Assembly (NCBI GenBank): GCA_021737225.1
Contig: JAIPEJ010000007.1
Location: forward strand, 1-35,176
Length of the DNA stretch: 35,176 nucleotides
Origin: Desulfobacteraceae bacterium
Lineage (GTDB): Bacteria; Desulfobacterota; Desulfobacteria; Desulfobacterales; Desulfosalsimonadaceae
Direction of reading: 5' to 3'
Shown here in pieces: positions 1-35,176 of the stretch (position 1 is its first letter; the number at the start of each line of letters is the position of its first letter). The position numbers and the translations under genes were made by a program. The notes under the pieces are model-generated. The model made no database searches. It saw nothing but the letters and a program-made list of their open reading frames with translations, and was not told the DNA's origin.

Positions 1-780
1 AAATATGGTGGCAATGTTCATCAGTTCGTTCTGCGAGGCCTGGTTTAAGCGCTCCACCACCCTGGATTCCCGGAAAATGTTACCCAGCATGAACATGGCC
101 ATCAGCGGGGCTGCGGCCGGAATCAGCAGGATGATCACCATGGCGGCAAAAAAGGGAAACAGGATCTTCTCCAGCCGGCCCACCTTGCGCTCGGTTTTCA
201 TGCGGATGGTGCGCTCCTTTTTGGTGGTAAAAAGCCGCATCACCGGAGGCTGAACAATGGGCACCATGGCCATGTACGAGTAGGCGGCCACCGCACAGCT
301 TCCCAGCATGTGCGGAGCCAGCTTGGCGCCCAGGTAGATTGTGGTAGGCCCGTCTGCCCCGCCGATAATGGAGATCACCGCGGCTTCCGACAGATCAAAG
401 CCGAAGATCCGGGCGGCAAAAAAGGTAATATACACCCCCACCTGGGCCCCGGCGCCCAGAAAAAGCAGTTTCGGGTTGGCCAGCACCGGCCCGAAATCGG
501 TCATGGCCCCCACGCCCAGAAAAATAATGGGCGGGATGATCTCCCACTGGATCCCGTAGTGGTAAAAATGCCAGATCAGCCCTTCGCCGGGTTCCATGAG
601 GCCGGTGAGCGGCAGGTTGGCCAGCAGAATACCGAATCCGATGGGCAGCAGCAGCAGCGGTTCAAATTCCTTTGCAATGGCAAGATAGAACAGCACAGCG
701 GCAATCAGCCACATGACCAGCATCTGGGGCGTAAGGTACAGAAACCCGGACATGTTGATCAGTTCAAAGAGGTTATTCAT
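1..780 (-). CDS. gcdB: Glutaconyl-CoA decarboxylase beta subunit, sodium channel (partial, C-terminus outside window)
   Basis: Integral membrane subunit that performs the decarboxylation of carboxybiotin and couples it to Na+ export, in the OadB/GcdB/MmdB family. The reverse strand reads openly for 260 codons from ATG at 780 to the window edge; family members are usually about 375 residues or more, so the C-terminal part is missing. Visible are hydrophobic helices, the motif DFGPVLANP near residues 95-103, and the family hallmark GGADGPT at 140-146, whose Asp is part of the Na+ site in OadB. The start overlaps the stop of the preceding small subunit by 8 bases (ATGAATAA), implying coupled translation. 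Glutaconyl-CoA rather than oxaloacetate or methylmalonyl-CoA specificity is inferred from the adjacent gcdA. Confidence 0.9.
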   Translation of the reverse strand, partial: MNNLFELINMSGFLYLTPQMLVMWLIAAVLFYLAIAKEFEPLLLLPIGFGILLANLPLTGLMEPGEGLIWHFYHYGIQWEIIPPIIFLGVGAMTDFGPVLANPKLLFLGAGAQVGVYITFFAARIFGFDLSEAAVISIIGGADGPTTIYLGAKLAPHMLGSCAVAAYSYMAMVPIVQPPVMRLFTTKKERTIRMKTERKVGRLEKILFPFFAAMVIILLIPAAAPLMAMFMLGNIFRESRVVERLNQASQNELMNIATIF

Positions 781-907
781 CTGCCTTGCCTTTCTTCTCG
801 ATCTTTGCGGTTACATATCCCGTTATCCGGACCGTGCAGTAGAGCAAAAAAATGCCTGCCATCACGCCGCAGATACCGGCGATGCTGATTTGAACAGACT
901 CCCACAT
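773..907 (-). CDS. Very small gamma/delta-type subunit of the decarboxylase (OadG/GcdD-like)
   Basis: A 44-residue protein, MWESVQISIA..., with one hydrophobic segment at about residues 6-28 and a lysine-rich charged tail (AKIEKKGKADE). OadG/GcdD-type subunits are single-helix proteins that help assemble the biotin-dependent Na+ pump. A strong ribosome-binding site (AAAAAGGAGG) sits about 7 bases upstream of ATG at 907; a longer in-frame reading up to 1102 lacks such a site and would run into gcdA. It lies between gcdA and gcdB and overlaps gcdB by 8 bases. Sequence similarity at this length is weak, so the role rests on topology and position. The usual Pro/Ala linker or C-terminal extension of OadG is absent. 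Confidence 0.7.
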   Translation of the reverse strand: MWESVQISIAGICGVMAGIFLLYCTVRITGYVTAKIEKKGKADE

Positions 908-954
908 TGGAATACCTCCTTTTTCGGATAGCACCCACTCCGGCGGCCCTGAAG

Positions 955-2688
955 CTATCCCTTTATCATCCGGGGCAGCAGCAAGTGATGGTGCGGGCAG
1001 ATGGATCCGGGATTCTGATACGCCGCACCGGCAAAGGCCTCCAGGTAGTCCCGCAGCCCGACAAGATCCACGATCTCGTCTACAAGGCCGGTCCGGGCGC
1101 AAAAACTCGGCCGTGAAGTCTCGTGGTATTTCTCCACCAGTTCGTTCATTTTCTCAACCGTGGAATCCAGGGGTTTGCCGGCATCCTGGTCCTTGATCAG
1201 GCGCCTGGTATAGGTGGCCACCGCAGCGGTCTCCCCGTGCATGACATAAATCTCTGTGGCCGCTGTGCCCAGGGTAAAGGCGTTATGACTGTTGGCCGTG
1301 GGCCCGCCCAGGATATAATGCGCCGCAGCCGATCCCTTGCGCAGGGTCACCAGCATCATGGGCACGTCTGTCTGCTGGATGGAGTAAACCAGGCTCTGCC
1401 CCAGGCCGAGCAATTCGGCCTTTTCCGCCTCGTTGCCTACATCGATTCCGCTGGTGTCCTGCATCCAGATTATGGGTATCCTGTCACGGCCGCACAGGGT
1501 TACAAACTCGTTCATCTTAATCAGTCCCTGCCTGTAAAGCTTGCCGCCAATGCCAGGATAATCGGCATACTCCGGATACCCACCGGGCAAAAATCCCTGG
1601 CGGTTGCCGATACAGCCAAAGAGCAGGCCGTTGATCTTTACCAGCCCGGTATAGACTTCCGGGCCGTAGTCCGGCCGGAACTCCGAGTGCTCGCTGCCGT
1701 CGACCAGGCGCGCCAGGATCTCTTCAAATACGTAGGTCCGCTTCGGATTCGAGGGAAGCAGGTAATAGAGGTCTTCTGCGGGAAAAGCCGGCGCTTTGGG
1801 CGTATCCACCCGGAAAAAATCCGGATCATAGGCCGGCAGCTTGGTCATATAGCCGCGCATGGCATCCAGGACGTCTTCTTCGGTTTCAAAAACATAGCGG
1901 AAAAAGCCGGTTTCATCGTGATGGATATCCACGGTTCCCGGGGGCTGGGCCGAATTCTGGCGGGCTGCATTTATCAATTCTTTGGCGGATTCCACATCAA
2001 AATACCCCTTGGGGCTCATGCCGCTGACAATGCCGGCGCCGCCCACGGCAATATTGCAGTTCTGATGGGCAAACAGCACGGTCGGGCTGATGGCCTGGTA
2101 CCCCCCGCCGGCCGGGTTCGTGCCGTATATTCCGGCAAGAATGGGAATTCCCATTTGCTCGAGCTCTGCATGCCGGAAAAATGTGGTGCCCGATGATCTG
2201 CGGCCCGCATAGAATTTTTCCTGCTCCGGGAGTTTGACCCCGCTGCAGTTGACCACCCATATCAGCGGAACATTAAGCCGCTTGGCCAGATCCGTGACCC
2301 GCAGGATGTTCTCTGGCTGTCCCGGCACCCAGGCGCCGGCCAGGTATTTGTTGTCAAAGCCGATCACAACTGCCCAGCGGCCGTTAATCCGCGCCAGGCC
2401 GTCCACCACGTTGGTGGTGCAGTCCTGGTTATCCGCAGGGTTATACAGCATGTGAAGCGGCCGCCATGTATCTGTATCCACCAGTTTTTCCAGGCGTTGC
2501 CAGATCGTTAGCTGCCCCCGGGAATTAATTTTCTCTGTGGGCAGGCCGAACTCCTTGACCGCTTCCCTGGCATCCCGGATGGCCTTTTCTTCCTGCTTGA
2601 GTTCCTGCGCATTGTCCCGGGTCCGCTGTTTGGTCTTATCCTTGAGCGCTTTGCCAAGCCGATCCATTTGCTTAAAGTATTGATGCAT
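955..2688 (-). CDS. gcdA: Glutaconyl-CoA decarboxylase alpha subunit (carboxyltransferase)
   Basis: Transfers CO2 from glutaconyl-CoA to the biotin carrier, giving crotonyl-CoA on the cytoplasmic face of the Na+ pump. The 577-residue protein matches the GcdA type of carboxyltransferase (about 580 residues), with two crotonase-fold halves. Typical segments include NPADNQDCTTNVVDG, YGTNPAGGGYQAISPT, GGAGIVSGMSPKG, GGKLYRQGLIKMNEFVTLCG, and a C-terminal HHHLLLPRMIKG. It is longer than methylmalonyl-CoA decarboxylase MmdA (about 510 residues) and keeps the N-terminal extension seen in GcdA. The next genes downstream are the small subunit and gcdB. The biotin carrier GcdC is not in the window and probably lies beyond base 1. 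ATG at 2688 follows GGGG by 5 bases. Confidence 0.95.
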   Translation of the reverse strand: MHQYFKQMDRLGKALKDKTKQRTRDNAQELKQEEKAIRDAREAVKEFGLPTEKINSRGQLTIWQRLEKLVDTDTWRPLHMLYNPADNQDCTTNVVDGLARINGRWAVVIGFDNKYLAGAWVPGQPENILRVTDLAKRLNVPLIWVVNCSGVKLPEQEKFYAGRRSSGTTFFRHAELEQMGIPILAGIYGTNPAGGGYQAISPTVLFAHQNCNIAVGGAGIVSGMSPKGYFDVESAKELINAARQNSAQPPGTVDIHHDETGFFRYVFETEEDVLDAMRGYMTKLPAYDPDFFRVDTPKAPAFPAEDLYYLLPSNPKRTYVFEEILARLVDGSEHSEFRPDYGPEVYTGLVKINGLLFGCIGNRQGFLPGGYPEYADYPGIGGKLYRQGLIKMNEFVTLCGRDRIPIIWMQDTSGIDVGNEAEKAELLGLGQSLVYSIQQTDVPMMLVTLRKGSAAAHYILGGPTANSHNAFTLGTAATEIYVMHGETAAVATYTRRLIKDQDAGKPLDSTVEKMNELVEKYHETSRPSFCARTGLVDEIVDLVGLRDYLEAFAGAAYQNPGSICPHHHLLLPRMIKG

Positions 2689-2784
2689 AAAAACCCCATC
2701 GTATTTTGTGTTTTAAGTGCCTTCAGCCGGGCGGAACCCGGAAAACCGGGTTACCCCGTGCCCGGTGGCCTGCAGACATAACCA

Positions 2785-4572
2785 CTAAAAAGCCTTTTCC
2801 GGCATCTCCACGATTTCTCTTCCCGAACGGGTGCATACCCCGGCGCGCGCCATGGTATGCGGCAGGGTCGTGTCTACAAAGTAAGTAGCCTGCGCCACTT
2901 TTCCCCTGTAAAAATCATTTTTTTTGCCTTTTTGCTCCGCCCGGTCCCAGGCGATCACCGCCATGTCCAAAAGCCGCCAGGCCATCACCAGGTCACCGAA
3001 GCAGAGCAGTGCCGGATAGGTGTAGGATGCCCACTGGAGCGGATCCGCCTGGTTGCGCTGCCTCATCTGATCGGCCATCTCCGAAACCCGGGCAAAAGCA
3101 TGCTCCAGATCCGCCACGCGGCTGCCAAGCCCGGCGTGGCCGCGATGGTTTTCAAAGAACGCCTGTATTTCCCTGGAAAATGCACTGAACATGGCACCTT
3201 CGTTGACCCGCATCTTGCGGCCCATCAGATCAATGCCCTGGATGCCGTTGGTGCCCTCATAAAGGCTCATGATCTTGGCATCCCGCATATACTGTTCAAT
3301 GGGGTAGTCCCGGCAGTATCCGTAGCCGCCCAAACACTGCATGGCAGTTTCACAGACCTTAAATCCCATGTCCGAACAGTAGGCCTTAACAATCGGCGTC
3401 ATGAAATCGGTGAGCGCCTGGTAATGATCCCGGGTGTCGGGATCCGGGGATTCAGCAGCAAAATCGGCCCAAAAAGCCGCAGTATAAATCATCGACCGCA
3501 TGCCGTCCACTGTGGCTTTCATCTTGAGCAGCATGCGCCGGATATCCGGATGATTAATTATGGGAACTTCCCCCTGCTTCCGCTTGGCCGGATCCCGACC
3601 CTGAATCCGCTGTTTGGTGTATTGCAGCGCATGCTGGTAAGCGGTGCTTCCCAGGGTCATCCCGGATACGCCGGTGTTGATTCGCGCGGAATTCATCATC
3701 TGAAACATGTGGGCCAGTCCCCTGTTGGCTTCGCCGCAGAGATAGCCGATGCAGCCGTCCTTTGCGCCAAAGCTCAGCGCGGCTGTGGGAGAAGAATGCA
3801 GGCCCAGCTTCTCCTCGATACCTGTGCAGGCTACGTCATTTGGCTCTCCCGGATTGCCGTCGGCATCCAGGCGGTATTTGGGCACAACAAAAAGCGAAAT
3901 CCCTTTTACCCCTTCAGGAGCGCCGTCAATGCGGGCAAGAACCAGGTGCACGATATTATCGGCAATATCGTGGTCGCCCCAGGATATAAAGATCTTGTTC
4001 CCCTTTATCCGGTAGCATTCGCCGTCGGGATACGCTGTGGTCTGGATGGCTGCCAGGTTTGATCCCGCATCCGGTTCAGTAAGACACATCGTGCCGGAGA
4101 AAGTCCCGTTATACATCCGCGGCACAAAAGCCCGCTTTAATTCCTCCGAGCCGAAGCTTTCAATCAGATGCGCCGCGCCGTGGGTAAGTGAAGGGGCCAT
4201 GTTAAAGGACTGGCAAGCCCCGTACATGAAATCATTGATCACGATGCGCATCATATTGGGAAATCCCTGGCCGCCGTACTCGGGATCGCGGGCTGCAGCC
4301 GTCCAGCCGTTTTCCCCGTAGCGCCGGAACACCTCCCGAAACTCCTGCGGGCACTTGACCTGGCCGTCTTCGTAGGTCAATCCCTTTTCTTCGCCGATCT
4401 CGTTTAACGGCGCCACCGCTTTTCTGGCAAAGGAAATGGCCTCTGTGACCAGCATGTCCAGGGTCTTGCGGTTCAGGCCCTGATAACGCTCCAACTCGCA
4501 AAGGCGGCCATAGTCCAGCTGCTCGTTTACGATAAAAAACACGTCCTTCTGATTGATCTTGAATTCGGTCAT
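2785..4572 (-). CDS. Large acyl-CoA dehydrogenase (595 residues, DmdC-like architecture)
   Basis: FAD-dependent alpha,beta-dehydrogenation of an unidentified acyl-CoA. The chain has an N-terminal extension, the ACAD N-terminal helical domain (about 75-155), the middle domain with TMCLTEPDAGSN (161-172), the C-terminal helical domain with the catalytic Glu in LYEGTNGIQ (E439), and an extra 120-residue C-terminal domain as in the 3-methylmercaptopropionyl-CoA dehydrogenase/DmdC-like branch. It lies in the alicyclic-acid operon between the glutaryl-CoA dehydrogenase gene and gcdA. The only unassigned oxidation in the pathway is pimeloyl-CoA to 2,3-didehydropimeloyl-CoA, so that substrate is a reasonable inference, but nothing in the sequence proves it. 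AAGGAAGGA upstream of ATG at 4572 supports the start. Confidence 0.88.
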   Translation of the reverse strand: MTEFKINQKDVFFIVNEQLDYGRLCELERYQGLNRKTLDMLVTEAISFARKAVAPLNEIGEEKGLTYEDGQVKCPQEFREVFRRYGENGWTAAARDPEYGGQGFPNMMRIVINDFMYGACQSFNMAPSLTHGAAHLIESFGSEELKRAFVPRMYNGTFSGTMCLTEPDAGSNLAAIQTTAYPDGECYRIKGNKIFISWGDHDIADNIVHLVLARIDGAPEGVKGISLFVVPKYRLDADGNPGEPNDVACTGIEEKLGLHSSPTAALSFGAKDGCIGYLCGEANRGLAHMFQMMNSARINTGVSGMTLGSTAYQHALQYTKQRIQGRDPAKRKQGEVPIINHPDIRRMLLKMKATVDGMRSMIYTAAFWADFAAESPDPDTRDHYQALTDFMTPIVKAYCSDMGFKVCETAMQCLGGYGYCRDYPIEQYMRDAKIMSLYEGTNGIQGIDLMGRKMRVNEGAMFSAFSREIQAFFENHRGHAGLGSRVADLEHAFARVSEMADQMRQRNQADPLQWASYTYPALLCFGDLVMAWRLLDMAVIAWDRAEQKGKKNDFYRGKVAQATYFVDTTLPHTMARAGVCTRSGREIVEMPEKAF

Positions 4573-4658
4573 GATTTATTTATCCTTCCTTGGTGCCGGG
4601 GATTTTTTCGCTGCCGGCAGCGGCGATCCGACGGCTTTTGCCTGAACCGCCTGACTCT

Positions 4659-5825
4659 TTAATTCCTGTTGGCCTTGCGCATCCCCAATTGATCCTGGGC
4701 GATGATCATTTTACAGATATTGGCCGAGCCTTCAACCATGTAATAGGTGGGCATATCCCGGAACAGGCGCTCCACGGGGTACTCGGTGGAATAGCCATAG
4801 GCCCCCAGGATCCGCATGGCATAGCTCGCGGCTTTCTCCGCGACCTCGCCGGCCAGGTACTTGGCCTGAGCCACGTCCAGACCGTTGTTGAGCTTCCCCC
4901 GGTCCTTATTGTAGGCCGCCTTATACACCACCAGACGGGCGGCCTCGATTTGGGCCGACAATTGGCCGATCATCTCCTGGTTCATCTGGAATTCGCCGAT
5001 GGATTTTCCAAACTGCTTGCGCTGCTTGCAGTACTTGAGAATCTCGTCCAGACAGGCCTGGGCCAGCCCTACGCCGCCGGCGGCAGCCGAAAGCCGGGTC
5101 TGGTTAAGTGAGCTGAAAACGATTTTGGCGCCATCCCCGGGGTTTCCCAGGATGTTTTCCTTGGGCACGCGGGTATCGGACAAAAACACCTCGCCGGTCG
5201 GCGAGCAGTGAGAGCCCATCTTGTCCAGTTTAGAGGTCTGAACACCGTTAAAGTTTTTGGGCTCGATCACAAAGGCGGACAGGCCCTTGGAGCCCTTGGA
5301 TTTGTCCGTATACGCATAATAAATCAGCACATCCGCCATGTGCGCATTGGAAATCCAGGTCTTGTTCCCGTTTAAGAGCCAGTGATCCCCCTTGTCCTCG
5401 GCCGTGGACTGCAGACCCATGACATCGGAGCCGGCATCCGGCTCGGTAATTCCAAATCCGCCAACATACTCGGCTGCCACCAGCTTGGGGATGTATTTCT
5501 GCCGCAGTTCCTCACTGCCATAGCGATAGATGGTATATGCGCAGCCGAGTTCCTGCATGTTCACCTGGACGCGCAGGGAACTGGCCGCCCGGGCAATCTC
5601 TTCGGTCACAATCGCGGAAGCAACGAAACCCATGTCGACGCCGCCGTATTCTTCCGGGATCACGGTGCCGAAAAATCCCAACTCCCCCATGGGCTTGAGC
5701 GCTTCCTCATATGGAAAATAATGCTGCTGGTCCCATTCGGAAAGATTGGGCACGAGCTGCTTATTGGCAAACTCCCGCACCGATTTTCTCAGCATCTCCT
5801 GTTCTTTGGTCCATGAAAACTCCAT
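4659..5825 (-). CDS. gcdH: Nondecarboxylating glutaryl-CoA dehydrogenase
   Basis: Oxidises glutaryl-CoA to glutaconyl-CoA with an FAD cofactor, leaving decarboxylation to the Na+ pump encoded downstream. At 388 residues it is a normal-length ACAD with GITEPDAGSD (125-134), TWISN (156-160) and the catalytic base E365 in MVEGSANI. Two features indicate glutaryl-CoA specificity: R85, which aligns with the carboxylate-binding Arg of human GCDH, and Val364 directly before the catalytic Glu. Decarboxylating enzymes carry Tyr at that place (TYEGT); the Tyr-to-Val exchange is the published hallmark of the Desulfococcus multivorans nondecarboxylating type. GGAGG precedes ATG at 5825. Neighbours gcdA and gcdB support the assignment. 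Confidence 0.92.
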   Translation of the reverse strand: MEFSWTKEQEMLRKSVREFANKQLVPNLSEWDQQHYFPYEEALKPMGELGFFGTVIPEEYGGVDMGFVASAIVTEEIARAASSLRVQVNMQELGCAYTIYRYGSEELRQKYIPKLVAAEYVGGFGITEPDAGSDVMGLQSTAEDKGDHWLLNGNKTWISNAHMADVLIYYAYTDKSKGSKGLSAFVIEPKNFNGVQTSKLDKMGSHCSPTGEVFLSDTRVPKENILGNPGDGAKIVFSSLNQTRLSAAAGGVGLAQACLDEILKYCKQRKQFGKSIGEFQMNQEMIGQLSAQIEAARLVVYKAAYNKDRGKLNNGLDVAQAKYLAGEVAEKAASYAMRILGAYGYSTEYPVERLFRDMPTYYMVEGSANICKMIIAQDQLGMRKANRN

Positions 5826-5899
5826 TGGAATCCTCCAGAAATGTTAAACAATATATACCGCAGCAAAACGCAGCTATGCGGTTTTGCGGAACTGCACTT

Positions 5900-6331
5900 C
5901 TATGCAGCTTCAAAAACATAGGTCACTTGCCCCGCGGCGGTTTTATCGGCCTTTGCTTTCATTGCCATGCCCACATGGAGCGCATCCTCCCCGAGCGACG
6001 GGCTTAACCGGCCGAAAACCTTGTATTGCCCGTAATCCACCAGGCCGATGGTATAGGGCAGATCCGCCTGAAAACCGGCCGGGGCATAATGAAGTGTCGA
6101 ATAGGTGACAAGCCTGCCCTCGCCTGTCACCTCGAACCACTCAGGGCTGCCTGAAAGGCACTGGCAGCAGTGGGCGCGGGGAGGAAAAAAATACAATCCG
6201 CAGTGATTGCATTTCGTACCCATCAGCCGCCCGTCTTCAAGGTAATCCACAAAATCATTCACCTGGGTCACGCCGGCAAAGCTGACCGTGCCGAATCGGG
6301 CAAATCGTGTATCGAGTTCTTTTTTCCCCAT
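5900..6331 (-). CDS. Zn-ribbon OB-fold protein (DUF35 type), thiolase partner
   Basis: A 143-residue protein with an N-terminal rubredoxin-like zinc ribbon (C41-x2-C44 and C55-x2-C58) followed by an OB fold (GRLVTYSTLHYAPAGF..., about 72-125). DUF35 proteins pair with SCP2-type thiolases; in the toluene pathway the BbsA/BbsB pair is the known example of such a thiolase complex. Here it directly follows a thiolase gene, 83 bases away. The start at 6331 (MGKKELDTRF) is chosen because AAGGAGG lies 6 bases upstream; an in-frame ATG 20 codons earlier lacks this. The likely role is a CoA-binding or structural partner in thiolytic cleavage during degradation of the ring-opened acid. Confidence 0.88.
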   Translation of the reverse strand: MGKKELDTRFARFGTVSFAGVTQVNDFVDYLEDGRLMGTKCNHCGLYFFPPRAHCCQCLSGSPEWFEVTGEGRLVTYSTLHYAPAGFQADLPYTIGLVDYGQYKVFGRLSPSLGEDALHVGMAMKAKADKTAAGQVTYVFEAA

Positions 6332-6414
6332 TTTGGGCCTCCTTGACAACAAAACTTCCTTAAAAAGCTGGACATTTCCCCGCACCGGCATGAATTTCCT
6401 TCAGGTGCGGGGCA

Positions 6415-7584
6415 TCAATCCAGGCCAAGAATGGTGACGTTTCCATAAAGGCCCACGCCCCCGATATTATGAACCAAGCCGATGTTCGGGTTATCCACCT
6501 GCATCGCCCCGGCCTCGCCTCTGAGCTGAAGGACAATGGTTCGAATCTGGGACCCCCCGGTTGCCCCGATCGGATGCCCCTTGGAAAGCAGGCCGCCGTC
6601 CACATTCACCGGAATTTTGCCATCCTTATAGGTCTGACCGGATCGGATCAGATCCCGACCTTTGCCCGGATCGGCAAAGCCCAGATCTTCGTAGGCCATC
6701 ATTTCAGCAATGGTAAAGCAGTCATGGACTTCGGCCACATCAACATCAGAAGCGCTGATGCCGGCCATGGCATAGGCCTGGCGCGCGGCCTCCCGGCCCA
6801 CGGACAAATGACTCAGATCTTTTCTCCCGGCCATGTTCACGGGCGCAGAAGCCGCGCCAACGCCCTTGATCCAGACCGGCTTCCGGCCAAGCGCCCGTGC
6901 CTTTTCTTCGCTGGCAACAATCACACAGGAGCTGCCATCCGCATTGGCACAGCAGTCCCCGGTGCGAAGGGGGCTTGATACCGGCTGGGCCATTTTGTTT
7001 TCCGGGTCTGAAAACATTTCCGGAGTCACAGCCTTGCGGTAGACCGCCTTTTCATTCATCTGGCCGTAAGTAGATGCCTTGACACGGATTAACGCCAAGT
7101 CCTCCGGAGACGTGCCATAACTGGCCATGTGACTCTGGGCATGCAAAGCGTAATAAGCAGGCATCATGGTGCCAAACGGTGACTCCCACTGAATATCCGC
7201 CCCCCGGGCCATTCGCTCCTGCGATTCTTCAGATGTGAGCTGGCTCATAATCTGAAAACCGGACACCAGCACCACATCATGCAGACCCGAGGCCACAAGG
7301 CTATAGGCGAGCTTGAGACCGGTGCTGCTCGAAGAACACAGCGTTTCCACATAAAACGTGGGCTGGGGATTTAAGCCCAGGTACTCTGAGAGAACTCCCG
7401 CAGGCGATCGCTGCTTATCGTATTCCGGCGCAGAGCAAATCACTGTAGCGTCAATTTCGCCGCTGCTGATTCCCGCATCAGCCATCGCCTCTTTAAAGCC
7501 GTCAAACACAAGTTCGCGAATCGATCCCGGGTACTGACGCACAAACGATGTTTGCCCGACACCGATAATTCCCACTTTTCCCAT
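6415..7584 (-). CDS. Thiolase family protein (SCP2-like acyl-CoA acetyltransferase)
   Basis: A 389-residue thiolase expected to cleave a 3-oxoacyl-CoA with CoA. Catalytic residues are visible: nucleophile C83 in ETLCSSSSTG, HDCF at 287-290 and GHP at 336-338 with the GATGGSQ loop. The C-terminus reads HNIGGVGLYGNVTILG, the SCP2-type form without the second CxG cysteine. Start: GTG at 7593 is possible, but GAGGTGA lies just upstream of ATG at 7584, which begins the canonical MGKVGIIGVGQT, so that start is preferred. It forms a pair with the following DUF35 gene. In this operon 3-oxopimeloyl-CoA to glutaryl-CoA plus acetyl-CoA is the inferred reaction. Confidence 0.92.
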   Translation of the reverse strand: MGKVGIIGVGQTSFVRQYPGSIRELVFDGFKEAMADAGISSGEIDATVICSAPEYDKQRSPAGVLSEYLGLNPQPTFYVETLCSSSSTGLKLAYSLVASGLHDVVLVSGFQIMSQLTSEESQERMARGADIQWESPFGTMMPAYYALHAQSHMASYGTSPEDLALIRVKASTYGQMNEKAVYRKAVTPEMFSDPENKMAQPVSSPLRTGDCCANADGSSCVIVASEEKARALGRKPVWIKGVGAASAPVNMAGRKDLSHLSVGREAARQAYAMAGISASDVDVAEVHDCFTIAEMMAYEDLGFADPGKGRDLIRSGQTYKDGKIPVNVDGGLLSKGHPIGATGGSQIRTIVLQLRGEAGAMQVDNPNIGLVHNIGGVGLYGNVTILGLD

Positions 7585-7627
7585 GACTGTCACCTCTTTA
7601 TCCGGGAAGCCTCAATCCTTTAAGGAT

Positions 7628-8422
7628 TTACTTCCGATACTTGGAAAACTCCGGTTTCCGCTTTTCCATGAAGGCGTTTTTGCCTTCAAGCGACTCGTCT
7701 GTGCCGTAGTACATGCTCAGCCCCCCGACACCCAGGTTGGTAATGCCGGCAACGCCGTCGGTCTCCGCGTGGAAGGCATACTTGAGCATCTTCAGCGCGG
7801 TCGGGCTCTTGTCAAGGAGTTCCCCGCACCATTTGTCCACTTCCTCGTCAAGCTGATCAAAGGGCACCACTGCATTGACCAGTCCCATTTCCAGGGCCTC
7901 CTGCGCCTTGTACAGCCGACAGAAGAACCAGATCTCTTTTGCCTTCTTAAGGCCCACGCAGCGGGCCAGATCCCCGGTGCCGTAACCGGGATCAAAGCTG
8001 CCCACCTTGGGACCGGCCTGGCCCAGCTTTGCGGATTCAGCGGCAATGGACAAGTCGCATACCACCTGGAACACGTGCCCGCCGCCAATGGCATACCCAT
8101 TGACCCTTGCAATCACGGGTTTCGGCAGATTCCGGATCAGGGCCGAAACGCTCTGCCAGCCGACTTCCACCGGCAGGGCAGCCATGGTTCCGGCATATCC
8201 GCCCTTATCCCGGATGGACTGGTCTCCGCCGGTACAGAAAGCCTTTTCCCCGGCACCGGTAAACACCACCACGCCGACGCTGTTATCCACCCAGGCATCG
8301 GTTAATGCCTTGTGGAGTTCCATCAGGGTCAGAGACGTACACGCATTGTATTTTTCAGGCCGGTTGATGGTAACTTTTGCCACTCCGTCTTTTTTCTCAT
8401 AAATGATTTCCTGGAAATCCAT
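7628..8422 (-). CDS. badI: 2-ketocyclohexanecarboxyl-CoA hydrolase-like crotonase (BadI-like)
   Basis: Crotonase-family protein of 264 residues in the MenB/BadI branch. Visible are FCTGGDQS (62-69), NGYAIGGGHV (108-117, oxyanion hole) and GQAGPKVGSFDPGYGT (134-149). BadI from Rhodopseudomonas palustris opens the ring of 2-oxocyclohexanecarboxyl-CoA to pimeloyl-CoA and carries the DPGYGT form, whereas MenB has DGGYGS; here D144 and T149 follow BadI, as does PKPVIARVNGYAIGGG. Menaquinone synthesis (MenB) is the alternative, because GGHV and SFD resemble MenB, but no other men genes are present while a BadH-like gene lies three genes upstream in the same operon. AAAAGGAGG precedes ATG at 8422. 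Confidence 0.82.
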   Translation of the reverse strand: MDFQEIIYEKKDGVAKVTINRPEKYNACTSLTLMELHKALTDAWVDNSVGVVVFTGAGEKAFCTGGDQSIRDKGGYAGTMAALPVEVGWQSVSALIRNLPKPVIARVNGYAIGGGHVFQVVCDLSIAAESAKLGQAGPKVGSFDPGYGTGDLARCVGLKKAKEIWFFCRLYKAQEALEMGLVNAVVPFDQLDEEVDKWCGELLDKSPTALKMLKYAFHAETDGVAGITNLGVGGLSMYYGTDESLEGKNAFMEKRKPEFSKYRK

Positions 8423-8500
8423 TGTTCCCTCCTTTTAAAGATTGTTTTCCAATTTTTTGGGCGCGCCAGAGACGCCCTGTGCCAGCCGGAACAGGCATGG

Positions 8501-9661
8501 CTATTTGTAATTATAGGGCAGATAGGCTCTTCCCATCATTTCCCGCTGCACCACCATTTTGGACACCTGCGGGGTGCCGTCGGCAATTTCAATGGCCAGG
8601 ACATCCCTGAGGCGCTGCTCCAGGGGGTAATCCTTGGTGTAGCCGTAATGACCGTGAAGCCCTATGCAGTCACGAATCGCATTGGTTGAAAACCGCGGGG
8701 CCATCCATTTTACCATGCCGGCCTCCTTGCTGCTGGACTGCCCCTGGTCCTTTAACCACAGGGCCTTGTAACAGAGCAGCCGGACTGCTTCTAGAAGGCT
8801 GAAATGTTCAACTATCGGAAAGGATACGCCTTCGAAGGTCGCCAGGGGCCGCCCGAAGGCTTCGCGCTGCTTGACATGGGCCATGGTTTCCTCAAGGGAG
8901 ACCATGGCCGGGGCAATGGCTTCAAGGCAGAGAAAGATGCGGCTGATGTCAAATCCCTGCATGGCAAGTTTAAAGCCCTTTCCCTCCTCGCCGATCCGAT
9001 AATTCTCGGGAATCTCCACGTTCTGCAAAAAAAGCGATCCCCGGACCACGGCATTGCACCCCATATCCTCATAGGCCTGAGTGGAGACGCCGGGAAGATT
9101 GCAAGGTACGACAAAGCAGGAAACCCCCTTGGCGGTTCTGCCGGGCTCGGTGCGGGCAAAGATAAGCGCCACATCCGCATCCATAATGGCAGTAATACCG
9201 GACTTCTCTCCATTGAGCACGTAGGACGCACCTTTTTTCTCCGCACTGGTCTGAAGCGCGCCGGCATCCGTTCCGGAGTCGGGCTCGGTCAGACAGAAGG
9301 CAGGGATCTGCTCCCCCGCCATAAAGGGCTCGAGAAAGGCTTTCTGAACATCCCGGCCGGCCTGTTCCAGAAGCCCGGCGCACAAGTGACCGGCCACATG
9401 CGTTGACATTGTAATGCTGCAGTCGCCCCGGGAAAGCTCTTCGCACACAAGGCCTTCTGTGACATAGGAATCGCCCCCGCCTCCGATGTCCTCGTTGACG
9501 GAGACACCGAGAAATCCGAGATCGCCCATTTTCCTGACCAGCTCCCGGGGATAGATTTTTTTCCTGTCCCACTCCGTGTAGTGCGGTGCCAGCTCGTCCT
9601 GGGCAAATCGCCGGACTTCCTTTTGAATCATCTTTTGTTGTTTGTTGAATGCAAAATCCAT
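8501..9661 (-). CDS. aliB: Cyclohexanecarboxyl-CoA dehydrogenase-like ACAD (AliB-like), Asp base
   Basis: A 386-residue acyl-CoA dehydrogenase with LTEPDSGTD (124-132) in the FAD/substrate region and a C-terminal GHYGYTKDYPLEQRLRD (337-353). At the place of the usual catalytic Glu (xYEGT) the sequence reads IADGTPQ, so the base is Asp361. Acyl-CoA dehydrogenases acting on ring-carboxyl CoA esters in anaerobes are known for unusual catalytic aspartates. The 1,4-eliminating cyclohexene enzyme has Asp near residue 91, where this protein has Gly, so a 1,2-dehydrogenation of cyclohexanecarboxyl-CoA is the better guess. Its position between the acyl-CoA ligase and the BadI-like gene supports this. 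AAAGGA precedes ATG at 9661. Confidence 0.82.
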   Translation of the reverse strand: MDFAFNKQQKMIQKEVRRFAQDELAPHYTEWDRKKIYPRELVRKMGDLGFLGVSVNEDIGGGGDSYVTEGLVCEELSRGDCSITMSTHVAGHLCAGLLEQAGRDVQKAFLEPFMAGEQIPAFCLTEPDSGTDAGALQTSAEKKGASYVLNGEKSGITAIMDADVALIFARTEPGRTAKGVSCFVVPCNLPGVSTQAYEDMGCNAVVRGSLFLQNVEIPENYRIGEEGKGFKLAMQGFDISRIFLCLEAIAPAMVSLEETMAHVKQREAFGRPLATFEGVSFPIVEHFSLLEAVRLLCYKALWLKDQGQSSSKEAGMVKWMAPRFSTNAIRDCIGLHGHYGYTKDYPLEQRLRDVLAIEIADGTPQVSKMVVQREMMGRAYLPYNYK

Positions 9662-9725
9662 ATATGGGGTCCTTTAAATGTGCCTGTGTATCGGCAGGCC
9701 GTGAATGGTTGCGGCAAAATTGGAA

Positions 9726-11393
9726 TTATACGCTTTCCAGGTTGCCTTTTTCATAGTCCTCGACGCCCCAGTTTCTGACCTTGTAATGGATCAGTTTGCC
9801 TGTGGCCGTCATGGGAAGTTCCTCCACGAACTTATACAGCCGGGGCCGCTTATACTTGGACAGCATGGGATGGTTCTGGCAATGGGTATCCAGCTCCTTG
9901 GCCGTTAGCGAAGCATCGCTTTTGATCACATAAGCAGTAACAATCTCGCCCCATTTCTTGTCCGGAATTCCGGCCACCACGCAGCTGGATACCGCGGGGT
10001 GCTCATTTAACACCTCTTCAACCTGAACCGGGTGCACGTTTTCACCGCCGGAGATGATCATGTCATCCTTTCGGCCGACAATGGTCACAAACTCCTGCTC
10101 ATTCCAGATGGCCAGATCCCCGATGTAGAGCCAGCCTTTATAGAACTTCTTTGCGGCCTCCTCGGGTTTGTTGACATAAGCATACGCGCATTTGGCCGGC
10201 GACTTGACGATCACCTCGCCCACGGTTTCGTTGTCCTTGGGCACGGTCTCATCCGGTTCGGCAAGCCGGTCGGGGTGGAGTTCCACAACGGCCATATCAT
10301 CATCCGTGCAGGAACGGCCGGCAGATCCCGCCATTTCAGGCAGATCAAACGGCCTTAAAAACGTATTCCAGAAGGCCTCGGATGAACCGTAACCGTTAAA
10401 AATGTTTTCCGTAAGCACCTTGTGGCATTCAATACACAGGTTCTTTTCCAGGGGCGCACCCATGGTGACAATCCCTTTCAACGAACTGATATCCCTGGGG
10501 TTTTTCTCCTGCTCTTCCTTGAGCAGTTTCAGGGTGAAGGGCACTCCCGTAAGATAGGTGAGCTGGTATTTCTCCACGGAGTCCAGTACCGTGGCCGCAT
10601 CAAAATTCCTTAGAATGACGCATTGCCCGCCGATGTACAGGGTCGGGTTGGGTCCGCCGGAATACAGGCCGCCGCGGTGGAACCAGGGCGTCATGTTCAT
10701 TGTTTTGTCCTGCGGCGAGAGCGGATAATGCATGATCACGTCATGGGCACTCAGGATATCATTGATGTTGTTTAGCGGCACGCCCTTGGGCATGCCCGTG
10801 GTGCCCGAAGTATAAAGCCGGGTCACCTCGTCGTAGACATGGCTGGGCCGATCGATGCCAGGGTCCTCTGCCTGAAAACGGCCGACATAATCACTGTATG
10901 AAACAGAGCCCTCAAAAGGCACCTCCTTGCCGCTAATATCCACCATGACCACCTTTTCCGGCTTATGCGAGGCCATCTCCAAAGCCTGCCGGGCCACTTC
11001 TTTGAACTCCGCATCATAAAAATAGACCCTGGGCTTGCTGTCATCGAGAATATAGGCGGTCTCGCCCGCAGAAAGCCGGAAATTTATCGGGCAGCTGATG
11101 GCACCGAGCTTGTGCGGCGCCAGGTAGAGAAACAAAAACTCCGCGCAGTTAAGCAGCTGATGCATGACCACGTCGTCTTTTCCCACCCTGCTGTCCATCA
11201 GCGCCCGGGCCAGCTGGTTGACCTCAGCATTGAGCTCCGGATAGCTCCAGGTCTTTTCCCGGATCGGACAGGTCAGCGCATCTCTTTCGGAAAACCGGTG
11301 CACGTTGCGCATGAATCCGGCAATGTAGGTAAAGGTGTTTTCAAAGGTGTCAATAAACATCTCTGAATCATAGGTGTTGCTGTGGTGTTTCAT
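9726..11393 (-). CDS. AMP-forming acyl-CoA ligase, probably for an alicyclic or aromatic acid
   Basis: Activates a carboxylic acid to its CoA ester via an acyl-adenylate. The 555-residue ANL-family protein has the P-loop-like TRLYTSGTTGMPKG (191-204), NGYGSSEA (333-340), YIGDL with D426, the hinge GRKDDMI (440-446), SGGENVHP (448-455) and catalytic Lys533 in TATGK. No signal peptide or membrane segment is seen, so it is cytosolic. As the only ligase in the operon it should provide the entry step; cyclohexanecarboxylate (AliA role) is inferred from the adjacent AliB-, BadH- and BadI-like genes, and benzoate or another acid cannot be excluded from the sequence. GGAGA precedes ATG at 11393. Confidence 0.9.
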   Translation of the reverse strand: MKHHSNTYDSEMFIDTFENTFTYIAGFMRNVHRFSERDALTCPIREKTWSYPELNAEVNQLARALMDSRVGKDDVVMHQLLNCAEFLFLYLAPHKLGAISCPINFRLSAGETAYILDDSKPRVYFYDAEFKEVARQALEMASHKPEKVVMVDISGKEVPFEGSVSYSDYVGRFQAEDPGIDRPSHVYDEVTRLYTSGTTGMPKGVPLNNINDILSAHDVIMHYPLSPQDKTMNMTPWFHRGGLYSGGPNPTLYIGGQCVILRNFDAATVLDSVEKYQLTYLTGVPFTLKLLKEEQEKNPRDISSLKGIVTMGAPLEKNLCIECHKVLTENIFNGYGSSEAFWNTFLRPFDLPEMAGSAGRSCTDDDMAVVELHPDRLAEPDETVPKDNETVGEVIVKSPAKCAYAYVNKPEEAAKKFYKGWLYIGDLAIWNEQEFVTIVGRKDDMIISGGENVHPVQVEEVLNEHPAVSSCVVAGIPDKKWGEIVTAYVIKSDASLTAKELDTHCQNHPMLSKYKRPRLYKFVEELPMTATGKLIHYKVRNWGVEDYEKGNLESV

Positions 11394-11435
11394 CTCGTCT
11401 CCTTTTTCAACCGGCTTTTTTTGCTTTCCGGCATG

Positions 11436-12203
11436 CTAGCTGCTCATGGTGAGGCCGCCGCTCACACTGAGCGTCTGGCCGGTGATGAAATCAGCCTCTT
11501 TGGAAGCGAAAAAGACCACCGCAGCTGCAATTTCCTCGGGCGTGCCGGTGCGTCTGAGCGGAATGACCTTATCCATCTTGGACAGAACCTTCTGCGCAAA
11601 CTCGCTTTCCGCCTGCATCTGCTGGGTAAGCGGTGTATCCGTGGGCCCCGGGCATATGACATTGACCGTTATCTGGTTTCTGGCCACCTCCCGGGCAAGC
11701 GACTTGCTGAAGGATATGACAGCACCCTTGGCCCCGGCATAGACGGCCTCGCCGCTGCTGCCCACCCGGGCGGCATCCGAGCTGATATTGATGATCTTGC
11801 CGCCGTTTTTGTCGATCATGTCGTGGATGACCGCATACACACAATTGAGCACGCCCTTATAATTGATATCGATCACCTTGTCCCAGAAATCCGGAGTTGT
11901 ATCGACAAAGGGAATCATGCGGTCCCAGCCCGCGTTGTTGACCAGAACATCAATGCCCCCGAATGCTTCTTTTACCCTGGCGACCGACTGCTTGACCTTA
12001 TCCGGATCCGTGATATCGGTTTGTACCGCCATTACCTTGTGGTTCTGCTGGCTTAGTTCATCGGCTGTCTGAGCCGCGGCGGTTTCGTCAATATCAGCAA
12101 TGGCCACTTTGGCCCCCTGCCCGGCCAGGGCGGTTGAAATGGCTTTTCCAATGCCCTGGGCCCCGCCGGTTACCATTATGGTTTTGTCTTTGAGTTCAAA
12201 CAT
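11436..12203 (-). CDS. badH: 2-hydroxycyclohexanecarboxyl-CoA dehydrogenase-like SDR (BadH-like)
   Basis: NAD-dependent short-chain dehydrogenase of 255 residues. The cofactor motif TGGAQGIG is at 12-19, NNAG at 89-92, and the catalytic triad is S142, Y155, K159. Segments NNAGWD, ISSDAARVGSSGEAVYAGAKG and VICPGPTDTPL closely resemble R. palustris BadH, which oxidises 2-hydroxycyclohexanecarboxyl-CoA to the 2-oxo compound, the substrate of BadI. FabG is the general alternative, but the SDAARVGSSGEAVYA block and the operon argue against it. The start at 12203 (MFELKDKT) is chosen for its AAGGAGG 5 bases upstream, over an in-frame ATG five codons earlier that lies inside that site. The iclR gene ends 24 bases upstream. 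Confidence 0.86.
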   Translation of the reverse strand: MFELKDKTIMVTGGAQGIGKAISTALAGQGAKVAIADIDETAAAQTADELSQQNHKVMAVQTDITDPDKVKQSVARVKEAFGGIDVLVNNAGWDRMIPFVDTTPDFWDKVIDINYKGVLNCVYAVIHDMIDKNGGKIINISSDAARVGSSGEAVYAGAKGAVISFSKSLAREVARNQITVNVICPGPTDTPLTQQMQAESEFAQKVLSKMDKVIPLRRTGTPEEIAAAVVFFASKEADFITGQTLSVSGGLTMSS

Positions 12204-12227
12204 TTGCGCCTCCTTCATAAAAATTTG

Positions 12228-13010
12228 TTAATTCGGTTTGTATCCAAGCTCCCGGGAAGCCTTGTCCGCTGCTTCTCGCACCATCGGCCCGTAGCGGTCC
12301 ACATCCTCGAGCGCAAAACTAAAAATGGGGGCGGACAGGCCGATACACCCTTCAAGCTTCCCACCTGCATTAAAGACCGGGGCAGCCACACGGCGAACCC
12401 CTTCCCGCAGTTCCTGATCCTCAAAGCCATAACCGCGCTCCCGGGTTATCCGGATCTCTTCTTCCAGGCGGTCCATGTCGGTAATCGTGTAGCGGGTCAT
12501 GGCCGGCAGACCGATTTTGCCAAGCACCCGCTTTCTTTTGGCCGCATCCATCTGCGCAAGGTAGACCTTGCCAACGCTGACCGTGTGCAAATACGGAATC
12601 ACGCTGCCTGCCCGGGAATAATGCGTCATGTCCTCGGTGCCGGGGATCTGCTCCAGCAGAATCAGCTGATCCCGATCCAGGCTGGAAAGCTCAATGGTCT
12701 TTTTTGTCTTATGGGAGAGCGCCTTCATCTCATCCCAGGCGGCCTTGCGCAGTTCAAACTTCCCGGGCAGGCCGTGGCCTAAATAAAGAAATTTGACCCC
12801 GATCCTGTAGAGCCCCCGCTGACTGGACTTGTCAAGAAAACCCCGTTCGCAGAGCGTGTTTAAAATGCGAATCAGGGACTGGCGGGGAATATCCAGGTTC
12901 TCCATAAGCTCTGACAAGCCGACTTCCCGCTGGGCCGATGAGATAAACTCAAGTACATCAATTGCCCGGTGAACGGCCGGCACACTGTTTTGGGGATAGT
13001 TGGAACTCAT
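12228..13010 (-). CDS. IclR-family transcriptional regulator
   Basis: A 260-residue regulator with an N-terminal winged helix (about 10-70: SVPAVHRAIDVLEFISS..., LSELMENLDIPRQSLIRILNTL) and a C-terminal IclR effector domain (about 80-255) with SVGKVYLAQMD, RERGYGFEDQE, GVRRVAAPVF and GCIGLSAP. It is the first gene of the catabolic operon and is preceded by a sigma-70-type promoter with three 21-bp-spaced repeats over the start region, suggesting autorepression and operon control released by a CoA ester or acid. The R. palustris bad and ali genes use other regulators (BadR is MarR-type), so the control of this operon differs. AAGGAA lies 6 bases upstream of ATG at 13010. Confidence 0.95.
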   Translation of the reverse strand: MSSNYPQNSVPAVHRAIDVLEFISSAQREVGLSELMENLDIPRQSLIRILNTLCERGFLDKSSQRGLYRIGVKFLYLGHGLPGKFELRKAAWDEMKALSHKTKKTIELSSLDRDQLILLEQIPGTEDMTHYSRAGSVIPYLHTVSVGKVYLAQMDAAKRKRVLGKIGLPAMTRYTITDMDRLEEEIRITRERGYGFEDQELREGVRRVAAPVFNAGGKLEGCIGLSAPIFSFALEDVDRYGPMVREAADKASRELGYKPN

Positions 13011-13017
13011 GAAGATT

Positions 13018-13080
13018 CCTTATTTGATTAAAGCAATACCATATTTGATTTTTTAAATACCATATTTGGAATTTAAAGGG
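13018..13080 (-). promoter_or_regulatory. Triple direct-repeat operator upstream of iclR (candidate)
   Basis: Three copies of CC(A/T)TATTTG begin at 13018, 13039 and 13060, exactly 21 bp (two helical turns) apart; the two inner copies share AATACCATATTTG (13035-13047 and 13056-13068). They cover the predicted -10, the transcription start and the leader of the iclR operon. IclR proteins bind as dimers or tetramers, so same-face repeats fit cooperative repression. That IclR is the protein bound is an inference. Confidence 0.6.
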
Positions 13081-13098
13081 GGATTGGATGTTTGTCAA
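13070..13098 (-). promoter_or_regulatory. Sigma-70-type promoter of the catabolic operon
   Basis: On the minus strand a perfect -35 TTGACA (13093-13098) is followed after 17 bases by TAAATT (13070-13075), a 4 of 6 match to the -10 consensus. It lies about 60 bases upstream of the iclR start codon. It would drive the downstream genes as well, since no convincing terminator was seen between them. Confidence 0.6.
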
Positions 13099-13108
13099 CA
13101 AAAAAATG

Positions 13109-13346
13109 AGGGGTCAAGTCTGCCCTTGACTCTTTTCCCCTAAAAATAGAGCCAGTCGTCTCTGTACGGAACGAAAACTCAGGCGCCCCGGGATGAGACA
13201 GATATGCGAGCTTTTTGACAAGAAGACGCAAAAATATACAGGAATATCGGAAGGATTGACAACAGCCTGCAGGTCGAACCAAGGTGAAAAAAATATCAGG
13301 CAGGGATGGTCTTTTTTAAAAAGAGTCAAGCGCAGACTTGACCCCT
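13109..13346. repeat. Inverted pair of REP-like palindromes (BIME/MITE-like element)
   Basis: The two 28-base ends, 13109-13136 and 13319-13346, are reverse complements with one mismatch. Each arm is itself a hairpin (GGGTCAAG, 6-base loop, CTTGACTC). The 182-base interior encodes nothing recognisable. The GGGGTCAAGTCTG type of palindrome resembles REP sequences mobilised by Y1 (RAYT) transposases; no transposase gene is in the window. No clear target duplication was seen. Confidence 0.7.
13315..13346 (-). terminator. Intrinsic terminator after trkH (formed by the right REP arm)
   Basis: Read on the minus strand, the arm folds as GGGTCAAG-TCTGCG-CTTGACTC followed directly by TTTTT. It starts 8 bases after the trkH stop codon. 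A mobile-repeat arm therefore appears to serve as terminator of the trkH transcript. The left arm reads the same on the plus strand but with only four T. Confidence 0.55.
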
Positions 13347-13353
13347 TAGTTCG

Positions 13354-14793
13354 TCAGCGGATCATGCGGTAAAACAAGAACATGGTCAGTCCGAAGATTT
13401 CCAGGCGGCCCAGAAGCATTACGATGGTCAGCACCCATTTGCCGGCTGCCGGAATCGCGGCGAAATTGGAGAAAGAACCCACCGTGGAAAAACCGGGCCC
13501 GACATTTCCCATGGCCGCTGCAGATCCTGAAAACGCGGACATGATATCCACGCCCAGAAAGGTCAGCACAAGGCTGGATATAAATACCACGCAAATGTAA
13601 AGCGTGATATAAAGGAGGCCGGCTTCTACAACTCTCGGCTCTATCACCGTATTGTCAATCTTCAATGCAACGACCGCCTTGGGATGCTTCATTTTAAGAA
13701 ATTGGCAGATCATGCTTTTCCAGAAAAGTATAATCCGGTCGACCTTGATGCCGCCTGAAGTAGATCCCGCGCATGCACACTGCAGAGTGAAAAAAATCAG
13801 GATCAGGATCGAAAAACCGGGCCAGATGCTGGAGTCCGCGGTTGCAAATCCCGTGCTGGTACCCAGTGATATGACCTGGAACGCGGCAAAACGCATGGCC
13901 TCCCAAAACCCTTCAAAAACCCGCCCCCAGATATTATACCCCACAAGCAGCACCCCCACTGCCATGGCTGCAAGATAGTACCGGACCACCGAAGAGCGCC
14001 AGATTTTTCCGCTGCGATCCGTGATGCCCAGAAAAATCAGGGCAAAATGAATCCCCGAAAGGATCATGAAAACCATGATGATGCCTTCGATCACGGGACT
14101 GGCAAAATGCGCCACGCTGCTGTTTTTCGGGGAAAACCCGCCCGTGGCCACGGTGGCAAAGCTGTGGGTGACCGCGTCGAAAACCCCCATGCCGGCAACC
14201 ACCAGGCACAGGCTCTCCAGAACGGTCAGCCCGAGATATACCACCAGCAGAATCTGCAGGGTCTTTCGGGTACGGTAACGGAAGTTCTCCACTGCCAAAG
14301 ACGAGATCTCGTTTTTGTAAAGCACCATGGCTGTCTGCCCGGTGGACGGAACCACTGCAAGCATGAATACAATAATGCCGATGCCGCCGATCCATTGCGT
14401 GGTCGAACGCCACAGCAGCAATCCCGCGGGCAGCGCCTCTATATCAGACAGAATGGAGGAGCCTGTGGTGGTAAAACCGGAGACACTCTCAAACCATGCG
14501 TTTGTAAAGGTAAACGGATCGCCCCACATGATATAAGGCAGGGTTCCGATCAATGAGGACATGAGCCACCCGGCCACCACGATCACCAGGCCTTCATCGT
14601 TTTCGATGTTTTCCGCCGGCGGCACGAAAATGGCCGGAAAAATTCCGATAAGCGCCGCAACAACGGCACTGTATGAAAGCGGAAGAAGCGCGGAGTCGCC
14701 ATTGACCGCAGAGGCCGCCGCGGAGATGAAAAGAAACAGGGCGTTGAACAGAAATACAAAGCCGATATAGCGGATAATAATCTGCGCTCTCAT
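13354..14793 (-). CDS. trkH: TrkH/KtrB-type potassium uptake channel subunit
   Basis: Inner-membrane K+ translocating subunit of 479 residues with about ten to twelve hydrophobic helices. The four pore loops of the family can be read: TTTGS (108-112), ATGGF (216-220), STGFA (313-317) and GNVGPGF (429-435), each with the conserved Gly of the selectivity filter. A conserved Arg in the last helix region (LLGRLEIF, R463) is present. Such channels normally work with a cytosolic TrkA/KtrA nucleotide-binding subunit, which is not in the window. It follows a sensor-like gene by 34 bases and is probably co-transcribed with it. The intergenic gap contains a perfect 14-bp palindrome, CCCGGAATTCCGGG. Confidence 0.95.
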   Translation of the reverse strand: MRAQIIIRYIGFVFLFNALFLFISAAASAVNGDSALLPLSYSAVVAALIGIFPAIFVPPAENIENDEGLVIVVAGWLMSSLIGTLPYIMWGDPFTFTNAWFESVSGFTTTGSSILSDIEALPAGLLLWRSTTQWIGGIGIIVFMLAVVPSTGQTAMVLYKNEISSLAVENFRYRTRKTLQILLVVYLGLTVLESLCLVVAGMGVFDAVTHSFATVATGGFSPKNSSVAHFASPVIEGIIMVFMILSGIHFALIFLGITDRSGKIWRSSVVRYYLAAMAVGVLLVGYNIWGRVFEGFWEAMRFAAFQVISLGTSTGFATADSSIWPGFSILILIFFTLQCACAGSTSGGIKVDRIILFWKSMICQFLKMKHPKAVVALKIDNTVIEPRVVEAGLLYITLYICVVFISSLVLTFLGVDIMSAFSGSAAAMGNVGPGFSTVGSFSNFAAIPAAGKWVLTIVMLLGRLEIFGLTMFLFYRMIR

Positions 14794-14827
14794 AACAGCG
14801 GCCTTCCCCGGAATTCCGGGATCTCTA

Positions 14828-15598
14828 TCATTGATCGGAGCCGTGGCGGTCCATTTTCACCATCGCAGCCAGGTTGGACACGGACCCGGCCAGATCTGCA
14901 AGCTCGTCGTCAGAATCAAGCTTTACCGCGATGGGTTTCTCATGTGTCAGGAAACCCTCGATTGAACGGGTGATGGACAGAATCGGGTTGACGATATAAA
15001 GATTGACAAAAAAATTAAACAGCAAAGTAAAAACCAGGGCCGACAGGATGGCTACCAAAAGCGGCATTATGGCTCGATGAGCCTGATTTTTCAGTCCGGA
15101 TGCGGTTTTATACATTGCCTTGTCGTTAACAGACATCAACTCCTGGACCGCGCCTTTTACCGCCTTGAAAGACGGCTGCACCTCTCCAAAATACCAGTCC
15201 AGATTGCCCTCGTCGGCGGTGCCGGCTATGGGCCGGTCCCAGAATGCACTGTATTTGCCGTACAGTTTGCGGATCCGCTCCACGTAAGCCTTTTCCCCGT
15301 CAATGGTCAGATTGTTCTCCGCGGTTTCCAGGGCCTGCCGGAAATTCTCATCAGCACCCCGGATGGTCCGGCGCCCCTCTTTCCACTTGCCCGAAAGCAA
15401 AAGCAGCATGCCGCTGTCTTCACGCTCCAGGGACTCGGTCATCTTTTTGGCCGCATTGATGCTGCGGTAATTGTCATCAAGCAATGACTGGACAGAGGAA
15501 CCAATGGTTTTGAGCTGGTATATGGAAAAGGCCCCTGCCACGGCAAGCATAATCGCCAGGATCAGAAATCCCAGCATGATTTTTGTCCGGATTTTCAT
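14828..15598 (-). CDS. Membrane sensor protein ending after a HAMP domain (no output domain)
   Basis: A 256-residue protein with a first transmembrane helix at about 7-29, a periplasmic four-helix-bundle-like region (30-175), a second transmembrane helix at about 176-198 and a HAMP domain (about 199-250: NPILSITRSIEGF...DSDDELADLAGSVSNLAAMV). The layout is that of a histidine kinase or chemoreceptor input module, but the chain stops (HGSDQ) before any kinase, cyclase or signalling domain. Only 34 bases separate it from trkH, so no output domain is hidden downstream. It could be a truncated kinase or a stand-alone regulator of the K+ channel; nothing in the sequence decides. AGGAGGGG precedes ATG at 15598. 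Confidence 0.8.
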   Translation of the reverse strand: MKIRTKIMLGFLILAIMLAVAGAFSIYQLKTIGSSVQSLLDDNYRSINAAKKMTESLEREDSGMLLLLSGKWKEGRRTIRGADENFRQALETAENNLTIDGEKAYVERIRKLYGKYSAFWDRPIAGTADEGNLDWYFGEVQPSFKAVKGAVQELMSVNDKAMYKTASGLKNQAHRAIMPLLVAILSALVFTLLFNFFVNLYIVNPILSITRSIEGFLTHEKPIAVKLDSDDELADLAGSVSNLAAMVKMDRHGSDQ

Positions 15599-15706
15599 CG
15601 CCCCTCCTGGTGGATCTGTTGAAATTCACATGCGTTTTATATATGATCCTGCATCCGATTGCAAGCCGCTGATGTCTGCAGAATCCGGCCCGGAAACCAT
15701 AAAATA

Positions 15707-15733
15707 TTGACATGAAAAATTGAATGTTATAAA
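15707..15733 (+). promoter_or_regulatory. Possible promoter of a small RNA
   Basis: TTGACA (15707-15712) and TATAAA (15728-15733) with a 15-base spacer, shorter than the optimal 17. It points into the structured, gene-free stretch that ends in a strong terminator. Confidence 0.35.
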
Positions 15734-15739
15734 GAATTG

Positions 15740-15822
15740 AAATCCGGTTTCACCGGACAGACGGATCATTGAAACCTTAGTTTCCAAGCGGCCTTTCAAG
15801 ATGACCTGAAAGGCTTTTTTAT
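15740..15822 (+). ncRNA. Candidate small structured RNA upstream of rpsF
   Basis: In about 83 bases without coding potential three hairpins follow each other: TCCGGT-TTC-ACCGGA (15743-15757), GAAAC-CTTA-GTTTC (15771-15784) and the terminator stem GCCTTTCA/TGAAAGGC (15791-15814) with a T tract. A promoter-like sequence ends 6 bases before. No upstream plus-strand gene needs this terminator, since the gene to the left runs the other way. No known RNA family was recognised; the call rests on structure alone. Confidence 0.35.
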
Positions 15823-15824
15823 TT
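15791..15824 (+). terminator. Intrinsic terminator
   Basis: Perfect 8-bp stem GCCTTTCA/TGAAAGGC with an 8-base loop followed by TTTTTTATTT. It lies about 40 bases before the rpsF promoter and insulates it from upstream transcription or ends the candidate small RNA. Confidence 0.7.
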
Positions 15825-15865
15825 GCCCGAAATGCAGCCTGGGCATTGGCTGCTTTAAATTATGC

Positions 15866-15894
15866 TTGACAGAAACGATGAAAATCCGTTTAAT
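15866..15894 (+). promoter_or_regulatory. Promoter of the rpsF operon
   Basis: TTGACA (15866-15871), a 17-base spacer, and TTTAAT (15889-15894; 5 of 6 to TATAAT). It lies 78 bases upstream of the rpsF start and downstream of a terminator. Confidence 0.7.
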
Positions 15895-15927
15895 AAATGG
15901 ATTTTCACAGTTGCTTATCCTTGCTCT

Positions 15928-15958
15928 GATCCGGAGTTGATCGGGGCTATTAAAAGCC
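15928..15958 (+). promoter_or_regulatory. Possible S6:S18 autoregulatory leader element
   Basis: The rpsF leader contains GATC-CGGAGTT-GATC (15928-15942), with a CCG trinucleotide at 15931-15933, and a GGCT-ATTAAA-AGCC hairpin (15945-15958) directly before the ribosome-binding site AAAAGGAGGAGG. Leaders bound by the S6:S18 complex are known to use a CCG-containing bulge beside a hairpin; the match here is by eye and modest. Confidence 0.3.
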
Positions 15959-15971
15959 AAAAGGAGGAGGC

Positions 15972-16418
15972 ATGAACAGGTACGAAAACATTACCATCAT
16001 TGATGCGGACGTCGGCGAGGACGACAAGAAGGCGCTGCTCGAACGCATCGAATCGCAGATTACAAAGCGCAACGGCACCCTTCTCGCATTTGACGACTGG
16101 GGCATGCGAAAGCTGGCTTACGAGATCCGCAAGAAAAAACAGGGACAGTATGTGCGCACCGATTTCTGCGGCACCGGAGAGATCGTTGATGCAATTGAGC
16201 AGATGCTGCGCCACGACCAGCGGGTACTCCGGTTTATGACGATCCGCCTGGAAGAAAATGTGGACCCGGAGGCATTGCAGGCAGGTCCCGAGGAAGAAGC
16301 CGGGGAACAGGAAAGCAAGGCAGAAGAGACCGCGCCTGAAACCGCAGCCGCGGAAACCGAAGCACCTGCTGCTGAGACCGAAGAAACCACACCGGCAAGC
16401 CAAGAAGAGGAGTCATAA
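15972..16418 (+). CDS. rpsF: Small ribosomal subunit protein bS6
   Basis: bS6 of the 30S subunit, 148 residues. The core ([19 protein letters not shown]..., [21 protein letters not shown], about 1-95) is a normal S6. After it comes a tail of about 50 residues made almost only of Glu, Ala, Pro and Thr, making the protein longer than the roughly 95-135 residues common in bacteria. Ribosome-binding site AAAGGAGGAGG lies just before ATG at 15972. It is the first gene of the rpsF-rpsR-DUF2232-rplI-dnaB cluster and is preceded by its own promoter. Confidence 0.97.
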
Positions 16419-16419
16419 G

Positions 16420-16665
16420 ATGGCTGTGATGAACAAACGACGATTTTTCCATCGGCGCAAGGTCTGCCGGTTCTGCGCGGACCCGAACCTGGTGATTGAC
16501 TATAAAGACCCCGGCATGCTCAAATACTTTATCACGGAACGCGGCAAGATCATTCCCAGGCGCATTTCAGGCACCTGCGCAAGGCACCAGAGACGCCTGG
16601 CCGTGGCCATTAAGCGGGCCCGAAAGATCGCCATGCTGCCCTACGTGGGCTCTGCGGACCTGTAA
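16420..16665 (+). CDS. rpsR: Small ribosomal subunit protein bS18
   Basis: bS18 of the 30S subunit, 81 residues, partner of bS6 in the central domain platform. Conserved blocks [36 protein letters not shown] and [25 protein letters not shown] are all present. Cys16 and Cys19 with Cys53 and His56 suggest the zinc-binding form of S18. The start at 16420 is one base after the rpsF stop; AGAGGAG at the end of rpsF serves as ribosome-binding site. Confidence 0.97.
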
Positions 16666-16721
16666 GCCGGATTGCCGCCGGCCGGCATTGACGCGCATAC
16701 GGCAGACAGGGGCAAAAATCC

Positions 16722-17684
16722 GTGTCCGGACAAATCATGGCGGAAAACACCAGGGATATTATTACCGGAGCGACCATTCTGGTCTTTTGCGGGACGGTTT
16801 CCCTTTACTTTCCGGTTTTCGGATTTTTATGTTTTCTGCTGCTGCCCCTGCCGGTGATCTTTTACCGGGTCAAGCTCGGTTCCGGGGCAAGCGGGGCAAT
16901 GGTAATCCTCGCCCTGGGCTTTATCTGGATCATCGGCTCGAAAAATACCGTGGATGTCTGGCTGATGCTGTGCATGCTGGGCCTGGGCTTTGCACTCGGC
17001 GATGTCCTGGAAAGAAACCTTTCCGTGGAAAAAACCATTGCTTACCCCTGCGGACTGGTACTGGCCGGGGGGATAGCGGCCCTGTTTCTGCTGGGCAATG
17101 CCGCCGGCTCCGGGCCCTGGGATCTGACATCGGCCTATGTCCGCAAAAACCTGGAGATGACGGCCGCTGCATACAAGACCATGGACATGCCCGAGCGGAG
17201 CATCCAGCTGCTGACCAATTCAATGGACCGGGTGCATTACGTGGTCATGCGGCTCATGCCGGCCATGGCAGTGGCCGGGCTGGTGTTTTCGGCCTGGGCG
17301 AACCTGCTTCTGGCAAGGCTGGCACTTCGCGCCGGCGGATTACGGCAGCCGGATTTCGGACACCTCAACCGGTGGCAGGCGCCGGACATGCTGGTGTGGG
17401 CGGTGATCGCATGCGGTTTGCTGATGCTGATTGCAGGCGAACCGCTTTCGTTTATCGGGATCAACGGCCTGATACTGCTGATGCTGATCTACCTTTTCCA
17501 GGGCGTGGCGGTGGTCTCGTTTTATTTTGAACGCAAGCAGGTGCCGCTTTTTTTGCGCATACTGGTTTATGCGTTTATTGCCGTGCAGCAGATTTTTGCC
17601 CTCGTGGTCATCGGTTTGGGCTTTTTTGATACATGGGCCGATTTCAGGCGCCTGCGCGCACAAGGCGGCGGCCCCGGCGAATAA
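16722..17684 (+). CDS. DUF2232 (YybS-like) membrane protein
   Basis: A 320-residue polytopic membrane protein with about eight hydrophobic segments (for example 18-47, 57-76, 81-97, 108-125, 180-210, 225-245, 247-268, 277-300). DUF2232 proteins commonly sit between rpsR and rplI in this and other phyla; their function is not established, and a relation to transport modules has been suggested for YybS. The start is uncertain: GTG at 16722 follows AGGGG by about 10 bases, while ATG at 16737 (MAENTRD) would shorten the protein by 5 residues. Identity comes from position and topology rather than from a catalytic motif. Confidence 0.85.
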   Translation: MSGQIMAENTRDIITGATILVFCGTVSLYFPVFGFLCFLLLPLPVIFYRVKLGSGASGAMVILALGFIWIIGSKNTVDVWLMLCMLGLGFALGDVLERNLSVEKTIAYPCGLVLAGGIAALFLLGNAAGSGPWDLTSAYVRKNLEMTAAAYKTMDMPERSIQLLTNSMDRVHYVVMRLMPAMAVAGLVFSAWANLLLARLALRAGGLRQPDFGHLNRWQAPDMLVWAVIACGLLMLIAGEPLSFIGINGLILLMLIYLFQGVAVVSFYFERKQVPLFLRILVYAFIAVQQIFALVVIGLGFFDTWADFRRLRAQGGGPGE

Positions 17685-17720
17685 ATTACACAAAACTCCC
17701 CCAATCATCGGAGGTTAAAG

Positions 17721-18167
17721 ATGAGAGTCATATTAAAGGAAACCATTGAGTCCCTGGGCATTATCGGCTCCGAGGTGGACGTGAAGAAGGGCTATGCCAG
17801 AAATTACCTCATTCCCCAGAGCAAGGCCGTTCCCGCCACCGGAGAAAACCGCAAGAAAATGGAGCAGGAGCGCAAGAAGATCGAGCTTCAACTGGCCAAG
17901 GAGCGCGAGCGGGCCGAGGAGATGGCCGACCGGCTCAAAGGCGTTACCGTCCAGATCCCGGCCAAGGTGGCCGATGAAGACCGGCTCTATGGCTCGGTGG
18001 CGGTACGGGATATCGCGGATGCACTTGCACAACAGGGAATTGAAGTCCAGCGAAGGTCCATCCTGCTGCCCAATACCATCAAGACCCTGGGCACCTACCA
18101 GGTTCCCGTCCGGGTCTACCGGGATATCGAACCGGAAATCACGGTGGAAGTGGTCCCCGAGCAATAG
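17721..18167 (+). CDS. rplI: Large ribosomal subunit protein bL9
   Basis: bL9 of the 50S subunit, 148 residues. The N-terminal rRNA-binding domain (MRVILKETIESLGIIGSEVDVKKGYARNYLIP, 1-32) is typical, followed by a long charged connecting helix (about 40-75) and the C-terminal domain (about 80-148). Ribosome-binding site CGGAGG lies 8 bases before ATG at 17721. The gene follows DUF2232 by 36 bases. Confidence 0.97.
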   Translation: MRVILKETIESLGIIGSEVDVKKGYARNYLIPQSKAVPATGENRKKMEQERKKIELQLAKERERAEEMADRLKGVTVQIPAKVADEDRLYGSVAVRDIADALAQQGIEVQRRSILLPNTIKTLGTYQVPVRVYRDIEPEITVEVVPEQ

Positions 18168-18305
18168 GGCTTGTGCCGTTTTTTTTCGATTCAGCCCGCC
18201 GGAAGAAGGGCCATCCGGCCGGCGGGCCGAACCGTGTTTCCGGCCCGCCGGATCAGCCGTTGACAAATCATTGTATCTGATGCATGGTAGGAATCGGTAT
18301 ATCCC

Positions 18306-19673
18306 ATGAGCAAGGACCCCTCTCTTCAAAAACTGCCGCCCCAGAGCATCGAGGCTGAAGAGTCCATTATCAGCGCAGCCCTGCTGGATAACAATATCCT
18401 TTTGGATATCCTCGACATTTTAAAGCCTGAAGCGTTCTACAAGTCCGCCCATCAAAAAATCTTTGCCGGTATCACCGAACTCTTCGCAAATGACCAGCCC
18501 GTGGACCTGGTGACCCTGAGCGAACACCTCAAGAGCCGAAATCAGCTCGAATCCATCGGCGGGGCGGTGTATCTGGCAAAGATCGTGGATACCGCACCCG
18601 TGCCTGCCAATGCCAAGCACTACGCCAAGATCATCCACGACAAGGCCGTGCTCAGGAACCTGATCGGTACGGCAAACAACATCGTGCAGAAATGCTACGA
18701 CGAATCCGGCAACACCGACGATGTCATCGATTTTGCCGAAGGGTCCCTGTTTGATATCGCAGATCAGAAGCAGAAACAGAATTTCTACCCCATCAGCAAG
18801 CTCATTGAATCCAACATCGATTCCCTGGAAGCCCGGCAGGGCAACAGGGCCCTGATCAGCGGCGTGCCCTCGGGTTTTAAAAAGCTCGATCAGCTCACAT
18901 CCGGATTTCAGGCATCGGACCTGATTATCACGGCCGCCCGGCCCGGTATGGGCAAAACCGCGCTGGCCCTGAACATGGCCCGCTATGCCGCAGTGGAGGC
19001 AGAGACCCCGGTCGCCCTGTTTTCCCTGGAAATGTCCAAGGAACAGCTATCGCTTCGCCTGCTGTGCTCGGAGGCGCGCATTGACTCGGCAAGGGTACGC
19101 GACGGGTTTTTCAACGAAGATGACTGGTACAGCCTCACCAATGCCGCGGGCGTGCTCTCGGCCGCCCCGATATACATTGATGATTCCCCGGAGCTGTCCT
19201 CGCTGGACATCAAGACCAAGACCCGGCGCTTAAAGCGGGAAAAGGGGGTGGGCATGATCATCATCGACTACCTCCAGCTCTTGCGGCCGCGCAAATCATA
19301 TGAGCGGCGGGAACTGGAAATCTCGGAAATGTCGCGGACCTTAAAAGGCCTGGCCAAGGAGATGGACATCCCGGTCGTTGCCCTTTCCCAGTTAAACCGC
19401 CGGCTGGAGGAGCGCAGCGACAAGCGCCCCCAACTTTCTGACCTGCGCGAATCCGGGGCCCTTGAACAAGACGCAGATCTGGTTATATTTATTTACAGGG
19501 ATGAAGTTTATAACACGGATGAAAACAATCCCAACAAAAACATTGCCGAAATTCACCTGGCAAAACAGCGAAACGGTCCCACCGGGACGTGCTCGCTGGT
19601 CTTTAAGGGTGAATACACGCGGTTTGAAAACATGGCCTACGGCGAATACACGCCGGAATTGGAAGGCGCATGA
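18306..19673 (+). CDS. dnaB: Replicative DNA helicase
   Basis: Hexameric 5'-3' helicase of the replication fork, 455 residues. The N-terminal primase-interacting domain (PPQSIEAEESIISAALLDN..., about 10-115) is followed by a RecA-like ATPase with Walker A RPGMGKTAL (near 212-220), Walker B MIIIDYLQLL (about 318) and ALSQLNRRLEERSDKRPQLSDLRESGALEQDAD (about 360-393). No intein is present. A GC-rich inverted repeat (GCCCGCCGG ... CCGGCGGGC, about 18195-18227) without a T tract lies in the 138-base gap after rplI. The ribosome-binding site is weak. Confidence 0.97.
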   Translation: MSKDPSLQKLPPQSIEAEESIISAALLDNNILLDILDILKPEAFYKSAHQKIFAGITELFANDQPVDLVTLSEHLKSRNQLESIGGAVYLAKIVDTAPVPANAKHYAKIIHDKAVLRNLIGTANNIVQKCYDESGNTDDVIDFAEGSLFDIADQKQKQNFYPISKLIESNIDSLEARQGNRALISGVPSGFKKLDQLTSGFQASDLIITAARPGMGKTALALNMARYAAVEAETPVALFSLEMSKEQLSLRLLCSEARIDSARVRDGFFNEDDWYSLTNAAGVLSAAPIYIDDSPELSSLDIKTKTRRLKREKGVGMIIIDYLQLLRPRKSYERRELEISEMSRTLKGLAKEMDIPVVALSQLNRRLEERSDKRPQLSDLRESGALEQDADLVIFIYRDEVYNTDENNPNKNIAEIHLAKQRNGPTGTCSLVFKGEYTRFENMAYGEYTPELEGA

Positions 19674-19722
19674 AAACCGTGTTAAAAACACAGCGTGAAA
19701 AGGATATCCATCCAGGACGCGA

Positions 19723-21426
19723 ATGAAAAAAATTTCAGGTAACACCGGCGGCTTAAAAGCCACCCAGCTTCGCCGGATCGAAAACCTTTACCACCACCGG
19801 ATACCTCCGGAATCCATTATCAACCCCCGGTTAGTCGAAGAAATATGCAGCCTTAGTGCCGAGACCCGTCGGCAGATCGGTCTGCTCGTGGACCGCTCCG
19901 GCAGGATCGCGCGCGTGATCGTGGGCGACAACCAGAAGATCATGCTCCCGGATACCGACGAGTACCGCACGCCGCCGGGACGGTTAAAGGGGCTGCGCTG
20001 CGTGCACACGCATTTGAATGACGAGGCCCTGACCCGGGATGATTTAACTGACCTGTCCCTGCTGCGCCTGGACCTGATGGCCGCCGTGGGCACGGACAAG
20101 GCGGGCAATCCCGGACAGATGCATGCGGCCCATATTCTGCCGTCTCCGTCGGACAACGGGCCGCATCAGATACTGGCACCGCAAGACCCCATGAATCCGG
20201 AGACCAACTGCATTCAGCTCATCCGGGCCATCGAGGACGAGCTTTCCCAGTACCAGGCCACCCGCAGGGTCGCCACCGGTAAAGAAAAGGCCGTGCTGGT
20301 AAGTGTCACATCCGCATCCAAGCAGCAGGCCCGGGCCTCGCTGGAAGAACTCAAGGAGCTGGCACGCTCCAGCGGCATTCAGGCGCTGGACACCGTGCTC
20401 CAGCACCGCAAGAAGATCAATCCCCGTTTTCTGATGGGCACCGGTAAGCTCGAGGAGCTCACGATCCATGCCATGCAGCTGGGCGCCACACTCATTATTT
20501 TCGACCAGGAGTTAAACCCCTCCCAGATGCGCTCGATCACCGACCAGATCGAATCGCGGGTCCTGGACCGCACGCAGTTGATTCTGGACATCTTTTCCCA
20601 GCGTGCCCAGTCCAGGGAGGGAAAAATCCAGGTGGAACTGGCCCAGCTCAAGTACATGCTGCCCCGGCTGGCCACCAAGAACACGGCCATGTCGCGCCTG
20701 ACCGGCGGCATCGGAGGCCGGGGCCCGGGAGAAACCAAGCTGGAAATCAACCGGCGACGCGTAAGGGACCGGATTACGCGGCTGGAAAAGGCACTCGGAA
20801 ATGTGCGCAAACAAAGGCATCAGCAAAAAGCCAGGCGCGCCAAGCGCGGCCTGCCGATAATCTCGATTATCGGATACACCAATGCCGGCAAATCCACGCT
20901 GCTAAATACCCTGACAAACAGCTCGGTAATGGCGGAAAGCCGGCTGTTTGCAACGCTGGACCCCTCCAGCCGGCGCCTGAAGTTTCCCAGGGACACCGAG
21001 GTGATCATCACGGATACGGTGGGTTTTATCAAGGACCTGCCCCGCGAGCTGCAGGGGGCCTTCCGGGCCACCCTGGAGGAGCTTGAAAGTGCGGACCTGC
21101 TGCTGCATGTCATTGACGGGGCCAATGAAGCCTACCAGGCCCAGATTGACTCGGTGAACCGGATCCTCGAAAACCTGCACCTGGACCGGATTCCGGTGAT
21201 CAACGTGATCAACAAGACCGATCTTTTGGACCGCGAAACCCGGGACCAGATGGCTGCAGAAACAAGCGGCATCCCCATATGCGCCAAAAAGAGTCAAACC
21301 CTTCACCCCTTGATCGAAAAAATGGAACAGGCCATTTCCGGCAGCGGGGTCCGGGTGAATGAACAGGCGGCATCCGGGGGGTTTGACAGGACGGAAAATC
21401 CGATATTGACGGACTCATTGACCTGA
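19723..21426 (+). CDS. hflX: GTPase HflX, long form
   Basis: Ribosome-associated GTPase that splits or rescues 70S ribosomes. At 567 residues it is longer than the E. coli protein (426) because of an N-terminal extension of roughly 180 residues. The HflX domain follows (MGTGKLEEL, IIFDQELNPSQMRSI, DRTQLILDIF, SRLTGGIGGRGPGETKLE, coiled linker), then the G domain with G1 GYTNAGKST (384-392), G2 ATLDPSSRR, G3 DTVGFIKDLP and G4 NKTD. AGGA lies 6 bases before ATG at 19723. The C-terminus (SGSGVRVNEQAASGG...) looks unstructured. It is 49 bases after dnaB. Confidence 0.95.
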   Translation: MKKISGNTGGLKATQLRRIENLYHHRIPPESIINPRLVEEICSLSAETRRQIGLLVDRSGRIARVIVGDNQKIMLPDTDEYRTPPGRLKGLRCVHTHLNDEALTRDDLTDLSLLRLDLMAAVGTDKAGNPGQMHAAHILPSPSDNGPHQILAPQDPMNPETNCIQLIRAIEDELSQYQATRRVATGKEKAVLVSVTSASKQQARASLEELKELARSSGIQALDTVLQHRKKINPRFLMGTGKLEELTIHAMQLGATLIIFDQELNPSQMRSITDQIESRVLDRTQLILDIFSQRAQSREGKIQVELAQLKYMLPRLATKNTAMSRLTGGIGGRGPGETKLEINRRRVRDRITRLEKALGNVRKQRHQQKARRAKRGLPIISIIGYTNAGKSTLLNTLTNSSVMAESRLFATLDPSSRRLKFPRDTEVIITDTVGFIKDLPRELQGAFRATLEELESADLLLHVIDGANEAYQAQIDSVNRILENLHLDRIPVINVINKTDLLDRETRDQMAAETSGIPICAKKSQTLHPLIEKMEQAISGSGVRVNEQAASGGFDRTENPILTDSLT

Positions 21427-21544
21427 TATAAGCTATATTCTTTAGGATTTTCAAAATCTTAATATTTGGTTCAAAAAGAGCGTATCCGCGATTATTCGCC
21501 GTAGGCGCGATTGGATTTTATTTAAAACCGGACAAATTGCCCTG

Positions 21545-21572
21545 TTTCGGGTTTCGGATTTCGGATTTCGAA
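21545..21572 (+). repeat. Four tandem 7-bp units (TTTCGGA)
   Basis: Units TTTCGGG, TTTCGGA, TTTCGGA and TTTCGAA follow one another without gaps in the space between hflX and the inositol-phosphatase gene. Nothing else was recognised in this 227-base gap apart from a short CGCC-GTA-GGCG hairpin near 21500. Confidence 0.7.
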
Positions 21573-21653
21573 TTTATGACTGAAAAAAGTTCAAACCGAC
21601 AATAGAAAACACCCGTTTGGTATTATGCACCAGGCGATAAAAACCGATTCATT

Positions 21654-22433
21654 ATGGATTATAACTACATTAAAAATACCGCGATCGGTGCGGCATACGG
21701 CAGCGGCAAAATCCTGTGCAGCCACCTGGGCAACCTGGAACGCGTTGACAAAAAGGGGCCCCAGGATCTGGTCACCCCTGCGGATATCGCCTCGGAAAAT
21801 CACATCCTGGAAACCCTTCGGGAAAAATTCCCGGACCACGATGTGCTGGCCGAGGAAAGCGGCGATCGCGCGGGCGGCAAAAACGGCTGCCAGTGGATCA
21901 TCGACCCGCTGGACGGCACGACAAATTTCGCCCATCAATTGCCCGTTTTCTCGGTTTCCATTGCATTTGCCAAGGACGGAAAACTCCGGGTGGGCGTTGT
22001 ATTAAACCCGGTAACCGGGGAACTTTTTACCGCGGTTGCCGACCAGGGCGCATCCCTGAACGGACGGCCGATAAAGGTTTCGGATTGCCGCAAGCTCTCG
22101 GAAAGCCTGCTGGTTACGGGCTTTCCATATGACGTCAAGGAAGATACGGCACCTTACATGAAGCGCTTTGAACAGTGCCTTAAAGCGGCCATGGGTATTC
22201 GCAGGCTCGGATCTGCGGCACTGGATCTGTGCTTTGTGGCCTGCGGCCGGTTTGAAGGCTTCTGGGAACAAAACCTCAAGCCCTGGGATACTGCCGCCGG
22301 CACCCTGATCGCACGGGAAGCCGGGGCTTTGGTTACTGATTTTTCAGGCGCGCCCTATGATCCGGAGAAAAAGGAAATCCTGGCCACCAACGGTCATATG
22401 CACGAAGCGCTGCGTTCAATTCTGACAGGATAG
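21654..22433 (+). CDS. suhB: Inositol monophosphatase family protein
   Basis: Mg-dependent phosphatase of the IMPase/SuhB family, 259 residues. Metal-binding motifs are visible: LAEESGD (66-71 region), WIIDPLDGTTNF (81-92) and the C-terminal LKPWDTAAGTLIAREAGA (about 208-225). The usual substrate is myo-inositol 1-phosphate; SuhB is also a Nus-factor partner in E. coli, and sequence alone does not separate these roles. The start ATG at 21654 has only a weak ribosome-binding site. It may belong to the long plus-strand transcription unit from rpsF, though a 227-base gap separates it from hflX. Confidence 0.93.
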   Translation: MDYNYIKNTAIGAAYGSGKILCSHLGNLERVDKKGPQDLVTPADIASENHILETLREKFPDHDVLAEESGDRAGGKNGCQWIIDPLDGTTNFAHQLPVFSVSIAFAKDGKLRVGVVLNPVTGELFTAVADQGASLNGRPIKVSDCRKLSESLLVTGFPYDVKEDTAPYMKRFEQCLKAAMGIRRLGSAALDLCFVACGRFEGFWEQNLKPWDTAAGTLIAREAGALVTDFSGAPYDPEKKEILATNGHMHEALRSILTG

Positions 22434-22449
22434 AAAGAGACGAAATAAA

Positions 22450-22653
22450 ATGGAACAAATGGATTTGCAGAATACAATAAGCGGAAATGACGACGTTGTC
22501 GAATGCTACGGCAGGTTTGACATCCGCGCCCGGATCTGCCGGAAATACTGCGCCCTTCGACTCAGGTGCGCAATCGAGCAGTCTGAACAGCTGCGCAGCG
22601 AGCAGCTTGAAGATTTGATGAATTCTTATGAAATCAGCACCAACATCCAGTAA
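22450..22653 (+). CDS. Small cysteine-rich protein of unknown function
   Basis: A 67-residue acidic protein that I do not recognise. Four cysteines lie in the middle (C19, C30, C34, C40: ECYGRFDIRARICRKYCALRLRC), a spacing that could bind zinc or iron. The flanks are polar (EQSEQLRSEQLEDLMNSYE) and no membrane segment is present. It starts 16 bases after the phosphatase gene and ends 12 bases before the stop of the convergent glcD-like gene. The ribosome-binding site is poor (GAAAGAGA). The clustered cysteines and the operon-like position favour a real gene. Confidence 0.55.
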   Translation: MEQMDLQNTISGNDDVVECYGRFDIRARICRKYCALRLRCAIEQSEQLRSEQLEDLMNSYEISTNIQ

Positions 22654-22665
22654 GGTGCAGGCGGC

Positions 22666-24075
22666 CTAAAGCAGCATCTTGCCGGGATTTAAGATCCCGG
22701 CGGGATCGAATGCCGCCTTGATCCGACGCATCAGGGCAAGGGTTTCCGGGCGGATCTCGCGGGACATGTACGGCGCCTTGGCAATACCGACGCCGTGCTC
22801 CCCGGAGATGGTTCCGCCAAGGGCCAGTGTATAGTCAAAGATTTCCTCCACCGCCTGGCCGGCTGCAACCGACTGTTCAGGGCTGGCCTTGTCGTACATG
22901 ATGTTGAAGTGAATGTTGCCGTCTCCGGCATGCCCGAAGCTCACCATGGTCAGGCCGGTTTTTTTTCCGAGCCGGCCGATGCAGTCCACCATTTCCGGCA
23001 GACGGCTGCGGGGTACCACGATATCCTCGTTGATCTTGTCCGGCCCGTAGGTGTACAGGGCGGGTGAGATGGCCTTGCGCGCCTTCCACAGGCTTTGCAC
23101 GGCTTCTTCGGTGCGGGCGATCTCGATGTGCCCGGCATTGTTTTGTTCCAGCACGCCGACAATTCGCCGGAGCGCTTCCTCTGCTTGCTGGTGCGTGCCA
23201 TCGACCTCGATTAAAAGCATGGCCTCGGCATCTTTGTCCACCCCTGCCTGCAGATAACTTTCCACGCACGCAATTGCATTTTTGTCCATGTATTCCACGG
23301 CCCGGGGCACAATCCCGTGCCGCAGGATTTCCACCACGCACCGTGCGGCCTGCTGCATGCTGTCAAATACCGCGGACAGGGTTTTTACGATTTCCGGCCG
23401 CGGCAAAAGGCGCAAGGTAACTTCGGTGATCACGCCCAGGGTGCCCTCGGAACCCACAAGCAGCCGGGTCAGATCATATCCCACCACGCCCTTTGCGGTC
23501 CGTACCCCGGTACGGATAATCTCGCCGGTGGGCAGTACGGCTTCCAGGCCAAGCACGTAATCGCGGGTCACGCCGTACTTGACCGCGCGGGCCCCGCCCG
23601 CGCATTCGGCCAGGTTGCCGCCGAGCGTGGAGAAATCCGCACTTGAAGGATCCGGCGGATACATCAGGCCGTGTTCCTGCACGGCCCTCTGGAAAGTGCC
23701 CGTGACCACCCCGGGCTGGACAATGCCGATAAAATTATCCGCATCAATTTCAACAATCCGGTTAAACCGGGACATGGCCATGATCAGGCCGCGGGCTACG
23801 GCCACGGCCCCGCCGCTCATGCCCGATCCCGCCCCGCGCGGGGTGACGGGAAAGCCGTGCTTTGAGGCCAGGGCCAGGATCCGGCCCACCTGGTCGGCGT
23901 TTTCGGGAAATACCACGGCCTCGGGCACGCAGTACCTGCGGGTGGCGTCATAGGCATAGCATACCCGGTCCTCCTTCTGCCGGGAAAAATTGTCTTCGCC
24001 TACGATCTGCCGGAGCTGCTTTTCGATTCTGGCGGAAATCGGTTTAATCGCTTCCAGACTCCAGTTTTTTCTCAA
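22666..24075 (-). CDS. GlcD-type FAD-linked oxidase (glycolate/D-lactate dehydrogenase family)
   Basis: A VAO-family flavoenzyme that oxidises a 2-hydroxy acid, 469 residues if it starts at TTG 24075. The FAD-binding domain shows VTPRGAGSGMSGGA (about 77-90), PPDPSS and TLGGNLAECAGGARAVKYG (about 150-168); the C-terminal domain has GHAGDGNIHFN and GTISGEHGVGIAK. The usual Fe-S partner (GlcF) and GlcE are not adjacent. The start is odd: TTG at 24075 lies within the 3' end of the dnaA-like gene, an overlap of 32 bases, and no better start was seen before conserved sequence begins. Lactate is a plausible substrate in a sulfate reducer; this is inference. Confidence 0.87.
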   Translation of the reverse strand: MRKNWSLEAIKPISARIEKQLRQIVGEDNFSRQKEDRVCYAYDATRRYCVPEAVVFPENADQVGRILALASKHGFPVTPRGAGSGMSGGAVAVARGLIMAMSRFNRIVEIDADNFIGIVQPGVVTGTFQRAVQEHGLMYPPDPSSADFSTLGGNLAECAGGARAVKYGVTRDYVLGLEAVLPTGEIIRTGVRTAKGVVGYDLTRLLVGSEGTLGVITEVTLRLLPRPEIVKTLSAVFDSMQQAARCVVEILRHGIVPRAVEYMDKNAIACVESYLQAGVDKDAEAMLLIEVDGTHQQAEEALRRIVGVLEQNNAGHIEIARTEEAVQSLWKARKAISPALYTYGPDKINEDIVVPRSRLPEMVDCIGRLGKKTGLTMVSFGHAGDGNIHFNIMYDKASPEQSVAAGQAVEEIFDYTLALGGTISGEHGVGIAKAPYMSREIRPETLALMRRIKAAFDPAGILNPGKMLL

Positions 24076-25420
24076 GGATCTGAACCTGCCGGTAGACTTC
24101 GCCCTTGAGCTTTAATTCCTTTTCCACGGAATTGATGGAATGAATCACGGTGGCGTGCATCCGGTTAAACTTTCTGCCGATTGCCTGAAGCGGGGCGCCG
24201 GTATGCCGGCGGGACAGAAAAATGGCTACCTGGCGGGACCTGACCACGGATTTCTTGCGGGACTTGGAAACCATGTCCTTGACCGGAACCCCGAACTCCT
24301 TTGCCACCAGCTTGGTGATGGAATCGATTGTAATGGTCTTTTTACTGGAAACAATATTTTTGACCACCTGCTCGGCCAGATTCAGATCAATGGGCTCGCC
24401 CATCAGGCAGGACCGGGAAGCCACCCCGATTAATCCGTTTTCCAGCTGACGCACGTTGTCTGTCAGCTCGCCGGCCATATACTCGGCCACTTCCCTGGGC
24501 AGGCAGAGGCCCTTGCATTCGGCCTTGCGCATCAGGATTCGCACGCGGGTCTGGAAATCCGGGGGCTCGATCACGGTCATCATGCTCTGCCCGAGCCTGG
24601 AGACCAGTTGATCGCTCATTTTCGGGATTTCCGCAGGAGAGGCGGTACTGGAGAAAATCAGCTTTTTACCGGATTCATACAGATGATCCAGCATGATGGC
24701 CAGCTCGCTCTGGGTGCGGGTTCTGCCCGATAGCATGTGAATTTCCTCAAGCAGCAGCACATCGCAGCCCTCCCGGTAACGCCGCTTGAAGGTGTCCATG
24801 GAATTGCTCTTGATGGAATGGACCATCTCGTTTGTAAAATCCTCGGCACTCATGTAATAAACCCTTTCCCTCGGATATGCCGAAAGGATCTTGTGACCCA
24901 CGGCCTGGGAAAGATGGCTTTTTCCCAGGCCTGTTCTTGAAAGCAGAAACAGGGAATTGAAATCCGACTGTTTGCTGGCGGCCAGGGTGAAGGCCGCCTG
25001 GTAGGCCAGGTTGCAGTTGTTTCCCACCACAAACCGGTCAAACGTGTAGTCCCGCCGCAATATCCGGCCGTTCATGGGCTGGGCCGAAACTCCGGGCAGG
25101 GAAAGCTGTCTTTCCCTTTCGGTACCTCGCGGCCGCCTTTTCCGGGCGGCGGCATCCGGTGCCGACTCTTCCTGCTGGCTGGTCTGGACCTGCAGGGAGA
25201 TCTGCATCTGCCGGCCCGCCTCCCGGCAGAGTTCATGGTTGATTAACCCCACGTAATTTGCCATAATCCGTTTTTTCATAAAGAAATTCGGGCAGCCCAG
25301 CACCAGGTTATCGTCTTCTGTGGCCTGAAGGTAGCTGATCGGCTCAATCCAGAGACGGTAGACATTGGACGATACCTGGTTTTTAATCGCGGTTTTGACA
25401 TTGTTCCACACGGTTTCCAT
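24044..25420 (-). CDS. dnaA: Divergent DnaA-family replication initiator
   Basis: A 458-residue protein with all DnaA domains: N-terminal domain I (VWNNVKTAIKNQVSSNVYRLWI, 4-25), a charged linker (80-118), the AAA+ domain (about 120-335) and the C-terminal HTH (about 365-455). The domain order and DYTFDRFVVGNNCNLAYQAA are typical, but key motifs deviate. Walker A is SRTGLGKS (161-168) instead of GGVGLGKT, Walker B has LLLEEIHML instead of LIDDIQFL, and the DNA-binding signature reads FNRMHATVIHS (418-428) where RDHTTVxH is usual. Arg275 (SRLG) and Arg324 (VRQLE) are kept. This may be a second DnaA paralog or the lineage's only one. GGAG precedes ATG at 25420. Confidence 0.88.
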   Translation of the reverse strand: METVWNNVKTAIKNQVSSNVYRLWIEPISYLQATEDDNLVLGCPNFFMKKRIMANYVGLINHELCREAGRQMQISLQVQTSQQEESAPDAAARKRRPRGTERERQLSLPGVSAQPMNGRILRRDYTFDRFVVGNNCNLAYQAAFTLAASKQSDFNSLFLLSRTGLGKSHLSQAVGHKILSAYPRERVYYMSAEDFTNEMVHSIKSNSMDTFKRRYREGCDVLLLEEIHMLSGRTRTQSELAIMLDHLYESGKKLIFSSTASPAEIPKMSDQLVSRLGQSMMTVIEPPDFQTRVRILMRKAECKGLCLPREVAEYMAGELTDNVRQLENGLIGVASRSCLMGEPIDLNLAEQVVKNIVSSKKTITIDSITKLVAKEFGVPVKDMVSKSRKKSVVRSRQVAIFLSRRHTGAPLQAIGRKFNRMHATVIHSINSVEKELKLKGEVYRQVQILEKKLESGSD

Positions 25421-26012
25421 GGGGCCATCTCCATTTCACAAATCACAGGATAAACAGAATACAATAAACAACCAAATCAGTAATGGATATGAGATGTCTC
25501 TTTCAAAAATCAATGACATCAGAACCGGTTCTGATGACAAAAAAATCACGGCAGGGATATAAATTAAGTATTATCGTGTCGGGAAAATCAGGTTGAGGGG
25601 GACCCTCCATCAGATTGGGTTCCTGTATAATACAACGGCCGCCATTAGATCAAGTTCGATGAGAAACGGTTTTGCCGATTTTAAAAAACCCGGCCGGAGC
25701 TTTGTGAACAATTTTATATGTTCCGGAATCCTTGAACAATCAATCCGAAATAGTACAACTACTAAATTCAACGGCAAAATCTGTTTGACATGAATTTGTA
25801 ACATTCATGGGACCCTTTTTCATTTCCGCCAAAAAGTAACGGCTCTGGCGGTTTGTCACAAACTTTCATTTTCTTCAAATTTCGTTTCTTTTTATGGGCA
25901 AACAGTATTTACCGGGAGAATGGCAAGTTAGAAATATTCAATAAAAAATCAATATATTATAATTCGGCCAGAACGCCCCTGGCCATGATCGCCAAATTAC
26001 GGGAAAAACGCC
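25421..26012. other. AT-rich 592-bp intergenic region between dnaA-like and namZ-like genes
   Basis: This stretch is much richer in A+T than its surroundings and has no convincing gene: short ORFs at 25593-25793 (plus) and 25610-25804 (minus) match nothing I recognise. It holds a 20-bp palindrome (25517-25536), a CATGAAT-7-ATTCATG hairpin (25789-25809) and an isolated TATAAT at 25626-25631 without a -35. No clear TTATCCACA-type DnaA box cluster was found, so an origin is not supported. Confidence 0.6.
25517..25536. promoter_or_regulatory. Perfect 20-bp palindrome upstream of the dnaA-like gene
   Basis: CATCAGAACCGGTTCTGATG is identical to its reverse complement. It lies 97 bases upstream of the dnaA-like start, in AT-rich sequence. 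Its size and symmetry fit a binding site for a dimeric HTH protein; the protein is unknown. Confidence 0.5.
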
Positions 26013-27191
26013 ATGCAAAAGGTTCAAACCGGACTGGAAAACCTGATCCATAACCCGCCGGCCGAGCTCGGGAAAAAACGCCTGGCACTGCTGTGCAACC
26101 CCGCTTCCGTGGACAGCCGTTTTCGCCATGCCCGGGATCTCATTGACCGCCGGTTTCCGGGGGCGCTGAAAACCCTGTTTTCCCCCCAGCACGGCTTTTT
26201 TGCCGAAAAACAGGACAACATGGTCGAGTCCGATGACCTGACCGATGGCCGGCTGTCCGTCCCGGCATTCAGCCTGTACGGCGCCACCCGCACCCCCACC
26301 GAGACCATGCTGGACCAATTCGATGTGCTCATCGTGGACCTGCAGGACGTGGGCACCCGGGTTTATACCTTTTTTACCACCCTGTCATATTGCATGGAGG
26401 CCGCCGCAAAAACGGGGAAAAGCGTGCTTATCGCAGACCGGCCCAATCCCGTGGGCGGGGTGCAGGTGGCGGGAAATTGCCTGAACCCGGAATACGCCTC
26501 TTTTGTGGGCCGCTATCCCATTCCCATGCGTCACGGGCTGACCATCGGCGAGTATGCCAGCTATATAAACCAAGCCTTCGACATCGGGTGCGATCTGTCG
26601 GTGATCCCCATGAAAGGCTGGAAACGGGGGATGTACTTTGACGCTACGGGCCTTGCATGGATCGCTCCCTCACCCAATCTCCCCACACCCGCATCGGTAC
26701 AGGTCTATCCGGGCCAGGTTATCTGGGAGGAGACCAACATCTCCGAAGGCCGCGGCACCGCCCTGCCGTTTGAACTCTTCGGCGCGCCGTTTCTGGAAAC
26801 CGATGCCGTGCGGCAGGCCCTGGGCGGCACGTCAATCTCCGGGGCCGTGCTCCGGCCGGCCGTGTTTGAACCCACCTCGGGCAAATGGGCGCAAACCCCG
26901 TGCAGCGGATTTCAAATCCATGTCACGGACCGGTATCAATTCGAGCCTTACACGACAAGCCTGCAACTGCTTTCCGCGATCCTGGCGCGCCACCCGGACG
27001 AACTCGCATGGAAGGCGCCGCCTTATGAATACGAGTGGGAAAAGCTTCCCTTTGACCTGATTACCGGTGATCCGGAAATTCGCCGGCAACTGCATGCAGG
27101 GGCGGACGTGGCGGAAATGGCCCGCGCCTGGCAGCCGGAAGTGCAGAAATACCTACGGGAGGCCCGGCGGTTTTACCTTTATGAAGAATAA
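26013..27191 (+). CDS. namZ: DUF1343 / NamZ-type exo-beta-N-acetylmuramidase
   Basis: Family protein of 392 residues; characterised members (NamZ, GH171) release MurNAc from the non-reducing end of peptidoglycan fragments. Conserved blocks are CNPASVD (28-34), LFSPQHGFFAEKQDNM (55-70), LIVDLQDVGTRVYTF (106-120), LIADRPNP (139-146), APSPNLPTP (218-226) and EETNISEGRGT (239-249). No signal peptide is seen with ATG at 26013, unlike secreted members, which suggests that it acts in the cytoplasm on imported muropeptides, unless the true start differs. A MurU-AmgK fusion that would use free MurNAc lies 4 kb downstream on the same strand. Confidence 0.9.
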   Translation: MQKVQTGLENLIHNPPAELGKKRLALLCNPASVDSRFRHARDLIDRRFPGALKTLFSPQHGFFAEKQDNMVESDDLTDGRLSVPAFSLYGATRTPTETMLDQFDVLIVDLQDVGTRVYTFFTTLSYCMEAAAKTGKSVLIADRPNPVGGVQVAGNCLNPEYASFVGRYPIPMRHGLTIGEYASYINQAFDIGCDLSVIPMKGWKRGMYFDATGLAWIAPSPNLPTPASVQVYPGQVIWEETNISEGRGTALPFELFGAPFLETDAVRQALGGTSISGAVLRPAVFEPTSGKWAQTPCSGFQIHVTDRYQFEPYTTSLQLLSAILARHPDELAWKAPPYEYEWEKLPFDLITGDPEIRRQLHAGADVAEMARAWQPEVQKYLREARRFYLYEE

Positions 27192-27224
27192 AAAAAAAGC
27201 GATTGCATAGCAAGAAAGGCTGTT

Positions 27225-27917
27225 ATGAGTCAAAACGAAGTGCCCGGCTGGAAACGGATGCGGTTTAAGGGCAACAAGGTTTGGATGGAAGTCGATGATT
27301 CGGGACACCCGGTTGTCGCCGACAAAAAGGTACGGATCAAATACCAGCTCGATCAGTCCCATGAATACCGGGTGAGCCCGAAAAGCCTCACCGAGCTGGA
27401 CCAGCAGCCGCAGGAAAACCTGGGGAAAAAGCCCCGGACCGGATCGGCGAAGCCGGCCGGAAAGACCCGGGGATCCGATACCCGAACGGAAAAAACGACC
27501 ACCGGCCGGGATGCGGTGGTCATCTATACCGACGGCGCCGCATCAGGCAACCCCGGCCCTTCCGGCATCGGCGCAGTACTGCGCTACGGCGGGAAGACAA
27601 AGGAGATCTCGAAATACATCGGGGTCGCCACCAACAATGTCGCCGAACTCGAGGCGGTGCGGGCCGCGCTGTCCGCGTTAAAAAGAAAGGATTTGCCGGT
27701 CTGGCTCTACACCGACAGCAGTTATGTCCACGGCCTGCTCGTGCTGGGCTGGCAGGCGAAAAAAAATCCGGAGCTGGTCGAAAAAGTCCGAAAGCTGGTA
27801 AGGCAGTTCAAAGACATTGAAATTGTCAAGGTCCGGGGGCATGACGGGGTTGCCGACAATGAGCAGGCCGATTTTCTGGCCACCTCGGCGATCAAAAACC
27901 AGGCGGACAGAACATAA
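27225..27917 (+). CDS. rnhA: Ribonuclease HI with an extra N-terminal domain
   Basis: Degrades RNA in RNA-DNA hybrids. The catalytic domain occupies residues 96-230 with the four acidic residues D103 (YTDGAASGNPGPSG), E141 (NVAELEAV), D164 (YTDSSYV) and D216 (NEQADFLA), and GHDG at 205-208 in the flexible loop. Before it comes a domain of about 50 residues (WKRMRFKGNKVWMEVDDSG..., VRIKYQ) and a basic linker rich in Lys, Pro and Thr (60-95). The N-terminal piece is not the classical hybrid-binding domain in any way I recognise. The gene follows namZ by 33 bases and ends against a terminator that serves the opposite strand. Confidence 0.93.
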   Translation: MSQNEVPGWKRMRFKGNKVWMEVDDSGHPVVADKKVRIKYQLDQSHEYRVSPKSLTELDQQPQENLGKKPRTGSAKPAGKTRGSDTRTEKTTTGRDAVVIYTDGAASGNPGPSGIGAVLRYGGKTKEISKYIGVATNNVAELEAVRAALSALKRKDLPVWLYTDSSYVHGLLVLGWQAKKNPELVEKVRKLVRQFKDIEIVKVRGHDGVADNEQADFLATSAIKNQADRT

Positions 27918-27948
27918 AAAACCCCGCAAACGCAAGGCGCGCGGGGCT
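27916..27948 (-). terminator. Intrinsic terminator of the small minus-strand gene
   Basis: On the minus strand CCCCGC (27941-27946 complement) pairs with GCGGGG (27922-27927 complement), followed directly by TTTTTT (complement of 27916-27921). It lies about 40 bases after the stop at 27986 and overlaps the rnhA stop codon by two bases. In the plus direction the T tract is missing, so it is a weaker terminator for rnhA. Confidence 0.65.
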
Positions 27949-27985
27949 TAATCGCAAAAGGCGCTTATTTATCAGCAAAAGGCGA

Positions 27986-28279
27986 TTACTTTTCCGTTTT
28001 GAGCTGCTCGATCTCTTTTTTCAGTTCTTCATTTTCCTTGCGGTACTTTTCCGCGTCGCTTTCCGCCGGTGTGGAATCGGCAACACCCGGCTCCACGCCG
28101 CTTTCTTTCTGCCAGGTATCCTTGAGCTCGTCAAACCCCAGGTAAAGGGCCAGACAGCCGCCGAGAAGCAGCATCACTGGAATGGCACCAGCCAGAAGCG
28201 TCAGAAAGTCGTCAAACCAGACTGCCAAACCGATCACACCAATCACGGCCGCGACCGCACCGCCAATTAAAGTCTTCAT
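27986..28279 (-). CDS. Small membrane protein with C-terminal coiled coil, unknown function
   Basis: A 97-residue protein with two hydrophobic segments (about 4-21 and 27-48, the second GAIPVMLLLGGCLALYLGF) and a charged C-terminal stretch ending in a short coiled coil (EKYRKENEELKKEIEQLKTEK, from residue 77). I do not recognise a family. It is a single-gene unit against the flanking plus-strand genes, with a very strong ribosome-binding site (AAAGGAGGAAG) before ATG at 28279 and its own downstream terminator, which argues that it is real and expressed. Confidence 0.7.
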   Translation of the reverse strand: MKTLIGGAVAAVIGVIGLAVWFDDFLTLLAGAIPVMLLLGGCLALYLGFDELKDTWQKESGVEPGVADSTPAESDAEKYRKENEELKKEIEQLKTEK

Positions 28280-28585
28280 AACCCTACTTCCTCCTTTTTT
28301 TTAAAAAATTCATGACCGCATCACAATATCGATTCGCCCGATTGGCAGGACATTGCAGGGAAACATCAATCCCTCTACCACAGACGATTCCGCGAAGCAA
28401 GCAAAAACCCCGCAGCACCCCCCGGTGCCTGATACCGCATGGCCTGCCTGCTGTCCCGACTCCGGTTTCGCGCTTGAAAACCCGTTCATAACCTGTTATT
28501 TATGCGAAATCACCAAAACTTTTTTACGGTCTAAAATATGGTTCAGCCTGCTTTGCTAATACAAATATAAAACGGTAAAATCATC
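28280..28585. other. Divergent intergenic region (306 bp), no gene seen
   Basis: It separates the minus-strand small membrane protein from plsB and must hold promoters in both directions. A GCACC-CCCC-GGTGC hairpin is near 28415. The second half is AT-rich. A plus ORF from a TTG at 28353 is proline- and cysteine-rich without a ribosome-binding site and is not accepted. Confidence 0.5.
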
Positions 28586-31225
28586 ATGCCACTGATTCCA
28601 GGCAGAATCCGAAAAAACAGGAAACGCCCGAGCGCCGCGGACACCGGCAAATCCGAAGAGCAGCCCTTTTTCTGCTATCTTCCGCCACAGACGGGATTGC
28701 TGGCCGGACTGATCCGCACCGTACTGTTCATGCGCCCGAAAATCGATCCGGACCTGCAAAAAACCTTAAAAGAACTCAAAAGCGCCGGCGTCATTGTTTT
28801 TGTCAACAAGTACCGAAGCCAGTTCGATTATTTCTTTTACCACCTCCGATTCCGGCACCAGGGCCTGCCCCACCCGGACCTGGGATTTGATTACCGGACG
28901 TTTTTCTGGCAGCCCTCAAAAAGACTGGTCAAAGGATTTTATTTTTATCTTAAACACCTCCTGAAACATTTTCAACTGCCGGATCCATATCAAAGGCACT
29001 ATTACCGCGATATGCTGCTGGAAGGCCATTGCGGGCTGGTCTCGCTCATTGAGGAAAAGGGGGTTTACAACCGGTTGGTGGAGTCAAGAACCGACCCCCT
29101 CGAATACCTGATTGACATGCAAAAATACATTGATGTGCCGGTTTACCTGGTCCCGCAGATCATTCTCTACGACACGGCCCCGCAATCGGCCCGGCTGTCC
29201 CTTCTGGACATCATCTTCGGCACCCGGGAAAAACCCGGGCGGCTGCGCAGGCTCTTCATGTTAATGACCCGGCCCGGCAAAATCCTGGTCGAGTCCCCCG
29301 AACCGGTGTGTATCCGGGACTACCTGGAAAGCCGGGATCTGGGCGATATGGACCAGGCCCAGCAGGCCATGTCTCTGCGCCGCTACCTTGTGGACCAGAT
29401 CAACCGGCACCGGCAGTCCATTACCGGCCCCGTTCTAAAATCCCGCGTTGAAATCATGCAGGAAGTGCTCACCAGCCGGGAAACGCAGCAAGCGATCACC
29501 GAATACGCCCGGGAAGAGGATGTTTCCATCCACCTGGCCCAGAAGGAGGCCGGCAAACTTCTCGACGAAATTGCAGCCAATTACAACCTGAAGGTCATCC
29601 GGATATTTGACATTTCGCTGCGCTGGATCCTCCGGGCCATGTTTGACGGGATGGTGGTGGACTACGAGGGGTTAAACCGTATCCGGCAGGCCTCCAAAAA
29701 AGGCCCCTTGCTGCTGGTGCCCTGCCATAAGAGCCATCTGGATTACCTGATCATCTCCTTTGTCTTTTTCCACAACAACCTGCCCTGCCCGCACATTGCC
29801 GCGGGCAGAAACCTTTCTTTCTGGCCGATCGGCCCGCTTTTCCGCGGGGGCGGCGCCTTTTTCATCCGCCGCACCTTCAAGGGCGATCCCCTGTATCCCA
29901 AGGTGTTTTCCGCCTACCTGCACAAGATCCTGGAAGAGGGTTTTCACGTGGAGTTTTTTCCGGAAGGCGGCAGAAGCCGCACCGGCAAGCTGCTGACACC
30001 CAAGATCGGCTTTTTGTCCCTCGTGGTGGATGCCTTTATGAAAAGCAACTGGGAAGACATGCAGTTTGTCCCCATTTACATCGGCTATGACCGGGTACTG
30101 GAGGAAAAGGCATACGTCCACGAGATGGAAGGCGGGAAAAAGCGCCCGGAAAATCTCGGCGGCGTGCTCAGGGCGCGCAAATTTTTAAAGAAAAAATACG
30201 GCAAGATCTATATCAACTTCCATGAACCCTTTTCCATGAGGGAGCACTTCGGAGCGGATCAAACCGATTATCCCCGGCTTGCGCGCGAAAATCAAAAAGA
30301 ACAGCTGTATGATTTCGGCAAAAAAATTATCAGCGCCATTAACAGCGAATCCGTGGTCACGCCGCACGGGGTGGTATCTGCGGCCATCCTCAACTGCTCG
30401 CAAAAACGCATCTATTACAGACAATTGATCGCCAATGCGGAAACATACATACATTACCTGCTTTACCAGAACATCAAGCTGACCGATACCCTGTACATGG
30501 ACCGCCACGGCGCCTTTGACAGCGTGCTTGACACGCTGGTATCAAACAAGGTGCTTGAAAAGGCCGCCTCGAGCAGCCCGAACGATGCCCCGGCAAATCC
30601 CATTTTCAAGATCCAGGAAAACCGCCGTCCCAACCTGGAATACTACAAGAACAACGGGGTGATCCACTTTATCCCGGCGGCATACACGGCGCTTTCCGTG
30701 CTGGCCCTGGATTCCTTTCAGTTTACAGTGGAAAGCACCTATCCCCATTACGAATTTTTGAAGGAATTCTTTTCCGCGGAATTCATTTTCGATCCGGGCG
30801 ATTCCACGGAAAACGCGGTGGCAGACAACCTGAACGCCTTTATCGACGATGCCATCCTCACCCCGCATCCCGACATGGCAGACACCTATAACCTGACCTC
30901 TGCGGGTTACCGGAAGCTCAACCTGTTTGCCGGGTTTTTAACCCCTTATTTCGAATCCTACTGGGTGGTGCTCAACTTCTACAGGCGATATGTCCGAAAA
31001 TCCATACTGGATTTCAAAGATTACACCCGAAAGATCCAGGGTATGGGAAACCGCATGTACAGGCGCAATGAAATCCTCCGCAAGGAAGCCCTGTCCAGGA
31101 TGAACTATAAAAACGCCGTGAACTGCTTTGTGGAAAACGGGCTGACCAACCCGGAAAAGGACAAGGAACTGCTGGAAACCTATGTGGAAAACGTGCAGTT
31201 TTACCGGCGCTATCTGCCGACGTAA
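28586..31225 (+). CDS. plsB: Glycerol-3-phosphate acyltransferase, PlsB type
   Basis: Membrane-associated enzyme of the first step of phospholipid synthesis, sn-glycerol-3-phosphate to 1-acyl-G3P, 879 residues. Acyltransferase motifs are clear: HKSHLD with H381 and D386 (HX4D), GGGAFFIRRTFKG, VEFFPEGGRSRTGK (about 454-467) and VPIYIGYDRVLE. The N-terminal ~350 residues and the C-terminal ~300 residues correspond to the flanking PlsB domains; length is close to the proteobacterial norm (about 800). The ribosome-binding site before ATG at 28586 is weak. The stop TAA at 31223-31225 is followed at once by the ATG of the next gene, so the two are probably coupled. Confidence 0.93.
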   Translation: MPLIPGRIRKNRKRPSAADTGKSEEQPFFCYLPPQTGLLAGLIRTVLFMRPKIDPDLQKTLKELKSAGVIVFVNKYRSQFDYFFYHLRFRHQGLPHPDLGFDYRTFFWQPSKRLVKGFYFYLKHLLKHFQLPDPYQRHYYRDMLLEGHCGLVSLIEEKGVYNRLVESRTDPLEYLIDMQKYIDVPVYLVPQIILYDTAPQSARLSLLDIIFGTREKPGRLRRLFMLMTRPGKILVESPEPVCIRDYLESRDLGDMDQAQQAMSLRRYLVDQINRHRQSITGPVLKSRVEIMQEVLTSRETQQAITEYAREEDVSIHLAQKEAGKLLDEIAANYNLKVIRIFDISLRWILRAMFDGMVVDYEGLNRIRQASKKGPLLLVPCHKSHLDYLIISFVFFHNNLPCPHIAAGRNLSFWPIGPLFRGGGAFFIRRTFKGDPLYPKVFSAYLHKILEEGFHVEFFPEGGRSRTGKLLTPKIGFLSLVVDAFMKSNWEDMQFVPIYIGYDRVLEEKAYVHEMEGGKKRPENLGGVLRARKFLKKKYGKIYINFHEPFSMREHFGADQTDYPRLARENQKEQLYDFGKKIISAINSESVVTPHGVVSAAILNCSQKRIYYRQLIANAETYIHYLLYQNIKLTDTLYMDRHGAFDSVLDTLVSNKVLEKAASSSPNDAPANPIFKIQENRRPNLEYYKNNGVIHFIPAAYTALSVLALDSFQFTVESTYPHYEFLKEFFSAEFIFDPGDSTENAVADNLNAFIDDAILTPHPDMADTYNLTSAGYRKLNLFAGFLTPYFESYWVVLNFYRRYVRKSILDFKDYTRKIQGMGNRMYRRNEILRKEALSRMNYKNAVNCFVENGLTNPEKDKELLETYVENVQFYRRYLPT

Positions 31226-32953
31226 ATGCGCTCCCGATCCATGCCGCCTGTCTCGATAAAAGCGCTGGTACTGGCCGCGGGCCTGGGCGCCCGCCTGCGG
31301 CCCTATTCGCAGAAGGTGCCCAAGCCGCTTTTTCCGGTCGCCGGCCGGCCGATCATCGACATCATTATCCGCCGGCTCATTGACGCCGGGATATCGGCCA
31401 TCGGGGTCAACACCCATCATCTGCACGAGCAGATGGAGGCCTTTCTTTTATCCCGCAGTTATGCGGTGCCCGTGGTCCACCGGTATGAGCCGCAACTGCT
31501 GGGCACCGGCGGGGCCATTCAAAATTTTGCGGATTTCCTGGGAAAAGACCGTCCCTTTGTTGTCATCAACAGCGACATCCTTACCGACATCTCCATTTCC
31601 GGAATAATCTCGCAGCACATGGCCGATGGCTGTGCGGCCACCCTGGCTGTGGTTAACCGCCCGGAATTCAACTCGGTCTGCATTGCACCGAACGAAAGAA
31701 TCACCGGCTTTGCCGGCAATCCGGCCGGAAATGAAAAGTGCCTGACCTTTACCGGCATCCAGGTAATCGATCCGATGATTTACGACTACCTGCCGGCTGC
31801 CGGCTTTGCCGGCAGCATCGGGGCTTTTGACGCCATGATTCAAGACGGCCTGGAAATCCGGGCATATGAAGCCTCGAAACGATACTGGAACGATCTGGGC
31901 ACCCCGGAAAGATACCGGCAGGCGGTAATTGATACCATCGGTCCCGAGGCGTTTGCCCGGGCCTTCGGCCGGGCGCCGGAATCGGAAATCGACTGTGTAC
32001 CACTGGCAGGGGACGGATCGGATCGCAAATGGCTGCGGACCCGCAGCCGCGGGCAAAGCCTTGTGATCGCGGACCACGGCATCCAGACCCAAGCGCATAC
32101 AACGGAATTTGATGCTTTCGTGGCCATCGGGAGACACCTGCATCAAAAGGGCCTGGCAGTGCCGGCGATTTATATGCATGACCGGTTTTCCGGGCTGGTC
32201 TTCCTCGATGATCTCGGAGATACCCTGCTGCAGTCGGTTGTTCTGTCAGAACCCGATCCGGCTGCGATTGAAAGCCATTACCGCGCGGTGATCAACAGCC
32301 TCCTGACCATGAGCACGGCCGGGGCCGAAGGGTTTGACCCGGCCTGGGGCTATCAGGAGCCGGTCTACAGCCGGCAGACCATTATCGAAAAAGAGGGACT
32401 GTACTTTATCCGGGCGTTTCTGGAAAAATGGCTCGGCATGGAAAACGTGTCCGAGTCAAAGCTGGTCCCGGAATTTGCCCGGCTGGCAGATGTGATTGAA
32501 ACCCACGGCGCGGAGGGGTTCATGCACCGGGACATGCAGTCGCGCAACATCATGGTGACAGCGGCCGGCTATTCTTTCATTGATTTTCAGGGCGCCCGCC
32601 TGGGGCCGATCCAGTATGACCTGGCCTCGCTGATCACGGATCCGTACGTGGACCTGGGCCCGCAAACGCGCCAAAACCTGCTTTCATATGCCGCAGACCG
32701 GCTGGCCCCGGAAATCGGGGTCGACCGGGCCGCCTTCTACAAAGGGTACCATTATTGCGCCATTGCCAGGAACCTGCAGGCCCTGGGCGCTTTCGGCCAT
32801 CTGTCCGGGGCCGGGCAGAAACCGCAATTTGCCGCCTACATGAAGCCGGCCTTAAACAGTCTTTCTGCTCTGCTGGCATCGGCCCAATCCCCCGCCCTGC
32901 CCTGGCTGGCCGAAACCGTGGCCCGGGCGCAAAGCCGAATGGCCTGTCTTTGA
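31226..32953 (+). CDS. MurU-AmgK-type fusion: nucleotidyltransferase plus sugar kinase
   Basis: A single 575-residue chain with two enzymes. Residues about 11-245 form a sugar-1-phosphate nucleotidyltransferase (LAAGLGARLRPYSQKVPKPL at 16-35, LLGTGGAI, VINSDILTD), like MurU/HddC. Residues about 255-575 form an aminoglycoside-phosphotransferase-fold kinase with the catalytic HRDMQSRN (H434-D436) and the metal-binding D453 in IDFQGARLGPIQYDLASLI, like AmgK. In Pseudomonas separate AmgK and MurU turn MurNAc into MurNAc-1-P and then UDP-MurNAc, bypassing fosfomycin-sensitive de novo synthesis. The order here is MurU first, AmgK second, with no stop or frameshift between. Starts directly after the plsB stop (TAAATG). 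Other sugars remain possible. Confidence 0.87.
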   Translation: MRSRSMPPVSIKALVLAAGLGARLRPYSQKVPKPLFPVAGRPIIDIIIRRLIDAGISAIGVNTHHLHEQMEAFLLSRSYAVPVVHRYEPQLLGTGGAIQNFADFLGKDRPFVVINSDILTDISISGIISQHMADGCAATLAVVNRPEFNSVCIAPNERITGFAGNPAGNEKCLTFTGIQVIDPMIYDYLPAAGFAGSIGAFDAMIQDGLEIRAYEASKRYWNDLGTPERYRQAVIDTIGPEAFARAFGRAPESEIDCVPLAGDGSDRKWLRTRSRGQSLVIADHGIQTQAHTTEFDAFVAIGRHLHQKGLAVPAIYMHDRFSGLVFLDDLGDTLLQSVVLSEPDPAAIESHYRAVINSLLTMSTAGAEGFDPAWGYQEPVYSRQTIIEKEGLYFIRAFLEKWLGMENVSESKLVPEFARLADVIETHGAEGFMHRDMQSRNIMVTAAGYSFIDFQGARLGPIQYDLASLITDPYVDLGPQTRQNLLSYAADRLAPEIGVDRAAFYKGYHYCAIARNLQALGAFGHLSGAGQKPQFAAYMKPALNSLSALLASAQSPALPWLAETVARAQSRMACL

Positions 32954-33148
32954 GTCCCGTGAATTTTAAAACCTTCCCAGAGGCAGAAGGGGAAAACTGT
33001 CGAGGGGCCTGGCCAGGGTCTGCCGGCGGGGACACCAAAACAAATACCACCTTGACTTGCAGCCGGTTTTATCCCAGAAATAAAGGATGCAGGATAAAAC
33101 AGACCTGCAAAAAAACCGTCAACCCATCAGGCAAGGACAAAAGATACC

Positions 33149-33979
33149 ATGGCACCCATACAGATCATGATCAACGGCCTGCCGGGCAACGTGGCCACCG
33201 CCCTGGCCGAACACGCCATCGCGGACAGCCGCTTTACACTGATTGAATATTCCCTTACCGGCCCGGAAATCACCGAAACCGAGCATCGCGTCAAGGACCG
33301 GGCCATCCGGCTGGTGGGCCCGCAAACGCGGCAGGAGGTCATCCGGGCGCTAAAGCAGACCGCGGACGAACTCGTGGCCATCGATTTTACCCACCCCAGT
33401 GCCGTAAATGACAACGCCGAGTTCTACTGCGAAAATCGCATCCCGTTTGTCATGGGCACCACCGGCGGCAATCGGGACCGGCTCTATGAAACCATCCAAA
33501 ACGCGGATATCTGCGCGGTAATCGCACCCAACATGGCCAAGCAGATCGTGGGGTTCCAGGCCATGATGGAATATGCCGCGGAAAACTTTCCCGGCCTGTT
33601 TGCCGGCTACGAACTGACCATCGAGGAAAGCCACCAGCAGCAAAAGGCCGATACCAGCGGCACGGCCAAGGCCATGGTAAATTATTTTAACAAGCTGGGC
33701 GCGAATTTTAAAAAAGAAGACATCATCCAGGTCCGGGACCCGGAAGAACAGAAAAACCGCCTGGGCGTGCCCGAACAATACCTGTCCGGCCACGGATGGC
33801 ACACCTATACCCTGGTCTCCCCGGATAACACCGCGGTCTTCCGGTTTACCCACAACATCAACGGCCGGGACATCTATGCCCAGGGGACATTTGACGCGGT
33901 AAACTTCCTGGCCCAAAAAATGGATCAGGGCGCGCGCGGACAGGTTTACTCCATGATCGACGTGCTCAGGGGTGCATAG
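33149..33979 (+). CDS. dapB: 4-hydroxy-tetrahydrodipicolinate reductase, plant-type DapB
   Basis: Reduces 4-hydroxy-tetrahydrodipicolinate with NAD(P)H on the way to diaminopimelate and lysine, 276 residues. The N-terminal Rossmann part starts IQIMINGLPGNVATALAE, where most DapB have GxxGRMG; VMGTTGG (101-107) and APNMAKQIVGFQ (126-137) follow. The substrate and catalytic motif ESHQQQKADTSGTAKA (160-175) matches the plant-type ESHQ..K.DTSGTA rather than the usual EHHH..K.DAPSGTA. Ribosome-binding site AAGGA before ATG at 33149. A 195-base gap with no recognised feature precedes it, and the solute-binding protein gene starts 4 bases after its stop. Confidence 0.9.
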   Translation: MAPIQIMINGLPGNVATALAEHAIADSRFTLIEYSLTGPEITETEHRVKDRAIRLVGPQTRQEVIRALKQTADELVAIDFTHPSAVNDNAEFYCENRIPFVMGTTGGNRDRLYETIQNADICAVIAPNMAKQIVGFQAMMEYAAENFPGLFAGYELTIEESHQQQKADTSGTAKAMVNYFNKLGANFKKEDIIQVRDPEEQKNRLGVPEQYLSGHGWHTYTLVSPDNTAVFRFTHNINGRDIYAQGTFDAVNFLAQKMDQGARGQVYSMIDVLRGA

Positions 33980-33983
33980 CTCC

Positions 33984-35176
33984 ATGAAAAAATCATCCCT
34001 CTTCCCCGGGGCATCCGCCCTGGTGCTGCTGGCGGCTGCGCTCTTGCTGCCGGCATTGGTAGGCATCTGCGCGGCCGAAGAGTTCCCGAAAAGCAGCTGG
34101 GCGGACCGCCCGGATCCCCTGGCCAGCCCGCAGGCGCAAAAAGGCGGGGAAATCGCCGTTTTCGGCGGGCAGTACCCCAAGAGCATGAACTACTACCTGG
34201 ACAACAACATGCTTTCTGCCGAAATCTTCGGCACCATGTTTGAAAGCCTGCTGTCCATCCACCCGATCACCCTGGCATACCAGCCGGCCATTGCAGACAG
34301 GTGGGAAATATCCGAAGACAAGAAAACCTTTACCTTTCACATTGACAAGGACGCGCACTGGAGCGACGGCAGGCCGATTACCGCCGGCGACGTGGCCTGG
34401 ACCTACCAGGCGATCATGGACCCCAAACACATGACCGGCCCGCACAAGGTCAGCCTGGAGCGATTCAAGCCGCCCGAAGTGATTGACAGACGCACCATCC
34501 GCTTTACCGCAAAATCGGTACACTGGAAAAACCTGCTGACCCTGGGCGGGCTGAACATCATGGCAAAGCACGCCTATGCGGAAAAGGATTTCAACAAAAT
34601 CAATTTTTCATTCCCGGTGGTCTCGGGTCCCTACCGGCCCGGAGAAATGCAGGAAGGCCGGCTGATCCGGATGAAGCGGCGGGAAAACTGGTGGCAGGGC
34701 GATTTTGCCAGAAACCGCAACAAGTACAACTTTGACACCATTACCTTCAAGTTCTACGCGGAGCGGGAAAACGCGTTTGAAGCCTTTAAAAAGGGCAAAA
34801 TCGATTTGTTCCCGGTCTATACCTCCCGGATCTGGGTCAAGGAAACCAACGGGGATGCGTTTTTCAAAAACCACATTCTCCGGCGGAAAATCCACAACCA
34901 CAACCCGGTGGGGTTCCAGGGCTTTGCCATGAACATGCGGCGCGCACCGTTTGACGACGTGCGGGTGAGAAAGGCAATGGCCCTGCTACTGGACCGGCAG
35001 GAGATGAACCGCACCCTGATGTACAACCAGTACTTTCTGCACCGCTCCTATTATGAGGACCTCTACACCAAGGACAATCCCTGCCCCAACCCCTTGATTG
35101 AAATGGACAAGGAGGCCGCGCGCAAACTGCTGGATGCCGCCGGCTGGCGGGTCAACCCCGAAACCGGGTTCCGGGA
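33984..35176 (+). CDS. ABC transporter solute-binding protein, family 5 (partial, C-terminus outside window)
   Basis: Periplasmic peptide/oligopeptide-type binding protein; 397 codons are visible of an expected 600 or so. It begins with a signal peptide (MKKSSLFPGASALVLLAAALL..., cleavage probably near ICAAEE, residue 30-33). The SBP_bac_5 domain shows YQPAIADRWEISEDKKTFTFHI, WSDGRPITAGDVAWTYQAI, FDDVRVRKAMALLLDRQ and AARKLLDAAGW. The N-terminus SSWADRPDPLASPQAQKGGEI resembles the YejA branch, whose Agrobacterium relative YepA delivers muropeptides. Permease and ATPase genes presumably follow outside the window. Peptide or muropeptide as ligand is inference. Confidence 0.9.
   Translation, partial: MKKSSLFPGASALVLLAAALLLPALVGICAAEEFPKSSWADRPDPLASPQAQKGGEIAVFGGQYPKSMNYYLDNNMLSAEIFGTMFESLLSIHPITLAYQPAIADRWEISEDKKTFTFHIDKDAHWSDGRPITAGDVAWTYQAIMDPKHMTGPHKVSLERFKPPEVIDRRTIRFTAKSVHWKNLLTLGGLNIMAKHAYAEKDFNKINFSFPVVSGPYRPGEMQEGRLIRMKRRENWWQGDFARNRNKYNFDTITFKFYAERENAFEAFKKGKIDLFPVYTSRIWVKETNGDAFFKNHILRRKIHNHNPVGFQGFAMNMRRAPFDDVRVRKAMALLLDRQEMNRTLMYNQYFLHRSYYEDLYTKDNPCPNPLIEMDKEAARKLLDAAGWRVNPETGFR

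Follow-up and report, generated by a model that had tools for sequence, protein, structure and literature searches.

The NamZ protein encoded in the window, i.e., the entire 35,176-b contig that was analysed (G000:C160, from a Desulfobacterales-like MAG of 2.67 Mb in 208 contigs, 76.9% complete), probably acts in the cytosol as the MurNAc-releasing step of an anabolic peptidoglycan recycling route that operates without AnmK. This signal-less NamZ/AmgK/MurU route would be a known pathway in altered form, for which we infer the enzymatic steps, the substrate, and the importer. Muropeptides would be imported via AmpG, where present, or via an ABC peptide importer, and would be trimmed by NagZ and AmpD. 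NamZ would then cleave the bond at C1 of MurNAc in the cytosol; the free MurNAc would be phosphorylated at C1 by the AmgK half of a MurU-AmgK-like fusion protein, and the MurU half would produce UDP-MurNAc, skipping MurA and MurB, with Mpl and LdcA processing the peptide part. The link of NamZ to AmgK/MurU-type recycling, proposed in the first-pass annotation, finds its support mainly outside the window, in phylum-wide co-occurrence and in gene runs of other families.

The features of the locus are collected in Table 1. The genes named in the first-pass annotation do lie on one strand, as ORF coordinates and domain matches bear out: namZ, the fusion gene, dapB, and the binding-protein gene are all on the + strand. 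So are rnhA and plsB, whereas the 97-aa ORF between these two is on the - strand. The gaps are 33 b between namZ and rnhA, 0 b between plsB and the fusion gene, and 195 b between the fusion gene and dapB, while the start of the binding-protein gene overlaps dapB by 8 b. Because the contig ends inside this last gene, the DNA 3' of it is unreadable in the window. The rnhA gene is a neighbour without a known recycling role.

Table 1. Features of the namZ locus (coordinates are those of the window).
Feature	Coordinates	Strand	Description	Evidence
namZ	26013..27191	+	stand-alone NamZ, exo-beta-N-acetylmuramidase family, 392 aa	Pfam NamZ_N + NamZ_C
rnhA	27225..27917	+	RNase HI domain with N-terminal extension	Pfam RNase_H, 99.7 bits
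MamI-like ORF	27986..28279	-	small MamI-like membrane protein, 97 aa	NCBIfam MamI, 31.5 bits, below cut-off 80
plsB	28586..31225	+	glycerol-3-phosphate acyltransferase	Pfam GPAT_C, 246.7 bits; NCBIfam PlsB, 435.9, below cut-off 610
MurU-AmgK-like fusion	31226..32953	+		NTP_transferase + APH domains
dapB	33149..33979	+	plant-type dihydrodipicolinate reductase (diaminopimelate synthesis)	TIGR02130, 337.7 bits vs cut-off 294.55
Binding-protein gene	33972..35176, truncated at contig end	+	YejA/YepA/MbnE-type solute-binding protein	SBP_bac_5, 200.4 bits

The two NamZ domains span the whole protein (NamZ_N, 268.2 bits, E 4.8e-80, cut-off 26.9; NamZ_C, 163.7 bits, E 7.1e-48, cut-off 25), as they do in NamZ of Bacillus subtilis and in NamZ1 and NamZ2 of Tannerella forsythia. 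The protein is homologous to solved Bacteroides-type structures and matches PDB entry 4k05 at E 4.4e-67. Characterised NamZ enzymes are secreted, and those of T. forsythia are exported; in contrast, the NamZ described here lacks a signal peptide, as had been noted from the window sequence. Among 114 distinct NamZ N-termini, each read from whichever start lies closest to the homologous position, none contains a hydrophobic 12-residue stretch (the set may include the fusion-type copies L112 and L113, with an internal start); seven of the 114 show such a stretch only when upstream in-frame codons are counted. Judging from these N-termini, the enzyme appears to stay inside the cell. It further differs from the B. 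subtilis and T. forsythia enzymes in being linked to AmgK/MurU, Mpl, and LdcA, not to MurNAc breakdown.

In a phylum sample of 247 genomes, NamZ is present in 98 of the 105 genomes that match MurU/AmgK strongly (E ≤ 1e-38, a cut-off picked after the table had been seen), compared with 46 of the 142 others, and the trend keeps its direction across eight cut-offs between 1e-20 and 1e-45; seven of the 105 are without NamZ. When genomes are collapsed to families (87 families, covering 226 of the 247 genomes), NamZ is found in 42 of 44 families with MurU/AmgK versus 16 of 43 others. AnmK is distributed differently, occurring in 0 of the 105 genomes with strong MurU/AmgK matches versus 19 of the 142 others; looser MurU/AmgK cut-offs admit AnmK genomes (4/142 at 1e-30 and 11/201 at 1e-20). 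Stand-alone NamZ or AnmK occurs in 62 families and both in just one of them, the fusion-type class (10 genomes) having been set by ORF length, so that the long-ORF genomes G077 and G140 remain in the stand-alone class. The view of NamZ and AnmK as simple alternatives is nevertheless rejected: counted by genome, the two avoid each other only weakly, NamZ being present in 7 of 19 AnmK genomes (p 0.056; the genomes are related and the p-values non-independent). In six of these seven, NamZ lies in an ORF of 682–816 aa; the one that was checked, G187 (L113), encodes a beta-lactamase-NamZ fusion, as does G221 (L112), and G119 combines AnmK with a NamZ of stand-alone size.

Gene runs in other families, selected by eye among about 12 close pairs in 133 NamZ genomes outside the order, place NamZ among further recycling enzymes. 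One is nagZ-namZ-murU-amgK of G061 (L157), with ORF gaps of 13, 1, and 0 b. The run of G082 (L160) comprises an ampD/nagZ fusion, namZ, a GHMP kinase gene, mpl, murU-like and amgK-like genes, and ldcA, although its nucleotidyltransferase scores higher as mannose-1-P guanylyltransferase (151.4) than as MurU (114.8). G142 and G166 share the run namZ-mpl-GHL10 protein-ldcA-nagZ-amgK, which recurs in G114 with ldcA not seen; GHL10 is the Pfam family of DigH. DigH itself is described in PMC12288456 as a glycan hydrolase and not a lytic transglycosylase. On the stretches from G208 and G247, genes are obscured by long overlapping frames.

In the Pseudomonas route, AnmK feeds AmgK/MurU; in E. coli K-12, loss of anmK leads to a build-up of anhydroMurNAc. 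Among 60 relatives, AnmK is over its cut-off in none (five weak local matches fall below it), which strengthens the earlier remark that the combination is not usual in characterised pathways. Concealment of AnmK by a poor model is rejected, since the model picks up the enzyme, over its cut-off, in five of the 14 controls as well as in 19 of the 247 phylum genomes. MurNAc breakdown via MurQ is rejected as well, MurQ being over cut-off in 0 of 60 relatives (35 have weak matches under it) and in 5 of 14 controls. NagZ is present in the window's own genome (215.7 against a cut-off of 207), and GH3 proteins occur in 49 of the 60 relatives. AmpG exceeds its cut-off in 42 of 60; searches for it came up empty in the window's genome (76.9% complete), in G008 (99% complete), and in 4 of 8 same-genus genomes. 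The system resembles Pseudomonas-type anabolic recycling (AnmK-MupP-AmgK-MurU) in having NagZ, AmgK-like and MurU-like enzymes, and, in most relatives, AmpG, and also in that MurQ is not over cut-off. It differs in the AnmK result and in having an apparently cytosolic NamZ instead, as well as in the fusion of AmgK with MurU and in the missing AmpG hit for the genome of the window.

The published activity of NamZ is the release of MurNAc from non-reducing ends. Since this is the activity of the family, imported oligosaccharides with a non-reducing MurNAc are, in our analysis, the likelier NamZ substrate when compared with 1,6-anhydroMurNAc. One reading that fits the published activity has cytosolic NamZ and NagZ taking turns as exo-glycosidases on longer or reducing-end glycan fragments brought into the cell, with anhydroMurNAc ends not being reused; we hold it to be a serious contender, if somewhat short of probable. 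The GHL10 protein in the G142, G114, and G166 runs is in keeping with it, and a broad ABC importer would let glycan fragments in (cf. YejBEF-YepA in PMC9790009). On the other side, AmpG in 42 of 60 relatives suggests that anhydro-disaccharides are the main cargo.

In a bolder reading, NamZ could itself be an anhydroMurNAc hydrolase which, after NagZ and AmpD have acted, opens the lytic-transglycosylase-derived 1,6-anhydro ring to yield MurNAc, replacing AnmK and MupP by one ATP-free cytosolic step. We know of no NamZ that opens an intramolecular 1,6-anhydro bond, and a non-orthologous kinase, e.g., the GHMP kinase of G082, could replace AnmK. We regard this activity as unlikely, despite several observations in its favour. 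NamZ sits where AnmK would be expected, beside nagZ, murU, and amgK in G061 and within the longer runs of G082, G142, and G166. AnmK passes its cut-off in none of the 60 relatives and occurs in none of the 105 genomes with strong MurU/AmgK matches, in spite of the frequent AmpG, and stand-alone NamZ and AnmK hardly coincide at the family level. E. coli AmpG is specific for anhydro-muropeptides, according to PMC7670621. In the same source, T. forsythia has AmgK, MurU, and AmpG, AnmK is not predicted, and the organism grows on GlcNAc-anhMurNAc, whereas free anhMurNAc allows only restricted growth. T. forsythia also has two NamZ proteins, and its salvage might be explained by the same hydrolysis. 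T. forsythia resembles the present bacteria in this enzyme set and differs in being a MurNAc auxotroph without MurA/MurB and with MurK/MurQ.

How anhydroMurNAc is recovered by bacteria that have AmgK and MurU yet lack AnmK is a puzzle stated for T. forsythia in PMC7670621, and the pairing of a signal-less NamZ with AmgK/MurU across the phylum names a candidate enzyme for it. The open-licence PMC literature yielded no systematic survey of recycling in Desulfobacterota, no signal-less or cytosolic NamZ, and no NamZ-AmgK pathway. The proposed cytosolic NamZ route, if true, would be a third way of supplying UDP-MurNAc, possibly bearing on fosfomycin tolerance, and might include an ATP-free recycling step in energy-poor anaerobes.

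Conservation of the locus was followed in 20 relatives with the fusion, picked by the size of their contigs. The plsB gene is on the same stretch as the fusion gene in all 20 (immediately 5' of it in 19), namZ lies upstream in 18, dapB downstream in 18, and the binding-protein gene is present in 16; the MamI-like ORF keeps its position in 20 of 20. The gene grouping, judged by this synteny, exceeds chance. The namZ-plsB-fusion-dapB block is also present in two cultured relatives, Desulfobacter vibrioformis DSM 8776 and D. latus (loci L217 and L225). Among 80 named loci, 50 had 6.5 kb of room, and the fusion gene follows namZ in only 30 of these and is missing behind it in 20; the binding-protein gene follows in only 7 of 43 named loci. 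Both counts weigh against the proposed route. We consider it improbable that NamZ has a different glycoside as its substrate, or leaves the cell by a route needing no classical signal, its association with AmgK/MurU being old synteny. In favour of this view, the block in the order also contains rnhA, plsB, and dapB, and NamZ is encoded by 46 of the 142 genomes that lack a strong MurU/AmgK match; the family-level co-occurrence (42/44 versus 16/43) speaks against it, and families f31, f52, and f70 pair NamZ with recycling genes in different arrangements, which argues against a single frozen order.

The fusion protein consists of a nucleotidyltransferase (residues ~11–239, PF00483) and an anomeric sugar kinase (~250–568, PF01636), and is matched at E ≤ 2.6e-90 in 53 of the 60 relatives, own genome included. 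The best NCBIfam models of its halves are MurU (116.4 bits, below the cut-off of 250) and AmgK (88.6 bits, below the cut-off of 500). In the PDB, domain 1 nearly ties between 4y7t (82.8 bits), a nucleotidyl transferase that we take to be P. putida MurU, and the UTP-glucose-1-phosphate uridylyltransferase 8x7s (82.3 bits). The near tie and the scores under curated cut-offs would suit a fusion whose product is a different activated sugar, destined for lipopolysaccharide or capsule; this is quite doubtful, in our opinion, given that MurU and AmgK are the best models of both halves and that homologues adjoin recycling genes, namely namZ in the window and also nagZ, mpl, or ldcA in L157, L160, L243, and L245.

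The suggestion in the first-pass annotation that the binding protein feeds muropeptides to YejBEF holds in part. For the 16 relatives in which the binding-protein gene comes after dapB, the fetched stretches contain no match to YejB, YejE, or YejF (two of these stretches, L033 and L040, leave little or only limited space past that gene), and a place inside a local yejBEF operon is rejected on these grounds; in G008, visual inspection suggests that the genes that follow are alaS and recA, on the opposite strand. On the other hand, all seven examined relatives carrying the binding-protein gene have, far from it, a yejB-yejE-ATPase-ATPase operon that lacks a binding protein of its own, and it is plausible, as we infer from this, that the orphan protein partners this operon. 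Of the 60 relatives, 50 have a YejB-like permease (E ≤ 1.8e-44), with no YejB match in the window's own genome (76.9% complete). In Agrobacterium tumefaciens, according to PMC9790009, YejBEF-YepA imports GlcNAc-MurNAc species that are not taken up by E. coli AmpG, and YepA is reported solely from Alphaproteobacteria. The YejA/YepA-family binding protein of that system is likewise encoded away from the yejBE operon. AmpG not being found in the window's clade is a further likeness. In contrast to the A. tumefaciens system, the operon of the relatives encodes a YejE of 530 aa and its two ATPases separately, and the binding protein is about equidistant from MbnE, from YejA, and from other structures of the YejA type, the best PDB matches of its full-length homologue in G008 being 5icq (MbnE), 4ony, 7z8e, and YejA.

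The first-pass annotation linked a cytosolic NamZ with AmgK/MurU-type recycling, and this reading is strengthened by data from outside the window, both co-occurrence across the phylum and gene runs. NamZ, AnmK and matches to the MurU-AmgK-like fusion were compared in a phylum sample of 247 genomes. MurU/AmgK was scored as present at E<=1e-38 to the fusion query, a cut-off picked after seeing the table, which gave 105 genomes; at this post hoc cut, NamZ is found in 98 of them versus 46 of the 142 others, and AnmK in 0/105 versus 19/142. By family (226 of the 247 genomes are labelled, in 87 families), 42 of the 44 MurU/AmgK families have NamZ versus 16 of the 43 others, and AnmK occurs in 0/44 versus 9/43. 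The NamZ trend is kept at 1e-30 (119/142 vs 25/105), while looser cuts admit AnmK among MurU/AmgK genomes (4/142 at 1e-30, 11/201 at 1e-20). The Fisher p-values, 5e-24 by genome and 3e-9 by family, both overstate the evidence, because the genomes share ancestry, as do the families.

Outside the order, at least 12 of 133 NamZ genomes carry a MurU or AmgK match within ~12 kb of NamZ on the same contig, and the stretches holding these close matches were examined. The run in genome G061 (locus L157) reads nagZ-like, namZ, murU, amgK, the ORFs being separated by 13, 1 and 0 b; its nagZ-like GH3 scores below the NagZ cut-off (167.1 vs 207). That of G082 (L160) comprises PBP4, an AmpD-NagZ fusion, namZ, a GHMP kinase, mpl (over cut-off), MurU-like, AmgK-like and LdcA-like genes; the kinase might be a non-orthologous enzyme acting on a recycled sugar. 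G142 (L243) and G166 (L245) share the order namZ, mpl, GHL10 protein, ldcA, nagZ, amgK; the run of G114 (L244) is similar, with ldcA not seen there and amgK identified through the genome search. In G256, murU and amgK come after namZ. Thus, stand-alone NamZ accompanies cytosolic recycling enzymes in several gene orders. In G136, G277, G297 and G226, unrelated genes separate the two matches, at distances of 2 to 12 kb.

Features of the window and of fetched loci (L numbers)
Location	Strand	Feature
window	+	namZ
window	+	rnhA
window	+	plsB
31226-32953	+	nucleotidyltransferase-kinase (MurU-AmgK-like) fusion
33149-33979	+	dapB, plant type
window	+	solute-binding protein gene, truncated at contig end
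27986-28279	-	small MamI-like gene
955-12218	-	BadH-, BadI/MenB- and cyclohexanecarboxyl-CoA dehydrogenase-like genes; glutaryl-CoA dehydrogenase
L160:4011-5609		AmpD-NagZ, single protein, both halves over NCBIfam cut-offs
L160:7319-8950		galactokinase-like GHMP kinase, between namZ and mpl
L243:9655-11502		GHL10 protein inside namZ-mpl-nagZ-amgK run
L244:9713-11518		same, with rotamase domain
L245:7910-9760		same, with rotamase domain
L112:1039-3486	-	serine beta-lactamase-domain-NamZ protein
L113:1417-3459	-	serine beta-lactamase-domain-NamZ protein

The window is one entire contig (G000:C160) of a 2.67-Mb genome (76.9% complete), and the recycling genes named at first pass do share one strand. 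Among 60 relatives from the same order, the window's genome included, the fusion is matched at E<=2.6e-90 in 53, with fragments at contig ends in 2 more; NamZ exceeds its cut-off in 53 and the binding protein is found at >=60% identity in 38. Twenty relatives, selected by us for long stretches, show plsB directly before the fusion in 19, namZ upstream in 18, dapB downstream in 18 and the binding protein gene behind dapB in 16. The best 80 of 586 confirmed NamZ loci all bear Desulfobacterales-like, deltaproteobacterial or 'Proteobacteria' names; behind namZ, the fusion is carried by 30 of the 50 named loci that leave 6.5 kb of room, dapB by 26 of 45 with room and the binding protein gene by 7 of 43. 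The MamI-like gene before plsB is strongly conserved (20/20 relatives, 42/66 named loci with room); its product is a 97-aa membrane protein weakly resembling the magnetosome protein MamI (31.5 bits vs cut-off 80). The dapB product exceeds the TIGR02130 cut-off, while the usual bacterial model gives 68.9 versus 122.

The proposed lack of a signal peptide in NamZ is borne out: among 114 distinct N-termini, a 12-residue hydrophobic stretch close to the homologous start is found in none, and a TGLE-like motif forms the very start of the proteins; counting upstream in-frame codons, such a stretch would appear in 7. Judged from sequence, NamZ looks cytosolic. An alignment of 16 stand-alone NamZ shows no variation at D109, D112, R116, D142, R143, H174, E180, R205, E239, E245 and R247, all acidic, histidine or arginine residues. 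A different NamZ type is joined to a serine beta-lactamase domain (L112, L113), and long ORFs in other genomes suggest that more such proteins may exist.

Most likely, cytosolic NamZ would free MurNAc, which the fusion would convert to UDP-MurNAc. The question worth pursuing is the NamZ substrate, for which two candidates fit: oligosaccharides with non-reducing MurNAc, because NamZ is known to act on these, or anhydroMurNAc, because AnmK is missing and NagZ keeps company. Among the 60 relatives, neither AnmK nor MurQ exceeds its cut-off in any genome; GH3 occurs in 49 (the window's genome has a copy over the NagZ cut-off) and AmpG exceeds its cut-off in 42. AmpG is present in same-genus G001, G003, G004 and G005, and was not found in G002, G006, G007, G008 or the incomplete window genome. 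Tannerella forsythia reportedly has two NamZ. This species has AmgK, MurU and AmpG but no predicted AnmK; GlcNAc-anhMurNAc supports growth, anhMurNAc does so only in a restricted way, and the anhMurNAc strategy is left open (PMC7670621). Elsewhere, the literature describes AnmK as conserved in the Pseudomonas-type route (PMC5371407), an AnmK, MupP, AmgK and MurU route in A. tumefaciens (PMC9790009), the MurU route together with an anmK mutant of Caulobacter (PMC13046382) and another route in mycobacteria (PMC13041923).

The full-length G008 homologue of the binding protein matches MbnE (169.5 bits), 4ony, 7z8e and YejA structures (143.7) about equally; therefore, the YejA/YepA-like assignment is right as a superfamily label. 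The adjacent yejB/E/F genes that the first pass proposed to check for were not seen on the fetched stretches of the 16 relatives with the gene behind dapB. YejB-like permeases occur at E<=1.8e-44 in 50 of the 60 relatives, and ten such stretches were fetched. Seven (G008, G047, G018, G052, G058, G057, G019) hold yejB, a 530-aa yejE and two ATPases with no binding protein, and all seven genomes carry the dapB-type protein; the other three (G045, G059, G044) have a binding protein within the run, in genomes without the dapB-type one. This distribution suggests that the dapB-type protein partners a distant yej operon, as Agrobacterium YepA likewise does (PMC9790009). The gene of the dapB-type protein overlaps dapB by 8 b, a hint that the ligand may be DAP-containing peptides. 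In L147, L149-L153 and L156, the YejE-like permease of the yej-type operon has 530 aa, and two separate ATPases take the place of the single YejF.

At the other end of the window, the reverse-strand genes, with glutaryl-CoA dehydrogenase over its cut-off, probably serve anaerobic breakdown of ring compounds.
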